Shown here: piece after piece, positions 1 through 64,000 of the stretch
Layout: every line of letters starts with the position of its first letter
Position numbering within the stretch: the stretch's first letter is position 1
From: a virus
Reading direction: 5' to 3' (one strand)
IMG/VR virus record: IMGVR_UViG_3300008448_000009
Span: 1-64,000 of that record
Length of the DNA stretch: 64,000 bases
Made by a program: the position numbers and the translations under genes
The notes under the pieces: model-generated
The model's database searches: none
What the model saw: only the letters and a program-made list of their open reading frames with translations
Told to the model about the DNA's origin: nothing

Positions 1-1256
1 AAATTTAAAGTATTACCTGTTATTTGTGCACCTACACTAGCTACTGTTGCAACATTCTTCAATCTCAACCCAATACCTGATGTAGAAGCATCAATGGCTG
101 CTAAGAAATCTGAAGATGTTAATTCAGCTGTCCCAACGGTATTATCAACAGGAACATCTTTTCTAACACTACCTGTTGGTGGTATTATCAATTCTCCTGT
201 AAATTCACCAAATTCTCCAAATACAACACCATTTCTAACATTTGGAATACCTGGATATCCACCATTGTAATCAGTAGTACTAAATTGTCTTTGTACTCCA
301 ACGGATGTGTTTATTCTCCAAAATGTTGATGCTGCCGTTAAAAACATTCTAACTGCTTGTACCGCTTGAACACCTAATGCGTTTATAAATGGACCTGACA
401 TTTGAACAACACCTGTTGATGATGTTGAAACAATCGCAGGAACACTAGACCCCGATAATGCTGTTACAACACCATTTACAGTTAATGCTCCTGCACCTGC
501 AAAACTAATAGCGGCACCTGCACTTCTACTAGACACGTTTCCTATTATATTAACCGCACCACCTGTTGCATTTATACCATTATTATTTACAAAAGTACCA
601 CCTTGTACTGTACCCGTAACATTACATTGACCACCTGTTTGTAAAATTGCGTGTTGAGTACCTACGTTACCACCACTGGCAGTTACAGAACCTGTTATAT
701 TTACTACTGCGTTCCCAATATTATTAATAACATATTGAACAGGGTTTCCAGCTGCAACAGCTGTTAAACTAACATTCCCCACAATATTCAAAGTTCCAGC
801 AGCCGCTAATTGAAAAGTCCTACTAGTATTATTAATACCAACGTTAGAATTAACAAAATTACCATTCATATTTAGAGTACCTACATTAGACAACAATATC
901 AACGTTACAGTACCTACAACAGAACCATTAAACGAAGTAACATTAGCATTTACAGTTGCATTTTGACCACTTGTTAATGCACATTCCAAAACAGCTATGT
1001 TATTATTTACGAAATATGTTATAATTCCATTTTCAGCAGTGCAAGTCAAATTAGAACCATTTCCTGTTAAAAATTTACCACCTACTGTCGCACCACCAGT
1101 GTTATTATTTCTTATTGATAAAACAATATGTGTTCCAGTAATAGTTACTGTAAATCCATTTGCTATAGCATCGTCTGCCTCTGTTGGTACAACCCCACCA
1201 ATCCAAGTTGTTGTAGCACTAAAAAACCCATTCTGAGCCGCTAAAATTGTTGCCAT
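1..1256 (-). CDS. Adhesin/tail-fibre-like protein, 3' end cut by window edge
   Basis: The reading frame is open from the ATG at 1256 to base 1 (418 residues visible), so the stop lies outside the window. The N-terminus has a G8-like signature (residues about 13-35: TTWIGGVVPTEADDA, then a TVTITGTH strand), followed by a long Asn/Gly/Thr-rich run of short beta strands (NITG, NVTG, LNIVGN), as in beta-solenoid fibres. The last visible residues (VDNTVGTAELTSSDFLAAI, then STSGIG) closely match the C-terminus of the next gene (1274-2923), so only a few residues are probably missing and the two are paralogs. It probably acts at the virion surface as a fibre or carbohydrate-binding protein. The family role is inferred from composition and context. 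Confidence 0.7.
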   Translation of the reverse strand, partial: MATILAAQNGFFSATTTWIGGVVPTEADDAIANGFTVTITGTHIVLSIRNNNTGGATVGGKFLTGNGSNLTCTAENGIITYFVNNNIAVLECALTSGQNATVNANVTSFNGSVVGTVTLILLSNVGTLNMNGNFVNSNVGINNTSRTFQLAAAGTLNIVGNVSLTAVAAGNPVQYVINNIGNAVVNITGSVTASGGNVGTQHAILQTGGQCNVTGTVQGGTFVNNNGINATGGAVNIIGNVSSRSAGAAISFAGAGALTVNGVVTALSGSSVPAIVSTSSTGVVQMSGPFINALGVQAVQAVRMFLTAASTFWRINTSVGVQRQFSTTDYNGGYPGIPNVRNGVVFGEFGEFTGELIIPPTGSVRKDVPVDNTVGTAELTSSDFLAAIDASTSGIGLRLKNVATVASVGAQITGNTLN

Positions 1257-1273
1257 TTGTTAATTTTTTATTT

Positions 1274-2923
1274 TTATATGTTAAATGATGCTAGTTGTTT
1301 TCCAACAGTAGCCACTGTTGCAATATTTTTTAATCTATAACCAACACCTGATGTACTACCACTTATTGCATCAAATAAATCTTGAGCTGTTAATGTTGCT
1401 GTACCTACGGTATTATCTGTTGGAACATTAATTCTAACATCTGAAGGTAAAGGAACATTCATTGTACCTATTGTTGTGTTTGTTGGACCATATACTTCAT
1501 TAAGTCTAACATCAGAAGCACTAGGAAACCCTGTTGTGTTTGTTGGGGCATCAGTGTATAAAATTCTATTTGTACTACCACTCGTTGTAAATGACCAATA
1601 AGTAGTAGCACTTGTTATAAAAAGTCTAGGTGCATTAACTGCCATAAAACCGTTGTTGTTAATCAACGGACCTGTTAATGTAACAGCCCCTAATCCAACT
1701 ATTGCGTTTGCACCTGACCCAGCTGTCACTGTTCCAGTAACATCTATATTTGCAGCTGCACCAGTATTTGAAATTGCGTTTACAGTGCTTATACTTGTTA
1801 CATTACCTGAAACAACACAATTACTTGATGAAACTAAACCTATAGTTGGATTAATACCTGCACTAACATTACCGTTTACGTTAACAGTTCCAGTTCCTCT
1901 ATGATATATTATGAAAGTACCACCATTAATTAAATTACCAGTGATATTAATAGTTGAAGTGGTACTTAAGTCATATGTTGGTGAAATAGCCGAGCTAGCG
2001 TTATTAGGCGACCCAGTAACATTCAATATTCCTCCTAAAGTTACGTTTACCACTCTACCACCACTAGAGTTATTAGTATGATTCCCAATCATATTTAAAG
2101 TTCCTGTTCCTGAATGTAAAACAGCTGTCTGATTTGTTGATATAGCTGGTGAAATTATATTACCATTAATTGTTGCACTATTTGGTGAGTTTAAACCAAA
2201 AGTCACTGGTGCTGTAGCTGAATTAACTACAACACCTGTCGAGGCAGTAACTGTTAAATTAGTACCATTTAATAAGTTAAAAGTACCACCAACCACACCA
2301 CCTTGAACAGTACCTGTTAGTTCAGTCATTTCCAACTCAGCAACCTGCAAAGTGTTAGCACCACCATTATTTAATGTTATGTTCATCCTATAAAAACTAT
2401 AAGCATTTGTATTTGTTAGAGCAGAACTTGTATAGGTAGCACTAATACCAATTGAACTACCAGTAACGGTATCTAATGTTGTATAATTCACACCATCGTT
2501 ACTTCCTTCAAAAGTCCAGTTTCTGGGGTTATTGGTAGGGTTAGTAGAAGGACTTCTCCATAAATATCTTTTAATTATTCTAGCTGTTGGAAATTGATAT
2601 CCTATAGACCCTGTTACTGTACCTGTAGGGGTCCCCCAAATAGTTGTAGTATTTTTGTCGAACGCTCTCCAAGCCTCACCACCAACAGCAGCTGTACTTG
2701 CAAATGCTTGACCTGATGGTGTTGTATTAGAAGTCATTAGTGGTATTGGCATCCCTGGTAATAAATAAGTTGTTGCATCATTTCTAACCGTATTACAACT
2801 TACAGTACCACTAACTTGTATTGTGAAACCATTTGAGTAAGCGTCCTCACTACCTGTTGGTACAATACCTGTGTCCCATATTGCTGGATTACTAAAAGTT
2901 CCACTTGTTATTGCAAAAGCCAT
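1274..2923 (-). CDS. Adhesin/tail-fibre-like protein with discoidin-type domain
   Basis: This 549-aa protein starts with a G8-like segment (SNPAIWDTGIVPTGSEDA, about residues 10-28). Residues about 70-205 resemble an F5/8 type C (discoidin, CBM32-like) domain: an AFDKNTTTIWG start, a YQFPTARIIKRY strand, then NWTFEGSNDGVNYTTL and a closing YSFYRMNI. That fold commonly binds sugars. The rest is an Asn/Thr-rich beta-solenoid-like stretch ending in a segment shared with the paralog downstream (1-1256), which lacks the discoidin insert. It lies in the leftward fibre operon, 18 bases before its paralog. A role in recognising host surface glycan is inferred. Confidence 0.75.
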   Translation of the reverse strand: MAFAITSGTFSNPAIWDTGIVPTGSEDAYSNGFTIQVSGTVSCNTVRNDATTYLLPGMPIPLMTSNTTPSGQAFASTAAVGGEAWRAFDKNTTTIWGTPTGTVTGSIGYQFPTARIIKRYLWRSPSTNPTNNPRNWTFEGSNDGVNYTTLDTVTGSSIGISATYTSSALTNTNAYSFYRMNITLNNGGANTLQVAELEMTELTGTVQGGVVGGTFNLLNGTNLTVTASTGVVVNSATAPVTFGLNSPNSATINGNIISPAISTNQTAVLHSGTGTLNMIGNHTNNSSGGRVVNVTLGGILNVTGSPNNASSAISPTYDLSTTSTINITGNLINGGTFIIYHRGTGTVNVNGNVSAGINPTIGLVSSSNCVVSGNVTSISTVNAISNTGAAANIDVTGTVTAGSGANAIVGLGAVTLTGPLINNNGFMAVNAPRLFITSATTYWSFTTSGSTNRILYTDAPTNTTGFPSASDVRLNEVYGPTNTTIGTMNVPLPSDVRINVPTDNTVGTATLTAQDLFDAISGSTSGVGYRLKNIATVATVGKQLASFNI

Positions 2924-2926
2924 ATC

Positions 2927-3220
2927 TTATAAATTTTTATCTGTTATGAATTGTTGTAATGAACCAAATATTGTCATTAAAGCTTGACCTAAAGCTGGGT
3001 CTGTTTCAGCAGAAACAAACACATCTAAATAAACCAATTGTATTGGGTCATCTAAAAATTCAAATGTACCATCTCCTAAAACTCTATAAGGTTTAAATAC
3101 GATAGCACAAGAACCACCAATGTTGGTTTCTTCAATCAATGGTGATATTGCTAAATTAGCTGTTACATATGGATATTCAATTCCATCTACTATTTTTGGT
3201 GTGTTTAATGTTAAAGGCAT
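2927..3220 (-). CDS. Small virion-associated protein of unknown function
   Basis: I do not recognise this 97-aa protein. It is mostly beta-strand-like and moderately acidic, with no signal peptide, membrane segment or Cys motif. It sits 3 bases before the discoidin-type gene and 23 bases after the 1197-aa fibre, in the same leftward operon, so it is very likely virion-associated, perhaps a fibre connector or chaperone. Function is not assignable from sequence alone. Confidence 0.55.
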   Translation of the reverse strand: MPLTLNTPKIVDGIEYPYVTANLAISPLIEETNIGGSCAIVFKPYRVLGDGTFEFLDDPIQLVYLDVFVSAETDPALGQALMTIFGSLQQFITDKNL

Positions 3221-3243
3221 ATTTTTATGTATTAAATTATATT

Positions 3244-6200
3244 TTATGTGTATGATATTGATTCTCTATTATTCCAAACTGAGTTAGGTGCACTTACAGC
3301 TGTAGTTACAGAACCTTCAACAGCTACTGTTATTCTCGTTATAGTCCATGCAGAAGCAGAAGTTGTAACTCCTGTTCCTAATGCAATACCACAATAATTA
3401 ATAGCGTCATTTGTTGAATTATTTGCATTTTGTCTAGTATATGATACCCCTCCTGAAATTGATATATTTCCACTACCTAAAAGTGAAAAAGTATTTATTG
3501 TTTTTATATTGCTACCACTCACTAAAGCATCTTGTTTACTATTAAAAGAATTCCAATTAGTACTAGTTAATACACCAGTAGTTGCTGATGAGGAAAGTGG
3601 TAAATTATTATATGTGGTAGCTGATATAGTGTTAGCGGTTAAACCATTTGTAAACGTAGTTGAACCTGATACAGTACCACCAGTAAAAGTTGAATTAGGT
3701 AAATTTTGATAAGTTGTTGCTGATATAGTTGTTGCTTTTAAAGTACCATTAACATTAACATTAGGTGATGTAACATCTACTCTATCACTAGCAGTAAGGG
3801 CTATTCTTGTATCATTATCATTTACTAATATATATGTACCACTTCCACTAACACCAGTATCTCCAATAACAACTTGATTAATATCATATCTAATAGAAAA
3901 TAACCCATCATCAGTATATTGTTGGTTTAAAATTTTGAAACTGGTATTTGTTTGTTCAGTTTCTGTATATAATGTATTACCACTATTAGTAACTCTATTA
4001 CGTATAAATCCAGTATTATCAACAGTGCTTACAACTGAAGTAATATGATTATTATAAATGTTAAAACTAGAAACATATGAATTAGAAGCATTATCTTGGA
4101 AATAACCAAAACCTTCTTCAGGGTTTATAAAAAATTGTGAACTACCAAAGTTATCATGGTTACTACCATTTTTACCTAGAAAATAAAGTCCATAATCTTG
4201 TATTCTAAAATTAGAATATAAACCTACATTATCATTAACCCCTTTTTCAGTTGTAAGTAAACCATCAAGTCTTGTATTTCCATTTACGTGAAAATATTCA
4301 GTTGGAGTGTCGGTATTAACACCAACAAATCCATTATCTAATATAGATATAAGATTTGATGAACCACTTCTATTTTTAAAACGTATAGAATTACCCAAAG
4401 ATTTAATTACGGTGTCATTATTGTTAGAATAAACACTAGCATACATAGTACCACCAGTAGATTGAAATCTAAGACCATAACCATTTTGAAAAGCAATAGA
4501 ACCATTCTCAACATTAATTACATCAGATAAAGGCATAGTAGCACCACCAATTCTCATATTACCAACAGAATTTATTCTCATTCTTTCAGTCATTGTGGTA
4601 CTACCATCTGGTGTTGTAAAGAATGTTAATCTAGAAGGTAAATCATTACCACCACTAGTCGCATCCATTGAAGCTTCAATTTTTGCGTTGGCGATAAAAG
4701 TTGAAGTTGCAGAATTCCAAGCTCCAAATTCTAATCTACCTACAGCACTACCTGAACTAGGTGTTGTTGGTGATTCTTGAGTTCCAGATGCTCTAAATAA
4801 TCTAAGTCTACCATATGTTCCGTAATTGTTTGTTTCTATTTGAGAATTAAACAAATCTAAATCATTGTTAATAATAACATATTGTAAATTAGTTGGGTTA
4901 CCTGTAACGGTTAATGTACCTGCTGATATTGTTGTTGAAGTAAGACCAGCATTAAAAGATTGAGACACACTGAAATTGTTGTCAGTGTTAGTCAACGCTA
5001 AATTGTTATATTTGTTTGAATCTAAATGATAATACTGTCCAGCCAAACCGCCTTGAATACCAGCCAAATCATTATGTAATACTGGCGCCCCAGAAGGTTG
5101 AAATACCGTATTAAATGCTGATTGGATAATACCAGTAGTCGCGCTTACACCAACAATTATTCTACCAACCAAAAATGCGTGTGATGTAATTAACTCTGGT
5201 AAATTAGGTTCTGGTGACGCTTCAGCTAATTGAATAGTATCGAATTGACCAAAACTAATTAATTCATATAAATGGTCATTAATTTCTTGACCCCTAAAAT
5301 ACCAGTTAACCAAATATTTACCAGCCGTTGCTAAAATTAAATCTGTACCATCATCATAAAAACTGTTGTTTATGGTGTTACCAGTAGTGGTATACACCCA
5401 AGTACCACCAGAATGAAAAGATTTAAAGAACACATCGTCTTGTGAGTTTACAGCGGTAACAATTTGTTTATATGGGCCATTCCATACAACACCAGAACTC
5501 AATGTAACAACACCAGTTGAACCACTAAGACCTAATGCACAACCACTTTCTCTAGCAAATCTATCAGTAGAAATTAAACGAGTATTTAGTTTGTTAGGTA
5601 AACCAGCACCCATATCACCAAACTCTAATGTGTGTACAAAGTTGTCTGCCCTGTAAACAATCATATACAATACAATATCACTACTGTTTACAGTCCCATC
5701 ATTGTCTAATACGTTGTATCTAGGTGAACCACCATTATATTCTACAATAATATAATTTGTGTCATTGTTTATAAGTGGCGGAATTCCACCAACACCTGTA
5801 GTACCACTAGCAACAGTATATATTTTAAGTAATTCTAAATTATTTGGATTATCATACAAAGCAACTTTTATCTCTGGTAAGTTGATACTTCCATTACCAT
5901 TGTCAACCCAATTTTCAGCACCTAATATAACACCAGCGTTATAATTTGAGGGTCCGTCAATGGTAAACGTACCGCCAGTGTTGTTCGTAAACGTTGTGAC
6001 ACCATCAAAATAAGTACCCCCCGTTACTCTAACATCTGTTGGTAAATTTAAATATGTTGTTGCGGATATTGTTGTTGCGGTAAGTCCATTTATAAAATAT
6101 GTTGGGTTAGCAACTGTACCACCAGTAAAAATAGTATCAGTAAGTCCAGTTAATGTAAACGTACCACCAGTATTGTTGACAAATGTTGCAACATCATTTG

Positions 6201-6837
6201 ATTTAGTGGCACCTGTAACAAATACATCTGTTGCGCCAGTATAAAACCCTGTTACATTAAATGTTCCACCAGTATTGTTTGTAAACATAGCGTTACCATC
6301 AGAATAAGTACCACCAGTAACAAATGTATCTTGTGTTGAAATACCAGAAAGATTAGAACCATCACCATAGAATGTTGTTGCGCTAACAGGTCCATTTACG
6401 TTTAATGATGTGAAATTATCGATAGTAGCACCGAATGTGACACCATCGTTTCTATATAATGTTAATAAATTATTAGTAAACGTAACAGCTGTTACATATA
6501 TGTCTGTTGCACCAGTATAAAAACCTGTTACATTAAATGTTCCACCAGTATTGTTGGTAAATGTTGCTACACCATAATTTTGGTCGTAGGTTCCACCAGT
6601 AACAAATGTATCTTGTGTTGAAATACCAGTAAGGTTCGAACCGTCACCATAAAATGTTGTGGCGCTAAACGATGAATTAGCTTGTATAATATTATCCCCT
6701 AGTAATATTTGTGTGTTACCAGTACATGAAATTAAAGCATTAGTAAAAAAACCAGTACATGCACTCATTGTTCCATCATTTTCAGGTTCAATGATGAATG
6801 TTTCGTTAATACTTAAAGATTTGTTTATATTGTTCAT
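3244..6837 (-). CDS. Large tail fibre protein
   Basis: This 1197-aa fibre has a modular build. The N-terminal about 300 residues carry repeats of a SATTFYGDGSNL(T/S)GIST unit and NNTGGTFNVTGFYTGATD units. A globular middle region follows (about 300-590), ending in the fibre motif HNDLAGIQGG with YYHLDSNKYNNLAL. Next come stretches rich in NVENGSIAF, FVGVNTDTPTEYFHVNG and similar repeats seen in shaft/knob regions. Near the C-terminus the linker KATTISATTYQNLP occurs, which is shared with other fibres in this window. No intramolecular chaperone (peptidase S74) signature was seen. The stop-start junction with the upstream 354-aa gene overlaps by one base, indicating coupled translation. Role: receptor-binding or side fibre, inferred. 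Confidence 0.8.
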   Translation of the reverse strand: MNNINKSLSINETFIIEPENDGTMSACTGFFTNALISCTGNTQILLGDNIIQANSSFSATTFYGDGSNLTGISTQDTFVTGGTYDQNYGVATFTNNTGGTFNVTGFYTGATDIYVTAVTFTNNLLTLYRNDGVTFGATIDNFTSLNVNGPVSATTFYGDGSNLSGISTQDTFVTGGTYSDGNAMFTNNTGGTFNVTGFYTGATDVFVTGATKSNDVATFVNNTGGTFTLTGLTDTIFTGGTVANPTYFINGLTATTISATTYLNLPTDVRVTGGTYFDGVTTFTNNTGGTFTIDGPSNYNAGVILGAENWVDNGNGSINLPEIKVALYDNPNNLELLKIYTVASGTTGVGGIPPLINNDTNYIIVEYNGGSPRYNVLDNDGTVNSSDIVLYMIVYRADNFVHTLEFGDMGAGLPNKLNTRLISTDRFARESGCALGLSGSTGVVTLSSGVVWNGPYKQIVTAVNSQDDVFFKSFHSGGTWVYTTTGNTINNSFYDDGTDLILATAGKYLVNWYFRGQEINDHLYELISFGQFDTIQLAEASPEPNLPELITSHAFLVGRIIVGVSATTGIIQSAFNTVFQPSGAPVLHNDLAGIQGGLAGQYYHLDSNKYNNLALTNTDNNFSVSQSFNAGLTSTTISAGTLTVTGNPTNLQYVIINNDLDLFNSQIETNNYGTYGRLRLFRASGTQESPTTPSSGSAVGRLEFGAWNSATSTFIANAKIEASMDATSGGNDLPSRLTFFTTPDGSTTMTERMRINSVGNMRIGGATMPLSDVINVENGSIAFQNGYGLRFQSTGGTMYASVYSNNNDTVIKSLGNSIRFKNRSGSSNLISILDNGFVGVNTDTPTEYFHVNGNTRLDGLLTTEKGVNDNVGLYSNFRIQDYGLYFLGKNGSNHDNFGSSQFFINPEEGFGYFQDNASNSYVSSFNIYNNHITSVVSTVDNTGFIRNRVTNSGNTLYTETEQTNTSFKILNQQYTDDGLFSIRYDINQVVIGDTGVSGSGTYILVNDNDTRIALTASDRVDVTSPNVNVNGTLKATTISATTYQNLPNSTFTGGTVSGSTTFTNGLTANTISATTYNNLPLSSSATTGVLTSTNWNSFNSKQDALVSGSNIKTINTFSLLGSGNISISGGVSYTRQNANNSTNDAINYCGIALGTGVTTSASAWTITRITVAVEGSVTTAVSAPNSVWNNRESISYT

Positions 6838-7901
6838 TACGTTGTTGTTGTTGTACCTATTAATTTAAAAGAACCTTGTGTAAGATTATTTTTATATACT
6901 CTAATTTTTATTACATCGTTAGCGCTTAATATCAAAGGTGATGATAATACTGTCCCATCAAAAATACCCACCCCATTAGCACTAATAACTATTCTACTTA
7001 TATTTGATATTTCAGTTAATATCGTAAAATTAACGTCGTATTTAAGTATAAATTCAAATTCATTTTTGGACCTAGGTTTAAATAAAAATTTAAAATTAGC
7101 TTCGTTATTTTTGTTGCTGCTGTCAAAAATTATATCGTTGTATAGTTTAGTTTCATCAATTTCCATCGCAAGTATTGTTCTATTTATTGACGGAACTACT
7201 TCATACTCTTCTTCATCTAGCAAATAACCTAATAATTTTAGTTCAAATAGTTGAACATAAAATCTTTTGTTTTCAAAATCATCAATGTTACTCTCATCAC
7301 CTATATTTTCAAGATGCAATGGCATTGGATGACCTTTAACATCAATATAACATTGTCTAGATTGAAACGCTCTTTGCATTAACCTATTAAACTTATTTAA
7401 GTGTCTTAATTTAGTTGCAAATATTCTAACCTCGTAGGTTAAATCTACACTTGTCGGTTGTGGTATCTTATACATATCCACACCTCTTCTTGCTCCGTCC
7501 CATGTTGGAACTTTTACCATTGTGTAGGTACGATTTCCTGGAATGTTCCATAGTCCAGCTTGGTTTTGACCCTGTTGAATATCTGGGTTTCTTACAACAG
7601 TTATAAATGGCATTCTTATGTTTTTATATTCATCAGTAAATTCCCAAGTTTTTGTAAACTCAGTCCATCTTTGGATTGTTAAAAATATAACTGGAATTCT
7701 TTCTCCTTCAAGACTCATATAAAATCTTTCGTCAGTTTTTAACGTTTCAATAACCGCTTCATCCATGTCTTCTTCTAAAACACCTCTAGGTAAAAAAGTA
7801 CCTTTGTCGGTAATACCATCTAGAATTTCTTGTCTTCTTTCTGGTCCGATTTTACTTGGTGTAATATCTATGTTGGTCATATAACCTTTGGGCATTCCCA
7901 T
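6837..7901 (-). CDS. Probable tail sheath stabiliser/terminator (T4 gp15-like)
   Basis: This 354-aa protein has a pattern reminiscent of T4 gp15, which caps the tail tube and sheath. An IPVIFLTIQRWTEF strand is followed by MPFITVVRNPD, then PQPTSVDLTYEVRIFATKLR with an amphipathic helix LNKFNRLMQRAF, and later a YVQLFELKLLGYLLDEEE strand. The match is by eye and distant. It lies directly after the gp14-like gene and before the large fibre, consistent with the T4 order 14-15. The C-terminal about 110 residues (from about 245) look like an extra beta domain not expected in gp15. It could instead be another neck-associated protein. Confidence 0.5.
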   Translation of the reverse strand: MGMPKGYMTNIDITPSKIGPERRQEILDGITDKGTFLPRGVLEEDMDEAVIETLKTDERFYMSLEGERIPVIFLTIQRWTEFTKTWEFTDEYKNIRMPFITVVRNPDIQQGQNQAGLWNIPGNRTYTMVKVPTWDGARRGVDMYKIPQPTSVDLTYEVRIFATKLRHLNKFNRLMQRAFQSRQCYIDVKGHPMPLHLENIGDESNIDDFENKRFYVQLFELKLLGYLLDEEEYEVVPSINRTILAMEIDETKLYNDIIFDSSNKNNEANFKFLFKPRSKNEFEFILKYDVNFTILTEISNISRIVISANGVGIFDGTVLSSPLILSANDVIKIRVYKNNLTQGSFKLIGTTTTT

Positions 7902-7919
7902 ATCTTATCTGTTTTTAAA

Positions 7920-8441
7920 TTACATACCTTGGAATTCTAAATCTTCAATTGTAGCGCAAATAATTGTTCTAAACGCACCTTTGTAACCCATAATCGTATG
8001 TTTATTGTCGTAATTTTTAACTCCATCATTAACAACGCTGAAATATCTAATTTCTGTTTCTGTAACTGGATAACCTATATAATCACCATAGCTTATCTCA
8101 GTATCCAATTCTTTCAATTGTGCATCATAAATTCCAAAAGTTAATTGTCCATCTTGTAAATATCTCAAACCACCATTGGAGTTGTATGCTTTATTTTCAG
8201 CTTCATCCATAATAGGGATTACTTTAAGCTCAATCGGTGGAAAATATCTAATACCGTCAGCAGACGCTTCACCATATAAATCATCAGATTCGGTTAGTTG
8301 TCTATCAACTCTGTATAGAATTAAAGTAAAATTACCATCACCTTCGATAGCTTCTCTACCCATTTCAATTTCAAGGTTAAAATCTTCCTCAGAAAACCAT
8401 TTATTTACCCTTGTTATCGGTGTTACTTTTTTATTATCCAT
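7920..8441 (-). CDS. Probable neck protein (T4 gp14-like)
   Basis: This 173-aa protein shows the general gp14 pattern of a strand reading LILYRVDRQLTESDDLYGEA (compare the family's YY.PR....D.IFGED signature), followed later by YGDYIGYPVTETEIRYFSVV (compare GDLIYFP...LFEI). The resemblance is weak but is backed by the neighbouring gp15-like gene. gp14 joins the head portal vertex to the tail. It is the first gene of a leftward operon and is preceded by a phage-type late promoter motif (8445-8461). Alternative: an unrelated virion structural protein. Confidence 0.5.
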   Translation of the reverse strand: MDNKKVTPITRVNKWFSEEDFNLEIEMGREAIEGDGNFTLILYRVDRQLTESDDLYGEASADGIRYFPPIELKVIPIMDEAENKAYNSNGGLRYLQDGQLTFGIYDAQLKELDTEISYGDYIGYPVTETEIRYFSVVNDGVKNYDNKHTIMGYKGAFRTIICATIEDLEFQGM

Positions 8442-8444
8442 AGG

Positions 8445-8461
8445 TTTTATTTTATAAATAT
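8445..8461 (-). promoter_or_regulatory. Phage late-type promoter motif (variant)
   Basis: On the minus strand this reads ATATTTATAAAATAAAA, a variant of the TATTTATAATAAAA motif that recurs before late operons here. It begins just upstream of the ATG of the neck-like gene (8441) and points towards it. Functional assignment is inferred from recurrence, position and the presence of a gp55-like sigma factor in the window. Confidence 0.5.
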
Positions 8462-8490
8462 TTATGTTTTAATTAATCTACAGCAAACCC

Positions 8491-8521
8491 TTGATTTTTA
8501 TTTTTATTTTCGTTATATTTG
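8491..8521 (+). promoter_or_regulatory. Host-type (Bacteroidota) promoter for the helicase gene
   Basis: TTG at 8491-8493 and TATATTTG at 8514-8521 are separated by exactly 20 bases, matching the Bacteroidota housekeeping pattern (-33 TTG, -7 TAnnTTTG). Transcription would start about 25 bases before the helicase start. The same arrangement and spacing occur before the DNA polymerase and the HD/dUTPase operon, which suggests early expression by host RNA polymerase. Confidence 0.7.
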
Positions 8522-8553
8522 TATATAATAACCAGGATTAAACTAGTAATTAT

Positions 8554-10389
8554 TTGATAAATTTAGACGACATAAAAGGACGCTCAGCAATATCTCTATT
8601 AGAGAATTACGACGGTATTAACCCTTACATTAAAGGGTTACAAAATCAGTACCTTAAAAACAATAAATTGGCCCTTACGGATAACCAATCCAAATATATT
8701 ATAGATAACATTGATAGAGAACCGCTATATATAAATAGAGTGGTAAATATAACTAGTTATTTAGGTGAAGAACTACAAAAAAAACATGAATTATCTTTTA
8801 TACCAGAAAGAGTTCTTATCGAATTTATTTTGGGTGAAACAGATAAATCATACCACATTTATGGAAAGTTTTCAACAAAACAACAATCCAAAATGTATTT
8901 TATCCCAAAAACACAAGTAATTGATGACCCATATTTTGAACCAATCAAGATAGATGTTGATTTTACAAAATATAACGATGTATTAGCTAAAACGGGTAAA
9001 AAACTATATCAGCACCAAGAAGAAGGTATTAAATTTTTATTATCTAGAAACGGCTGTATTCTAGCCGATGATATGGGTTTGGGTAAATCGATGCAATCAA
9101 TAATTGCTGCGTTGGAAAGTGGTGCTAAAAAGATATTGATTGTGTGTCCATCAGCCACTAAAATTAATTGGCAACGTGAGATAAATGTATTTTGTGATGA
9201 AACAACAATTATTGACGGTAAAAAATTCAAAGATGCAAAATTTACAATAATAAATTTTGATATTCTTAAAAACTTTCATAGCCTTAAATCAACCAAAAGA
9301 CTAAAAGAAGGTGAAGTTGAACCAGAACCAATCAGAAACTTAGCTAACGCTGGGTATGATTTATGTATTGTTGATGAAGCTCACTATTTGAAAAATAACG
9401 ATAGTATTCGCGGTAAAATAATTGTAGAGTTATCCACAAAGTTTAATATTCAAAAAGTTTGGTTATTGACTGGAACACCAGTTGCAAACAGACCAATGGA
9501 TTTCTTTAATTTATTAAAGATTATAAAGTCTCCTATTGCAGAAAATTGGAAACACTATGCTACGAGATACTGTGAAGGTAGAAAGTTCTTTAGAACGCTT
9601 AAAAATGGTCAGAAAAGACAAATATGGTTAACTGATGGTGCCAGCAATTTAGAAGAGTTGGCCACTAAAACAAAAAATATACTTTTGAGAAGACTTAAAA
9701 CTGAAGTGTTGGACATGCCAGACAAAGTCATCACACCCATGCATCATGTGTTAGATACTAAACAATTATCACAATACGAATATTTATGGGATGAGTATAT
9801 GTTGGCCAAGATAGAAGCTGGTAAAAAAGTTCGTGAAGAACAGAAAGACTTGGTAGAACTTATTTTGCTTAGACAGTTTATTGCACAACAAGCTATCCCA
9901 TATACAATTGAAATGGCTGAGAATGCGATAGAAATGGGTCGTAAAGTAATTATTTTTACTAGTTTTACTGAAGAACTTGAAATGATTACAAATCATTTTG
10001 GAAAAGCTGCTGTAAAACATAATGGACCAATGAGTACCGTTAACAAACAAAAATCAGTTGATGCATTTCAAAATAATGACAAAGTTAAAGTTTTTGTTGG
10101 AAATATTAAATCTGCTGGTGTTGGGATTACATTAACAGAAGGTACTGTTGTAATTTTTAATTCATTCGATTGGGTACCAGGCTCAAACGAACAAGCCGAA
10201 GATAGAGCATTTCGTATCGGACAAAAAAATGACGTTAATGTTTACTATCAATTATTTGATGGTACTATTTCTACTAGAATGTGGGAAATGTTGAAAAACA
10301 AAAGAGACATCATATCAACCATTATGGGTGAAAAAGTGATGACAGAAGATGAAATAACAGAATTATTAATAGAACAATTATTAGATTAA
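8554..10389 (+). CDS. SNF2-family DNA helicase/ATPase
   Basis: This 611-aa superfamily 2 ATPase of the SNF2 type probably translocates on DNA in replication, recombination or repair, a role filled in T4 by UvsW. Visible motifs: QxxG-like LYQHQEEGIKF (about 151-161), Walker A DDMGLGKS (172-179), DEAH box VDEAHYLK (273-280), motif III LLTGTPVANRP, and motif VI EQAEDRAFRIGQ near the C-terminus. The first about 145 residues are unassigned. The start is TTG at 8554, because an in-frame stop lies at 8539-8541 and the next in-frame ATG is about residue 114. It has its own host-type promoter and is followed 2 bases later by the glutaredoxin gene. Confidence 0.9.
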   Translation: MINLDDIKGRSAISLLENYDGINPYIKGLQNQYLKNNKLALTDNQSKYIIDNIDREPLYINRVVNITSYLGEELQKKHELSFIPERVLIEFILGETDKSYHIYGKFSTKQQSKMYFIPKTQVIDDPYFEPIKIDVDFTKYNDVLAKTGKKLYQHQEEGIKFLLSRNGCILADDMGLGKSMQSIIAALESGAKKILIVCPSATKINWQREINVFCDETTIIDGKKFKDAKFTIINFDILKNFHSLKSTKRLKEGEVEPEPIRNLANAGYDLCIVDEAHYLKNNDSIRGKIIVELSTKFNIQKVWLLTGTPVANRPMDFFNLLKIIKSPIAENWKHYATRYCEGRKFFRTLKNGQKRQIWLTDGASNLEELATKTKNILLRRLKTEVLDMPDKVITPMHHVLDTKQLSQYEYLWDEYMLAKIEAGKKVREEQKDLVELILLRQFIAQQAIPYTIEMAENAIEMGRKVIIFTSFTEELEMITNHFGKAAVKHNGPMSTVNKQKSVDAFQNNDKVKVFVGNIKSAGVGITLTEGTVVIFNSFDWVPGSNEQAEDRAFRIGQKNDVNVYYQLFDGTISTRMWEMLKNKRDIISTIMGEKVMTEDEITELLIEQLLD

Positions 10390-10391
10390 TT

Positions 10392-10646
10392 ATGGTAACA
10401 ATTTACACAATGCAAAACTGCCCATATTGCGCAGAATTAAAAGAACTTCTTACTACTGAAAATATCGAATTTAACGATATAGATATTTTTGATAAAGAAC
10501 ATGAAAAAGAAGTTGGAGAAATAATGGAAGCATCAAAAGCTGAAGAAGTCCCAATAGTTAGGGTTGAAAAGCAATTATTTATACCAAACGTTTCATTCAA
10601 AAGTATTAAAGAAGCTGTAGAGTTAACTAAAAGATTTATTGGTTAA
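10392..10646 (+). CDS. Glutaredoxin
   Basis: This 84-aa cytoplasmic thiol-disulfide oxidoreductase has the redox motif Cys10-Pro-Tyr-Cys13 after a beta strand (VTIYTMQN), as in glutaredoxins. The conserved cis-proline segment is EEVPIVRVEKQLFI. Phages often carry such a protein to supply electrons to ribonucleotide reductase (NrdC in T4), but no reductase is visible in this window, so the partner may be host-encoded or elsewhere in the genome. It follows the helicase by two bases and is probably cotranscribed from the host-type promoter. Confidence 0.9.
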   Translation: MVTIYTMQNCPYCAELKELLTTENIEFNDIDIFDKEHEKEVGEIMEASKAEEVPIVRVEKQLFIPNVSFKSIKEAVELTKRFIG

Positions 10647-10654
10647 TTTAAAAA

Positions 10655-10674
10655 TTTCTTATATTTATAAGAAA
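10655..10674 (+). repeat. Perfect inverted repeat overlapping a late promoter motif
   Basis: TTTCTTAT (10655-10662) and ATAAGAAA (10667-10674) form a perfect 8-bp inverted repeat with a 4-base ATTT spacer, lying between the glutaredoxin stop and the gp13-like start. It overlaps the late-type motif at 10660-10676. It could be a protein binding site or an RNA hairpin; without a following T-run it is not a convincing terminator. Confidence 0.5.
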
Positions 10675-10676
10675 AG
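10660..10676 (+). promoter_or_regulatory. Phage late-type promoter motif
   Basis: TATATTTATAAGAAAAG lies 8 bases before the ATG of the gp13-like neck gene (10684) and matches the core TATTTATAA of the recurring late motif. It would separate expression of this structural gene from the early helicase-glutaredoxin pair immediately upstream. Confidence 0.55.
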
Positions 10677-10683
10677 ATAAAAA

Positions 10684-11823
10684 ATGTCAATAAGTACAGA
10701 AGAAAGAGAAAAACTATTTAGACAATTTAGACATTCAGTTGGTGCGCCTATCCGTAAGATTGAATTAGAAGATGAACAACTTTGTACACTTCTAGAAATT
10801 TCAATTGAAGACTACGCACAGTATGTACAAGAATGGCTTATAGAACACCAATGGCAATCATTGTTAGGTCAAAGTATTGACACTACAGATATGGCTTTTG
10901 CTTTGAGTGTTAGAAGTTTAGATTTAGCAACGCAATATACATACGCATATTCAAAACAAGTAGGTTTGCAAACTAGAGGTCCGTGGGAACTTAAAAAAGA
11001 TTATGTTTCAATAGAATCTGGGAGACAAGTTTATCAAATCCCAGCTGGTCGTGAAATCAACGAAGTTCTTTGGATAACACCACCAGCAACCAGCCAAGCT
11101 TTATTGGCCAACTATGGCGGTATTGATTATGGTTTTGGTGGTGGATTCTCACAAGTAGGTGGTGGTGTAGGTACTGGTGGCCCTAATGGTAGAATGGGTT
11201 ATTATATAGCACCAGCTTTTGACATATTGTTAACCGCTGCTGATATGAACCTTAAAAATCGTATCATTAGAAGTGAATTGGTTTATAAGATTACTGCGGG
11301 TCCAGCTGGGACTAAATTGTTGCATTTGATGAGTACGCCTGGTTCTAAATTATCATTTGGACAAGGTATTGGTGGTGTCGGTAGTTCAATCAACATGACT
11401 GGTTGTCAAGTTTGGTATCACTATTATGATACAACACCTGAAAACATTGACCAATGTCTTCAAGACAATCCAGATATTATTAAAATGCCAAACCAAGTTC
11501 CGTTGTCAAAATTAGATTATGCTGATTTTAACGAACCAACAAAAACTCTTATACGTCAGTTATTTATTGCTGAAGCTAAAAGAGCGTTAGGAAGAACAAG
11601 AGGTAAATTTGGTGGTATAGTAGGTCCACCTGAAGCTGAAAGAACAATGGATTATGAAACCCTTATCAGTGAAGGTAATGAAGAAAGAAAAGCTGTGTTG
11701 GAAAGACTAGATGCTAGATTACTTAGATTATCATCAACATCACAATTAGAGAGAGGTGCCAAAGAAGCAACTGATTTGAATACATCAATGAAATACAGAC
11801 CATTAGGGTTCTGGGTATATTAA
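10684..11823 (+). CDS. Probable neck protein (T4 gp13-like)
   Basis: The first about 60 residues of this 379-aa protein follow the pattern of gp13-type neck proteins of T4-like phages: FRHSVGAPIRKIELEDEQL, then an amphipathic helix EISIEDYAQYVQEWL (compare the family's LG.P...I.VDD.Q....I..AL). A beta-rich middle contains a Gly-rich loop (about 145-180). The C-terminus, with ALGRTRGKFGG and an acidic TLISEGNEERKAVLERLDARL helix, also fits. gp13 helps seal the head and attach the tail. The gp14-like gene is about 2 kb away on the other strand, with a helicase and glutaredoxin in between. Confidence 0.6.
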   Translation: MSISTEEREKLFRQFRHSVGAPIRKIELEDEQLCTLLEISIEDYAQYVQEWLIEHQWQSLLGQSIDTTDMAFALSVRSLDLATQYTYAYSKQVGLQTRGPWELKKDYVSIESGRQVYQIPAGREINEVLWITPPATSQALLANYGGIDYGFGGGFSQVGGGVGTGGPNGRMGYYIAPAFDILLTAADMNLKNRIIRSELVYKITAGPAGTKLLHLMSTPGSKLSFGQGIGGVGSSINMTGCQVWYHYYDTTPENIDQCLQDNPDIIKMPNQVPLSKLDYADFNEPTKTLIRQLFIAEAKRALGRTRGKFGGIVGPPEAERTMDYETLISEGNEERKAVLERLDARLLRLSSTSQLERGAKEATDLNTSMKYRPLGFWVY

Positions 11824-11853
11824 CAAATAACAATAAAAATAAAAATAACTAAA

Positions 11854-12162
11854 ATGGGATTAAAAATCACTAGCGAAATTCACACAAATAAAGGTGTAAC
11901 ATCTGAAATGTATTTAAACATTGAAAACATAATATTGAGTAAATTTAACAATAATCGTTCAATTATGGTTAACAAATATCTTAATAAAGATGCAAGAGAT
12001 GCTAATCATTTTGACAAATGTGAATCTTATGAGATTCCAAATGTGTTAAACTTAAATTTAGATATAAATGAATTATCATCAGTTTACGTATATGAATTAG
12101 CATACACTAAAATAAAAGAAGAGTTAGAATCTAAAGGTTTAACTGTAGAAGATTTAATATAA
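11854..12162 (+). CDS. Small protein of unknown function
   Basis: I do not recognise this 102-aa protein. It has a mixed alpha/beta look, with strands near residues 1-30 and a C-terminal helix (YTKIKEELESKGLTVEDLI), and no signal peptide or Cys motif. It follows the gp13-like gene by 30 bases of A-rich leader and ends at a bidirectional terminator shared with the convergent polymerase gene, so it is probably expressed with the neck gene. Confidence 0.6.
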   Translation: MGLKITSEIHTNKGVTSEMYLNIENIILSKFNNNRSIMVNKYLNKDARDANHFDKCESYEIPNVLNLNLDINELSSVYVYELAYTKIKEELESKGLTVEDLI

Positions 12163-12165
12163 AAA

Positions 12166-12184
12166 AAGGGGCGTTAAGCCCCTT
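12166..12184. terminator. Bidirectional intrinsic terminator between convergent genes
   Basis: A GC-rich stem AAGGGGC (12166-12172) and GCCCCTT (12178-12184) encloses a GTTAA loop and is preceded by an A-run on the plus strand, giving T-rich tails in both directions. It lies between the stop of the small unknown gene (12162) and the stop of the DNA polymerase (12193, minus strand). Confidence 0.8.
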
Positions 12185-12192
12185 ATTTATTT

Positions 12193-15100
12193 CTAAAATC
12201 CCCAATCTTCTTCTGGTTCTTCTTTTTGTAAATCAGCTTCTTTATCCATATCATTTACAATAGCTAATTCGTCAGCACTAACTTTTATTGGTTCACTAAT
12301 TACATAACCATCTGGCATCTCACCATATGTATCATCATATTCATCATCCAACAATAAATCTTCATCAGTTCTAATTAAGTTTCCGTCTTCATCTTCTTCC
12401 ATTTCTTCATCATCTTCTTCATTTTCAGAATATACACGTTTTTTCTTAACCTCTTTAACTTCGACCAATACTTCTTTGGCTTTTTCGTTAAATTTTTCAG
12501 CAATATCTTTAATATCTGGGGTTAAAAGTTCAACTTCATTTGAAAATGTTTCACCGCTAAGATGTTTATGTTCAGCTAAATAATCTAACCATAACTCATA
12601 TCTATCATCATCATTTTCCAAGGATTTTTCTTTGTAAAATAAATCTCTTTCAATGGCCTGTTTTCTATAGTCCATGATATCTTTAACTGGTCGTAAAGGT
12701 TCACCCCATTTTCTAGAACAAAACGTTTCAGTTTCTTCATCAATATTACAAATAACCAACACATCAATAGGTATCAAACCATCTTTAAGTAATCTTTCAT
12801 AATCATAAGCTTCTAAGTGTTTAAAAGCATGCTCTAACCTTTCTTTTTCATCTTTTAAACCTTCTTCTTTAGCAATACGCATTCTCTCGTGGTAATCACT
12901 TTTAAGTACATCCCATTCTTCTTGTGTCATATTGTTCGGCAATTTATCAACTCTTTCCCAGAATTTAATTTCTTTGTCTTCCATAATCATAAGGTCTTTG
13001 TAAGAGTCTTGGTCAGTTTCCTTAAATGGTTTACCAGAAACTAAACCACATTGAGATTTTGTAAACACCATTCTGTCTTTTAATTTCTCGTATGTTTTTT
13101 TGGTTTCTTTATCTTTAACCTTAACAATATCTAAAAGAATGTTGTGGCGAATCTCAGGGTCAAAACAAACCAACAATGGTCTTACTTTCTTGTTAAACGC
13201 ATCCAAATAACGAGCAACGTTGTATTCATCAGTAAACAATTCTTCTTCGATTTGAGATATTCTTTCTTCCATGTCAGCAATGTTTGCATCACCTTCTTCT
13301 AAAGAAGCTATAGCTTTTTTAAGCATTTCTAATTCTTTAACAGCTTCAAAATCACGCTCAACAGTTGCTGGGTCAATAAGCTTACAATTTAATTGAACTT
13401 CTTTAGTTACTTCAGGTGGTATTCTGTCAGTACCGTTATTAGCATACCATTTTTCAAGTTGTTTATCCGTCATTTTGTTATGATAAATCGTTTTCAAATC
13501 ACCTTGAGATTTAGAAGTACCAGTGTTTATGTAATACAATACATCACCCAAATTCAAATCTAATCCTTCTCTCATCGCTAATTCCATATGCGCTTGTTTT
13601 GGCATAGGGTTACCAGCTTTGTTCTTCATGGTAGCTTTTTTCTTGTACTCTGGCATAGATAATTTAACTTTAGCTTTTGACGCAATTTTAACCAATGGGA
13701 TTTGATAATTATAAATCTTATCAACATACTCATAATAATAATTAATAAATGAATAACCATCACCATCCAATAACATACGAATCGCTTTACCCAAGAAATC
13801 TTCGATATAAACGGACATCTTTTTAGATTTAACAGAGTTACCCACAAGTTTGATTTTACCACCTATATCGTTCGCGTAGTTCTTTCTAGCAAAGTTAATT
13901 GTAGAACTACACACATCATCTAAATCTAACCCCATACGACCTTCCATGTATGTTTCGTTAAACTCAGCCAAAACAGCATCAATACCAACCAACTCTTTAC
14001 CACCATCATCACTAGTTTTCCAGTGACTACCTTTAGCTACATACTTGATATCGTTTAGGTTTTCTGGAGCTGCGAAGTTGAAACCATCTGTATCACCTAC
14101 TAGCGCGCGGAAACCATGTTTTTCAGTAAAGTGTCTAACCATAAGACGTAAGTATTGACGGCCACGACATGTTGTTTCTTCGGCCGAGTCAGTATCACCC
14201 CAATTAAAGATATATGGCGCACCATACGAACCAAACCATGAGTTAGCAAGTATTTTAAGTGGTAACTGTTTTTTATCATATAAACTAGCTAACGATTTGT
14301 GTTCTGCTATTTGTTTTTTAAGAGCTTCTATTTCAGCTGTAGACATGTTGTCTTTATTTGCGTCTAATTGCTCTTGTAACTTTTTAGCTTTTTTCTTTTC
14401 AATACCAGTTTTGAATTTGAATTCATCACGACTATCAACAACGTAGGTAAGCATTCCAGCCATTACACCACTAATATCCAAATCTGGGAAGATTCCATGT
14501 GTTAACTGTGTTTTAGGATATAATGCAGCGTAATCTAATTTGTAAACATTTTTAGCAAAACCTACTTCTAATAAACGTGACAAACCACCAGTAAAATCTC
14601 TTTTGGTTTGTGTTTCTGGGATAGCTAAACCGTTTTCGTAAGACCATGCCGCCATGATAAGTTTCCACTGACCAGCGGTACCCATCGTGGATGAACGTTG
14701 GAATGTAGTTGGTAACATTTTTGCAATAAGGAAACTGGCTTGGTTATAGATATAATCAATTTGCTCAGTTTCCCAAAGGTCATCACATAAATAACGTTGA
14801 ACAATATATGCACCACTTTTAATTGTGTAACCTTCTTTCAACGGATTTTTAGTTGTTATTTTATACCAATCACCATTATCGTTGTTAAATGCGTATTTGT
14901 TTTTTTTGTCGGACCATGTTGAGTTGATTTTATCACCTGGGACGTATACACGGTTAGGTTTTGCAATTTCAGAATATTGTGTAATGTACTTCAAACCCCA
15001 AGATTTAATTTCAGAGTTAATAGCCATAGCTCTACGAACAGCGTGTGATATATCGATAATACTATACCCATACATACTTGTTTGTAAGTAATGTTCTGTT

Positions 15101-15954
15101 TCACCACCCAACTTAAGTGTTGCTGGTTTTCTTTTGATTTTAGAAATTCTATTAAGTGTTATTGCTAATTCGGTTATTGGTACACCTAAACGTTCAGCGC
15201 GCTCAAATAAATAAGGCCAGTCAAAGTTTTCAGAGTTATAACCAGTAATTATATCTGGTTTAACCATATCAATAATCTTAAAAAATTTTGATATATTTTC
15301 TCTTTCGCTTTTTCTTCTTTCTTGTGCGGTTTCACCAAGAGTTTCCATAACACCTTCTAACCCTTTGTTGTCACGAACACCGATTTGGAAGATTGCATTC
15401 TTACTAGCGAATAAACCTTCCGTCTCCAAGTCAAATTGAAATCTATGGACATCATCGTAATCGTCCATACCTCTAAATAATCGTTTACCACTTTGTATTA
15501 GGAATTGTTCAGTTGGACTGAACATAACAAAACTCTTCATGTAGTCTTTGTGGAATACATCAATACCACCTTCTTTGAAGAATTGAATAAGTGAATTATA
15601 GGACCTATCACACGTTGCCATGTATTTGTATCCATAAGCTAAACGGTCAGGTGAAACACCTTCATCGTTCCAAGTTCTAAGTGTTTTTATTTTAACACCG
15701 TATTGTCTTCCAGCTTCAATACGTTTTAGTTTTTTACCACCATAAAGTTCTTTGGTGATATCTTCTTTAAACCACAAGAATGGTTTATAAGGACAATCCT
15801 CTAATCTTTTTTCACAATCTGGTTCGTTGATAACCAACGTTACTGATGGTTTATCATAACTAGATTCTACTGCTACTATGTATTCTTGAGGGTCACTACC
15901 TTGCAAAAACGATTCAATTATTTCGTTACTTACTTTTGTGTTTGTTTGACTCAT
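12193..15954 (-). CDS. DNA polymerase, family B
   Basis: This 1253-aa replicative polymerase is longer than T4 gp43 (898 aa). The 3'-5' exonuclease motifs are present: Exo I FDLET (Asp175/Glu177), Exo II GYNSENFD (Asn240-Asp245) and a candidate Exo III YLCDD (Tyr388-Asp392). Polymerase motif A is LDYAALYP (Asp474), motif B is KILANSWFG (567-575) and motif C is VGDTDG (619-624), where YGDTDS is usual. A second WGDTDS occurs at about 585-590 just after motif B. Coiled-coil inserts lie at about 518-555 and in the C-terminal half, and the tail is strongly acidic (about 1180-1253). A host-type promoter (15972-16002) reads into it, implying early expression. It acts at the replication fork. Confidence 0.93.
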   Translation of the reverse strand: MSQTNTKVSNEIIESFLQGSDPQEYIVAVESSYDKPSVTLVINEPDCEKRLEDCPYKPFLWFKEDITKELYGGKKLKRIEAGRQYGVKIKTLRTWNDEGVSPDRLAYGYKYMATCDRSYNSLIQFFKEGGIDVFHKDYMKSFVMFSPTEQFLIQSGKRLFRGMDDYDDVHRFQFDLETEGLFASKNAIFQIGVRDNKGLEGVMETLGETAQERRKSERENISKFFKIIDMVKPDIITGYNSENFDWPYLFERAERLGVPITELAITLNRISKIKRKPATLKLGGETEHYLQTSMYGYSIIDISHAVRRAMAINSEIKSWGLKYITQYSEIAKPNRVYVPGDKINSTWSDKKNKYAFNNDNGDWYKITTKNPLKEGYTIKSGAYIVQRYLCDDLWETEQIDYIYNQASFLIAKMLPTTFQRSSTMGTAGQWKLIMAAWSYENGLAIPETQTKRDFTGGLSRLLEVGFAKNVYKLDYAALYPKTQLTHGIFPDLDISGVMAGMLTYVVDSRDEFKFKTGIEKKKAKKLQEQLDANKDNMSTAEIEALKKQIAEHKSLASLYDKKQLPLKILANSWFGSYGAPYIFNWGDTDSAEETTCRGRQYLRLMVRHFTEKHGFRALVGDTDGFNFAAPENLNDIKYVAKGSHWKTSDDGGKELVGIDAVLAEFNETYMEGRMGLDLDDVCSSTINFARKNYANDIGGKIKLVGNSVKSKKMSVYIEDFLGKAIRMLLDGDGYSFINYYYEYVDKIYNYQIPLVKIASKAKVKLSMPEYKKKATMKNKAGNPMPKQAHMELAMREGLDLNLGDVLYYINTGTSKSQGDLKTIYHNKMTDKQLEKWYANNGTDRIPPEVTKEVQLNCKLIDPATVERDFEAVKELEMLKKAIASLEEGDANIADMEERISQIEEELFTDEYNVARYLDAFNKKVRPLLVCFDPEIRHNILLDIVKVKDKETKKTYEKLKDRMVFTKSQCGLVSGKPFKETDQDSYKDLMIMEDKEIKFWERVDKLPNNMTQEEWDVLKSDYHERMRIAKEEGLKDEKERLEHAFKHLEAYDYERLLKDGLIPIDVLVICNIDEETETFCSRKWGEPLRPVKDIMDYRKQAIERDLFYKEKSLENDDDRYELWLDYLAEHKHLSGETFSNEVELLTPDIKDIAEKFNEKAKEVLVEVKEVKKKRVYSENEEDDEEMEEDEDGNLIRTDEDLLLDDEYDDTYGEMPDGYVISEPIKVSADELAIVNDMDKEADLQKEEPEEDWGF

Positions 15955-15971
15955 GTTAAATATATTTTATG

Positions 15972-16002
15972 CAAATATACTAAACAATTTTGGTTTTTAC
16001 AA
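15972..16002 (-). promoter_or_regulatory. Host-type (Bacteroidota) promoter for DNA polymerase
   Basis: On the minus strand, TTG (16002-16000) is followed after exactly 20 bases by TATATTTG (15979-15972), the Bacteroidota -33/-7 pattern. The predicted start of transcription lies only about 10 bases before the polymerase ATG (15954), so the leader is very short. Confidence 0.7.
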
Positions 16003-16025
16003 GGTTTTGACCTATAAATATTTTT

Positions 16026-16046
16026 AACTTTGTAACGTACAAAGTT
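16026..16046. repeat. Perfect inverted repeat upstream of the polymerase promoter
   Basis: AACTTTGT (16026-16033) and ACAAAGTT (16039-16046) are perfectly complementary around AACGT. The repeat lies about 25 bases upstream of the -33 element of the polymerase promoter and 35 bases beyond the stop of the 123-aa gene. On the plus strand it is followed by a T-run, but no plus-strand gene ends here. It may be an operator for the polymerase gene or a weak terminator. Confidence 0.5.
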
Positions 16047-16080
16047 ACTATTTTTTTTCTAATTATGCAATATTTAATAG

Positions 16081-16452
16081 TTATTTTTTTATTGTCCCAT
16101 CCAACACATTGATAAATAGTTCTTCTCTAATTGGTACTATAAGTGTTCCACTACCATCTAAAAATATAATTTCAAATTGCCCTACAAATCTACCAGCAAC
16201 GCTAGTTTCTCTTTCAGTAAATTGGTATACCAAATAGAATTCTGGACCAACACAATCCTCTGGTTCTACTTGTTCTATACCAGCAACTTTTTTAGCTATT
16301 TTTTTAACACCAGTAATAACGTCAGACATTGTAAAATAAATGTTAGCGTTTTGTATTTTTTCATGAAATTTGTTAAAATCATTACGGCCGTCCTGTATCA
16401 ATTCTAATTTCAAAACAGGTAAAGTTGAGTTTTTATTTATTGAGAATTCCAT
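16081..16452 (-). CDS. Small virion protein, possibly baseplate Ig-like domain
   Basis: In this 123-aa protein the strand order ANIYFTMSDVITGVKKIAKK ... EFYLVYQFTERETSVAGRFVGQFEIIF, ending in a terminal LIVPIREELFINVLDG strand, resembles the N-terminal Ig-like domain found in baseplate upper proteins (BppU-like) of other phages. The match is by eye. It sits 31 bases after the SHAEG fibre gene in the same direction and is probably the end of the leftward fibre operon. It may connect fibres to the baseplate. Confidence 0.5.
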   Translation of the reverse strand: MEFSINKNSTLPVLKLELIQDGRNDFNKFHEKIQNANIYFTMSDVITGVKKIAKKVAGIEQVEPEDCVGPEFYLVYQFTERETSVAGRFVGQFEIIFLDGSGTLIVPIREELFINVLDGTIKK

Positions 16453-16483
16453 TCTATCTATTTGCTTTATTTAATATTATCTT

Positions 16484-19400
16484 TTATATCGTTAATGGTT
16501 TCCAACCAGTTATCAAACCTGTCCAACCAAAGAAATTTTTATTTACCGAATCATAAACAATAGTCCCTTCACCACCTGAAGGAACTGGTGATGTTGCACC
16601 ACTAGTTAACGAGGTATATGTCGACCCAACTTTAATCGCACCGTTAACATCTAAAGTTTCCAAAGGTGTTGTTGTGCCAATACCAATATTACCTGTAAAC
16701 GTTGTTCCAGAAGTCAAACCACTTATAGGTTTAGATATTAATCTACCACTTGAATTTGTAGATAGATAATTACTTGTAGTTCCAGTGTCAACTCTAGAAG
16801 TAGGGTAACTTAAAAACTCAACATAATCAGTACCAATATTAAACTTAGCTACAGGGTTAAAATAACTATCTCTAAATGAAAATAATAAAGCACTTGTCGC
16901 ACCAAAACCATTATAACCAGCATCTTTAGTTGCGGAAAAATTTAATTGAGCTTGTGTGGTTGAACTTCCAGAATAACTACCAATAATTATATTTGGACCA
17001 GTTGTCCCATTAGCTGTATTAGAAAATAAAGTTAAATATGAAGCGACATTTGTCCCATTACCAATATGACCAGTACTCAAACCTAAACCAACACCAACAC
17101 TAGGTGCGGTGCTAAAATACGCTGTGTTACCTGTAACACCTATAGCGTCACCTCGATAAATACCACCTGTTGTACCCGTAACTATTCCATTACCAGATAA
17201 ATACCTAAATATATTATATGATGTTGTACCACTAACAATATTACCATTTATATCTATACCTAAATTTCTAATCGAAGTAGTGGTATCTAAGGTTTTAATA
17301 TTAAACTTATCAACATAGGTTGTGTTAGCAGCATTACCATTTATGTTATCACCTAATACAATTGTGCTTTCAGTAAACGCTGTTGAGAAATTACCATGAA
17401 CAAATGAATAATCTCCAAATGCAACAGAAGAATTACCACCAACATGACTATCTCTTCCTCTAGCGGTATTATACTCACCTTCAGCGTGACTTGCTAAACC
17501 AATAGCTACATTACTAGCACCTTCAGCATGTGAATAATCACCAAAAGCTCTTGTTCCAGCACCTTCAGCATGACTCGTATAACCAGTAGCGCGTGTATTA
17601 AAACCTTCAGCATGACTATAATTACCAATAGCTGTTGTTTCACTACCTTCAGCATGACTACCATTACCAATAGCTTGTGTATTAGCACCTTCAGCATGAC
17701 TAAATTGTCCAATAGCTGTTGTTAAAGACCCTTCAGAATGACTTGATTGCCCAGATGCTGTTGTAAGATTACCTTCAGCATGACTATTGAGTCCATAAGC
17801 TATACTGTATTGACCCTCAGCGTGACTTGAGTACGCAAAAGCTGTTGTTCCAATACCTTCAGCATGACTTACAATTCCAATAGCTGTTGTTTGTTGTCCT
17901 TCAGCGTGACTTCCAAATCCTTGAGCTATAGTGGCAAGACCTTCAGCATGACTATAATCACCACTTGCCGTTGTACTAGCACCTTCAGAGTGACTAGTAG
18001 TACCACTAGCTATTGTTTGCTGACCCTCAGCATGGCTGTATAAACCACTAGCAGTTGTAATATAACCTTCAGCATGTGAACAATCATTACTGGCTATTGC
18101 ATAAACACCTTCAGCGTGACTATAACTACCACTAGCAGTTGTACTACCACCTTCAGCGTGACTGTAATTACCAATTGCTATTGTGTTAACACCCTCAGAG
18201 TGACTTACTCCACCAATAGCTCTTGAATAATAACCTTCAGCATGGCTAGATTGACCACTTGCTGTTGTACCTTCACCTTCAGCGTGACTGTAATTTCCAA
18301 TAGCTTTTGTAAAATAACCTTCAGCATGACTGGAAGAACCAGATGCTGTTGTACTACTACCTTCAGCATGACTACTAACATTACTAGCGATGGTGCTAGA
18401 ACCTTCAGTATGACTATAATTACCACTAGCCGTTGTTACATAACCCTCAGCATGTGAACCATAACCAATAGCTTTTGTTCCAGCACCTTCAGAGTGACTT
18501 GACTCACCACTAGCTGTTGTTTGATAACCTTCAGCATGACTTGAATCACCACTAGCTGTTGTAAGATAACCTTCAGAGTGACTACCATAATCACCAAACG
18601 CTGTTGTAACATGACCTTCAGCGTGACTGGCACTACCACTTGCAGTAGTATAATATCCTTCAGCGTGTGCCGATGTTTCATAAAAACCTTCATATTGATA
18701 TGTTATACCGCTAATTGATGTATAACTATCATCCAACAATTCATAATTAGGGATATATGTGCTATCAGTACCTGAATCATAATAAACACTAGAAACTTCC
18801 CATGGGTTAAAATCAAAATTAGCACCTATACCATCATACAACACAAAAGCAAAATTATTGTTAATAATATAATCAGACCATTCTGTACTTACATCACCAG
18901 CAAACACGACAGCATAATAACCGTCAACAGGGTCTGAAGTTGTAATTGTACAAGCGCTAGTTACAATTGTTTCTATAGGTGTTACTAAATCACCATAAAA
19001 TAATTGAGAATGTGCTGTTGTGTTATTACCCTCAGCATGATTTGAAAACCCTAAAGCTAGTGTTCTAGAACCTTCAGCATGACTATTATCACCACTTGCT
19101 GTTGTTTGATAACCTTCTGCATGGCTAGCATCACCACTAGCATGCGTGCTTTGACCCTCAGCGTGACTACTTGAACCACTAGCTGTTGTTGTATTACCTT
19201 CAGCATGGCTAGCTCCACCAATAGCTGTTGTTACTAACCCTTCCGCATGACTACCAATACCTAAAGCAGTACCACCTTTAACAAAAGATAAACTAGAACC
19301 ACCTTCTGCGTGAGCACCATAATTACCAGCTATTGTTAGAAAACCTTCAGCGTGACTAGAAACACCACTTGCTGTTGTTAAATAACCTTCAGCATGACTA

Positions 19401-20893
19401 TAGTTACCACTTGCTGTAGTTTGTTGACCTTCAGAATGGCTACCAAAACCACTAGATGTAGTTTGTTGACCTTCAGCATGACTGCCAAGATTTAAAGCTA
19501 TACTATTTGTCCCTTCGGCATGTGACCACCAACCACTTGCTGTTGTATAATAACCTTCAGCGTGTGTATAAAAACTATTAGAAACAGTACCCCAACCTTC
19601 AGCATGTGAATAGTTACCACTTGATGTTGTTTCTCGACCTTCAGCATGACAACCAACACCATTAGCTATTGTTAAGTGACCTTCAGCGTGACTATATTCA
19701 CCACTAGCTGTTGTTTGATAACCTTCAGCGTGTGATGCATCATTTAAAGATTTAGTTTCCCAACCTTCAGAATGTGAACCTCTATTACCACTAGCTGTTG
19801 AAAAATAACCTTCAGCATGTGAATATTGACCACTAGCTGTTGTTGTTCCACCTTCAGCATGACTTCCAAGGTTTAAAGATTTTGTCCCAATACCTTCAGC
19901 GTGTGCAGAATTACCTGATGCTGTTGTTCCAATACCTTCAGCGTGAGCAGCATTACCAAATGCTTTTGCAGAAGAACCTTCAGCATGACTACTAGAACCA
20001 GATGCTGTTGTATTATAACCTTCAGCGTGAGAACCAAAATCACCACTGGCTGTTGTGTAAATACCTTCAACGTGACTATGAAAACCTGACGCTGTTGTAA
20101 AATAACCTTCAGCGTGTGAATTATCACCTATTGCTCTAGTACCATTACCTTCAGCAAAACTAGAATTACCTGATGCCAGTGTATTATTACCAGACGCAAC
20201 AGAATAATTTCCAGTAGAGTCTAGTCCCGTTGAATTAATTGCTTTTATTGATTTGGTACCAGTTGAACCACTAGTCCACATATTAGTTATACTACTAGTT
20301 AAATTAACACCATTCGAATTGTTTATAGTCATAGTATCTACTCCGTTTGAAGTAAAACCAGTAACACTAACATCGGTATAACCAGTCAAGAAACCAGTAA
20401 CGTTAAATGTACCACCACTATTATTTGTAAATGTACCAACACCTGTAGCTGGGTTGTATGTACCACCAGTAACTCTAAGGTCACCAGCAAGTATCCCTAG
20501 ACTTTGTGTAAAACCAACACCATCATTTCTATTAACTGTTAAATCGTATGTTCCTTGGTTAAAAGTCAAACCACTCACATAAACGTCGTCTGCCGAAGTA
20601 AAAAACCCATTAATACTTACGGTACCACCATTAACATTATTTAACGTTACAACACCTGTAGATGGGTTGTATGTACCACCAGTTACCCCAGCACCAACAC
20701 CGTTAAGTGAAACATCTATGGTTTCACCATTGATTTTGGTTAGTGTTAGTAAACTATCTACAGTAGATGCTGTATATATTAACTCACCTTTTAATTGAAT
20801 GAAATTATTGTCAAGTTCTTGATGTGATAAAACACTACCTTTGGTTGTATCTGAATATGGACTGCTAAGAGTTCTAAGTATTAAATTAATCAT
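16484..20893 (-). CDS. Giant SHAEG-repeat fibre protein
   Basis: This is a 1469-aa fibre. An N-terminal attachment segment (KGSVLSHQELDNNFIQLKGE, about 18-37) is followed by NNTGGTFNVTGF-type modules. Residues about 250-1155 then hold more than 50 copies (about 56 by eye) of a 14-15 residue unit of the form SHAEGxxTTASGxx. The unit resembles the Hep/Hag repeats of trimeric YadA-type heads, so a trimeric left-handed beta-roll shaft is likely. The array is broken once by a non-repeat segment (about 625-740). The C-terminal about 300 residues include a TTYVDKFNIKTLD strand, a predicted globular part and an FFGWTG...GWKPLTI end. A late-type promoter lies just upstream. It is probably a long receptor-binding fibre. 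Confidence 0.82.
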   Translation of the reverse strand: MINLILRTLSSPYSDTTKGSVLSHQELDNNFIQLKGELIYTASTVDSLLTLTKINGETIDVSLNGVGAGVTGGTYNPSTGVVTLNNVNGGTVSINGFFTSADDVYVSGLTFNQGTYDLTVNRNDGVGFTQSLGILAGDLRVTGGTYNPATGVGTFTNNSGGTFNVTGFLTGYTDVSVTGFTSNGVDTMTINNSNGVNLTSSITNMWTSGSTGTKSIKAINSTGLDSTGNYSVASGNNTLASGNSSFAEGNGTRAIGDNSHAEGYFTTASGFHSHVEGIYTTASGDFGSHAEGYNTTASGSSSHAEGSSAKAFGNAAHAEGIGTTASGNSAHAEGIGTKSLNLGSHAEGGTTTASGQYSHAEGYFSTASGNRGSHSEGWETKSLNDASHAEGYQTTASGEYSHAEGHLTIANGVGCHAEGRETTSSGNYSHAEGWGTVSNSFYTHAEGYYTTASGWWSHAEGTNSIALNLGSHAEGQQTTSSGFGSHSEGQQTTASGNYSHAEGYLTTASGVSSHAEGFLTIAGNYGAHAEGGSSLSFVKGGTALGIGSHAEGLVTTAIGGASHAEGNTTTASGSSSHAEGQSTHASGDASHAEGYQTTASGDNSHAEGSRTLALGFSNHAEGNNTTAHSQLFYGDLVTPIETIVTSACTITTSDPVDGYYAVVFAGDVSTEWSDYIINNNFAFVLYDGIGANFDFNPWEVSSVYYDSGTDSTYIPNYELLDDSYTSISGITYQYEGFYETSAHAEGYYTTASGSASHAEGHVTTAFGDYGSHSEGYLTTASGDSSHAEGYQTTASGESSHSEGAGTKAIGYGSHAEGYVTTASGNYSHTEGSSTIASNVSSHAEGSSTTASGSSSHAEGYFTKAIGNYSHAEGEGTTASGQSSHAEGYYSRAIGGVSHSEGVNTIAIGNYSHAEGGSTTASGSYSHAEGVYAIASNDCSHAEGYITTASGLYSHAEGQQTIASGTTSHSEGASTTASGDYSHAEGLATIAQGFGSHAEGQQTTAIGIVSHAEGIGTTAFAYSSHAEGQYSIAYGLNSHAEGNLTTASGQSSHSEGSLTTAIGQFSHAEGANTQAIGNGSHAEGSETTAIGNYSHAEGFNTRATGYTSHAEGAGTRAFGDYSHAEGASNVAIGLASHAEGEYNTARGRDSHVGGNSSVAFGDYSFVHGNFSTAFTESTIVLGDNINGNAANTTYVDKFNIKTLDTTTSIRNLGIDINGNIVSGTTSYNIFRYLSGNGIVTGTTGGIYRGDAIGVTGNTAYFSTAPSVGVGLGLSTGHIGNGTNVASYLTLFSNTANGTTGPNIIIGSYSGSSTTQAQLNFSATKDAGYNGFGATSALLFSFRDSYFNPVAKFNIGTDYVEFLSYPTSRVDTGTTSNYLSTNSSGRLISKPISGLTSGTTFTGNIGIGTTTPLETLDVNGAIKVGSTYTSLTSGATSPVPSGGEGTIVYDSVNKNFFGWTGLITGWKPLTI
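17335..17641 (-). repeat. Near-identical block shared with the second SHAEG gene
   Basis: About 300 bases encoding the last SHAEG units and the VGGNSSVAFGDYSFVHGNFS cap are almost identical to 29329-29632 in the 574-aa SHAEG gene, with only scattered, mostly synonymous differences plus a short divergent stretch in one repeat. Both lie in the same orientation, so homologous recombination would delete or exchange the genes between them. Confidence 0.8.
17430..20150 (-). repeat. SHAEG tandem-repeat array
   Basis: Coding tandem repeats have a 42-45 base unit containing the plus-strand phrase ACCTTCAGCATGACT with many synonymous variants. The array is interrupted at about 18675-19015 by non-repeat coding sequence. 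It is a protein repeat, not a CRISPR array: the spacing stays in frame and the units between conserved phrases also encode a conserved TTASG. Confidence 0.85.
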
Positions 20894-20902
20894 AGATTGT
20901 TT

Positions 20903-20919
20903 TTTTTATTATAAATATA
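20903..20919 (-). promoter_or_regulatory. Phage late-type promoter motif
   Basis: Reads TATATTTATAATAAAAA on the minus strand, 10 bases before the ATG of the giant SHAEG fibre gene (20893). It is one of the best matches to the recurring late motif. Confidence 0.6.
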
Positions 20920-20978
20920 ACAAAACTAACAAATATTAGATTAATTTAATACTTTTGTTTTAGTAAACCGTATTACAA

Positions 20979-23108
20979 TTAAGTAATTGTAATTGTTCTT
21001 GTGACTCCACTTATTCTTATTTTTAATCCAGTTAAATCGTTTGATTCTAACCAAACGTCACCGTCGTTAGGTGCAGATGGTGCTGGACCAACAGTAAGTC
21101 TCATAAGAGCTTGAGCTGTTGTTGATGCTGCTATGTGTAAATTAGCTGTTGGTGTTTCAACACCAATACCAATTCTACCACCAGTGTTTGCACTAAATGT
21201 TGGTGTACCAGCAGTTATAGCATATGTTCCAGTACCAAACAACACACCACCTAAGTTTAAGCTGTTTGTTGTCCCAGCTGACAATGTTATGTTTGTACCA
21301 ATTATAATGTTGTTTGAACCAATAGTATTTGCTGCAAAACCTGCATTAGCAACATTATAACCAATCAATGTAGAAAAACTAGCACCTGATGCAATATTAC
21401 CAGCAAAACGCCCTAAAAAATTTGAGTTATTAGCGTTGGTTGCTTGATTACCAGTTTGTTGACCAAAGAAGTTTGAATTAAAAGCATTGGTAGCGGTATT
21501 ACCAGCTGAATTACCAATAAAGTTTGAATTACTTGCATTGGTTGCATTATTACCAGCATTACCACCAAAAAATTTTGATTGGGTTGCGTTAGTTGCACCA
21601 TTACCAGCAAGAGCACCAATAAAAATTGACCTAGTTGCACCCGTTGCGTTAATACCAGCTTGAAAACCAAAGAAAACCCCTAGAGTACTACTAAAATTAT
21701 TGGTTGCTGGGCTTGTTGAATATAATGAAGTACCAGAAGTTGCTATAGAACCTGAACCTGATGGCAAATTAAGATAAGTTGTTGCAGATATTGTTGTTGC
21801 TGATAACCCACCTTGCAACCTTGTATTACCAACTACATGCAACGTTTCTTGAGGTGTTACAACACCAATACCTATTCTACCATTTGCTTGTGGTGTTGTG
21901 CTCGGATTACCACCAGTTGTACTATATGTGTTAACCCCATATAATACATTACCTATATTTAAACTGTTTGTTGTACCAGCTGATAATGTTATGTTGGTCC
22001 CAATTATAATGTTATTTGAACCAATAGAATTTGTGTCAAATAGTGTGTTAGCAACATTATAACCAATCAACGTTGAATAACTAGCACCAGACGCATTATC
22101 ACCAGCTCTATCACCAAAAAAGTTTGAATAATTAGCATCTTTTGCGAAATTACCAGCTCGAAAACCAAAAAAGTTTGAGCCAGTGGCACCTGTTGCCAAA
22201 TAACCAGCAAATTTACCAAAAAAGTTTGATTGACTAGCATTGGTTGCTAGATAACCAGCTGAAATACCAATAAAGTTTGATTCAGATGCATTGGTTGCTA
22301 GATAACCAGCTAAATTACCAATAAAGTTTGATTCAGATGCATTGGTTGCTAGATAACCAGCCTCAGTGCCAATAAAGTTTGAAACCAAAGCATTCGTTGC
22401 ACCTATACCAGCTTGATAACCTAAAAAGTTTGAGGCATAAGCGTTGGTTGCCCCTTTACCAGCTGAATTACCAATAAAGTTTGAGTTAAAAGCACTAGTT
22501 GCACCAGAACCAGCACTAGACCCCATAAAGTTTGAATTATTAGCTAATGTTGCACTTCTACCAGCTTGAGGACCAAAAAAGTTTGAATTATTTGCACTAG
22601 TTGCTTCATAACCAGCACCATCACCAAAAAAGTTTGAAAATTGTGCGTTTGTTGCTTGGCTACCAGAATTTTGCCCTAGAAAGTTTGAGTTAGTTGCACT
22701 ACTCGCACTATAACCAGCATTTTGACCTAAGAAATTTGAATTATCTGCACCAGTTGCATTATTACCAGCACTAAAACCAATAAAGTTTGAATTAGAAGCA
22801 CTTGTTGCATTTAAACCAGCATTCTGACCTAAGAAGATACTATTAGAATCACTAAAATTTTCAGTAGCTGGGTCATTAGAATATAGTGTTGTTCCTGATA
22901 CTGATATTGGTGATGAACCACCACCTGTTGTGATACCAGTAACACTAAATGTTCCACCAGTTGTGTTTGTAAAAACTAGAACTTCATTAGAATAAACACC
23001 ACTGTTTACATATACATCTGGTGGTAAATTAATTGAACTAATTTTACCTGTGCTATCTAAACCAGCATAACCACCATTTTTATCTTTATTTAATTTGCTT
23101 TCAAACAT
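20979..23108 (-). CDS. Fibre protein with SNFIG(N)SAG repeats
   Basis: This 709-aa fibre begins with a phage-fibre linker (GGYAGLDSTGKISSINLP, about 13-30). Two arrays of a roughly 15-residue repeat, with the form NSNFIGNSAGxxATNA, follow at about 85-340 and 475-580, predicted as a beta-roll akin to YadA-type heads. Each array is capped by a nearly duplicated module containing STLIGYNVAN ... NNIIIGTNITLSAGTTNSLN. Between them is the linker ATTISATTYLNLPSGSG, shared with other fibres here. The C-terminus (PNDGDVWLESNDLTGLKIR) resembles fibre ends that present a small knob. It is part of the leftward fibre operon. Confidence 0.78.
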   Translation of the reverse strand: MFESKLNKDKNGGYAGLDSTGKISSINLPPDVYVNSGVYSNEVLVFTNTTGGTFSVTGITTGGGSSPISVSGTTLYSNDPATENFSDSNSIFLGQNAGLNATSASNSNFIGFSAGNNATGADNSNFLGQNAGYSASSATNSNFLGQNSGSQATNAQFSNFFGDGAGYEATSANNSNFFGPQAGRSATLANNSNFMGSSAGSGATSAFNSNFIGNSAGKGATNAYASNFLGYQAGIGATNALVSNFIGTEAGYLATNASESNFIGNLAGYLATNASESNFIGISAGYLATNASQSNFFGKFAGYLATGATGSNFFGFRAGNFAKDANYSNFFGDRAGDNASGASYSTLIGYNVANTLFDTNSIGSNNIIIGTNITLSAGTTNSLNIGNVLYGVNTYSTTGGNPSTTPQANGRIGIGVVTPQETLHVVGNTRLQGGLSATTISATTYLNLPSGSGSIATSGTSLYSTSPATNNFSSTLGVFFGFQAGINATGATRSIFIGALAGNGATNATQSKFFGGNAGNNATNASNSNFIGNSAGNTATNAFNSNFFGQQTGNQATNANNSNFLGRFAGNIASGASFSTLIGYNVANAGFAANTIGSNNIIIGTNITLSAGTTNSLNLGGVLFGTGTYAITAGTPTFSANTGGRIGIGVETPTANLHIAASTTAQALMRLTVGPAPSAPNDGDVWLESNDLTGLKIRISGVTRTITIT
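21360..21690 (-). repeat. SNFIG repeat array, second block
   Basis: This is the shorter set of roughly 45-base in-frame units encoding SNFIGNSAG-type repeats in the 709-aa fibre. It is separated from the first block by a linker and a duplicated cap module. Confidence 0.75.
22080..22850 (-). repeat. SNFIG repeat array, first block
   Basis: In-frame units of 45-48 bases carry the plus-strand phrase AAAGTTTGA about once per unit. Two adjacent units around 22260-22370 are almost identical at DNA level, which points to recent unit duplication. Confidence 0.78.
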
Positions 23109-23156
23109 TTAATTTGGTTTATTTTTAAGAAATTTATTTCTTTTTTTTTTTTATTA

Positions 23157-23810
23157 TTAGTTATATACTCTTATTTCTATACAAATAGGGTTATATATAA
23201 CACTATCTGCAAGGGTATCAACATCCTCTAAGGTTCTTAAAACAATACTTGATGTATCGTCTTTAATTAACAAATACCCTCTCTGAACATTAAACCCTGT
23301 CCCATCAGCATTTATTAACCTATTAAAAACAGAAATATTTGCAAGACTTGCCCCATTTATAAATGTTTTATTATCAATAAATAAATTATCAGAATTTAAA
23401 ATATATTTTCCTGTGCTAGCATAAACCCACCAAATATTACCAATAGTGTTTTCTAACACTGTTACTACTGGAGCTCCTGTGTTGTATCTTAACTCCCCTG
23501 ATGTGCCCCAACTATTAGGTGTTGTACCTGTTGCAACAAAAAAAGTTCCTTGATTATTGTTAGGAGCACCTACATTTGTAAAATCTGCATTACTAACAAT
23601 ATCGCTTCTTATCTCATATGTAACCCCAATAATTAAATCTCCTGAAGTAATAACTTGCAAGTCATCTCCACCACTCTGTGTTAATAGAGCTGTGTACACT
23701 TTATATGGTCTTGTATTTGTGGTACCTGTAATAACAACATTACCGTTGATTGTTAAATCACCAGTTATAGTTTGTCCTGATACGTTGTTTACTATGTATT
23801 TTGTGCTCAT
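23157..23810 (-). CDS. Tail-fibre-like protein
   Basis: This 217-aa protein starts KYIVNNVSGQTITGDLTING, a common fibre N-terminal pattern, then has a beta-rich middle with VYTALLTQSGGDDLQVI and a GVTYEIRSDI strand, and a C-terminal beta domain. I chose the ATG at 23810, placed one base after the preceding stop (TAATATG junction); an ATG three codons earlier (23819) would overlap the upstream gene. It lies between two larger fibres and probably forms part of the same adhesion apparatus. Confidence 0.65.
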   Translation of the reverse strand: MSTKYIVNNVSGQTITGDLTINGNVVITGTTNTRPYKVYTALLTQSGGDDLQVITSGDLIIGVTYEIRSDIVSNADFTNVGAPNNNQGTFFVATGTTPNSWGTSGELRYNTGAPVVTVLENTIGNIWWVYASTGKYILNSDNLFIDNKTFINGASLANISVFNRLINADGTGFNVQRGYLLIKDDTSSIVLRTLEDVDTLADSVIYNPICIEIRVYN

Positions 23811-23811
23811 A

Positions 23812-26607
23812 TTATACATTTATATCGGTTATTGTTAAGATATCGTTTCCATCATAGAACGATAATCTTTTATCACCACCTTGTCTTTCAAAAATTTGAC
23901 ATGTGTATGGTTCGTATACTGATGGGTTAGGTGCAACACCAGTTACTGTGATAACAACATTATCATCAGGGGTATCACCACCAATATCAGTTCCTAATAT
24001 TGTTATTGTATCATTAACAACATATAATATACCTTCAGTATTTCCAGTAACACCTATTACAGCACCACTAGATACTTCAACATCAAAAACGGCATTAACG
24101 CCATTACCGTTGGTTGTACCACCTACTGTGTATATGTTATCGGTAGCACTAGTTCCAGTTGCTGTGTATGTAAACCCAGTTATATTTCCATAGTTTGGAG
24201 TAAAATCTTCAAACTCAACATTTGTATTTACAATATTCCATCGAAAATAATCTCCGATTGTGTTGTTAGTGAAGTTGTCAGAAATAGTGTTATCATAAAA
24301 ATATTCACCTATATTGTTACTATTAAAATAATTTCCAATTTTGTTGCCTCGGTAGTTACTACCACCAAAACCAAACCCATCAAGTATATTATTAAATTCA
24401 AATGACGACCCAATTACATTACTTCTAAAGTCATTTGTAATGTTATTATTTCTAAAATCATTTTTAATTTGATTATCTTTAAAATCGTTACCTATATTAT
24501 TATTTTGGTAATAATTACCAATTTTATTATTCACAAAATTGACACCATTATCTAGTTGTGTATAAATTGAGTTCCATTCGGTATCCTGAGGTGAAACACC
24601 ACTATTCCAAGACCCTTCTGTTGCAATATTATAAATACCCTCTGAACTATTTCTAGTTATTTCAACAACACCTTCAACAATAATATCAAATTCAGAACCA
24701 TTATTTGTTTTGTTAAAAATAATTAAATTACCTATAGGATTACCGTTAGAATCAATTTCCTGTCTTTCGTATTGGAACCCACTTCCACCTCCATCTGTCC
24801 ATTGAGTAAATTTAATTTTAAAGTATTGTGATGTTGAAATTATTTTCATCACTAATTCTTTACCCAATAGTCTATTGTTAAAATTACCCTGAACAGAGTC
24901 ATAAAAAAGCCCGTAATTTCTTGTTGACACTGTTGATAAATCATTCCAACCAAATAAAGTATAATTGGAAGGATTATTATTTTGAAAATACGAACCTACA
25001 TTGTTTTCATAAAATTCATTACTAATTATGTTATTGTAAAAATAATAATCTGTGCTATTAGAATAAAAACTATCATATATGGTGTTTTCATTGAACCCAT
25101 TACCAATATTATTTAGACCAAAATAATCACCAGTTTTATTATTATTAAAACCATTCAATATTGTATTACCAATAAAATCACCATTTATGGTATTATCTTG
25201 GAAATTAGTACCTATTTGATTATTTTGGAAATCTTTTCTTATAATATTACTATTAAAATTATTACGAATATAATTTCTGCGAAATTCATTATCAGTTAAG
25301 TTACCAAAATCACCAATTACATTACCGTTAAAATTATCTAATATCTCATTTTTATAAAATCTAGAATAAATAATATTATTATTAAAACCGTTACCAATTA
25401 TGTTATCCTCAAAAGCATCATTATTTTCAGCTAATAGTTGGTTATTGTTAAAATAGTTACCAATATGATTTGAAACTAAATTATCATTTATTAGGTTATC
25501 ATGAAAATAATGTCCAATGATATTATCGTCAATATCATTTGTTGATACGTTTTGATAACACCAATCTCCCCAAATATTATTTTCATTATCAGTACCAAAA
25601 GTATTGTTATAACAATAATCACCAAATTTGTTACTTGAATATTGACCCTGTAAAAACACATTGTTGGCTAATAAGAACGTAAAACCATTATTTGTATAGT
25701 TGTTGGCAAAATTACCTACGTAATTGTTTTTAGCGTACTCCTGACTTATTGCATTACCAAATGTAGTATACTCAATAAAATCATTTGTTTTGACATTTGT
25801 TCTTTTATAACTGAAATATCCATTAATATCGTTTGTCTCTTCAACAGTTAAATAAAACGGTGAACCTGGACCAGTAGTACCTATAGTATCACCAGAAACC
25901 GTCATAGTTGTATTATCAGATATACTAACAATTTCATAATAACTAGGAAAAGCATTCGATATCTTGATAACATCACCAACATCTAACGCAGTAAAAGATG
26001 TGTTTGTACCATTGACAGTACCATCGTTTAATAACTCTACAGTACCATTTAATCGTAGTCCTTCTCTATTGGTAAATAAACGATATCTTTTAAATAAAAT
26101 TGTTCTGTGGTCGTAATCTGTTCTGTTATTGAACTCATCAATTCTTTCAGTTATTCTACCAAATGCTGGTGAATTTGTAACTTCAGTTTCATTAAAAGTC
26201 CAATCATATTGGATTCTATCATTAGGGTATAATGGTTGAAAAGCGTTAGTTGAAATTGTTGATATACTAGTAGCAAAAACCATAATAGGTTCAATAGCCG
26301 CTTGCTTAGTTGTACCTGTAGTTATAGATTGACCCTCAATATCAAAATCTGGTTGGTCGTAACATGTTCTAAAATCTGTTATCAGATAAAAAGAACCAGC
26401 TGTTAAGCCACTAGTTGTTATTGTGTTAACTAACCCACTATAAGTGGTTTCATTATAACCACCACCGCCACCACCACCGTATACTTCACCAGCGGAATCT
26501 TTTACTTTTAAATTATTATCTGTTTGGTCCACAAAAATATTAAAATTACCAACTGAAGGTGTATTTAATGAATTTGGGTCTTGTGATTGAAATTGAATGT
26601 ATTGCAT
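23812..26607 (-). CDS. Asn-rich beta-helix fibre protein
   Basis: In this 931-aa fibre the N-terminal part has a run of seven glycines (about 41-50) as a hinge, then a beta domain with FYLITDFRTCYDQPDF (about 72-87). Residues about 300-540 and 700-800 carry a short repeat of the form NxIGxxFxNNxI, about 11-12 residues, typical of a right-handed beta-helix with asparagine ladders. A non-repeat domain of roughly 160 residues interrupts the helix. The C-terminal about 130 residues are a separate beta domain (TGNTEGILYVVNDTITIL). It is a likely receptor-binding or depolymerase-like spike; no catalytic motif was identified. It follows the 210-aa fibre gene by 4 bases. Confidence 0.75.
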   Translation of the reverse strand: MQYIQFQSQDPNSLNTPSVGNFNIFVDQTDNNLKVKDSAGEVYGGGGGGGYNETTYSGLVNTITTSGLTAGSFYLITDFRTCYDQPDFDIEGQSITTGTTKQAAIEPIMVFATSISTISTNAFQPLYPNDRIQYDWTFNETEVTNSPAFGRITERIDEFNNRTDYDHRTILFKRYRLFTNREGLRLNGTVELLNDGTVNGTNTSFTALDVGDVIKISNAFPSYYEIVSISDNTTMTVSGDTIGTTGPGSPFYLTVEETNDINGYFSYKRTNVKTNDFIEYTTFGNAISQEYAKNNYVGNFANNYTNNGFTFLLANNVFLQGQYSSNKFGDYCYNNTFGTDNENNIWGDWCYQNVSTNDIDDNIIGHYFHDNLINDNLVSNHIGNYFNNNQLLAENNDAFEDNIIGNGFNNNIIYSRFYKNEILDNFNGNVIGDFGNLTDNEFRRNYIRNNFNSNIIRKDFQNNQIGTNFQDNTINGDFIGNTILNGFNNNKTGDYFGLNNIGNGFNENTIYDSFYSNSTDYYFYNNIISNEFYENNVGSYFQNNNPSNYTLFGWNDLSTVSTRNYGLFYDSVQGNFNNRLLGKELVMKIISTSQYFKIKFTQWTDGGGSGFQYERQEIDSNGNPIGNLIIFNKTNNGSEFDIIVEGVVEITRNSSEGIYNIATEGSWNSGVSPQDTEWNSIYTQLDNGVNFVNNKIGNYYQNNNIGNDFKDNQIKNDFRNNNITNDFRSNVIGSSFEFNNILDGFGFGGSNYRGNKIGNYFNSNNIGEYFYDNTISDNFTNNTIGDYFRWNIVNTNVEFEDFTPNYGNITGFTYTATGTSATDNIYTVGGTTNGNGVNAVFDVEVSSGAVIGVTGNTEGILYVVNDTITILGTDIGGDTPDDNVVITVTGVAPNPSVYEPYTCQIFERQGGDKRLSFYDGNDILTITDINV
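24230..25700 (-). repeat. Beta-helix coding repeats (NxIGxxFxNN)
   Basis: Coding repeats of about 33-36 bases, rich in the plus-strand words ATTATT and ACCAAT, encode Asn-rich beta-helix rungs. They are interrupted at about 24510-24995 by non-repeat coding sequence. Confidence 0.7.
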
Positions 26608-26611
26608 AGTT

Positions 26612-27244
26612 TTAAATTATTATCCCCGTTCCTGTTATTGTTGTATTTCCAGACAATATTAAACCACCCGAAATGCTTATAATACCGTCATTATTTATTG
26701 TTGTGTCATTAAAAAACGTGTTACCACCTATATATAGTTCACCCTTTTCTTCAAAAAGAATATTACCAATACTTATGGAATCCCCACCATCTAATATGTT
26801 TAATTCAGAATCTTGTAACACATAGTTACCAGAGACTAATATTGTTTCCTCACCAGAAATTTCCACTGTTCCACCAGTTTTCCATTTTTTTGTATTTCCG
26901 TTAGGAATACCAGTTACGTTAAACGTACCACCCGTATTATTTGTGAACGTTACGGTTTCAGCAGAAGATGAATATGTTCCACCAGTAACTCTAATATCTA
27001 TCGGTAAGTTTTGATATGTTGTTGCTGATATTGTATTAGCTGTAAGACCATTTGTAAACCTAGTTGCTCCAGAAACTGTACCACCAGTAAAAATTGGGTT
27101 TACAGTATCGATATATGGTGCAATAAAAGCGGTTAACCCAGTTAAGCTTAACTGTTTAGTAATACCATCATTAACAACAGGAAACACATCCAAAAGTGTT
27201 GGATTATTGTTTATTGTTAATTGGGTTATCTTTTTATTAGGCAT
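26612..27244 (-). CDS. Short tail-fibre protein
   Basis: This 210-aa protein has an N-terminal attachment-like segment (KKITQLTINNNPTLLDVFPV, with a VVNDGITKQLSL strand), a common start for Bacteroidota phage fibres. It then shares the cassette FTGGTVSGATRFTNGLTANT, TISATTYQNLP and TFTNNTGGTFNVTG with the 1197-aa and 1469-aa fibres. A short beta-strand ladder ends in a GGLILSGNTTITGTGIII strand. It may connect fibres or form a short fibre. A late-type promoter (27255-27269) lies upstream and the beta-helix gene follows after 4 bases. Confidence 0.7.
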   Translation of the reverse strand: MPNKKITQLTINNNPTLLDVFPVVNDGITKQLSLTGLTAFIAPYIDTVNPIFTGGTVSGATRFTNGLTANTISATTYQNLPIDIRVTGGTYSSSAETVTFTNNTGGTFNVTGIPNGNTKKWKTGGTVEISGEETILVSGNYVLQDSELNILDGGDSISIGNILFEEKGELYIGGNTFFNDTTINNDGIISISGGLILSGNTTITGTGIII

Positions 27245-27254
27245 TTTGTTTTTG

Positions 27255-27269
27255 TTTTATTATAAATAT
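27255..27269 (-). promoter_or_regulatory. Phage late-type promoter motif
   Basis: ATATTTATAATAAAA on the minus strand, 11 bases before the ATG of the 210-aa fibre gene. An exact match to the core motif. Confidence 0.62.
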
Positions 27270-27313
27270 TATATTTAAAGTTAAAAAATGGTTTAATCGA
27301 ATAATTTTTATAA

Positions 27314-29185
27314 TTAATTCCATAACAAACCATAACCATCCTCTTGTAACAAATAATCACCATCCTCTTGTAACAATAAATTGGTATCTAAAGGTCTATA
27401 TGTTGGTATTCCATCATTAAAGTTCTGTATAATGTTGCAATATTTTAACTCACAAATGTTAAACTTGAATTGTGAAATCGAACCAATAAAACTACCAGCA
27501 AAATTTGTTTCTATTGGCAGATTTCTATCGTTAGGGTCCAATCCATCAAATGTCTGACTTTCCAATAACCCTTGGGTACCACCACCTAAACTAAAGTTAA
27601 ACGGCACACCAACTTGTTTTGATTTATGTTCATCAAGTCTTCTAGCTATAAATTCGCTAAAATTGTCAAAAACTTGTTTAAGTTTACCATTAACATAAAC
27701 CATAAGTTTTCCTTTTCTTTTGTAAGCAGTCGTTAAATCACATTCTGATTTGTAATCAGTTACAAATTTAAGCACAATATAAGACCATACGTCTGTTTCA
27801 ACAGCTCCTGAAGGTGAATATCTTTCTTCTATAGTAACACCAGTAGCGTTAATTCTTTCACCGTTGATAGTTTCACATTTGCCAGTTACTGTTAATAATC
27901 TATAACCTATACTACCATCGTCTTTTATTCTAAAACCTATCGCATTATCTATTATGTCTAAATTATAATCAATGGTTTCTAACGGTGCTGTTCTACCACT
28001 AAACGAACATACTGTCTGATTACCTAACCCATCACCTGAACCAGAACATCTAGCACATCTACATCTACCAGGCTCCGCTTTACCATATATTAAAAATGGG
28101 TTTTGTTCATTTGTTAAACTTTTTCTAACTCTTCTTACAGCTATACCATCACCACTATAACTACATACAGTTTGACTACCCAAACCATCATTAGGTCCAC
28201 CACAACCTCTACAACCACAATTTAATGGGTTAACAGTTGTGCCAGTAGGTTCATCAATAACAACCAACCCAGTCTCACCAGTATACCTAGGTCCGTTATG
28301 TCCGTGACCTCTACCATATATCAAAAAATTATTGGTGATTACATCAATTTCTACCTGTGGTGGTGACAAAGGAATACCTATCTCATAATCACCTACCAAA
28401 GTAATATCTGTTTCTTTTGGTATTGTACACCATTCACTAACAGTTTCACCACTTGTACACGCGCTTGACGTACAATCACTAGTACACCCAGTGTCAGCCC
28501 CATAAAATTGATTCCAGAACTTGTTTTCTGCTCTGGTACCCATGTAGAAAAACATACCTTTATTATTAGGGTATAAATCGTTCAATGTTGTGCCAGTAGT
28601 AACTTCGTTAAATTCAGGTTTAATCCAAAATTCAGTACTCCACGAATTTTCAACCCTAGTAGGTAATAGTTCATATGTTGTCCCGTCTAATTTATAATAA
28701 CCTTGATAAAAACCACCTAAAAATTTAGCATAACTTCCACTTATAATATCTAGACCATAATCTATATCATAGTTTAAGTTGCTAGTTGTACCAGTAACTC
28801 TATTCATCACCAACCTAGTATCACCAGATGGTATAACCAACACAGATTCTGTCAAAGCTGACAACAACGCTTGATTTGTTGTGTCACCAGAAGTTTTATC
28901 AAAAGTAATCAAACCGTTATCAATACCCGTTAAACCAATAGTATTTAAAGTATAACCAGTATTGGTTGCTCCAGTCCACGAATAAAGACTGTAAATTGTA
29001 TCTTTGTCTCCGTTATTATAAATGTTTGAATTATTAAAATCATACCAAACAACAGAACAACTACCACTCAACAAAGCATCACAGTTACCACCACGGTCAT
29101 CGTTGGCCAAATAGAAATCCCAATAATCGCTTTTGGATAGTTTTAAGTCTAAATTGTTAAAGTTAAAATTTTTTATATTTCCCAT
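27314..29185 (-). CDS. Cys-rich virion protein with LamG/lectin-like domain
   Basis: This 623-aa protein has segments WSTEFWIKPEF (about 180-190) and KGKLMVYVNGKLKQVFDN (about 497-514), with the late GSFIGSISQFKFNICEL strand; these are hallmarks of a concanavalin/LamG-type jelly roll that often binds glycans. A Cys-rich stretch inserted within it (about 235-400) includes CGCRGCGG and CRCARCSG, each followed by DGLGxQTVCSxSG, so the insert is duplicated. The C-terminus repeats LLQEDG. Its stop/start overlaps the upstream SHAEG gene by one base (29185). A surface-exposed adhesin on the phage tail is likely. Confidence 0.68.
   Translation of the reverse strand: MGNIKNFNFNNLDLKLSKSDYWDFYLANDDRGGNCDALLSGSCSVVWYDFNNSNIYNNGDKDTIYSLYSWTGATNTGYTLNTIGLTGIDNGLITFDKTSGDTTNQALLSALTESVLVIPSGDTRLVMNRVTGTTSNLNYDIDYGLDIISGSYAKFLGGFYQGYYKLDGTTYELLPTRVENSWSTEFWIKPEFNEVTTGTTLNDLYPNNKGMFFYMGTRAENKFWNQFYGADTGCTSDCTSSACTSGETVSEWCTIPKETDITLVGDYEIGIPLSPPQVEIDVITNNFLIYGRGHGHNGPRYTGETGLVVIDEPTGTTVNPLNCGCRGCGGPNDGLGSQTVCSYSGDGIAVRRVRKSLTNEQNPFLIYGKAEPGRCRCARCSGSGDGLGNQTVCSFSGRTAPLETIDYNLDIIDNAIGFRIKDDGSIGYRLLTVTGKCETINGERINATGVTIEERYSPSGAVETDVWSYIVLKFVTDYKSECDLTTAYKRKGKLMVYVNGKLKQVFDNFSEFIARRLDEHKSKQVGVPFNFSLGGGTQGLLESQTFDGLDPNDRNLPIETNFAGSFIGSISQFKFNICELKYCNIIQNFNDGIPTYRPLDTNLLLQEDGDYLLQEDGYGLLWN
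27336..27376 (-). repeat. Two-copy 24-base tandem repeat at a gene end
   Basis: A 17-base identical segment (CCATCCTCTTGTAACAA on the plus strand) occurs at 27336-27352 and 27360-27376. It encodes the repeated LLQEDG words at the C-terminus of the LamG-like protein. Confidence 0.75.
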
Positions 29186-30909
29186 TAGTATCTAACCATT
29201 AATTGTCCTGTTGATGTTCTATAAACGGTACCAACTTCTAAACCACCAGAGGTTGCCGCTGCGTTATCAGCATATACAGCAAGGGTTTTTATATTTAATC
29301 TATCAACATATGTTGTATCGGGTACTGAACCATTTATGTTATCACCTAATACAATCGTGCTTTCAGTAAATGCTGTTGAAAAATTACCATGAACAAATGA
29401 ATAATCTCCAAACGCAACAGAAGAATTACCACCAACATGACTATCTCTTCCTCTAGCAGTATTATACTCACCTTCAGCATGACTTGCTAAACCAATAGTT
29501 ACATTACTAGCACCTTCAGCGTGACTAGATTGACCATAAGCTCTTGTTCCAGCACCTTCAGCGTGGGCTGTATAACCAGTAGCACGTGTATTAAAACCTT
29601 CAGCATGACTATAATTACCAATTGCTGTTGTTTCACCACCTTCAGCATGACTTCCACCACCTAAAGCAACACCACCTAAAACACCTAAAGCTTGAGAACC
29701 ACCTTCAGCATGACTACCTTCACCATCAGCTGTTGAGTAGTAACCTTCAGCGTGTGAATAATCACCACTAGCTGTTGTTTGTCGACCTTCAGCGTGACTC
29801 GCTTTGCCACTAGCAGTACCACCAGAAACCAATAAAGAATACACACCACCCTCAGCGTGTGACCCTTCACCACTAGCTAATGATTTATAACCTTCAGCAT
29901 GACTACCATAATCACCACTAGCTATTGTGTAATTACCTTCAGCGTGACTATTAATCCCACTAGCCGTTGTCCAACCACCTTCAGCATGGCTACCTTGATT
30001 ACTAGCTGTTGTAGCGCCACCTTCAGCATGACTTCCAGTTCCGCTAGCTAATGTATTGGCACCTTCAGCGTGTGAATAATCGCCAATTGCTTGTGAATTA
30101 CTACCTTCAGCATGGCTAATATATCCACTAGCTGTGGTAAAAGCACCTTCAACATGACTATTGTTACCAGAAGCTAATGCGTTATATCCAGATGCTACAG
30201 AATAATTTCCAGAAGCTATTGAATTGTAATTCTTAGCGGCTATAGAGTATGTGCCAGTACCAGAAGACCATAATATTGAACCGCCACTTATTGTAACACC
30301 AGTAACAGCTTCCCATTTAGCCATACCTTCACTAGTGTAACATGTCAATACGTAACCAATTTGAGGTGCGTTAGTAACTATAAGTCTTTCAGTTCTAGTA
30401 ATACCAGAAACATCTACCCATATTGTTCTACCAGTGTAGTCTAAACTAGTAGCTGAATAAGTTGTCAAATCCAAAGTTTCAACGGTACCGCTATAATTAC
30501 CACCACCTAAATCATAGAAAGCTATAGGTGTTATATCAAAAGTAACTCCAGTATAAAACAATCCAACGGTGTTTCCGTCAATAACAGTGGTTGTTTCAGC
30601 CGAAAAAACTGGTTCTTCAATAAGTTGAGTAGTTGCGGATAAAGATGGTGTTATCGCTGAAAGATAAGGTTCACCAATAGCCATTATTGGGTCATACCAA
30701 TTATAAATAGTTGTTGTACCGTTGCCTGAAAATGTACTAGCTAGCGTTGTGTATGTTTCTGTGTCTCCGCTAGTTTCCAAATTTGGGCCACTAGTCAACG
30801 CACTGAATGTTAACCCAAATGATGTACCACCAGATAAAATTGTGTGAGATTTCTCAAATTGCTTTATTTGTCTATTGTCTGAATAATCTAATTTTGTTCT
30901 AAAAGCCAT
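29185..30909 (-). CDS. SHAEG-repeat fibre protein
   Basis: This 574-aa paralog of the 1469-aa SHAEG fibre has an N-terminal about 230-residue region (KLDYSDNRQIKQFEKSHTIL start, then TGVTFDITPIAFYDLGGG) that differs from the long one. It then carries about 16 SHAEGxxTTASG units, including longer variants (GGVYSLLVSGGTASGKA), and a cap region nearly identical to the long paralog (VGGNSSVAFGDYSFVHGNFS). It ends with LEVGTVYRTSTGQLMVRY, a common fibre end. It is predicted as a trimeric beta-roll fibre. It is the first gene of the leftward fibre operon and is preceded by a late-type promoter in a divergent pair. Confidence 0.8.
   Translation of the reverse strand: MAFRTKLDYSDNRQIKQFEKSHTILSGGTSFGLTFSALTSGPNLETSGDTETYTTLASTFSGNGTTTIYNWYDPIMAIGEPYLSAITPSLSATTQLIEEPVFSAETTTVIDGNTVGLFYTGVTFDITPIAFYDLGGGNYSGTVETLDLTTYSATSLDYTGRTIWVDVSGITRTERLIVTNAPQIGYVLTCYTSEGMAKWEAVTGVTISGGSILWSSGTGTYSIAAKNYNSIASGNYSVASGYNALASGNNSHVEGAFTTASGYISHAEGSNSQAIGDYSHAEGANTLASGTGSHAEGGATTASNQGSHAEGGWTTASGINSHAEGNYTIASGDYGSHAEGYKSLASGEGSHAEGGVYSLLVSGGTASGKASHAEGRQTTASGDYSHAEGYYSTADGEGSHAEGGSQALGVLGGVALGGGSHAEGGETTAIGNYSHAEGFNTRATGYTAHAEGAGTRAYGQSSHAEGASNVTIGLASHAEGEYNTARGRDSHVGGNSSVAFGDYSFVHGNFSTAFTESTIVLGDNINGSVPDTTYVDRLNIKTLAVYADNAAATSGGLEVGTVYRTSTGQLMVRY
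29329..29632 (-). repeat. Near-identical block shared with the giant SHAEG gene
   Basis: Partner of 17335-17641; see that entry. It lies in the same orientation, about 12 kb away. Confidence 0.8.
29430..30162 (-). repeat. SHAEG tandem-repeat array (short gene)
   Basis: About sixteen in-frame units of 42-45 bases, with two units lengthened by short Gly/Leu-rich insertions. Confidence 0.8.
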
Positions 30910-30918
30910 ATTTTATAG

Positions 30919-30933
30919 TTTTATTATAAATAT
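30919..30933 (-). promoter_or_regulatory. Phage late-type promoter, leftward half of a divergent pair
   Basis: ATATTTATAATAAAA on the minus strand, 10 bases before the ATG of the short SHAEG gene. It is the mirror image of the motif at 30947-30962, from which it is separated by only 13 bases. Confidence 0.68.
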
Positions 30934-30946
30934 TCTAGGTTTTGAA

Positions 30947-30962
30947 TATATTTATAATAAAA
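30947..30962 (+). promoter_or_regulatory. Phage late-type promoter, rightward half of a divergent pair
   Basis: TATATTTATAATAAAA, 8 bases before the ATG at 30971. With 30919-30933 it drives the two structural blocks apart; the pair forms a long inverted repeat. Confidence 0.68.
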
Positions 30963-30970
30963 CATAATTT

Positions 30971-31480
30971 ATGAATAGATTTATATCAAAAGAACGTTTA
31001 CAGGAATTAGTTGGTGGTGATATCACATCAAATGGTGGGGATTTTATCGCAACTAATGATAGTCAAATACAAACAGGGCCAGTTGAAAAACCATACAATG
31101 ATGATTCTGAATACGAAAAAGGTATGCCAACAACAACCGATAAAGTGTTTGGTCGTTATAGACAAAACATCCCATGGTTTGCTGTTTATAGCTTTGGTGG
31201 TTCAAACACTGGTGGTTTAGCGCTTAACTATGGTTCAATTAGTAAAGTAAATGTTAATGAAAACACCACAATTATTAAAAAGAAAACAGTGGAAGAAAAA
31301 ATAGATGATTTGGTTAAAAGAAGCAAAACTTCAGATGTTACCGATAAAAATTATAACCCAAAAGTTGCTAGATTGATTGACACCATTAACGATGTTGATT
31401 TATCCGACGCTCAATTAGAAGAATTGTCAAAAGCAATATTAGATAAAAAGAACAACATCAAACCAATTAAAAACCTATAA
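30971..31480 (+). CDS. Protein of unknown function
   Basis: This 169-aa protein is not recognised. The N-terminal helix (NRFISKERLQELVGG) is followed by a flexible Asn/Thr-rich region, and a central GRYRQNIPWFAVYSFGGSN segment and a Lys/Glu-rich C-terminal helical half (KTVEEKIDDLVKRS) can be seen. It is the first gene of a rightward operon of small genes behind a late-type promoter, so a virion or assembly role is plausible. Confidence 0.6.
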   Translation: MNRFISKERLQELVGGDITSNGGDFIATNDSQIQTGPVEKPYNDDSEYEKGMPTTTDKVFGRYRQNIPWFAVYSFGGSNTGGLALNYGSISKVNVNENTTIIKKKTVEEKIDDLVKRSKTSDVTDKNYNPKVARLIDTINDVDLSDAQLEELSKAILDKKNNIKPIKNL

Positions 31481-31481
31481 T

Positions 31482-31910
31482 ATGAATAGTAACATCAATG
31501 ATAAACAAATTAAAAGCACCGATGGCCAAGTTAAAAACCATCAAGCTTTTGCTATGGAACTATCTAGGATTGGTGAAGCTAAAAAAATGTGTGAAGAAAC
31601 TAAAAATTGTTTTGAATACAATAGATTAGGTGGTCAAAAAAGAAAAATAGAACTTGAATCAATAGTTCAAAGTGAAAGAAAAAGGGATGAAATGAGAAGA
31701 AAAACTCAAATGGATACAAATCCTGAAAACATGCACCAAGATGAAAAAAAACCAACTGACGTTGGTGTTGCTAAAGTGACAAAATCAGCGGACCATAGTG
31801 GCGGTGAAGTAAAAAAGATTCTTTCTAACTCACAAGCATTATCTGAAGAAATTTCTAATATGAAATATTTAATAGAATACATGAATAATAACAAAAAACA
31901 AAAACTATAA
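31482..31910 (+). CDS. Small helical protein of unknown function
   Basis: This 142-aa, Lys/Glu-rich, almost entirely helical protein has two cysteines (MCEETKNC). No motif is recognised. Its ATG follows the upstream stop by one base (TAATATG), so translation is probably coupled, and it is followed 3 bases later by the 152-aa gene. Confidence 0.58.
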   Translation: MNSNINDKQIKSTDGQVKNHQAFAMELSRIGEAKKMCEETKNCFEYNRLGGQKRKIELESIVQSERKRDEMRRKTQMDTNPENMHQDEKKPTDVGVAKVTKSADHSGGEVKKILSNSQALSEEISNMKYLIEYMNNNKKQKL

Positions 31911-31913
31911 AAC

Positions 31914-32372
31914 ATGCCTACAGTTTACAACGGTGGTCAATCACCATTAGAAAATTATGCAATCAACGGTAACCCAATATATCCTGGGACTGGTAGATTA
32001 GCTATTATCCAACAAACTAGAATTGGTACTGGTAAATATACCTTCCAAGGACCTTATAAAAACCCACAAATAACAGGTAACCTAAACGACGTTTACGGTG
32101 CTACCAACACAAACGCATTAGCTGATAACTTATCCCCATATAATGGTAGAGGTACTGGTGACGGTGTAACTAACGGTGTATATGCAGCAATTACTAATTA
32201 TGCTGGTGGTAATATTGAAGACATAAATGGTGTTGCTTCTTATGCGGGTTCTGGTAGAAATCAAGAAGTTACTCTTAATGCTGCGACTTGGGGTTACGGA
32301 CCATCAGCTATTGCTGGTAGTAACTATGTAATACCTAACACAGCTGGTAACGTTGGTCAAGTAATAATCTAA
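31914..32372 (+). CDS. Gly/Asn-rich probable virion protein
   Basis: This 152-aa protein is rich in Gly, Asn, Tyr and Thr with little charge (NGVYAAITNYAGGNIEDING, WGYGPSAIAGSNYVIP), and no helix-forming stretches. Such composition is common in phage structural or decoration proteins. The family is not recognised. It lies in the late operon that starts at 30971. Confidence 0.58.
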   Translation: MPTVYNGGQSPLENYAINGNPIYPGTGRLAIIQQTRIGTGKYTFQGPYKNPQITGNLNDVYGATNTNALADNLSPYNGRGTGDGVTNGVYAAITNYAGGNIEDINGVASYAGSGRNQEVTLNAATWGYGPSAIAGSNYVIPNTAGNVGQVII

Positions 32373-32383
32373 AAAAATATTTT

Positions 32384-32881
32384 ATGAACCTTTACAATAT
32401 CTTTGAAGAAGTTATATTAGAAGAAATCAAGAAAAATTCTCAGTTAATTTCTGAGGGTGTTTCTTCTGATGCTGTTAAATCTGCTATCAGAGATAAAGTA
32501 AATGTAAACATACTTTATCAAGATTATGTTGACCAACCACCTAGTAAACGATATATACAAGTATATAATTACGCATCAACTAAAGCAAACAACGACTCAA
32601 TTAGAGCGTATCAAATTAGTGGTGGTTCAAAAACTAAAAAACCAAATGCTTGGAAAATATTTTTGTTAGATAAAATAGTTGGTTGGTATCCAACAAACAT
32701 GAAATGGCAAAACCCTGTATCTGATTACGATGCTAGCATTCCAGCTTATAACCAGTTAGGTGATAGAACGATGAGTCAAGTTTATGATAAAGTCAATCCT
32801 GATACGTTCACTAGACAAAGAAGTGATATTTATCAAAACCCTAACTTAACACAAGATAACGAAGAAGACGAAGAATTTTAA
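32384..32881 (+). CDS. WYL-like domain protein
   Basis: Residues about 28-105 of this 165-aa protein fit the WYL pattern. AIRDKVNVNILYQDYVDQP is followed by the strand RYIQVYNYA, then SIRAYQISGGSKTKKPNAWKIFLLDKIVGW (31 residues, paraphrased here as an LRAYQ-type strand, a Gly/Ser turn and a WKxFxLDxI strand). WYL domains bind ligands, often nucleic acid or nucleotides, in regulators. There is no DNA-binding HTH at the N-terminus, only a short helix. The acidic tail ends NEEDEEEF. A stand-alone WYL protein in a late operon is unusual. Confidence 0.55.
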   Translation: MNLYNIFEEVILEEIKKNSQLISEGVSSDAVKSAIRDKVNVNILYQDYVDQPPSKRYIQVYNYASTKANNDSIRAYQISGGSKTKKPNAWKIFLLDKIVGWYPTNMKWQNPVSDYDASIPAYNQLGDRTMSQVYDKVNPDTFTRQRSDIYQNPNLTQDNEEDEEF

Positions 32882-32885
32882 AATT

Positions 32886-33500
32886 ATGGATGTACCAAAA
32901 CCAGTAGATATAGGTGCTTTAAGTGCTTTATTAGGTAAAGCAAAACAAGTAATGAATGTGGTAGAATCTAGAGCTCCAGAAAAAAAACAAGAAAGAGGTC
33001 GAGATTTTGACCCTAGAGACTCATATAATCAATCAATGTTTGATAATACTCCAATATATAATGAATCTGACGAAAGAGAACCTATCTATGAAAATTATCA
33101 ACAATCAGCACCACAAGGTGTTGTTCAAAACCATGACTACACCCCAGAACAAATTATGGCGTCAAATTTACCTCCAATAGTAAAAGAAGCGATGTTAAAA
33201 AACCCAATCCCTAGATTGAGTGGACCACCTTCAAAAGTTAGTGCTGAAGACATTGCTAGAATAACTGGAGCTAAAATTAGAACACCACAACATCAACAAC
33301 AAAGACAAGTTATTTCTGAAGGTAGAACGAGTGATGATATGATAACGATTAGCAAAACCCAATTACAAGATATGATTAATGAATCAATCAACACTTTCTT
33401 TAAGCAAACGTATAATAAAACTGTTACAGAAGAAACAATAAAAAAGACAATTAATCTACTAATAAAAGAAGGTAAAATACAAACTAAAAGAAAAATATAA
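32886..33500 (+). CDS. Protein of unknown function
   Basis: The first about 120 residues of this 204-aa protein look disordered (Gln, Asn, Pro, Asp rich). The middle has an amphipathic KEAMLKNPIPRLSGPPSKVS segment. The C-terminal third is helical (TQLQDMINESINTFFKQTYN, then a Lys-rich end). No family is recognised; the mix of a disordered head and helical tail is typical of phage scaffold or chaperone-like proteins. It is the last gene before the terminator at 33501. Confidence 0.58.
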   Translation: MDVPKPVDIGALSALLGKAKQVMNVVESRAPEKKQERGRDFDPRDSYNQSMFDNTPIYNESDEREPIYENYQQSAPQGVVQNHDYTPEQIMASNLPPIVKEAMLKNPIPRLSGPPSKVSAEDIARITGAKIRTPQHQQQRQVISEGRTSDDMITISKTQLQDMINESINTFFKQTYNKTVTEETIKKTINLLIKEGKIQTKRKI

Positions 33501-33528
33501 AAAAAAGGGGTTTAATAACCCCTTTTTT
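33501..33528 (+). terminator. Intrinsic terminator
   Basis: AAAAAAGGGGTT (33501-33512) and AACCCCTTTTTT (33517-33528) pair perfectly around TAAT and end in a T-run. It closes the 30971-33500 operon directly after its last stop codon. Confidence 0.85.
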
Positions 33529-33592
33529 ATTTACTATTTGTTTTTAAAACGATATATTTAAAAATCAATAAAATGTTTTAAAACAAATTTTC

Positions 33593-34819
33593 ATGAAAAA
33601 ATTAAAAGTATTGGTAGTGCCTTCAGACCGTACAGGTGTAAGCTACTTCCGTTCAACAAACCCACACATCGCATTAGAAAACAATTACCCAGATGAGTTT
33701 TCAGTAGATATTGATTATGAACCACAATTAAATAACGATGAGTGGTTAAAACAATATGACATCATTCATTACCATAGAACACTTGGTAGTTACGAGCAAA
33801 TGCCACAATTATTACAACATCTAGATAATTTAGGTATAGTTACCATTATGGATTTAGATGACCATTGGGCTCCAGGTCCACACCACCCAGCATATCACAT
33901 TATTAAATCTTCTGGGTTAGATAAAAAGATATTAGACAACATCAAGTGCGCTAGAAACGTAACAACAACAACACGTTTATTTGCAGAAGAAATAGCTAAA
34001 CACAATAAAAATGTTTTTGTTCTTCCAAACGCAGTTGAACCAACTGAAAAACAATTTACTCCAAACTTAGAAAAATCTGATAGAATTAGAATCGGATGGT
34101 TAGGTGGGTCTTCTCACTTAAAAGATTTAGAAATTCTTAATGGTGTTGTGACTAAATTAAGAGGTGATAATTTGATTGACAAAGTTCAGTTTGTTTTGTG
34201 TGGTTTTGATACAAGAGGTACACACACAGAAATTGACCAAGCAACTGGTCAGCAAAAAGTAAGACAAATTACACCTATGGAAAGTGTTTGGTTTAGATAT
34301 GAAAAAATATTTACAGACAACTATCAAATCGTTAGCCCAGAGTATAAATCTCACCTTATGAAATTTACATTGGATGAATTCCCAAATGTTGCTAATGAAC
34401 CGTATAGAAGAGTTTGGACAAAACCAATATCAACTTACGCGTCAAACTATAATTTATTTGATATTTCATTGGCACCACTAGAAGAAAACGTTTTCAACAA
34501 AGTTAAAAGTCAACTAAAGGTTATCGAAGCTGGTTTTCACCATAAAGCTATTATCGCTCAAGACTTTGGCCCATATAAATTGGATTTAAAAAATGCGATT
34601 CAATATGGTGGTGGTTTTGATGAAACAGCCAACGGTATTCTTATCGACTCTAAAAAGAACCACAAAGATTGGTATACTTCGTTGAAAAAATTAATAACAA
34701 ACCCTAATATGATTCCAATCCTTCAAGAAAATCTTTACAACACTGTTAAAGACACATATTCAATGAACAAAGTAACTGAGGATAGAAAAGAATTATATTT
34801 AAAATTAACACAAAAATAA
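33593..34819 (+). CDS. Glycosyltransferase, GT-B fold (GT4-like)
   Basis: In this 408-aa protein the N-terminal Rossmann start KLKVLVVPSDRTGVSYFRS, the central MDLDDHW segment (about 85-91), a second Rossmann start IRIGWLGGSSHLKDLE (about 165-180) and the late LAPLEENVFNKVKSQLKVIEAG motif (about 300-321) fit GT4-type transferases, where E-x7-E-like residues bind the nucleotide-sugar. The sugar and acceptor are not predictable. It opens the glycosylation island; the leader contains no clear host-type promoter but a weak late-like ATATATTTAAAAA. Confidence 0.85.
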   Translation: MKKLKVLVVPSDRTGVSYFRSTNPHIALENNYPDEFSVDIDYEPQLNNDEWLKQYDIIHYHRTLGSYEQMPQLLQHLDNLGIVTIMDLDDHWAPGPHHPAYHIIKSSGLDKKILDNIKCARNVTTTTRLFAEEIAKHNKNVFVLPNAVEPTEKQFTPNLEKSDRIRIGWLGGSSHLKDLEILNGVVTKLRGDNLIDKVQFVLCGFDTRGTHTEIDQATGQQKVRQITPMESVWFRYEKIFTDNYQIVSPEYKSHLMKFTLDEFPNVANEPYRRVWTKPISTYASNYNLFDISLAPLEENVFNKVKSQLKVIEAGFHHKAIIAQDFGPYKLDLKNAIQYGGGFDETANGILIDSKKNHKDWYTSLKKLITNPNMIPILQENLYNTVKDTYSMNKVTEDRKELYLKLTQK

Positions 34820-34820
34820 A

Positions 34821-35210
34821 ATGGGAAAGAAAAAAGATTTAAAAAAAGTATTGGTATTTTTGGCTGATTATTTAAAAGAAGAAAAAACTAAAAAAAGAAA
34901 AAAAGTTAAAGTTGAAAAAACATTGTTGGTTGAACAAAAAGAAGATGAATTAACTAAACTTAAAACACCTATAGATAACCTTAGTGTAACGGCAGAACAT
35001 ATCAAAGACCTTATGGATAGGATTGATGAAAAAAGAGTGGAAGAAGCTAAAACTAAAACTTTGTTATCCAACCAAAGAAAAGAATTTCAAGAAGAGATTA
35101 AAAAAGTAAAAGAAAACGCTATTGAAAAAATTTTAGAGTCTAAAAAAGAAGAAGAAGTTTTATTAAGTGGTGTTACTTTGTCAGTGTTAAATAATGATTT
35201 TTCAAATTAA
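34821..35210 (+). CDS. Lys/Glu-rich coiled-coil protein
   Basis: This 129-aa protein is almost all charged helix (KKEDLKKV start, then KEENAIEKILESKKEEEVLL-type heptads), so a coiled coil is expected. No enzymatic motif or membrane segment is present. It starts one base after the upstream glycosyltransferase stop, so is probably translated with it. Function unknown; a scaffold or partner for the transferase is possible but unproven. Confidence 0.55.
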   Translation: MGKKKDLKKVLVFLADYLKEEKTKKRKKVKVEKTLLVEQKEDELTKLKTPIDNLSVTAEHIKDLMDRIDEKRVEEAKTKTLLSNQRKEFQEEIKKVKENAIEKILESKKEEEVLLSGVTLSVLNNDFSN

Positions 35211-35237
35211 CATAGATAAAAAAAGTATACAAAAACA

Positions 35238-35268
35238 TTGATTTTTTGTATTTTTATGCGTATATTTG
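35238..35268 (+). promoter_or_regulatory. Host-type (Bacteroidota) promoter for the HD/dUTPase/glycosylation run
   Basis: TTG (35238-35240), 20 bases, TATATTTG (35261-35268). Same sequence and spacing as the polymerase and helicase promoters. Downstream genes up to 48740 are separated by a few bases or overlap, with no terminator seen, so the glycosylation island could be transcribed from here early in infection. Confidence 0.72.
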
Positions 35269-35301
35269 TAAAAAAATAACAGATACTAATATATAAAAAC
35301 A

Positions 35302-35853
35302 ATGTCTTTAACACAAGAAAAAATCCTTGCTAACACAAAAAAATATTTTGAGACAGCAAAAAATAATGATTTCATGACTGATGAACTTATGACTTTCTTA
35401 GGTGAAAGTTTTATAAAAGCTCCAGCATCAACAATGGATTCTTTACATAACGCTTTTGAAGGTGGTCTAATTGACCATTTATTAAGAGTTGCGTTTTACG
35501 CTGTAAGATTCAATAACTCATTACCAGACGACAAAAAAGTAGACCAAAAAAGTCTTCTTAAAGTTTGTTTGCTACACCAAATCGGTAAAGCTAATCTTTA
35601 TGTTGACGGTCCAGAATGGGCAAAGAAAAACGGTAAACATTACGATTTCAACAACTTATTGGTTTCAATGAGAGTTAGTGAAAGAAGTATTTACTATGCA
35701 ACATCTAATGGAGTTACTTTCACAGAAGAAGAATTTGGCGCTATTCTAATGTCAGATAAATCAGATGACAAACAAGCAGAATACCATAATTCAACTTTGG
35801 GTGATTTGTTAAAAATGTCTAACTTATTTGCAATTAAACACGAGAAAAACTAA
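35302..35853 (+). CDS. HD-domain-like protein with altered metal motif
   Basis: Residues about 45-175 of this 183-aa protein follow an HD hydrolase layout: EGGLIDHLLRVAFYAVRF, then KVCLLHQIGKANLY, then later VSERSIYYATSNGVTFTEEE. The classical HD pair is here His-Gln (LLHQIGK), so the second metal ligand is missing; catalytic activity is doubtful, and a binding or sensing role is possible. Similar HQ variants occur in other Bacteroidota phages as I recall, so it may be a conserved family. It is the first gene after the host-type promoter and overlaps dUTPase by one base. Confidence 0.65.
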   Translation: MSLTQEKILANTKKYFETAKNNDFMTDELMTFLGESFIKAPASTMDSLHNAFEGGLIDHLLRVAFYAVRFNNSLPDDKKVDQKSLLKVCLLHQIGKANLYVDGPEWAKKNGKHYDFNNLLVSMRVSERSIYYATSNGVTFTEEEFGAILMSDKSDDKQAEYHNSTLGDLLKMSNLFAIKHEKN

Positions 35854-36434
35854 TGAATTACAACGTTGAAGAAATGAGAAAGAAGTTATTAGATACTTTT
35901 GATTCTAATAGCGGTTATACTATGGATGATTTTAACAAAGAGTTCAATAACCAAATGCCTTTAAGTATTGCTGAACAATTCAAATTCAAGGTTAATTTCA
36001 AAAATGAATCAACAAACCCAGACCCAGAGTATGCAACTGCTGGGTCTTCTGGTTTTGATTTAAGAGCTAATCTAGTAGACGGTCCTATGAAACTATACAC
36101 TGGTGAAAGAGCTATAGTGCCAACTGGTTTATTTTTTGAATTACCAGAAAACTTTGAGATTCAAGTTAGACCTAGAAGTGGTTTGGCTGCTAAGAATGGT
36201 GTTACGGTTTTGAATACACCTGGAACGGTTGATGCTGATTATCGCGGTGAAATTAAAGTTATCTTAATTAATTTAGGTGAAAAACCATTTGAAATATTTC
36301 ATGGTGATAGAATAGCCCAAGCAGTTGTTGCTAGTGTAACAGCTAAAAACATTATTAACTTAAATAGAGTTACTGAAATATCAGAAAACACTGAACGTGG
36401 TTCTGGTGGGTTTGGTAGCACAGGAATAAACTAA
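35853..36434 (+). CDS. dut: dUTPase (dUTP diphosphatase)
   Basis: Hydrolyses dUTP to dUMP and pyrophosphate, keeping uracil out of phage DNA and supplying dTMP synthesis. This 193-aa protein carries all five trimeric dUTPase motifs: 1 AGSSGFDLRA (about 67-76), 2 RPRSGLAAKNG (about 105-115), 3 NTPGTVDADYRGEIKV (about 120-135), 4 GDRIAQAVV (about 149-157), 5 RGSGGFGSTG at the C-terminus. A 50-residue N-terminal helix extension precedes the core. It is translationally coupled to the HD-like gene and followed 4 bases later by the two-domain glycosyltransferase. Confidence 0.95.
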   Translation: MNYNVEEMRKKLLDTFDSNSGYTMDDFNKEFNNQMPLSIAEQFKFKVNFKNESTNPDPEYATAGSSGFDLRANLVDGPMKLYTGERAIVPTGLFFELPENFEIQVRPRSGLAAKNGVTVLNTPGTVDADYRGEIKVILINLGEKPFEIFHGDRIAQAVVASVTAKNIINLNRVTEISENTERGSGGFGSTGIN

Positions 36435-36438
36435 AACA

Positions 36439-38085
36439 ATGGTAACAGTAGTATATTGTACAAGAGAAACAAAGCCAGAACATAGAGAACACTTGATTAA
36501 GTCTTCTGGGCTTCATAAACACATTGAGGTGATAGAAATCATCAACAATGGTGAATCACTAACCAAAGCGTATAATCGTGGCTTAAAACAAGCTAAAAAC
36601 AATATTGTGGTTTTTTGTCATGATGATTTAACTATTGAGACAAAACAATGGGGTAATAAATTAACCAAACTATTTGATAAAAACCCAAAGTTTGGTATCA
36701 TTGGTGTTGCTGGTAGCAAAAACATGCCAGAGTCTGGTCAATGGTGGGAAAACAGAAGTAAAATGTATGGTCGCGTACAACACACGCACGAAGGCAAAAC
36801 TTGGTTATCAAGTTATTCTGAGGACTTAGGTCAAGAACTTGAAGAAGTTGTTGTTTGTGATGGTGTTTGGTTTGCTGTTGATAAGACAAGGTTAAAAAAA
36901 GAATTTAATGAACAAGTTGAAGGATTTCATTTTTATGACGTAACTTTTGCTTTTGAAAACTATCTACAAGGTGTTAAAGTTGGGGTAACTACTGCTATTA
37001 GAATCAATCACCAATCTATCGGTATGACCAACGAAGCGTGGGAAAAAAACAGAGCTGATTTCTCTGAAGCTTTCCAAGCATTCTTACCAGCAAACGTAAA
37101 GAAAACACTTAGAAAAGGTCAAAAACTTAAAGTACTTATTGGCTGTTTAAGTTTTGCTAATTATACTGGTTCAGAACTATACGTTTTTGAGCTAGCCAAA
37201 CAACTAATTAAACAGGGTTGTGATGTTTCTGTATGTTCAAGTATTGGAGAACCTTTATTATCTGCTGCAAATAAACTAGGTGTTAAAATGTATAGTATAC
37301 AAGAACCACCTGGTTTTAAACTAGGTGATGGTAAATGGATGTTAAAATCGCCACAAGGTGATGTAGTATCACAACCAAACACACTGTACAAAGTTAGTGA
37401 TGTAAATTTTGATGTAATTCATTTAAACCACAAACCAGTTACAGAACATTTATTAAGATTCTATCCAGAAACACCTGTAATCTGTTCTATACATTCAGAA
37501 GTAATCTCTTTAGAAGAACCAGTTATTTCCCCACAAATAAAACAATACATAGCTATTAGACCAGAAATTAAAGAACACATCGTGGAGACTTTTGGTGTTG
37601 ATAAAGATTTGGTTAGTGTTATCTACAACCCAATTGATGCTGATAAATTTAAAGTGGTTAACACAACTGAAAAAAGAAATAAAAAAAGAATACTTTTTGT
37701 CGGTACTATTGATTATCTTAGAAGAAACACAATTCAAGATTTGATAAATGTTACTCGAGAAAACAACCAAGAACTTTGGATTGTTGGGAAGAAAAACGAT
37801 ACGTATTTAGATGATATGATAGCCAACGAACCACATGTAACATATTATGAACCTACATCTAATGTTGAAAAATTCATTCATCAATGTGATGAAACCGCTG
37901 GGATACTTTTAGGTAGAACAACTATTGAAGGTTGGATGTGTGGTAAATCTGGTTGGATTTACAACGTTGATTCTACTGGAATTATATTGTCAAAAGCATT
38001 GCATGAAGTACCTACAGACGTTGATAAATTTAACAGCAAAAACATAACAACCCAAATAATTGAAGAATATAAAAAAATATTATAA
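36439..38085 (+). CDS. Two-domain glycosyltransferase (GT2-like + GT4-like)
   Basis: This 548-aa protein looks bifunctional. Residues 1-215 are a GT-A domain: VTVVYCTRETKPEHREHLI, then VVFCHDDLTIET with the HDD metal site (about 56-58), then EGFHFYDVTFAFENYLQGV as the catalytic-base region. Residues about 225-548 are a GT-B domain: LKVLIGCLSFANYTGSELYV (TGSE phosphate-binding-like), KRILFVGTIDYLRRN as the second Rossmann start, and LLGRTTIEGWMCGKSGW near the nucleotide-sugar site. Such fusions add two sugars in sequence. It overlaps the next gene by one base. Confidence 0.82.
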   Translation: MVTVVYCTRETKPEHREHLIKSSGLHKHIEVIEIINNGESLTKAYNRGLKQAKNNIVVFCHDDLTIETKQWGNKLTKLFDKNPKFGIIGVAGSKNMPESGQWWENRSKMYGRVQHTHEGKTWLSSYSEDLGQELEEVVVCDGVWFAVDKTRLKKEFNEQVEGFHFYDVTFAFENYLQGVKVGVTTAIRINHQSIGMTNEAWEKNRADFSEAFQAFLPANVKKTLRKGQKLKVLIGCLSFANYTGSELYVFELAKQLIKQGCDVSVCSSIGEPLLSAANKLGVKMYSIQEPPGFKLGDGKWMLKSPQGDVVSQPNTLYKVSDVNFDVIHLNHKPVTEHLLRFYPETPVICSIHSEVISLEEPVISPQIKQYIAIRPEIKEHIVETFGVDKDLVSVIYNPIDADKFKVVNTTEKRNKKRILFVGTIDYLRRNTIQDLINVTRENNQELWIVGKKNDTYLDDMIANEPHVTYYEPTSNVEKFIHQCDETAGILLGRTTIEGWMCGKSGWIYNVDSTGIILSKALHEVPTDVDKFNSKNITTQIIEEYKKIL

Positions 38086-39032
38086 TGAGTGTGATAGAAT
38101 GGTTTAAAAGGAAAGTTGCTGTAGTGTCATTAGCTTTAAGCAACGTTGAAAAAGGCGCGTTGACGCAGACTGGTGAAGGTTTATCTAGTGATGTAACACA
38201 TAGTCAAAGACTTAGTCAAGGTCAAGTTGCTGATTCATTGATAAATGGTGAAGTAACTCAAGAAGTGCTTAATCTTAAATGGAGGACATATAAGGTTTTG
38301 AAAGCCACTGAAGGTCTTACAGCTGAAATAGTTGGTTATGATAAGGATGGTATGCCTATAGTTAAAACTCAAAAAAGAAGCAAGAAAAAAGGTCTTAAAA
38401 AAGTAAACTTAGATACTATCGATAACTATGTGTTAGAGATGGTTGTCGACAATAGTGAGATAGTATTATCTGGAAGTCAAGCTATGGATAACGAACATAT
38501 TAGTTTATTAGATGAGGTTATGTTAAATGATGGTGAGATTGGACAAACAGCTACTCATGGTAGTATTGATTCTGACGAATATTTTATAACTAGTAAAACT
38601 GAACGACCTATAAAAATTGGTAGAGACACATTACCAAATTTTTACATAGAAAATTTTGCCAAGAAATTAAACGTAAGAAAAATTAATAAAAACAAAAGAT
38701 TATTAGAATTCTACGTTAGCAAATATGTTAACGAAGACAATAGAACTAGTAGATTATTTATTAGCGCTATTAAAAAAGTTATGAGCGGTAACACACAAAA
38801 ACAAAGTTTTATAGAACTTAAAGATGTGGAATTTGTTACTTACAAAAGTTTAGGTGTTGAAGATTATTTGGAGTTTAAATACGATATAGAATCTTTTGAT
38901 AAAATAATTGAATTTAACGGATTCTATGTGATAAAATTTGTTGCCAAAGTCACTACTAACGGTAAATACCTTTTTGAAGAACATAGAGTAGATGAGTTAG
39001 ATAAAAAATACGAACAAAAAGCTAAAAAATAA
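38085..39032 (+). CDS. Protein of unknown function in the glycosylation island
   Basis: No family is recognised for this 315-aa protein. The N-terminal amphipathic stretch (SVIEWFKRKVAVVSLALSN), a Lys-rich patch (KTQKRSKKKGLKKVNLD, about 95-111) and a mixed alpha/beta C-terminus can be seen, with no transmembrane helix. One-base overlaps on both sides place it tightly within the glycosyltransferase operon, so it may assist that pathway, but a virion role is equally possible. Confidence 0.55.
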   Translation: MSVIEWFKRKVAVVSLALSNVEKGALTQTGEGLSSDVTHSQRLSQGQVADSLINGEVTQEVLNLKWRTYKVLKATEGLTAEIVGYDKDGMPIVKTQKRSKKKGLKKVNLDTIDNYVLEMVVDNSEIVLSGSQAMDNEHISLLDEVMLNDGEIGQTATHGSIDSDEYFITSKTERPIKIGRDTLPNFYIENFAKKLNVRKINKNKRLLEFYVSKYVNEDNRTSRLFISAIKKVMSGNTQKQSFIELKDVEFVTYKSLGVEDYLEFKYDIESFDKIIEFNGFYVIKFVAKVTTNGKYLFEEHRVDELDKKYEQKAKK

Positions 39033-39655
39033 TGGTTGATTTAAAAAAATATTTTGATAGAATTTATGTAATCAACCTAGACAGACGACCAGATAGGTTA
39101 GAGAAATTTAATCTAGAGCTTGATAAGTTCGGAATTACCGATGTTGAAAAATTTTCAGCGATTGACGGAACAACTATTTCACCAAATAATAACACTTTGT
39201 TAGCTGGTGAAATAGGTGTTTTAATGTCACATCTAGAAATAATTAAAAAATGTCATTCTGAAGGGGTTAAAAATGTTTTAATATTAGAAGATGATGTGTT
39301 TTTCACTGATGAAATAAAAAAGTTAGATGAATATATGTTAGAAGTCCCTAAAGATTGGGATTTTATTTATTTTGGTGGAAACCATGTTTACGGGGCTGCA
39401 CCAACGAAAATATCAGATAAAGTGCTTAAATTAAATTTTACAGTAGCTTTACAATGTGTTGCGATAAACAATACATTATTTGAAACCATCATGGCTATTT
39501 TACCTAAAATGGGTAAACAAGTTGATGGTTATTACGCACAATTACATAACGTCTACAATGCTTATGGGTTTTATCCTAATATGGCAAAACAAGTTGCTGG
39601 TTTTAGTGACATCCAAAATAGGAACGTAGACTATTCAGGGTTTTTTAAAGATTAA
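39032..39655 (+). CDS. GT25-family glycosyltransferase
   Basis: In this 207-aa protein the N-terminal FDRIYVINLDRRPDRLEKF (about 8-26) and EIGVLMSHLEIIKKC (about 68-82) are the signature of family 25, which includes LPS beta-1,4-galactosyltransferases; LILEDDVFF (about 89-97) is the acidic metal/donor site. DWDFIYFGGNH follows. The acceptor is unknown. One-base overlaps with both neighbours indicate coupled translation. The family's typical role in LOS/LPS assembly hints that host surface glycan is the target. Confidence 0.88.
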   Translation: MVDLKKYFDRIYVINLDRRPDRLEKFNLELDKFGITDVEKFSAIDGTTISPNNNTLLAGEIGVLMSHLEIIKKCHSEGVKNVLILEDDVFFTDEIKKLDEYMLEVPKDWDFIYFGGNHVYGAAPTKISDKVLKLNFTVALQCVAINNTLFETIMAILPKMGKQVDGYYAQLHNVYNAYGFYPNMAKQVAGFSDIQNRNVDYSGFFKD

Positions 39656-40479
39656 TGGAAAAATATAAAAATCAATTAATTATTTTCTCTAAAAATAGGG
39701 CGTGTCAATTGAATCTTTTGTTAGATTCGTTAGTATTAAATGCTCCGCTATTATTTGACAAAATACATGTTTTATATAAATCTGAAAACGATTATATTTT
39801 GGGGTACGAAAAACTTAAAGAAAAATACAGTGGTATCAATTTCCATTCTGAAACTAATTTTAGAAAAGATTTATTTAAACTAATAGATGACGAAATTGAA
39901 GTAACAACATTTATGGTTGATGATGCGGTAGTGTTTAAACAAATAATGGCTAGGAAAATAGAAATAATCAAACCAGTTGTTGAAAACAATTTAATATTTT
40001 CATTAAGACTAGGTAAAAATTGTGTTTATTCGCATCCAGCTAATTTAAACTATACTCTTGGTGAACATGAAGTAGATGGTGAATATATTAGCTTCGACTA
40101 TACCAAACAACAAATAGGTGATTTCAAATACCCACTATCAACAGATGGCCATATTTTTAACACTAAATTAATAAAAGATTTACTTATAGATATTAATTTT
40201 CACAACCCAAATACCTTAGAAGCCAATTTACAAAAATTTGTTTTTATGAATTCTATACCTACTAAAATGAAATGTTTTACTGAATCAAAATTAGTTAGCA
40301 TACCAGTTAATTTGGTTAATGAAACCTTTAATAATAGACATGGATTGGAATTTGGTATATCAGAAAAAGAACTTAACGATAAATATCTTAACGGTGAGGT
40401 TATAGATTTAAAATCCATGGATTTTAATGGTATAAATGGACCACATAAAGAAATAATATATAAATTTAAAACGAATTAA
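39655..40479 (+). CDS. Probable GT-A glycosyltransferase (GT2-like)
   Basis: This 274-aa protein starts LIIFSKNRACQLNLLLDSL, a common GT2-like N-terminus, followed by VTTFMVDDAVVFKQIM with an acidic VDD metal site (about 80-88) and KYPLSTDGHIFN. No membrane segment is present. Donor and acceptor are not predictable. Lies between the GT25 gene (overlapping by one base) and the first FkbM gene. Confidence 0.68.
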   Translation: MEKYKNQLIIFSKNRACQLNLLLDSLVLNAPLLFDKIHVLYKSENDYILGYEKLKEKYSGINFHSETNFRKDLFKLIDDEIEVTTFMVDDAVVFKQIMARKIEIIKPVVENNLIFSLRLGKNCVYSHPANLNYTLGEHEVDGEYISFDYTKQQIGDFKYPLSTDGHIFNTKLIKDLLIDINFHNPNTLEANLQKFVFMNSIPTKMKCFTESKLVSIPVNLVNETFNNRHGLEFGISEKELNDKYLNGEVIDLKSMDFNGINGPHKEIIYKFKTN

Positions 40480-40480
40480 A

Positions 40481-41092
40481 ATGCTATTAAACTTAGACAA
40501 TTTAAAAGAAAAATATGACCTTAAAATTAAAGGTATATTACACATTGGTGCTCACGTTGGTCAAGAATATAACACATACCAAAGATTAGGTATTGATAAC
40601 GTAATGTTCTTCGAACCAGTACCATCAACATTTCAAAGACTAAAAGAAAATGTTGGTGATAACGCAATTTTACATAACACTGCTTTAGGTAATATTGAAG
40701 GTGAAGTTGAAATGTTTACTGAAACTATAAACGAAGGACAATCTAGTTCTGTTTTACAACCAGACTATCATTTGGTGCAACACCCAAATATTCAATTTGA
40801 TGGGAAAGAAACTGTTAAAATAACAAAGTTAGATAATTTTATTGAAGATAAAGATAAATATAATTTCATCAACGTAGACGTTCAAGGTTATGAACTAGAA
40901 GTTTTTAAAGGTGGTTCTGAATTTTTAAATTCCATTGATTATATCATGACTGAAGTAAACCGAGCTGAACTTTATAAAGGTTGTGCTAGAATTGAAGAAT
41001 TAGATACTTTCCTAAGTGAATATGGTTTTGAAAGAGTTGAAACAACTTGGGATGGTGGAACATGGGGAGACGCTTTTTATGTTAAAGGATAA
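40481..41092 (+). CDS. FkbM-family methyltransferase
   Basis: This 203-aa protein is a SAM-dependent methyltransferase of the FkbM type: GILHIGAHVGQEYNTYQRLG (SAM-binding loop, about 18-37), VMFFEPVPSTF (acidic ribose-binding Glu), NFINVDVQGYELEVFKGG (about 130-147, the family hallmark DVxGYExxVLKG). FkbM enzymes often O-methylate sugars. It is one of three such genes in the island. Its 3' end overlaps the GT10-like gene. Confidence 0.87.
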   Translation: MLLNLDNLKEKYDLKIKGILHIGAHVGQEYNTYQRLGIDNVMFFEPVPSTFQRLKENVGDNAILHNTALGNIEGEVEMFTETINEGQSSSVLQPDYHLVQHPNIQFDGKETVKITKLDNFIEDKDKYNFINVDVQGYELEVFKGGSEFLNSIDYIMTEVNRAELYKGCARIEELDTFLSEYGFERVETTWDGGTWGDAFYVKG

Positions 41093-41888
41093 ACTATACA
41101 TACATGATAGAATGTTTTCTCACGCAAAATCTAGTAGTGGGCACAATGAACCAGAGCTATTTGAATGGGTTAGAAAATATGATGAAGACCATTTAATTTT
41201 AACTGACTTTTCATTAACGGAAGTTGATAAGTTTATCAACCCTAAAAAATATGGTTGGCTATTAGAATCACCAGAAATAACACCTAATGCTTATCAATAC
41301 ATAGCTAAAAATTACGATAAATTTGATATGGTTTTTACGTTTAGTAAAGAGCTACTCAAAATATCTGATAAATTTGTTTTAATACCCTACGGTGGTTGTT
41401 GGATTGATGTGGAAGATAGAATGATTTATGAAAAATCAAAAAATGTTTCTATTATCCTATCAGCAAAACAAACAACAGTAGGTCATAGACTTAGACATAC
41501 AGTTTTAAAAACTTTTCCAGCGTTAGACAATTTCGGGTTTAACAATCCAATTGAAAAAAAGATTACAGCGTTAAAAGATTATCGTTTTTCAATTGTAATT
41601 GAAAACTGTCAAAAAGATTATTATTTTAGTGAAAAATTGATTGATTGTTTTATGACTGGTACAATACCAATTTATTGGGGCTGCCCATCTATTGGTGAAT
41701 TTTTCGACACCAATGGAATGTTGATAATAAATAACGTTGATGATTTAGAAGCAGCGATAAAATCTTTAAGTGAAAAACTCTACGCTTCGAAATTGGAATC
41801 AATCAAACATAATTTTGAAGTGGCTAAAAAATATTTGGTCGCTGATAACATCATATACAATAAATTAAAAGAATATGAAGGTAGTTAG
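41079..41888 (+). CDS. Fucosyltransferase-like glycosyltransferase (GT10 type)
   Basis: I chose ATG 41079 for this 269-aa protein, overlapping the upstream FkbM gene by 14 bases; an earlier in-frame ATG (41016) would lie inside that gene, and ATG 41112 is a shorter option. Residues about 166-205 (YRFSIVIENC, DYYFSEKLIDCFMTG, TIPIYWGCPSIGEFF) match the GT10 alpha-1,3-fucosyltransferase signature (YKFxxxxENSxxxxYVTEKxxxxxxxxxxPVYxG). GT10 enzymes use GDP-fucose, and the pathway for it lies a few genes downstream. Substrate identity is inferred. Confidence 0.75.
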   Translation: MLKDKLYIHDRMFSHAKSSSGHNEPELFEWVRKYDEDHLILTDFSLTEVDKFINPKKYGWLLESPEITPNAYQYIAKNYDKFDMVFTFSKELLKISDKFVLIPYGGCWIDVEDRMIYEKSKNVSIILSAKQTTVGHRLRHTVLKTFPALDNFGFNNPIEKKITALKDYRFSIVIENCQKDYYFSEKLIDCFMTGTIPIYWGCPSIGEFFDTNGMLIINNVDDLEAAIKSLSEKLYASKLESIKHNFEVAKKYLVADNIIYNKLKEYEGS

Positions 41889-42558
41889 TTTCTCACTATA
41901 CGGTGATAACGTGATTTACACTGTTGGTTGTATAAAAAACGCCATATTAATGGAGGATTACTTCAAAGATTGGGAAATGTGGGTTTACCATAATGATTCG
42001 GTACCTAGCTTTATTCTGGAAGAGCTTCAAACTCTAGGTGTGCATCTTATCAATACACATGAAAATAATGGGTTTTTGGGTTCCCTTTGGCGTTTCAGAC
42101 CAATCATGGACCAACAGGTTGAATACTTTATATCTAGGGATTGTGATTCAAGGATTAGTTTGCGTGATGAAACCGCTGTCAACGAATGGATTGAGTCTGG
42201 AAAAAGTTTCCACATTATAAGAGAACACCCTATTGGTCACGGTTGGGTTATCAACGCTGGAATGTGGGGTGCCAAGGGTGGTTCAATCCAAAACTTTTCA
42301 GAGTTAATGAGTGCTTACTTGCAAAAAAATAATAGGACTGGTGATAAGACCGTAGACCAATGTTTTTTGAGAGATATTATTCACCCGATTGTGGTTAATG
42401 ATTTGTTTCTACATGATGAGTTCTTCAACTACGAAGGTATTGGGACTCACATAAAAAGAGATAGAAACTTAGACAATTTTGCTTTTATTGGTGAGTCAGT
42501 AGATGAAAATAATTTTCCTAGGGGTGACCAAAGGACTAGTATAAGACAAAGATATTAA
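41875..42558 (+). CDS. Probable GT-A glycosyltransferase
   Basis: This 227-aa protein has an N-terminal strand VVSFSLYGDNVIYTVGCIKN, VEYFISRDCDSRIS with a DCD metal-binding triad (about 82-95), and HPIGHGWVINAGMWGAKGG resembling the donor-site loop of GT8/GT32-type enzymes. Catalytic specificity is unknown. It overlaps the GT10-like gene by 14 bases and is followed by another GT-A gene after one base. Confidence 0.68.
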   Translation: MKVVSFSLYGDNVIYTVGCIKNAILMEDYFKDWEMWVYHNDSVPSFILEELQTLGVHLINTHENNGFLGSLWRFRPIMDQQVEYFISRDCDSRISLRDETAVNEWIESGKSFHIIREHPIGHGWVINAGMWGAKGGSIQNFSELMSAYLQKNNRTGDKTVDQCFLRDIIHPIVVNDLFLHDEFFNYEGIGTHIKRDRNLDNFAFIGESVDENNFPRGDQRTSIRQRY

Positions 42559-42559
42559 A

Positions 42560-43288
42560 ATGAAAATAGATTACGCAATAATGGGGTCAAATATGAACCC
42601 AATGTATTTGGATTTCTGGCCAATTATTTCTAAGACTTGGAAAGAGGTTTTTAACATAACACCAGTATTAGGTTTGATATGTGATGAGGATTCCGATTTT
42701 ATTGAAGATGAATATGGATTGGTTAAAAAGTTTAAAGCAATCGAAGGTATCGACACAGGTCTTCAATCACAAATAATTAGATTGTATCTGGCTAAAGAAC
42801 TTAGTGGTAACATTGTGATTAGCGATATTGATATGGTGCCGCTATCAAAACAATACTTTATTGACCAAGTAGTTGGTTTTGATTCTTTAAAAATATATGT
42901 TATGAGTTCTGATAATGCGGAATGCAATAACAACAAGGAAATCCCGATGTGTTACAACATTTCAGATTCTCAGCTTTTCGCTAGAATGTTACAATTAGAC
43001 AACACTTGGGTAGATTTCGCCAATAGGTTAAACTCTATGGGTTTTGGTTGGACTACAGACCAAAACTATCTATGGCTTAAGATGCAACAATTCAAGGAGC
43101 AAAACCCAGATTCTGTTGTTTTATTGAGCCGAGGTTGGCCACGTGGGGCCGATAGACGAATAGACCGTTTATGGTGGTCATATGATGCTAATTTGGTTAA
43201 TTCTGGTTACTACATTGATTCACATTTATTAAGACCATATAAACAACATAAGTCACAAGTTGACACACTTATTAATTTGTTGTACTAA
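42560..43288 (+). CDS. Probable GT-A glycosyltransferase
   Basis: This 242-aa protein has a DID triad in NIVISDIDMVPLSKQYF (about 89-105), the expected place for a metal/nucleotide-sugar site, and a later FGWTTDQNYLWLKMQ (TDQ motif as in GT8/GT14-like enzymes). The start is an amphipathic YAIMGSNMNPMYLDFWP. No homolog is named with confidence. One-base overlap with the exostosin-like gene. Confidence 0.65.
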   Translation: MKIDYAIMGSNMNPMYLDFWPIISKTWKEVFNITPVLGLICDEDSDFIEDEYGLVKKFKAIEGIDTGLQSQIIRLYLAKELSGNIVISDIDMVPLSKQYFIDQVVGFDSLKIYVMSSDNAECNNNKEIPMCYNISDSQLFARMLQLDNTWVDFANRLNSMGFGWTTDQNYLWLKMQQFKEQNPDSVVLLSRGWPRGADRRIDRLWWSYDANLVNSGYYIDSHLLRPYKQHKSQVDTLINLLY

Positions 43289-44043
43289 TGGAATTTATCA
43301 CTGGTAACAAGTTTAAACGAGCTTGTCACTATTCTCTAGATGAGAAAGGATTTGTAAAACACTCAGAACCAATAAACGGTGAAACGTTAAGAATATTTGT
43401 TAAGATTGATTATGTGTATTCGTTTTTTACTATAAATATTGAAACACCATATATTTTATTTACACACAATGGGGATTTACCAGTAGATGATAATTACTTG
43501 CGTTACATGGATAACCCTAACCTGTTAAAATGGTGTGGTCAAAATATTATGACGCAACACCCTAAGCTTTCATCAATACCAATCGGTTTAGGTAATGAAA
43601 TTTGGTCTCACGGTGACGAAAAAGTTTTTAGTGAAGTCATAGACCAGAACCTACCAAAAGAACGTCTTATATATGTTAATTTTGATGTTAACACCAATAG
43701 ACGTGAACGCAATTATTGTTTAAACGAATTAAACCAAAAAGGGTTTCAAATGGGTGATAAACTTCCTTTTAAAGAATATTTACAAGAAGTGGCTAAAAGT
43801 TATTTTGTCGTATCACCCAACGGTAACGGTGTTGATTGTCATAAAACTTGGGAAGCATTGTATTTGGGTACAATACCAATCGTGACAAAATCAATCAATA
43901 TTGGGTTTTACAATGATTACCCTATGGTAGTTATAGATTCGTGGTCAGATTTTGACCCATCATCGTTTTCAATAGAGCTTTACCAAAAATTATGGTCAGA
44001 TTTTGACCAAACAAAAATTGATGTTAATTATTTTATCAAATGA
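43288..44043 (+). CDS. Exostosin-like glycosyltransferase
   Basis: In this 251-aa protein, about residues 160-205 (KSYFVVSPNGNGVDCHKTWEALYLGTIPIV, longer than quoted) match the C-terminal signature of exostosin/GT47-type and related transferases: FVxSPxGxGxDxHRxWExLxxGxIPIV. The N-terminal half has a HNGDLPVDDNYLRY and the SSIPIGLGNEIW strand that fits the same fold. It ends in an ATGA junction with the next gene. Substrate unknown. Confidence 0.72.
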   Translation: MEFITGNKFKRACHYSLDEKGFVKHSEPINGETLRIFVKIDYVYSFFTINIETPYILFTHNGDLPVDDNYLRYMDNPNLLKWCGQNIMTQHPKLSSIPIGLGNEIWSHGDEKVFSEVIDQNLPKERLIYVNFDVNTNRRERNYCLNELNQKGFQMGDKLPFKEYLQEVAKSYFVVSPNGNGVDCHKTWEALYLGTIPIVTKSINIGFYNDYPMVVIDSWSDFDPSSFSIELYQKLWSDFDQTKIDVNYFIK

Positions 44044-44828
44044 AAAAAGTATTAGTGATTATTTCGGATGGAAATTATTTAGAGCATGCAAAATCATTGT
44101 TTTCAAATGTTAAAAATGAAGGCAAATGGGATGGGGACTTATGTCTTATTGCCAATAACTTGGATGGTCATGATTTGTCTGATTTTGAGAAATTCGGGGT
44201 TAAAATCTTACACAGAAATTGCGACAATAAATTCAGAATAAACCTACATGTTTTTGACATATATTTTAAACAATGGGATTATGTTATTTACATGGATTGT
44301 GATTTTATGGTATTTAAAGATTTGAATAAATTCTTAGACAAATACGATACTAATTTTATCGGGTTACTGGCAGATATTGAACCATTTAAAATAAAAGACT
44401 ACCTATGTCAAGGTTGGGATTTGGGTAACAAAAATTCTTCACTATCAAAACTAGAGGGGAAATATGATTTAAACAAAAACGGTTTTAACGCTGGTTTCTT
44501 CTCATTCAACACAAAAGTAATCAATAAAGATACGTTAAATGAGTTGTTTGGTTTAGAAAATGAAATTAAAGACGTAAACAATCATATCATACCAACTGGT
44601 AGTGACCAACCAATCTTTAATTTGTACTTTATTGATAAAGTTGAGTATATACAAAATAACGACATTTGTTATTGTGGTTTGATAAGCGAAGAAACAACTG
44701 CTGCTCATTTTTGTGGTGGTGATAGACCTTGGACCCGTAACGAATTTTCAAATTCGTTTAATATGACATTTAAAGAAAAATATGACGAAAATTTAAACAG
44801 GTTTTATGAGTGTATCAATAAATTATAG
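44040..44828 (+). CDS. GT8-family glycosyltransferase
   Basis: This 262-aa protein shows the GT8 (glycogenin/LgtC-like) layout: start KKVLVIISDGNYLEHAKSL, metal site VIYMDCDFMVF (Asp-x-Asp, about 80-90), NGFNAGFFSFNTKV (the NAG loop, about 146-159), GSDQPIFNLYF (DQ motif, about 189-199) and AHFCGGDRPW (C-terminal HxxGxxKPW-like, about 225-234). GT8 enzymes are retaining transferases common in LPS core synthesis. Its 3' end overlaps the GT11-like gene by 23 bases. Confidence 0.88.
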   Translation: MKKVLVIISDGNYLEHAKSLFSNVKNEGKWDGDLCLIANNLDGHDLSDFEKFGVKILHRNCDNKFRINLHVFDIYFKQWDYVIYMDCDFMVFKDLNKFLDKYDTNFIGLLADIEPFKIKDYLCQGWDLGNKNSSLSKLEGKYDLNKNGFNAGFFSFNTKVINKDTLNELFGLENEIKDVNNHIIPTGSDQPIFNLYFIDKVEYIQNNDICYCGLISEETTAAHFCGGDRPWTRNEFSNSFNMTFKEKYDENLNRFYECINKL

Positions 44829-45567
44829 TGGTAGGTTAGGTAACAATTTGTTCCAATATGTCGCTGCGTATATCTTTGCTAAAAAATTTAATCTAAAAAT
44901 ATCGTCTGGTGTTGTGGAGAATAAATTTGATTTGCCTTTGTTGACTGGTGAAGAAACTGGTGGGCCAATCATCGATGTTGATGATTCTAATTTCATGAGG
45001 TTATTGGAATCGGAAAGTATCACACCAGCTCATTATCGTTTTGTTGGTTATTATCAAAATAGAGATTTTATCTTAAAAAATAGAGATGAAATAAAGTCGC
45101 TATTTAATTTAACCTTTACCGATACACCAAATGACCAAGTATTTGTCGCGTACAGAATTGGTGATATAAACGGTGAAAGACAAATGTTACCAATTGAATA
45201 CTACAGGGAAGCCTTACAAAACATTCGTTGTCACGATGGTTATATCACTTCAGACACACCAGACCACCCTAATGTTTTGCAATTAGCAAACGAATTTAAT
45301 TTAAAGATTTATAATGAATCACCTTTAGAAACTATTGATTTTGCCAAAAATTTTAATAACTTGGTGTTGAGTGAAGGAAGTTTTAGTTGGTGGATTGGTT
45401 TTCTTAGTAATGCTGAAAACATTTATTACAACGAAAGACCTAGATTCTGGCATGGAGATATATTTGTTCTACCAGAATGGAAGGGGTTAAAATATGACTG
45501 GTGTCCAACATGTGTCGGACATAATAATATGTTAAAATGTAACAAAATAATAAATAATAATATATGA
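44806..45567 (+). CDS. GT11-like alpha-1,2-fucosyltransferase
   Basis: In this 253-aa protein, GRLGNNLFQYVAAYIFAKKF (about 9-28) is the N-terminal signature of family 11; VFVAYRIGD (about 110-118, the HxRxxD-type motif region, here Y-R-x-G-D), LPIEYYREAL, TSDTPDHP (about 150-157) and LVLSEGSFSWWIGFLS (about 190-205, the SxSTFSWWxA-like block) follow. GT11 enzymes transfer fucose from GDP-fucose. The canonical His of the HxRRxD motif looks replaced by Tyr, so activity should not be taken for granted. It overlaps the GT8 gene upstream and overlaps the next FkbM gene by 4 bases. Confidence 0.78.
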   Translation: MSVSINYSGRLGNNLFQYVAAYIFAKKFNLKISSGVVENKFDLPLLTGEETGGPIIDVDDSNFMRLLESESITPAHYRFVGYYQNRDFILKNRDEIKSLFNLTFTDTPNDQVFVAYRIGDINGERQMLPIEYYREALQNIRCHDGYITSDTPDHPNVLQLANEFNLKIYNESPLETIDFAKNFNNLVLSEGSFSWWIGFLSNAENIYYNERPRFWHGDIFVLPEWKGLKYDWCPTCVGHNNMLKCNKIINNNI

Positions 45568-46193
45568 AAATAGCTTTTGATATTGGTGCAAATATAGGTC
45601 AAACTGTTGACGAACTATTACCTAATTATGATAAAATAATTTGTTTTGAACCAAACCCAAGTCTTGTAACCGTTATTAAAAATAAATTTTTTAATAATGA
45701 TAAAGTTACTATTGAAGAATTAGGATTATCGGATAAAACAGAAACTAAAAAATTTAATATTTCAAACTCACATGTTGTGTCAACATTTTCTGAGGATTGG
45801 ATAAATAACTCCAGATTCACCAATGTTTATAATTGGGATACATCAATAGATGTTAAAACAACAACATTAGATGAAGTTATCGATAAATACGGTATCCCAT
45901 ATTTTATAAAAATAGATGTTGAAGGTTATGAATATGAAGTATTAAAAGGGTTGACAAAACTATTAGACAACACTTATTTTGCTTTTGAATGGGCTGAAGA
46001 ACAATATGAAATAGTGAATAAAACTGTTAAATATTTAAAAGAGTTAGGTTACAACAATTTCTCATACACATATCAAGATAGTCTATTAAATTTAGAAAAT
46101 ATTAATTGGTGTAATTGGGAAGATTTAACCATACATAATGACATAAACAAAGACCGAAAAGAAAAGTGGGGTATGATTTACTTTAAAAAATAA
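45564..46193 (+). CDS. FkbM-family methyltransferase
   Basis: This 209-aa protein has MKIAFDIGANIGQTVDELL (SAM-binding loop at the very N-terminus), IICFEPNPSLV (acidic ribose contact), TTLDEVIDKYG, then FIKIDVEGYEYEVLKGL (about 114-130), all hallmarks of FkbM. It probably O-methylates a sugar hydroxyl of the glycan being built. Its ATG overlaps the preceding stop. Confidence 0.88.
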   Translation: MKIAFDIGANIGQTVDELLPNYDKIICFEPNPSLVTVIKNKFFNNDKVTIEELGLSDKTETKKFNISNSHVVSTFSEDWINNSRFTNVYNWDTSIDVKTTTLDEVIDKYGIPYFIKIDVEGYEYEVLKGLTKLLDNTYFAFEWAEEQYEIVNKTVKYLKELGYNNFSYTYQDSLLNLENINWCNWEDLTIHNDINKDRKEKWGMIYFKK

Positions 46194-46196
46194 AAT

Positions 46197-46832
46197 ATGT
46201 TTAATAATTTTAATATAGAAACAAATGGCGAAATATTTTTCGTAAACAAAATCAAAGATGAAATTGATATTATTTTTGATATAGGTAGTAGAGATGATAG
46301 TTTATTTTTAAGTTTTGAAAAGGAAGTTCATTATTTTGAACCAGTACCAAATTTTTTAGAAGAATTAAAACAAAAAAATAACAAAAATAAAAAATCTTTT
46401 TTTAATGCTTTTGGGTTATCTGACACCGATACGGTATTACCATATTACGTAAATTTTCAATCTTTCGTAGATAGGTCTAACTCACAAGGTAGTTCGTCAA
46501 AAATAGAATTAATAGTTAAAAAAGCTATAGATTATATAAACGATAACGGAATAAATAATATAGGTTTAATTAAAATAGACACTGAAGGTTTCGAATTAAA
46601 TGTTATGAAAGGGTTTGGTGAAAAGCTAAATATTGTTAAATACATTCAGTTTGAATACGGTGGAACATATTTAGACAAAGGGTTAAAATTAATAGACGTT
46701 GTTAACTATTTGAAAAATCATGGTTTTGATGATTTTTCATATTTAGGTGGTGAAGTTTTAACACCTATAACTGATTTTACCGACCATTACAATTACTCAA
46801 ACATAGTTTGTAAAAATAAAAAATATGAATAA
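46197..46832 (+). CDS. FkbM-family methyltransferase (divergent)
   Basis: This 211-aa protein follows the same layout as the two FkbM genes upstream: DIIFDIGSRDDSLFLSF (SAM loop with RDD replacing the usual GxxGxx), VHYFEPVPNFLEEL, then NIGLIKIDTEGFELNVMKGF (about 120-139). The SAM loop is divergent, so activity may be altered. The 3' end overlaps the Gmd gene by 8 bases. Confidence 0.78.
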   Translation: MFNNFNIETNGEIFFVNKIKDEIDIIFDIGSRDDSLFLSFEKEVHYFEPVPNFLEELKQKNNKNKKSFFNAFGLSDTDTVLPYYVNFQSFVDRSNSQGSSSKIELIVKKAIDYINDNGINNIGLIKIDTEGFELNVMKGFGEKLNIVKYIQFEYGGTYLDKGLKLIDVVNYLKNHGFDDFSYLGGEVLTPITDFTDHYNYSNIVCKNKKYE

Positions 46833-47802
46833 AACAGCTTTAATCATTGGCGCCAACGGTCAAGATGCGTCATACATGGCAGAATTCCTTATAGAAAAAG
46901 GATACGTTGTACATGGGACTATTAGAAGAAATTCTGTTCCAGAATCACAAACAACTAGAATCGAGCATTTACGTTCACAAGATTTAATAACACTTCATTA
47001 TATGGACCTTACAGACCCTATTAGTGTTGAGTCAATCATCAATGAATTGAAACCAGATGAGATTTATCATTTAGCAGCTCAATCACATGTTCAAATTAGT
47101 TTTGAATTACCTAAATATACTTTGGATGTTAACGCTGGTGGTACACTAGCTGTATTAGAAGCGGTTAGAAAATTCTCACCTAAATCAAAAATTTATCACG
47201 CAGCGACTTCAGAAATGTTTGGGAACCAATCTGACCAAGATTATTTTCAAAGAGAAACTACTAAAATGATTCCAGTATCACCATATGGTTGTAGCAAGTT
47301 GTATGCACATAGTCTTTGCCATAACTACAGAAATTCATATAATATGTTTATTAGTTCTGGTATATTATTCAACCACGAGAGCCCTAGAAGAGGGATAAAT
47401 TTTGTTACTAACAAAGTAGTGCTTGAAGCTGTAAAGATTAAACTAGGGCTCTCTAATGAGCTTGTATTGGGTAATCTAGACGCTATGAGAGATTGGGGTC
47501 ACGCAAAAGACTATGTTGAAGGTATGTGGTTGATGCTACAACAAGAAAAACCAAATGACTATGTGTTAGCCACTGGGATTTCAAATAAAGTTAGTGATTT
47601 GGTTGATTATGTTTTTGGTAAATTAGAGTTAGGCCAAGAAAAATATGTTAAATTAGATAAAAAATTTGAACGAGCAGAAGAATTACACTATCTAAGAGGT
47701 GACGCCACTAAAGCTAAAACAGAATTGGGTTGGCAACCTAAATATACTTTCGAAAGTATGTTAGACGAAATGATAGAATATTGGTTAAATAAATTAAGTT
47801 AA
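46825..47802 (+). CDS. gmd: GDP-mannose 4,6-dehydratase
   Basis: Converts GDP-D-mannose to GDP-4-keto-6-deoxymannose, the first committed step of GDP-L-fucose synthesis (NADP-dependent). This 325-aa short-chain dehydrogenase has a Rossmann start IIGANGQDAS (residues 7-16; the third glycine of GxxGxxG is Ala15), the catalytic Thr128-Ser-Glu in AATSEMFG (126-133), Tyr154-x3-Lys158 in SPYGCSKLYA and GILFNHESPRRG (179-190), a family signature. It is followed after 2 bases by the synthase that completes the pathway. GDP-mannose itself must come from the host or from genes outside the window. Confidence 0.92.
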   Translation: MNKTALIIGANGQDASYMAEFLIEKGYVVHGTIRRNSVPESQTTRIEHLRSQDLITLHYMDLTDPISVESIINELKPDEIYHLAAQSHVQISFELPKYTLDVNAGGTLAVLEAVRKFSPKSKIYHAATSEMFGNQSDQDYFQRETTKMIPVSPYGCSKLYAHSLCHNYRNSYNMFISSGILFNHESPRRGINFVTNKVVLEAVKIKLGLSNELVLGNLDAMRDWGHAKDYVEGMWLMLQQEKPNDYVLATGISNKVSDLVDYVFGKLELGQEKYVKLDKKFERAEELHYLRGDATKAKTELGWQPKYTFESMLDEMIEYWLNKLS

Positions 47803-47804
47803 TT

Positions 47805-48740
47805 ATGGGAAATTTATTAGTTACAGGTGCCAACGGTTTAGTTGGTTCACAATTTAAAGGTGATTTAATTCAAATCACTTCAAAACATGGTGATTTAAAA
47901 AACCCTAAGACTATTGATAGTCTTTTACATTTTTATGCTGATAAAGAACTTAGAAAAGAACACGCTGTGGATAGAATCATACACTGTGCTGCCAAAGTTG
48001 GTGGAGTTGGTGGAAACATGAAATATAAAGGTGAATTTTTTTACGATAACATTATGATTAACACCAACGTAATTGAATCAGCAAGACAACACGGTGTTAA
48101 AAAATTAGTAGCGTTCCTATCTACATGTGTTTTTCCAGACAACGTAGAATACCCTTTAACTGAATCTAAAATACACTTAGGGCCACCACATTTTTCAAAT
48201 GATGCATATGCCTACGCAAAACGTATGGCAGAAGTTCAAATAAGAGCTTATAGAGAACAATATGGGTTAAACTATACGTCAGTAATACCTACAAACATTT
48301 ATGGTCCTAACGACAACTTTAACATAGAAAACGGACATGTTATTCCATCATTAATACACAAATGTTATTTAGCAAGAGAAAACAACACAGATTTAACTAT
48401 TTGGGGTTCTGGAAAACCACTTAGAGAATTCATATACTCTAAAGATGTTGCCGAACTAGCGTTGTGGGTTTTAGAAAACTATGATGAACCAGAACCAATT
48501 ATTTTATCGACATCACAAGAGATATCAATTAAAGATGTTGTTGGTGTTATTGTTGATGCTATGAATTTTAAAGGTAATGTTATTTTTGATAAAACAAAAC
48601 CAGACGGACAATTTAGAAAACCTAGTGATAACTCAAAGTTAATGAGTTATTTACCAGATTTTAAGTTTACACCTTTTGATGTTGGTATAAAAGAAACGGT
48701 AGAATGGTTTGAGAAAAACTATCCTAACATAAAACAATAA
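47805..48740 (+). CDS. fcl: GDP-L-fucose synthase
   Basis: Epimerises and reduces GDP-4-keto-6-deoxymannose to GDP-L-fucose (NADPH). This 311-aa protein keeps the residues known from E. coli Fcl, offset by one: Ser106 and Cys108 in LSTCVFPD, Tyr135-x3-Lys139 in AYAYAKRMAE, and His178 in ENGHVIPSL. The N-terminal VTGANGLVGS is the NADP loop. Conservation of the active site argues for a working enzyme. With gmd directly upstream it gives the phage its own route from GDP-mannose to GDP-fucose, used by the GT10- and GT11-like enzymes upstream. Confidence 0.92.
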   Translation: MGNLLVTGANGLVGSQFKGDLIQITSKHGDLKNPKTIDSLLHFYADKELRKEHAVDRIIHCAAKVGGVGGNMKYKGEFFYDNIMINTNVIESARQHGVKKLVAFLSTCVFPDNVEYPLTESKIHLGPPHFSNDAYAYAKRMAEVQIRAYREQYGLNYTSVIPTNIYGPNDNFNIENGHVIPSLIHKCYLARENNTDLTIWGSGKPLREFIYSKDVAELALWVLENYDEPEPIILSTSQEISIKDVVGVIVDAMNFKGNVIFDKTKPDGQFRKPSDNSKLMSYLPDFKFTPFDVGIKETVEWFEKNYPNIKQ

Positions 48741-48758
48741 TATATTTATTAATAAAAA
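48741..48758 (+). promoter_or_regulatory. Phage late-type promoter motif (variant)
   Basis: TATATTTATTAATAAAAA lies directly after the fcl stop and 3 bases before the phoH start. It probably starts a new late transcript; it has one base more than the core motif. Confidence 0.5.
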
Positions 48759-48761
48759 TTT

Positions 48762-49622
48762 ATGACTAGAAAAGTTACACCAGCTCCAAAAAGTGGTACC
48801 ACAAAAACTACTAGAGCTAAAAAAGCTGTTTTACCAAAAGAATCAACGATTAACCTTAAACAAGATTTATTGTCTCAAATTAAAATAGATTTGAAACATA
48901 AAAACGAAACTCAAAAAAAGCTAACTAATTCTATTAAAAATGGCGACGTAACCGTATGTATCGGCCCAGCTGGTACTGGTAAAACTCTTCTTAGTGTCGC
49001 TGAAGCTTTATTGTTGTTAAAAACACATCCAGACAAATATCATGACATAAAATTGGTTAAGTCTATAGTCCAACTTAAAGATGAAGACCTAGGTACTTTG
49101 CCAGGTGACGAAAAAGATAAACTTAAATTCATCATGATGTCTTTCCTTGACGCTTTCTACCAATTAATCGGTGAAGAACTTACTGATAAACTTATAGAGG
49201 TTGGGTATATCAAAATGGAAGTTTTTGGTTCTGTTAGAGGTAGGTCAATCCCAAATTGTATCCTATTGTTTGATGAATTTCAAAATGTTAACGATGGAAA
49301 CGCAAAAACACTTCTTACAAGGTTTTCTGAAAACACAAAAGTTGTAATATTAGGTGACACAAACCAAGTAGACCTTAAAAAGAAAGAAGACAGCTCCTTG
49401 GGTGAATTGGTAAGAATGGTTAAATTGTTGCCAGAAGAACAAGGTGTTTCTGTGATTGAATTTAGTGAAGAAGAAATTGTTAGACATAGACTTACAAAAT
49501 TCTTTGTTAAACTTTTTGAACACCCAGAGTATAAAAAACAAAACAAACCAACTAGGGTAAATATTCCAGTTGTTTTAAAAAAGAAAACTTTTTTAGAAAA
49601 ATTTTTAGATTTATTTAGATAA
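48762..49622 (+). CDS. phoH: PhoH-like ATPase
   Basis: This 286-aa P-loop protein has Walker A GPAGTGKT (68-75), Walker B LLFDEFQNV (about 168-176), and sensor region VVILGDTNQVDLKKKEDSSL (about 193-212), the NQxD-type block of PhoH. The N-terminal 30 residues are basic and disordered-looking. PhoH is common in marine and Bacteroidota phages; proposed roles involve RNA metabolism but are not settled. It starts a new transcription unit right after the fucose genes. Confidence 0.88.
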   Translation: MTRKVTPAPKSGTTKTTRAKKAVLPKESTINLKQDLLSQIKIDLKHKNETQKKLTNSIKNGDVTVCIGPAGTGKTLLSVAEALLLLKTHPDKYHDIKLVKSIVQLKDEDLGTLPGDEKDKLKFIMMSFLDAFYQLIGEELTDKLIEVGYIKMEVFGSVRGRSIPNCILLFDEFQNVNDGNAKTLLTRFSENTKVVILGDTNQVDLKKKEDSSLGELVRMVKLLPEEQGVSVIEFSEEEIVRHRLTKFFVKLFEHPEYKKQNKPTRVNIPVVLKKKTFLEKFLDLFR

Positions 49623-49671
49623 ATTATATTTTTTGCTTTACTTATCGATTTTTAATCAGTAAATTGGTTAT

Positions 49672-50301
49672 ATGAAAATAGGAATAAGCATAAATGAGGT
49701 TTTAAGGGATTTTATTGGACAGTTCATCTACACCTATGACAAGTATATTGTTCCAGAGCTAGAAGCTGATGGGATAACAGTACCAGACTTAGAGATAGAA
49801 GATGTAACCAGTTTCAATTTAATGGACCATTTTGAATTTAAAGACATCAACAGATTCAATACGTTTCTATATTTAGAAGCACCTCTAGAAATTTTTGGTC
49901 ATGCTGACCTGATGTCAGATGGTTTAATGAACCATTTCAATAACTTTTTAATGGATATTAAAGACGACGAAGAGCACGAAGTATATTTGGTTAGTCGTGA
50001 AGTTGATAAAAGTATCCCATCTACTTATTTTTTCCTTTCTAAAACTGGCTGTAAAGCCGATAAAATACAGTTCTGTTCTAATAATGAAAATGAATGGGAT
50101 GGAATTGACGTTTTGGTAACTGCTAACGTAATAGCTTTGGAAAACAAACCACAAGGTAAAATCAGCATTAAAGTTAAATCACCTTACAATAAAGATGTGA
50201 AAGCTGATTACGAAATCGACACTCTTTTAGATTTCATAAATAATGAAGAATTCAGAAATAGAATTTTAAATACAATAATAACAACTTACGAAGAAATTTA
50301 A
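49672..50301 (+). CDS. HAD-like protein lacking the catalytic aspartates
   Basis: This 209-aa protein has the frame of a phage nucleotidase of the HAD fold: KIGISINEVLRDFIGQFIYTYDKYI (where DxDGVL.DF would be expected), VYLVSREVDKSIPSTYFFLSKTG as the motif II region, and IDVLVTANVIALENKP in place of the DD motif near the end. The nucleophile Asp is Ser/Asn here, so it is probably not catalytic. It may bind a nucleotide or act as a structural partner. It is preceded by a weak TTTTG...TAAATTGG promoter-like sequence only. Confidence 0.5.
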   Translation: MKIGISINEVLRDFIGQFIYTYDKYIVPELEADGITVPDLEIEDVTSFNLMDHFEFKDINRFNTFLYLEAPLEIFGHADLMSDGLMNHFNNFLMDIKDDEEHEVYLVSREVDKSIPSTYFFLSKTGCKADKIQFCSNNENEWDGIDVLVTANVIALENKPQGKISIKVKSPYNKDVKADYEIDTLLDFINNEEFRNRILNTIITTYEEI

Positions 50302-50306
50302 AAATT

Positions 50307-50660
50307 ATGATTGATTTTGGCGGGGCAATTTATTATCTAGATATTGATAGATTTACAGAACTTATCAAAATGGATGACAAACAAGATGACAAAGTTTATG
50401 AAACTGTTATCAAAAATTTTAAAGATGAAAAAGGAAAACTTCTTACTACTGAAGAATTAACAACATGTAGAGAAAGAGACGTTTTCATCAACACTAACAA
50501 ACATGAAATGTTCAGACTAATGATAGAAATTATCTTAGATGACATTGAAGAAGCTGACGATTCGTTAGGTTCAGAAAGAGCTTTATCAAAAGCTTTATTC
50601 TCTTACAAATTAGCATTTAATACTCTACTACATTACGGAATATTAGTAGAAGTTGAATAA
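50307..50660 (+). CDS. Small acidic protein of unknown function
   Basis: This 117-aa protein has an N-terminal strand MIDFGGAIYYLDIDRFTELI followed by a charged helical middle and a C-terminal helix ALSKALFSYKLAFNTLLHYG. The family is not recognised. Its position 5 bases after the HAD-like gene and just before a glycosyltransferase suggests cotranscription. Confidence 0.55.
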   Translation: MIDFGGAIYYLDIDRFTELIKMDDKQDDKVYETVIKNFKDEKGKLLTTEELTTCRERDVFINTNKHEMFRLMIEIILDDIEEADDSLGSERALSKALFSYKLAFNTLLHYGILVEVE

Positions 50661-50682
50661 TAAAATTAAAATAAAAAAACAA

Positions 50683-51831
50683 ATGGAAGAACAAAAAAAA
50701 CAAATGGATGAACAAATCAATCAATTAAAATCTGTGATTGATAAATTAGAAACAAAAGATTTTAGTTTGTATTTTTTCACATTGGATACAAAAGGTAACC
50801 CTACTGCTGGAATAGCCAACATCTACGAACACGTTAAAGTGTTAAACGAATTAGGTTATAAAGCTGCTATCCTTCATGAAAAAAACGATTATAAACTTAG
50901 AGGTGATGAAAACGGTAACGGAGTTGCTGATTGGTTAGGTGAAGAATACGCACAATTACCACACGTTTCTATTGAAGGACAAGAATTACAAATTAGCCCA
51001 GCTGATTTTATTATCATCCCTGAGATTTTCTCAAACATCATGGACCAAGTTAAAGGTTTTCCATGTAAAAAAATCGTATTGTCACAAAGTTACGATTACT
51101 TATTAGAATTACTACCTGTTGGTAAAAGATGGGATATGGATTATGGTTTTATTGATGTGATAACAACTTCTGAAAAACAATCACAATACGTTAAATCATT
51201 ATTTCCATCTATTAGAACACACGTTGTCCCAGTATCTATCCCAACATACTTCAAAGATAGTGATAAACCTAAAAAACCTATCGTTGCTGTTCACACTAGA
51301 AATCAAGGTGATGCGGCTAAATTAGCAAAATCATTCTACCTTCAATTCCCAATTTACAAATGGGTTACATTTAAAGAATTAAGAGGATTGAGTAGAGAAA
51401 AATTTGCTGCTCAATTAAGTGAATCGTGTGTAGCTGTTTGGATTGATGACGTGTCTGGTTTTGGTACTTTCCCTTTGGAAGCAATTGAATGTAACACTCC
51501 AGTTATTGGTAAAATGCCAAATATGATTCCAGAATGGATGGAAGCTACTGATGCTGAAGGAAACCCTTACATTAACAACAACGGTGTTTGGACAAACACT
51601 ACACTTAACATTCCAGAGTTAATCGCAACTTATATGAAAGTTTGGTTAGAAGATGCTGTACCACAAGATTTATTAGACGGTATCAAAGGTACTCAAGGTA
51701 AATACACACCTGAAAAACAAAAAACAACTATGGAAAGTGTTTACGAAAATTTAGTTTATACAAGAACTAACGAACTTAAAATAACTTTAGAGAAATTAGA
51801 AGAATCTCTAGAAGAAACAACTAACGCATAA
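50683..51831 (+). CDS. Glycosyltransferase, GT4-like with coiled-coil N-terminus
   Basis: In this 382-aa protein a TTG at 50653 is possible, but I prefer ATG 50683 because it avoids overlap and has an A-rich leader. Residues 1-27 (EEQKKQMDEQINQLKSVIDK) form a coiled coil. The GT-B core shows YFFTLDTKGNPTAGIANIYE at the start and, about residues 265-290, AVWIDDVSGFGTFPLEAIECNTPVIGK, the GT4 donor-site pattern (GxGxxxLEAxxxxxPVI). It is separated from the main glycosylation island by phoH and two small genes. Substrate unknown. Confidence 0.82.
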   Translation: MEEQKKQMDEQINQLKSVIDKLETKDFSLYFFTLDTKGNPTAGIANIYEHVKVLNELGYKAAILHEKNDYKLRGDENGNGVADWLGEEYAQLPHVSIEGQELQISPADFIIIPEIFSNIMDQVKGFPCKKIVLSQSYDYLLELLPVGKRWDMDYGFIDVITTSEKQSQYVKSLFPSIRTHVVPVSIPTYFKDSDKPKKPIVAVHTRNQGDAAKLAKSFYLQFPIYKWVTFKELRGLSREKFAAQLSESCVAVWIDDVSGFGTFPLEAIECNTPVIGKMPNMIPEWMEATDAEGNPYINNNGVWTNTTLNIPELIATYMKVWLEDAVPQDLLDGIKGTQGKYTPEKQKTTMESVYENLVYTRTNELKITLEKLEESLEETTNA

Positions 51832-51836
51832 TACAA

Positions 51837-52637
51837 ATGAAAGAAAAAAATAATATCTCTGTCATTCTTCCTGTTCATGAATTGGACGACACAACAAAAC
51901 AATTATTTGCAAACGCAGTTAAAAGTGTTACAGACCAAACGGTTAGACCTGACACATTAATTGTTGTAACACCTAAAGGTAGTGATGTTACTAAATATGC
52001 TAAAGATTTTGACTATGGTGATTACAAAAGCTCAGTAACCATTGTTGAAAACGATGGTGAAACAGATTTTTGTTCACAAGTTAATTACGGTGTATCTCAA
52101 TGTAAAACTGAATGGTTTAGTATTTTAGAATACGATGATGAATACGCTAAGATTTGGTTTAAAAACGTTGTAGAATATAAAAACGCTCATACAAACGTTG
52201 ACTTATTCTTACCAATCATCGTGGACGTTGACGCTAAAGGTTCTTTTGCTGGTTTAACAAACGAAGCAGTTTGGGCCAACAGTTTTTCAGATGAATTAGG
52301 TATTTTAGATAACAACGCGTTGTTAACGTATCAAAATTTCAATACTGATGGAATGGTAATTAGAAAATCGACCTATGAAGATTTAGGTGGGTTTAAAAGT
52401 AATATAAAATTAACATTCGTTTATGAATTTTTATTACGTATGACATTTAAAGATGTTAGAGTTATGGTTGTACCTAAATTTGGTTACAAACACGTAAACC
52501 AAAGAGAAGGTTCTCTATTCTCTTCATACAAACAAACTATCGACCCAGTTGAAGCTAGATATTGGTTATCAGCAGCTAAAAAGGAATACTATTTTGCAAA
52601 TGATAGAAAAATAACATACGAAGTTCAAAATGGATAA
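51837..52637 (+). CDS. GT2-family glycosyltransferase
   Basis: This 266-aa protein has the classical GT-A start NISVILPVHELDDTTKQLF (about 5-23), FSILEYDDEYAKIWF with the EYDDE metal site (about 92-107), and a FNTDGMVIRKSTYEDLGGFK block (about 163-182) followed by VYEFLLRMTF (about 188-197), where the catalytic acid region lies. It begins 5 bases after the GT4-like gene and its stop is directly followed by the sigma factor ATG. Confidence 0.85.
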   Translation: MKEKNNISVILPVHELDDTTKQLFANAVKSVTDQTVRPDTLIVVTPKGSDVTKYAKDFDYGDYKSSVTIVENDGETDFCSQVNYGVSQCKTEWFSILEYDDEYAKIWFKNVVEYKNAHTNVDLFLPIIVDVDAKGSFAGLTNEAVWANSFSDELGILDNNALLTYQNFNTDGMVIRKSTYEDLGGFKSNIKLTFVYEFLLRMTFKDVRVMVVPKFGYKHVNQREGSLFSSYKQTIDPVEARYWLSAAKKEYYFANDRKITYEVQNG

Positions 52638-53366
52638 ATGGCTACGAAACGAGGACGCAAAAGAACAAACGAAATGTATTTTGGTCCAGAAGAAGAAGAA
52701 GCTGTTGTCAAATTTTTAGAGTCAACTGACGAATCAGAAAGAAACATCATATTCAACGAGTGGCTTAAAGCCCCGTTGGATAAGATGATTGAATCAATTA
52801 TAAGAAGGTACAAATTATATAGAAAGGGTGAAACTTTTGAAGAACTTCATAGTGACACCGTTTCTTTTTTAATGACAAAGGTTCATAGGTTTGAAGCTGG
52901 ACGAGGTAAAAAAGCTTATTCATATTTTGGAACCATTAGTAAAAACTATATCTTAGGTTTACTCATCAAAGATGAGAAATATCTTAGACAAACTTCATCA
53001 TATGAAGACATGGCTAATGAATTTGAAGAAAGAGAAGATTTAACGTATGTTATTGATAACGATGGGTTTGTTATGGATGATTTTATTGTAAAACTAATCG
53101 AAGGTATAAAAGAAGAGATGAACGATGAAAATTTACCACCCAAAAAGAAATTAAATGACAATGAGAAAAAAGTTGGTTTTGCCCTGATTTATATTTTAGA
53201 AAATTGGGAAACAGCTTTTGAAACGATGGAAGGTGGGTCAAAATACAATAAAAACTCTGTTTTGGAAACAATGAGAAACTATACTTTACTATCAACCAAA
53301 GATATACGTATAGCTATGAAAAGGTATAAAGACTTGTATGAATTGCTTACAAAACACGGTTTGTAG
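52638..53366 (+). CDS. Late transcription sigma factor (T4 gp55-like)
   Basis: This 242-aa protein redirects host RNA polymerase to late promoters. The N-terminal half (ATKRGRKRTNEMYFGPEEEE, then PLDKMIESIIRRYKLYR) and the central KVHRFEAGRGKKAYSYFGTI and SKNYILGLLIKDEKY segments fit the region-2-like core of gp55-type late sigma factors. A family-usual C-terminal tail differs. Matching this, the recurring TATTTATAA motif lies before late operons in this window. It follows the GT2 gene without spacing (TAA-ATG). The assignment rests on pattern recognition and context, so moderate confidence. Confidence 0.7.
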   Translation: MATKRGRKRTNEMYFGPEEEEAVVKFLESTDESERNIIFNEWLKAPLDKMIESIIRRYKLYRKGETFEELHSDTVSFLMTKVHRFEAGRGKKAYSYFGTISKNYILGLLIKDEKYLRQTSSYEDMANEFEEREDLTYVIDNDGFVMDDFIVKLIEGIKEEMNDENLPPKKKLNDNEKKVGFALIYILENWETAFETMEGGSKYNKNSVLETMRNYTLLSTKDIRIAMKRYKDLYELLTKHGL

Positions 53367-53384
53367 ATATTTATATATAAAAAC
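53366..53384 (+). promoter_or_regulatory. Phage late-type promoter motif
   Basis: GATATTTATATATAAAAAC overlaps the sigma factor stop and lies 8 bases before the next gene (53393), where a structural operon begins. Confidence 0.52.
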
Positions 53385-53392
53385 TAATTACC

Positions 53393-53782
53393 ATGCCTAG
53401 AAAAAGAAAACAAGACGTTAAAGTAAACAATACCGAATCATTAGAGGGACTTATGCAAGAAACTTATAACGATGCATGTTTACAAATAAATGATGCTCAA
53501 AGAACTATCAATGAGCTTACAGTTAGCGCAGCGCCAGATGGTGTTGATGATTTAACAAAAATAGCTAAAGAAAAAGGTGGTTTATTAAAAATAAAAGATT
53601 CTGCTATCAGAATTAAATTAGAATTGGCTAAACTACAAAGTGATATCATTAAAAATCGTGGAGATGTTGAAACCGCAGTTTCTGAAAGAAGCAATGGTTT
53701 AGCGTCTCTTAATGATTTTAAGTCTATTAGACAAATGATTAAAAACAGTAATAACCCAGAAGAGGAAGAAGAAACAGATTAA
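53393..53782 (+). CDS. Small helical protein, possibly a terminase small-subunit-like or virion protein
   Basis: This basic/acidic helical 129-aa protein starts PRKRKQDVKVNNTESLEG, with an IKDSAIRIKLELAKLQSDII helix (about 67-86) and an acidic tail EEEEETD. Small terminase subunits of T4-like phages have a similar helical core, but I see no decisive motif. It is the first gene of the structural run after the late sigma factor, with the 475-aa gene following 1 base later. Confidence 0.45.
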   Translation: MPRKRKQDVKVNNTESLEGLMQETYNDACLQINDAQRTINELTVSAAPDGVDDLTKIAKEKGGLLKIKDSAIRIKLELAKLQSDIIKNRGDVETAVSERSNGLASLNDFKSIRQMIKNSNNPEEEEETD

Positions 53783-53783
53783 T

Positions 53784-55211
53784 ATGTCATTAGTTGATAA
53801 AAAGAAAAAAGTTTTTGGTGAAATAGCTGCTGCTAGAACATTGACAGAAGGAATGCCTAAGTTCAAACTTGATTCATCTTTTCCGTCGATTAATAACGGT
53901 TCTGACCCGATTGTTTTTTTGGTCGATTTGATTAAATCATTAATCGGTCAGTCAAATTTTGTTAATAAAATTTCAAAAATGTTGGCTACAACACTTGACA
54001 CTATTGAACAAAAATTAAAAATAGTCCTTAAAAAAACTTTAAAGGGTATAGTTACTTGCGGTGTTGACCCAAGCATACCAGCATTTATGAGGTCTGGTCC
54101 AAACACTACTGGTATTGTTATAGAAGTTAGTAAAATAGATTTCTTTGAACAATTTAAAACAGACCCAACAACACCTATAGGTAAACTAATGTATAACGAC
54201 GTAACATCATCATTGGTTACTAGTAGTGATATGAATACGTTTTTATATGCTGTTATTCAAGACGAAGGTACTACACGCACATGGCAGAATATTTTGGATT
54301 TTACATTTTATTCTATAGGGACAAATGGAAACCCAAACAATTGTTTTGTCATCAAATGTAACCAAACATATGACAATAAAAAACTTAACCAATTAAATGA
54401 TAATTTTATCGATTCTTTGGATTTATTTGAATCTAGTAATATAATAAACAAAATCATCGATGCTTTATTTGGTTCAATTTCTTTTAATTTGAATAAAACC
54501 AATAAACAACTTGAGATGGAAGCTCAAATTAATGACGTTATTGATAGGTTATCAAACGCTGACATTAATAAAGAAATAACTGATGATTATTTCGAGTTTT
54601 CAAATGAAGAGATTGCTCAACAACAATACTTAGCAAACGATAGGAAAAATGGTATTATTAGAGTTAAAACTAGTGTAGAAACAAAAGCCAATATGCCAAT
54701 TAGTTATTTAGAAACATTGACCAATGATTTAAACGCACCTAGTGTTACGTTAGTACAAAAGAGGGATATTATAAATACTAGTTTAAATAGCATGGCCGAT
54801 AACTTAAGTAGTCAAATACCCAACAATCAAGACGGCCAAACTGTTAAAATTAGCTTTTTTAAAGATTTAATAAAAAATTTAATCAAAACAATTACTAGTG
54901 TTTTATTATCACCGAAAATTATAATTATTTTTCTAATTAATTTTAAAATAATTTTCGGAGTTGCATCAACATTTAAAGACCCTATTGACTTTATAAAGAA
55001 AAATAGAGCACTATTTACCGCTGTAACTAAAGAAATTACAAACATTATTGTTCAATACCTTATGGCTATTGCTATGCGAGAAATAAGTAAATTAGCTGGT
55101 AACGCTGCTGTTATTAAATTAAAAGAAAAGGTTGACAATAAAAAACAACAATTGATAAGTCTATTAGGTGTTCCTCAAGACGCTATTAGAAAAATTAAAG
55201 GATTAATATAA
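53784..55211 (+). CDS. Probable baseplate/tail structural protein
   Basis: This 475-aa protein has an N-terminal LTEGMPKFKLDSSFPSINNG segment, a long mixed region and a hydrophobic stretch at about 375-400 (SPKIIIIFLINFKIIFGVA) that could be membrane-interacting or buried. The C-terminal helical end (ALFTAVTKEITNIIVQYLMA) is also hydrophobic. No family is named. Together with the following 164-aa gene and the gp5-like gene it forms a likely baseplate cluster. It overlaps the next gene by one base. Confidence 0.55.
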   Translation: MSLVDKKKKVFGEIAAARTLTEGMPKFKLDSSFPSINNGSDPIVFLVDLIKSLIGQSNFVNKISKMLATTLDTIEQKLKIVLKKTLKGIVTCGVDPSIPAFMRSGPNTTGIVIEVSKIDFFEQFKTDPTTPIGKLMYNDVTSSLVTSSDMNTFLYAVIQDEGTTRTWQNILDFTFYSIGTNGNPNNCFVIKCNQTYDNKKLNQLNDNFIDSLDLFESSNIINKIIDALFGSISFNLNKTNKQLEMEAQINDVIDRLSNADINKEITDDYFEFSNEEIAQQQYLANDRKNGIIRVKTSVETKANMPISYLETLTNDLNAPSVTLVQKRDIINTSLNSMADNLSSQIPNNQDGQTVKISFFKDLIKNLIKTITSVLLSPKIIIIFLINFKIIFGVASTFKDPIDFIKKNRALFTAVTKEITNIIVQYLMAIAMREISKLAGNAAVIKLKEKVDNKKQQLISLLGVPQDAIRKIKGLI

Positions 55212-55705
55212 TGAGTGGAATAAACAACTTATCGGGACAAGGTAGCAATGCGCTAAACCAAGGTAAAGAAAAATTTTCAGAACTTAAAAAAAATGCCGAA
55301 AATATATTTGATTTTTCAAATATATCTGGAATTTTAAATATAATTTTATCTTTGTTTAAAATTCCAGATACACCTGTAGAACCATTACCACCACCACTTA
55401 TTATGGTAGGTGCACCACTAAGACCAGGAATGTCAGCCAAAGCTGTGGCTTCTAGAATTATAGCTAGACAATCTGAAGCTGGTTTACCAGTTGGTGATGT
55501 TTTTGCTGATGGAAATAACACTAGCGAAGCTATGTTAGCTATACAGGTTGATGAGGTTATAAATACTTTGTTAACAGAATCTGTGGTCAACGTTGTTATA
55601 CCTCCTGGAGTTGCAATAACAGCGGTGGGCGCTAATCTAGGTGGACCTATTGTAGTGCAAGGGTTTACAACAACCATGGGTGTCGGTAATGGAATAATGA
55701 GATAA
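55211..55705 (+). CDS. Probable baseplate-associated protein
   Basis: This 164-aa protein has a Gly/Asn-rich start, a Pro-rich linker (IPDTPVEPLPPPLIMVGAPL, about 50-70) and a conserved-looking core SAKAVASRIIARQSEAGLPV, later VVNVVIPPGVAITAVG. I have an impression of having seen the ARQSEAG pattern in other phage baseplate loci, but cannot confirm it. It is coupled by one-base overlap to the upstream gene. Confidence 0.5.
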   Translation: MSGINNLSGQGSNALNQGKEKFSELKKNAENIFDFSNISGILNIILSLFKIPDTPVEPLPPPLIMVGAPLRPGMSAKAVASRIIARQSEAGLPVGDVFADGNNTSEAMLAIQVDEVINTLLTESVVNVVIPPGVAITAVGANLGGPIVVQGFTTTMGVGNGIMR

Positions 55706-55718
55706 TTAAAATAATGTT

Positions 55719-55901
55719 ATGTACGAAGATTTAGAATCAAAATCAAACAATGAAATTTTGTTTGAAATAAAACAAATGGAGGCCGACCACGAGGCTATAA
55801 AACTTAAAATGTTGCAAGACTATGATAAACTAGTTGAAATCGAAAAAAGATTTGACGTAGCTAACAAACTAATTGTAAAAAGACTTAAAGGGGAACAATA
55901 A
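55719..55901 (+). CDS. Small coiled-coil protein
   Basis: This 60-aa all-helical, charged protein (ESKSNNEILFEIKQMEADHE with heptad-like hydrophobics) is likely a short coiled coil. It overlaps the gp5-like baseplate gene by one base (TAATG), suggesting it works with it, for example as a small hub or assembly factor. Function unknown. Confidence 0.55.
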   Translation: MYEDLESKSNNEILFEIKQMEADHEAIKLKMLQDYDKLVEIEKRFDVANKLIVKRLKGEQ

Positions 55902-56923
55902 TGCTAAATAACAAACATACCAGAGGTGAAAAAAGCCAGTACGATACCTACAAAACATTTACTTATTTAAAATATGGTGAAGTAATGTCTGTTAACGACC
56001 CAAGTAGTTTGGGGCGTATAAAAGTATGGATTAAAGGTTCTGTAAGTAATGGTGGTGATGACGAAATAGTAAATAGTGGTACCGATTATGATAAATTACC
56101 ATGGTGCCATCCTTTACTACCTAAACATTTATCAGTTCAACCAAAAGTTGGTGAAGGTGTTTGGGTTTTTGTTTTTAGTAAAGAAAAGGAAAGTGGGGAT
56201 AGAATGTTTATCGGACCTATCATTTCACAATTAAATAAATTAGATTTTGATAGTGCTAAAACAACTGCATTATCTGGTTTTAATTTCGGACCAACAAAAC
56301 CAAGTATAAATATTACAAACAAAGGTGGTGCTATTGCAATACCAGAGTTAATTGGTGTTTTCCCTAACCCTGAAGATGTATCAATTCAAGGTAGATACAA
56401 TACTGATATCACACAAAAAAAGAATGAAATAGTTCTTAGAGCTGGTAAGTTTGTTGAAGCACCAATATTTAACCCTAGTGAAAACCCATACCCTTTTGTT
56501 TTCAATACCGCAACACAAGGATTTATTCAAATTAAAAATAATGCCGTATTAGAAACAACTAACGTAGACCAAACACTAGTTAATAATAAAATTGGCACCA
56601 TTACCAATATAGTTTCAAACAAAATAAACCTTATCACACATGGTGGTTCACCAAGTTTTGAAGTTACTAACCAACAAAACCTGATTAGTGACGAAGAAAT
56701 GTTAAGAATTCTTTCTCAAGCTCACCAACTACCTTTTGGTGATATATTACTACAATATTTAAAACTGTTAAAAGATGCTTTCCTAAATCACGTACACAAC
56801 GGACATGGTAATAAATGTACTGATTTAACTATTGAAGGAAATAAACAAGCCGTAAAAGCTTTCCTAGATAAAGCCAAAGAATTGGAAGATTCTATGTTAT
56901 CTAAAAACATTCGTATTAATTAA
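55901..56923 (+). CDS. Baseplate central spike/hub OB-fold protein (gp5/gpV-like)
   Basis: In this 340-aa protein the N-terminal about 30-120 residues match the OB-fold of baseplate spike proteins (T4 gp5 N-domain, P2 gpV): KYGEVMSVNDPSSLGRIKVW, then LPWCHPLLPKHLSVQPKVGE and VWVFVFSKE. Residues 180-250 form repeated strands rich in Ile/Val/Asn as in a spike beta-helix. No lysozyme domain, unlike T4 gp5. The C-terminus has a HVHNGHGNKCTDL segment with His/Cys that could bind metal at the spike base. It initiates membrane puncture during infection. Confidence 0.8.
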   Translation: MLNNKHTRGEKSQYDTYKTFTYLKYGEVMSVNDPSSLGRIKVWIKGSVSNGGDDEIVNSGTDYDKLPWCHPLLPKHLSVQPKVGEGVWVFVFSKEKESGDRMFIGPIISQLNKLDFDSAKTTALSGFNFGPTKPSINITNKGGAIAIPELIGVFPNPEDVSIQGRYNTDITQKKNEIVLRAGKFVEAPIFNPSENPYPFVFNTATQGFIQIKNNAVLETTNVDQTLVNNKIGTITNIVSNKINLITHGGSPSFEVTNQQNLISDEEMLRILSQAHQLPFGDILLQYLKLLKDAFLNHVHNGHGNKCTDLTIEGNKQAVKAFLDKAKELEDSMLSKNIRIN

Positions 56924-56941
56924 GCTTATTACTGTTTTTAT

Positions 56942-56959
56942 GATATTTATAATAAAAAC
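56942..56959 (+). promoter_or_regulatory. Phage late-type promoter motif
   Basis: GATATTTATAATAAAAAC, 6 bases before the ATG at 56966; near-exact match to the late motif, following the end of the baseplate cluster. Confidence 0.62.
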
Positions 56960-56965
56960 AAAACC

Positions 56966-58372
56966 ATGGTAATACGTACATATTTCGATAAAAACAACAC
57001 AATAGTTAGTAACTCAATTGTTAACACTGGATTAAACCCAGTGGCTGAGTTATTTTACGGTGGTGCTGATGGTGCAGAAAAATATAGTAGGTTTTTATTT
57101 TACTTTGATGAAACTAGACTTAGAAATTTATACACTGGGGGCACGTATACCGACTTAACTAAACTAAAACATACTCTTAGACTAACCAACACAGCATCGT
57201 TCGATACAGGCCTTTTAAACGGTACAATGGAAGCCAAAGACAGAGCTTCATCATTTGATTTGATTTTATTCAAAATTAATCAAGATTGGGATAACGGTGT
57301 AGGTTATGATTATGAAGTTCCTATAATTGTTAGTGGTGATTATTTCTATTCTAGTGACCCATCAAATTGGACAGCAGCCAAAACTGGTGAAGCATGGACC
57401 AACGGTACTGGTGTTTATTCTGGTTCACCATCAGGAATTACTGTAACAACACAACACTTTGATAAAGGTAATGAAAACATAGAAATGGATATTACAGACT
57501 ACGTTAATGGGTTGTTAACTGGTGACACAAACTATGGATTAGGAATTGCGTATGCTAGAGGTTATGAACAAATAAACACATCAGCTCTACAATATGTTGG
57601 ATTCTTTACTAACAACACACAAACATTTTATGAACCATTTGTTGAAACAATCTACGATAACCATATTAAAGACGATAGAAACAACTTTTTCTTAGATAAA
57701 CATAACAAACTATATCTTTACGTAAATCTTGCGGGAAATCCAACTAATTTGGATTCTATACCTAGTGTTGACATTTATGATGAAAACGGTGTTATATTTT
57801 CATCATATACATCTTCTGAGGTTACACACGTTACTTTGGGTGTTTATTCTATTGATATCATCGTACCAACAACTAATTCAAACGAAAATACAATGTATAA
57901 CGATGTTTGGAGTGATGTTGTGATAAACGGTGTTACCAGACCAAATATTAGTTTAGATTTTGTAATGAGACCATCGATGGAATATTACAATATTGGAAAC
58001 AACGATATGCTACCTAAAAAAATTGCTGTATCGATTGGTGGTATCAGAAACCAAGAAAAAATAAAACGTGGTGATATCCGTAAAGGTATCGTATCAGCTA
58101 GAATTCCTTACACCGTAGAACAAACTCAAAGTATTGATAACCTTCAATATAGATTATATGTTAAAGAAGGTGTGAGAGAATTAACAGTGATTGATTTCCA
58201 ACCAGTTGAAATGGCAAACAATTATTATTATTTCTTGTTAGATACAGCTAGTCTTATCCCGAATACTTACTATTTGGATATTCTTGCAACATCAAATTTA
58301 GAAGTAACAACAATAAAAAGTGTTGTTCAATTTGACATTGTAAACCAAGTTGAATTACGTAAAGGACAGTAA
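56966..58372 (+). CDS. Large virion structural protein with beta-sandwich start
   Basis: The first about 220 residues of this 468-aa protein look like a jelly-roll/DNRLRE-type domain: ELFYGGADGAEKYSRFLFYF, KLKHTLRLTNTASF, FKINQDWDNGVGYDYE and EMDITDYVNGLL. Residues about 230-320 form a second beta domain (FLDKHNKLYLYVNLAG), and the C-terminal part (QYRLYVKEGVRELTVIDFQP) another. No enzyme motif is seen. It is driven by a late-type promoter and is likely a baseplate wedge, fibre-attachment or decoration protein. Confidence 0.55.
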   Translation: MVIRTYFDKNNTIVSNSIVNTGLNPVAELFYGGADGAEKYSRFLFYFDETRLRNLYTGGTYTDLTKLKHTLRLTNTASFDTGLLNGTMEAKDRASSFDLILFKINQDWDNGVGYDYEVPIIVSGDYFYSSDPSNWTAAKTGEAWTNGTGVYSGSPSGITVTTQHFDKGNENIEMDITDYVNGLLTGDTNYGLGIAYARGYEQINTSALQYVGFFTNNTQTFYEPFVETIYDNHIKDDRNNFFLDKHNKLYLYVNLAGNPTNLDSIPSVDIYDENGVIFSSYTSSEVTHVTLGVYSIDIIVPTTNSNENTMYNDVWSDVVINGVTRPNISLDFVMRPSMEYYNIGNNDMLPKKIAVSIGGIRNQEKIKRGDIRKGIVSARIPYTVEQTQSIDNLQYRLYVKEGVRELTVIDFQPVEMANNYYYFLLDTASLIPNTYYLDILATSNLEVTTIKSVVQFDIVNQVELRKGQ

Positions 58373-58373
58373 T

Positions 58374-58712
58374 ATGAAAAGTTTTATAAAACAAAGACTC
58401 AGAGAACAAATGATTGATGGTCAAAACATGAATGGCAGCATGCAAAATAGTTGTAATACAATGACTATTAATAGTTATGATGAAGCTTTAAGTAGAGTAG
58501 AAGCATCGCTTAAAGGTGTTAGTCCAGAAACAAGACAACAAGTTATGCAAAAAATTCACGTTCCGTTGGAAAATCTTAAACAAGAAGAACAAAAATTAAA
58601 CCGTGAAGAAAAATCACAACACATGACTGGTGATTCAATGCCAGACCAAGTAGACACCTATTGGCACCAAATTCAATCAACGTTGTGTGAATTAGGCCCA
58701 GATTTTGAATAA
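58374..58712 (+). CDS. Small protein of unknown function
   Basis: I took the ATG at 58374, one base after the upstream stop (TAATATG); a TTG at 58350 would overlap the upstream gene. This 112-aa protein starts KSFIKQRLREQMIDGQNMNG, similar in style to the next gene's start (KQVIKQLLRENLIK), and the rest is helical with Gln/Glu-rich LENLKQEEQKLNREEKS. No family is named. The shared N-terminal motif with the next gene may be a common targeting or scaffold signal. Confidence 0.52.
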   Translation: MKSFIKQRLREQMIDGQNMNGSMQNSCNTMTINSYDEALSRVEASLKGVSPETRQQVMQKIHVPLENLKQEEQKLNREEKSQHMTGDSMPDQVDTYWHQIQSTLCELGPDFE

Positions 58713-58713
58713 T

Positions 58714-59235
58714 ATGAAACAAGTAATCAAACAATTATTAAGAGAAAATTTAATAAAATGTGTCAATCTTTATCCAACAAAAGAAGTTATAAACTATGTT
58801 AATAATTTTGATTCAGACGAACAACTATTACGTAGTGGTGGTTTACCAGATGATATCTTAGATAGATACGCTTTTGGTTTCACTGAGTCTGATATGACCG
58901 AATTAGACCCATCAAGAATCTCAATAAAATGGCATAGTGATTTAGAGAATGTTATTTGGGAGGTTAAAGAAAGTGGTCTTTCACCTATAGAATGGTCAAA
59001 AAAAATTAACTTAACAGAACCTATTGATGTTTCTTATGAGTCAAATGGTTTCGGGTTAAAATTTTATTTAGAAGATGGGCATCATAGATATTATGCTGCC
59101 AAAACATTAAAAAAACCATTAAATGTTAATTTAAGAATCAAAGCAAATCCAATAAATAAAATAACTAAAAACAAATTAGGATATGATGATTTTCATAGAT
59201 GTTTATTTAATCAAGTAAAAACTATTGACAATTAA
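58714..59235 (+). CDS. ParB/Srx-like domain protein
   Basis: I took the ATG at 58714, directly after the previous stop. Residues about 70-150 of this 173-aa protein fit a ParB/sulfiredoxin-like fold: LDPSRISIKWHSDLEN, later IDVSYESNGFGLKFYLEDGH and HRYYAAKTLKKPLNV, where the GHHRYYAA segment is the G-x-H-R nucleotide-binding box. In phages this fold can be an ATPase, nuclease or nucleotide-binding factor. The N-terminal helix resembles that of the gene upstream. Whether it acts on DNA is unknown. Confidence 0.6.
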   Translation: MKQVIKQLLRENLIKCVNLYPTKEVINYVNNFDSDEQLLRSGGLPDDILDRYAFGFTESDMTELDPSRISIKWHSDLENVIWEVKESGLSPIEWSKKINLTEPIDVSYESNGFGLKFYLEDGHHRYYAAKTLKKPLNVNLRIKANPINKITKNKLGYDDFHRCLFNQVKTIDN

Positions 59236-59247
59236 AATAGTTTTTAG

Positions 59248-59264
59248 TATATTTATGATTATAC
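59248..59264 (+). promoter_or_regulatory. Phage late-type promoter motif (variant)
   Basis: TATATTTATGATTATAC after the ParB-like stop, about 100 bases upstream of the next large gene (59366). It shares TATATTTAT with the late consensus but differs in the A-rich half, so it is less certain. Confidence 0.4.
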
Positions 59265-59365
59265 GTTAACTCACGTATTGGTTTCGAGTCAGAAATGGCT
59301 TTAGAGTTGTCTAGGCAACAAAGAAATTGGTACAATAATAACAATAAATTAAAAGTTAATTAAAC
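59265..59365 (+). other. Structured leader with possible 22-codon ORF
   Basis: This stretch between the ParB-like gene and the 326-aa gene contains a potential hairpin (CTTT, GTTG, then CAAC, AAAG, around 59299-59323, with a small bulge) and a 22-codon ATG reading frame at 59295-59363 whose predicted start is MALELSRQQRNWYN. It looks a little like a tRNA T-arm (GGTTTCGAGTC), but no acceptor stem or anticodon arm can be folded, so a tRNA is unlikely. It may be a regulatory leader for the downstream gene. Confidence 0.4.
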
Positions 59366-60346
59366 ATGAAAAACTTAAATTATGTGGCACCAAAAATGCC
59401 AACAGCTAATTTGGCTGTAAACAAAAGTAGAGTTAAACTCTACAACAAACAAGGCGATTTGCCAACTTATTACTTACAAAAAGGGCAAGAGTTCCAGATT
59501 GAACTTTTCAATCCAACTACGGACACTGTACTTGCTAAAATTACACTTAACGGAAATGTTATCTCACAAGGTGGTCTTGTTTTAAACCCTGGCCAAAGAG
59601 TATTTCTTGATAGATACTTAGACGTAGCTAAAAAATTCTTATTTGATACTTACGAAGTAGCTAACACACAAGAAGTGAAAGAAGCCATAGTAAACAACGG
59701 TGACTTCAAAGTAGAATTCTATAGAGAATCAAAACCAAGACCAAGAAATCCAATAATTACTCTTGGTGGTTTTGGTAAAAGAAGCGTTTTTGGTGGGCCA
59801 AATTATGACCAAGGGATTATTCGTTACGATAGTACAAACACTGGTGGTTATGTTTACAATTCAGGCACTGCACCTAACACACCGTTGTGTAATACATTCA
59901 CAACGTCTACTAACGCTGTTGGTGGTTCATATTCAACAACTGGTTTGTTAACTGGTGATATTTCAAACACACTTTCAACTAGCGCGTTCTATAGCTCAAA
60001 CGTAAATTATAGCGACACCTTAAACGGTGAAGTTACAATGGATTGGATGTCGACTGAAAAAAGTGTTGAAACACCTAAAAATCTAACTAGAAGTTTAAAA
60101 GCTAAAAAATCTAAATCAATTGAAACTGGTAGAGTTGAACAAGGTTCACATTCTGACCAAAAATTCAAAACTGTTGATAAAGATTTTGAATGGTTTGCTT
60201 TCCATACTGTTGAAGCCAAGTTGCTTCCAGTATCTCAAAAAGTTAACACAGCTGAAGATATTAATGTAAAAAGATATTGTACAAACTGTGGTGCCAAACT
60301 AGGTAAAGGACACAAGTTTTGCGCTACATGCGGCACAAAAGCATAA
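59366..60346 (+). CDS. Virion-type protein with C-terminal zinc ribbon
   Basis: This 326-aa protein has an N-terminal beta domain (VKLYNKQGDLPTYYLQKGQE, then LNPGQRVFLDRYLDVAKKFL, about 25-90), a Gly/Ser/Thr-rich middle, a basic helical segment (SLKAKKSKSIET) and finally a zinc ribbon with two Cys-x2-Cys pairs (YCTNCGAKLG, KFCATCGTKA, about 302-326). It lies alone between a late-type promoter with a 100-base leader and a strong terminator, as expected for a highly expressed gene. Zinc ribbons are unusual on structural proteins; a packaging or assembly role is possible. Confidence 0.6.
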   Translation: MKNLNYVAPKMPTANLAVNKSRVKLYNKQGDLPTYYLQKGQEFQIELFNPTTDTVLAKITLNGNVISQGGLVLNPGQRVFLDRYLDVAKKFLFDTYEVANTQEVKEAIVNNGDFKVEFYRESKPRPRNPIITLGGFGKRSVFGGPNYDQGIIRYDSTNTGGYVYNSGTAPNTPLCNTFTTSTNAVGGSYSTTGLLTGDISNTLSTSAFYSSNVNYSDTLNGEVTMDWMSTEKSVETPKNLTRSLKAKKSKSIETGRVEQGSHSDQKFKTVDKDFEWFAFHTVEAKLLPVSQKVNTAEDINVKRYCTNCGAKLGKGHKFCATCGTKA

Positions 60347-60373
60347 TAAATAATTAATCGAGTTAACGTATAT

Positions 60374-60400
60374 AAAAAAAGGGCCATATGGCCCTTTTTT
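60374..60400. terminator. Bidirectional intrinsic terminator
   Basis: A perfectly palindromic GC core GGGCCATATGGCCC flanked by A and T runs, lying between the stops of convergent genes 59366-60346 (+) and 60399-61043 (-); the stop codon of the minus-strand gene abuts it. Confidence 0.88.
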
Positions 60401-61043
60401 ATTGTATTGTTAAATCCATTTTATTTAACTTGAACATATCGTTCAAATCTTTTAATGTGGTTGGTGTAATTAATCCGTTTATATTAGAACCAATCCAACA
60501 TTGTGTAGTACCGTTGATAAATAATACCTTAAAAAATGCTGATGGAATTGGAATTCTAGATTTACCCATATACTTTTTATTCTTAGGGTCATATATGACA
60601 CCAGTGATAATAACAACATCTTGTTTTGACTCAGCAATTATATCTTCAACATCACCTTCCATTTGGGCCCATTTACCTCTATTGAAACCAGCCAATTGTG
60701 GCGCTGCGTTGAACAAGCTAAAAGATTTATGGTTCAAATTATTATCATAAGATGTGATATGTGACGGTGTCAAATGACCAATATCATAACCAGTTTTTAA
60801 ATACGCGTCTTTATAGTATTTACCTTTGTACGTATCTTGAAACCAACGGTTGTCTCGCTCTTTATCTAGCTTTAGAAAGCTTGAATATTTTAAAACATGT
60901 TTGGATACCAAAGCGCAAGTATCTTTAGTTAAATACAACGTAATGTCTCCGTGGTTTATGATTAGTTTGTTGTCTGTTTTTACGGTCTGTGAAAACATGG
61001 TCATTGTCATGAACAATGTTATAAGTAAAAATATTTTCTTCAT
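60399..61043 (-). CDS. Secreted DNA/RNA non-specific endonuclease
   Basis: I chose ATG 61043 for this 214-aa protein; a TTG at 61067 would extend the frame but lies inside the promoter/terminator region. Residues 1-19 form a signal peptide (KKIFLLITLFMTMTMFSQ). The core carries the NUC1 DRGH-type motif as YDIGHLTPSH (catalytic His90, with Ile replacing the usual Arg) and FNAAPQLAGFNRGKWAQMEG (Asn121, Trp125, Glu129 region). It would degrade nucleic acids in the periplasm or outside the cell. A phage gene for a secreted nuclease lying directly after the capsid gene is unusual. A weak late-like motif precedes it. Confidence 0.85.
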   Translation of the reverse strand: MKKIFLLITLFMTMTMFSQTVKTDNKLIINHGDITLYLTKDTCALVSKHVLKYSSFLKLDKERDNRWFQDTYKGKYYKDAYLKTGYDIGHLTPSHITSYDNNLNHKSFSLFNAAPQLAGFNRGKWAQMEGDVEDIIAESKQDVVIITGVIYDPKNKKYMGKSRIPIPSAFFKVLFINGTTQCWIGSNINGLITPTTLKDLNDMFKLNKMDLTIQ

Positions 61044-61057
61044 ATCTATAAATATCC
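61041..61057 (-). promoter_or_regulatory. Weak phage late-type promoter motif
   Basis: Minus strand GGATATTTATAGATATG runs directly into the nuclease ATG (61043-61041). It keeps ATATTTATA of the late motif but lacks its A-rich tail and leaves no leader, so it may be functionless. Confidence 0.3.
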
Positions 61058-61065
61058 TATAAAAC

Positions 61066-61096
61066 AAAAAAGGCCACCGTAATGGTAGCCTTTTTT
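61066..61096 (-). terminator. Intrinsic terminator downstream of the major capsid gene
   Basis: AAAAAAGGC (61066-61074) pairs with GCCTTTTTT (61088-61096), with ACC/GGT pairing inside around one mismatch and a GTAAT loop. On the minus strand it ends in a T-run just after the capsid stop codon (61115), and so would reduce read-through into the nuclease gene. Confidence 0.82.
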
Positions 61097-61114
61097 ATGT
61101 TATATAAGATAAGA

Positions 61115-62989
61115 TTATCTTAATTCGTTGATGTTAAATGTTTGAACACCGTCAACTCTTAAGTGACCATAGAAACGGTTGTTTACGACTTTTTTCGCGT
61201 AACGAGTCATAATACCTTTCACTGGAGCGAAGTTGAATGGGTTATACATTGTAGGTGTCAATTGTAATGGCACGTATGGAGCATAGATGTATCCAGTGTC
61301 TAACAATGATTTACCTTTGTGACCAATGATGATAGAGTAAGATGGTGCATAAGGGTCACGGTACACTTGGTAACGTCCACTTAAAGAACCGATTCTTTCA
61401 ATACCCATGTTGTATTGGTCTTGCTCTGGGTTAGCGTCACTTACGTGGAAGTATTCTAAGTCATCAAAGATAGCTGAGATTTCTGAAGATACTACGATAA
61501 AGTTAGCACCACCTCTAAGAGTTGATTTATGGATTTGAGCAGAGATTTGGTTTAATTTAGTAATTAAAGTTTGGTTCCACTCTTTTTGTGTGTATGGTGC
61601 AGCAGCATTACCTGTAGCTTTTCTCCATCCGTTGTAGTCCCAACGTAATTGCCATGCAGCAGCTTTACGTAAGTCTCTAAGGATTTCACGGTCGATTTCA
61701 GCAGCAACTTGCTCAGAAAGCATTGCAGTTAATTCAGCTTCAGCGTCGATGTTGTGGAATGCACTAACGTCTTGCGCTAATTCTGGAGACCATGTAGCTC
61801 TTAATTTTCTTTCTTCAACTGATACTACAACTTCATCTAATCTGAAAGATACTTCTCCCATTTCAGTTTCAAGTTCTAATGTAGCGTATTCAGCCCAAGT
61901 TACTACTAAACCAGCAGTAGTTGTGATAGCAGATACAGTAGTAGCAGAAGCACCTACATAACCATCGTATGTTGCAGTACCTACAGCAGCAGCACCTGTA
62001 CCAGCAGTTGAACCAGCTGGGTGAGTCAAGTCTAACTCAATGTACATAACACCGTTTGGTGTAGTTAAGATTGGGTAACCACTAGCGTTTACGTTTTTAG
62101 TTTGAACAATACCAGTTCCATATTTTTGAGTTACAATACGGAAAGGAACTTCACCACCAGCAGCAACAACTTGGTTACCATCACGGTCTAAAATAGCGTT
62201 AGTAGAAACAACTTTCAACGAAGCCAAGAATGACTCAGTATCCATGTTGTTACCATCAGGACCAGTTAATACTTCTCTACCAGCAGCAGAACCAGCACCA
62301 CCTGTGAAACCTGAAATAGATAAAATAGCGTTTCTCACAGAACCATCAGCAGCAGTTGGGAATGAGGTACTTGGAGGTGGAACACTAAATACACCATTAG
62401 AGTTTAATGTTTGAGCGTTAGCGTTAGTAATGTTGTAAGTTACGATAGTAAGAGTACCTTTTGATTGGTCGAATAAACCATCGTTGTAGAAAATATCATA
62501 CAAGTTTTTAGCCATCCAAGGAGTTACTGTACATGTAGCATCAGCACCTTTAACACATGATGGAATACCATCATACCCCATTGAAGTGTGAGCTGAGAAA
62601 GTAGGTCCATCACCGTTATAGTAATCACCACCAACACCAGCAGCGTTTACACGCTCTGAAGTCAAAGGCACAAAGAAGAACAATTTACCGATTGGCATGT
62701 TCATAGCTTGTACTGATACAACGTCATTAGCTAATAATTTTGAGAAAACTCTACGTACAATTGGGAATACTACAGTTTCAAAAGAACCTGAGCTACCAGC
62801 AGTAGTTGATTCAGTCAATAATGAAGACGCTTGGTTTTCATATAATTGAGCGATGTTTTCTTTAACGTGGCCTCTAAGACCATCTAGGAATCCTAATGAA
62901 TCCCATTTTTGTTGAGTCTCTAAACGGATAGCCTTCATGTGGTTTAATCCGATGTTACCAACTTGTCCAGATGTTAATAAATGTGACAT
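61115..62989 (-). CDS. Major capsid protein (T4 gp23-like)
   Basis: This 624-aa protein forms the icosahedral head. gp23 hallmarks: N-terminal helix MKAIRLETQQKWDSLGFLDG (prohead-type start), ENIAQLYENQASSLLTES, VFPIVRRVFSKLLANDVVSV (about 74-93), then KLRATWSPELAQDVSAFHNI with DAEAELTAMLSEQVAAEIDR (about 395-440, the gp23 core segment), and FIVVSSEISAIFDDLEYF. Insertions of Gly/Ala/Thr-rich sequence (about 160-370) lengthen it relative to T4 gp23 (521 aa). The upstream scaffold-like gene is as in T4. A-rich leader, no SD. A late-type promoter was not found directly upstream. Confidence 0.9.
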   Translation of the reverse strand: MSHLLTSGQVGNIGLNHMKAIRLETQQKWDSLGFLDGLRGHVKENIAQLYENQASSLLTESTTAGSSGSFETVVFPIVRRVFSKLLANDVVSVQAMNMPIGKLFFFVPLTSERVNAAGVGGDYYNGDGPTFSAHTSMGYDGIPSCVKGADATCTVTPWMAKNLYDIFYNDGLFDQSKGTLTIVTYNITNANAQTLNSNGVFSVPPPSTSFPTAADGSVRNAILSISGFTGGAGSAAGREVLTGPDGNNMDTESFLASLKVVSTNAILDRDGNQVVAAGGEVPFRIVTQKYGTGIVQTKNVNASGYPILTTPNGVMYIELDLTHPAGSTAGTGAAAVGTATYDGYVGASATTVSAITTTAGLVVTWAEYATLELETEMGEVSFRLDEVVVSVEERKLRATWSPELAQDVSAFHNIDAEAELTAMLSEQVAAEIDREILRDLRKAAAWQLRWDYNGWRKATGNAAAPYTQKEWNQTLITKLNQISAQIHKSTLRGGANFIVVSSEISAIFDDLEYFHVSDANPEQDQYNMGIERIGSLSGRYQVYRDPYAPSYSIIIGHKGKSLLDTGYIYAPYVPLQLTPTMYNPFNFAPVKGIMTRYAKKVVNNRFYGHLRVDGVQTFNINELR

Positions 62990-63022
62990 AATTTGTTTTT
63001 TTATTTTTTTATTGGGTTATTG

Positions 63023-64000
63023 TTATCTTTTTTCAACTCTGTGAATTAAATCCATAATTCTTTTAGTTGAAGGGTCAACATACGCAGTGCTTTCGTTTAA
63101 TTGTTTTGAAGTACTAGTAGTTGCCTCTTTTATAATTTTGTTTTCTACTGATTCTGAAATTGGTTTTCTTGATTCCAATTCATTAGCAATAGTTTTGTAA
63201 AGTCTTTTTGACTCTTTAAGGTTTGTTACCTCTTCATCAAATCTTTTGATTATAGTTTGTTTCTCACCTTTTGTTGTAGAATGTTCCATGAACAATCTTG
63301 TTACATAAGTCAAATTGCTGTTGAACACTACAGTCTCTACTAACTTAGTTCTAAATTCTTTAAGAGCTACTCTGAATTCTTCATTTTCACCTTTAAGTTT
63401 AGTTGCTTCAGTTAATAAACTGTTATATTTTTTAGCGGTTTCAGAAACTATCTGTTTTGCTTTGTTTACTGTTTCATCGATTTTTTCACCGTCTACAGAT
63501 TTTTTACCGTATCCTAAGTGAGAAGCACCGTGTCTTCTTTGACCTTGATGACCAGCACGACCATTAACGTTACCGATGGTTTCATCCAATTCTTCCTCTT
63601 CTTCGTCCAATTCTTCCACTTCGTTCAAATCTTCCTCTTCGTCCAATTCTTCCTCTTCGTTTAAATTTTCTTCTTCATCAGATTCCTCTTCAGATTCTTC
63701 ACCTTCTTCGTCTTCTTCTTCACCTTCTTCGTCATCACCTTCTTCGTCATCTAATTCGATTTCGTAGTCCATGTCTTCACCTTCTTCGTCTTCTTCTTCA
63801 CCACCCATTTCAGCTGGTTCTAAATCTAACTCTTCATCGTCACCCATTTCTGGTTCTGAAGATGGAGCTTGACCGTCAAGTTTAACAACATATTCTCCTG
63901 GTTCTGTAATGTTTAAGTGAAGTTCATCACCTACAATTTCAATTTCGTCTTCGCCACTTAATTTTTTGTAAATTGCGATTACTTCATCGTCTGGTGCTCC
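63023..64000 (-). CDS. Prohead scaffold/core protein (T4 gp22-like), 5' end cut by window edge
   Basis: The frame is open from base 64000 (325 residues visible), so the start lies outside the window; the Met at 63847 is internal. The visible N-terminal about 45 residues form a beta-rich segment (EIEIVGDELHLNITEPGEYV), followed by a highly acidic region of about 100 residues (Asp/Glu tracts with Leu-Asn-Glu repeats), then a helical coiled-coil half (KAKQIVSETAKKYNSLLTEA and KRLYKTIANELESR). It lies directly upstream of gp23 as gp22 does in T4. Such cores are cleaved away during maturation. Assignment is from context and composition. Confidence 0.6.
   Translation of the reverse strand, partial: GAPDDEVIAIYKKLSGEDEIEIVGDELHLNITEPGEYVVKLDGQAPSSEPEMGDDEELDLEPAEMGGEEEDEEGEDMDYEIELDDEEGDDEEGEEEDEEGEESEEESDEEENLNEEEELDEEEDLNEVEELDEEEEELDETIGNVNGRAGHQGQRRHGASHLGYGKKSVDGEKIDETVNKAKQIVSETAKKYNSLLTEATKLKGENEEFRVALKEFRTKLVETVVFNSNLTYVTRLFMEHSTTKGEKQTIIKRFDEEVTNLKESKRLYKTIANELESRKPISESVENKIIKEATTSTSKQLNESTAYVDPSTKRIMDLIHRVEKR

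Follow-up and report, generated by a model that had tools for sequence, protein, structure and literature searches.

A GT10 fucosyltransferase and a divergent GT11-like glycosyltransferase in a likely GDP-fucose operon of a T4-like phage

Can a phage make its own GDP-fucose and spend it through two different glycosyltransferases? The question is raised by a 64,000-nucleotide stretch of viral DNA, here called the window, which belongs to a virus record of 119,281 bases (IMGVR_UViG_3300008448_000009, positions 1 to 64,000). It encodes a GT10-like and a GT11-like protein together with homologs of gmd and fcl. The original prediction, made from the sequence alone, was that the two enzymes would attach fucose at two positions, as in Lewis-type structures, and that the GT11-like protein might be inactive. 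Our own reading, which we hold to be probable, is that this T4-like phage, whose host probably belongs to the Bacteroidota, has an operon for glycan decoration in which GDP-fucose is made and two GT-B transferases use it.

The operon and its phage

Both fucosyltransferase-type open reading frames, and all four motifs quoted for them, are present on the + strand where the original prediction had placed them (Table 1). From the gene at 35853 through fcl, every junction either overlaps or leaves a gap of ≤4 nt on the same strand, and this tight packing makes it likely that the GT10, GT11-like, gmd and fcl genes belong to one operon, as had been proposed. Four genes (at 41875, 42560, 43288 and 44040) separate the GT10 gene from the GT11-like one. 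Across the region, promoter-like and terminator-like patterns occur at about the shuffled expectation and do not define the ends of the operon; a strong hairpin at 33501-33528 is an exception. Profile scans of ten operon proteins recognized no flippase, polymerase or initiating transferase, which fits the decoration of a pre-existing acceptor.

Table 1. Genes of the putative glycan-decoration operon, with window coordinates
Feature	Coordinates	Strand	Basis
Two-domain glycosyltransferase (GT2-type + GT4-type)	36439..38085	+	PF13712 116 bits; PF13439 54.7 bits
GT25 glycosyltransferase	39032..39655	+	PF01755 57.9 bits
FkbM-type methyltransferase, directly upstream of GT10	40481..41092	+	PF05050 68 bits; 14-nt overlap with GT10
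GT10-type fucosyltransferase, 269 aa, ATG start	41079..41888	+	Profile, predicted fold, active-site residues
Protein without family match	41875..42558	+	Pfam, PHROG and NCBIfam all blank; 14-nt overlap with GT10
Protein without significant match	42560..43288	+	Pfam, PHROG and NCBIfam searched
RXYLT1/GT47-like putative glycosyltransferase	43288..44043	+	PF24785 26.9 bits, just under cut-off 27
GT8 glycosyltransferase	44040..44828	+	PF01501 41.4 bits; 23-nt overlap with GT11-like gene
Divergent GT11-like glycosyltransferase, 253 aa	44806..45567	+	PF01531, phrog_2644, motifs
FkbM methyltransferase	45564..46193	+	TIGR01444 91.9 bits
FkbM-like methyltransferase	46197..46832	+	phrog_8156 E = 2.5e-7
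gmd, GDP-mannose 4,6-dehydratase	46825..47802	+	TIGR01472 374.9 bits, below equivalog cut-off 415; 1n7g E = 2.7e-94
fcl, GDP-L-fucose synthase	47805..48740	+	NF047922 238 bits, below equivalog cut-off 500; 4e5y E = 9.5e-98

The source virus is a T4-like myophage, encoding a T4-type major head protein, portal gp20, prohead protease and a T4-type terminase. Its major capsid protein is nearest to that of the Flavobacterium phages vB_FspM_immuto (38% identity), and the start codons of the operon follow AT-rich leaders with no evident Shine-Dalgarno sequence, an absence that is usual in Bacteroidota. These two features make a Bacteroidota host likely. The rest of the 119-kb record holds no second GT10, GT11, gmd or fcl gene.

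The GT10 enzyme and its sugar supply

Three lines of evidence agree on the GT10 identity that had been proposed for the open reading frame at 41079. First, it passes the curated cut-off of PF00852 narrowly (24.3 against 23.9 bits) and matches the Helicobacter pylori α-1,3-fucosyltransferase (HpFucT) with E = 4.6e-10 as a single sequence and 1.6e-16 with a profile. Second, its predicted model (pLDDT 96.5) has a GT-B fold, for which FUT9 and HpFucT are the first matches in a fold search. Third, the active site is conserved: E63, R139, E175, N176, E185 and K186 are invariant across 59 GT10 homologs, and Y182 nearly so. N176, Y182, E185 and K186 align with HpFucT N240, Y246, E249 and K250, whose roles have been described (PMC7826918). 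In a profile alignment with hhalign, E63 and R139 fall on a Glu and an Arg of bacterial GT10s, and by numbering they would correspond to the catalytic Glu E95 and the phosphate-binding Arg R195 of HpFucT. The predicted catalytic residues are Glu63, Arg139, Asn176, Tyr182, Glu185 and Lys186. The gene has a dN/dS of ~0.10-0.17 against three relatives, with synonymous sites near saturation. We firmly assign the protein to the GT10 fucosyltransferases by profile, predicted fold and active-site residues. Like the H. pylori enzyme (PDB 2nzw/2nzy), it has the donor-site motif, the GT-B fold and the matching Asn, Tyr, Glu and Lys; unlike it, the phage protein is shorter, and the two share ~16% identity over the structural alignment.

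The enzymes for making the likely donor are encoded farther downstream. Gmd and Fcl score below the equivalog cut-offs of their family models (Table 1), and each matches a solved structure, of a GMD and a GDP-L-fucose synthase respectively, over nearly its full length; in Fcl the STC, YxYAK and GHV positions are aligned. By sequence, both are homologous to the characterized enzymes and keep catalytic residues. Together, Gmd and Fcl would turn GDP-mannose from the host into GDP-L-fucose, from which the GT10 enzyme would transfer fucose by an inverting mechanism, with Glu63 as the base and Arg139 and Lys186 holding the diphosphate.

Fold, motif I and donor of the GT11-like protein

The second transferase is probably related to GT11. 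It scores 27.0 bits against PF01531 (curated cut-off 23.9) and matches phrog_2644 with E = 2.5e-8. Like the GT10 protein it is only just over its Pfam cut-off, and these scores are a point against our preferred reading. The protein resembles the GT11 α-1,2-fucosyltransferases WbsJ and FutC in keeping GxGNxxFQ (as GRLGNNLFQY), SFSWW, and the first Arg and the Asp of motif I. It differs from them in lacking two residues of HxRRxD, the His and the second Arg, and in falling into a separate clade, deep and well supported (100/99), of 19 mostly viral sequences. Motif I reads VFVAYRIGDI, in which AYRIGD retains Arg117 and Asp120. The absence of the His, noted in the original prediction, is therefore real, and the second Arg is gone as well; because motif I is incomplete, we call the protein GT11-like rather than a canonical member of the family.

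Does this loss mean that the enzyme is dead? Across 275 homologous open reading frames, a set that includes near-copies, the first Arg never varies; 235 have the His and 195 the second Arg. The His persists in the homologs L098, L014, L015 and L172 and is gone in the window and in L004, L093, L094, L017 and L013, so that, by sequence, it was lost inside the window's own clade; the second Arg is missing in the first four homologs as well. Of the HxRRxD residues, a review points to the first Arg as the critical one (PMC4202792), and POFUT1 cannot do without its counterpart, Arg240 (PMC3180450). The gene has a dN/dS of ~0.09-0.13 against three relatives (synonymous sites near saturation), and such purifying selection within the window's own clade argues against decay and does not speak for a particular activity. 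Since the critical Arg is invariant and the gene is constrained, the missing His, taken in the original prediction as a reason to doubt activity, is poor evidence of inactivity. Loss of catalysis, with the protein retained for a partner or binding role, would account for the altered motif I, from which the second Arg is missing even where the His persists. We rate this as very improbable given the retention of Arg117 and Asp120, the intact GRLGNN and SFSWW motifs, the low dN/dS and the 40 homologs that also do without the His.

The predicted structure bears on the fold more than on the donor. The model (pLDDT 91.2) has a GT-B fold, and Foldseek ranks the heptosyltransferase WaaC first, followed by AtFUT1, FUT8, NodZ and POFUT1, with E-values within ~20-fold of one another. 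A profile search against the PDB finds FUT8 weakly (E = 2.2e-5), and a search of the PDB with the single sequence returned nothing relevant. Structure prediction had been proposed as a check on both proteins: both come out as GT-B, with fucosyltransferases among their best matches, but the GT11-like model ranks WaaC first. The WaaC match does not discriminate, because the folds nearest to POFUT1 also include an ADP-heptose transferase (PMC3180450). The model thus supports GT-B and leaves the donor to be judged on other grounds.

The gene neighborhood provides these grounds. L004 and L005 have the GT11-like gene in direct overlap with gmd, and in L017 fcl comes immediately after it, with gmd next. 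We infer from this placement that GDP-fucose is the likely donor. The assignment carries uncertainty because HxRRxD has kept just one of its three basic residues and the best fold match is an ADP-heptose transferase. In a rival reading, only the GT10 enzyme would use GDP-fucose, and the GT11-like protein would take another donor, such as GDP-mannose, a heptose donor or another GDP-deoxyhexose formed from the product of Gmd. The depth of its clade is in keeping with this, as are the records L004 (51 kb) and L014 (166 kb), which carry gmd without fcl; no gmd is seen in the clade relatives L013 (73 kb) and L153 (289 kb), and several clade members have neither gene, although all of these records may be fragments. 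Set against the PF01531 score, the POFUT1 precedent and the direct contact with gmd or fcl in L004, L005 and L017, a different donor seems to us unlikely, though a serious alternative. In our preferred reading, the GT11-like protein would be a second GT-B transferase that probably binds the same donor through Arg117.

Linkage, recurrence and meaning

The original prediction derived linkages from families, with GT10 making α-1,3/4 and GT11 α-1,2 links. This step does not hold: linkage cannot be read from the family because HhFT2 of H. hepaticus, a GT11 enzyme, makes α-1,3 links (cited in PMC4202792). The Lewis-type proposal, in which the two enzymes would add α-1,2 and α-1,3/4 fucose to a host glycan, draws on these classical linkages and on the presence of both types in one operon. 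The first of these cannot be relied on; moreover, no N-acetyllactosamine-type acceptor is indicated, and the GT8, GT25, RXYLT1-like and methyltransferase genes suggest a different glycan. We consider it the least credible of the readings weighed here. Instead, the two transferases, with GT8, GT25, the RXYLT1-like protein and three FkbM-type methyltransferases, would assemble an oligosaccharide, or cap one, that carries fucose and probably methyl groups. The acceptor would be made in the cytoplasm and could be a virion protein or a precursor of a host surface glycan.

The combination of transferases is not peculiar to this phage. An alignment of GT10 proteins led to 80 viral loci, of which 52 remained after near-identical copies were removed. 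A GT11 gene lies within 10 kb of GT10 in 32 of the 52 and directly beside it in 17, against 4.1 expected from random placement (maximum 11 in 1000 trials), a null that takes the loci as independent although they are not entirely so. Mere crowding of glycosyltransferase clusters was considered as the cause and rejected, as GT25, present in 28 loci, is adjacent to GT10 in 4 against 4.2 expected and shows no such excess. FkbM genes are also enriched beside GT10 (11 against 2.9 expected). Many GT10/GT11 pairs overlap by 4 to 16 nt when the most upstream possible starts are taken, both gene orders are found, and the huge phage LR756504 has the two types side by side. GT10/GT11 pairing is common in phages, and this operon is a further example rather than a new arrangement.

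The closest known systems share parts of it. The cyanomyoviruses S-SCSM2R and S-T4, which infect Synechococcus, encode a GT10 homolog with 38-41% identity to that of the window, in one cluster with an annotated GT11/α-1,2-fucosyltransferase and nucleotide-sugar epimerases. They differ in their cyanobacterial hosts and other neighbor genes, and their GT11 genes are too dissimilar to be found by tblastn with the window's GT11-like protein. S-SCSM2R also has an annotated wcaG RNA, whereas an Rfam scan of the window brought neither wcaG nor any other RNA family to threshold. The T4-like cyanophage S-SCSM1 likewise combines GDP-fucose synthesis genes (GDP-mannose dehydratase and GDP-L-fucose synthase) with several annotated fucosyltransferases, but these are of the O-fucosyltransferase, α-1,2 and NodZ types and not GT10 (PMC9602691). 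Chlorovirus PBCV-1, with its autonomous glycosylation, has a fucosyltransferase of its own, A111/114R, with GT10-like donor-site residues, as well as other transferases; unlike our phage, it is a eukaryotic algal virus, and its proposed fucosyltransferase forms a single domain of a larger protein with three domains, which acts on glycans of the capsid (PMC7826918).

The most distinctive part of the locus is the phage-dominated GT11-like clade without HxRR. More speculatively, this mostly phage-borne clade may work with a single motif-I Arg in place of HxRR, with phages repeatedly pairing GT10 and GT11-type enzymes, often as overlapping genes, to furnish virions or infected cells with doubly fucosylated glycans; we regard this as possible and put it forward tentatively. 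The clade lends itself to a direct test of which HxRRxD residues are needed, and its compact enzymes could serve in the synthesis of fucosylated oligosaccharides. The recurrence of the pairs across many phage lineages suggests selection for fucosylation of this kind in phages, a topic on which the literature we searched says little. If the operon works as outlined, the phage would make its own GDP-fucose and use two unrelated enzymes to place fucose on its particles or its host, probably together with methylation, a good example of how viruses bring along sugar-coating machinery of their own.

Other proteins of the window and its record

The RXYLT1-like protein, encoded between the GT10 and GT11-like genes, takes its name from a eukaryotic xylosyltransferase: it matched the C-terminal domain of that enzyme at 26.9 bits, just short of the threshold of 27, and it is kept in relatives of this phage. 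Two very long tail-fibre-like proteins are built from repeated SHAEG...TTASG units. A small protein with a signal-peptide-like start contains a DIGHLTPSH stretch and, read by eye, resembles a secreted DNA/RNA non-specific nuclease. Among the proteins encoded in the remainder of the virus record, one has seven DUF285 stretches and another is a ClpB-like AAA chaperone with an N-terminal Clp domain.

Coordinates of the features described
Feature	Locus	Position	Strand
Tail-fibre-like protein	window	16484-20893	-
Tail-fibre-like protein	window	29185-30909	-
RXYLT1-like protein	window	43288-44043	+
Nuclease-like small protein	window	60399-61067	-
Seven-DUF285-stretch protein	L252	13844-16258	
ClpB-like chaperone	L253	703-3216	
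Canonical GT11	L094	8597-9412	
Canonical GT11	L098	8566-9390	
gmd	L004	5752-6765	

Putative fucosylation genes in relatives

Two close relatives (L094 and L098) carry two GT11 types: the divergent GT11-like gene and a canonical HxRRGD GT11 immediately upstream of GT10. Among bacterial sequences, the closest GT11-like gene (identity 41%) lies on a 12.3-kb contig of a Chitinophagaceae MAG, together with two GT10 matches and gmd; this contig could in fact be a piece of phage DNA assigned to a bacterial bin. Two further records with GT11-like relatives, L004 (51 kb) and L014 (166 kb), carry gmd, and fcl was not found on either; these phages may therefore depend on host fcl or use a different Gmd product.
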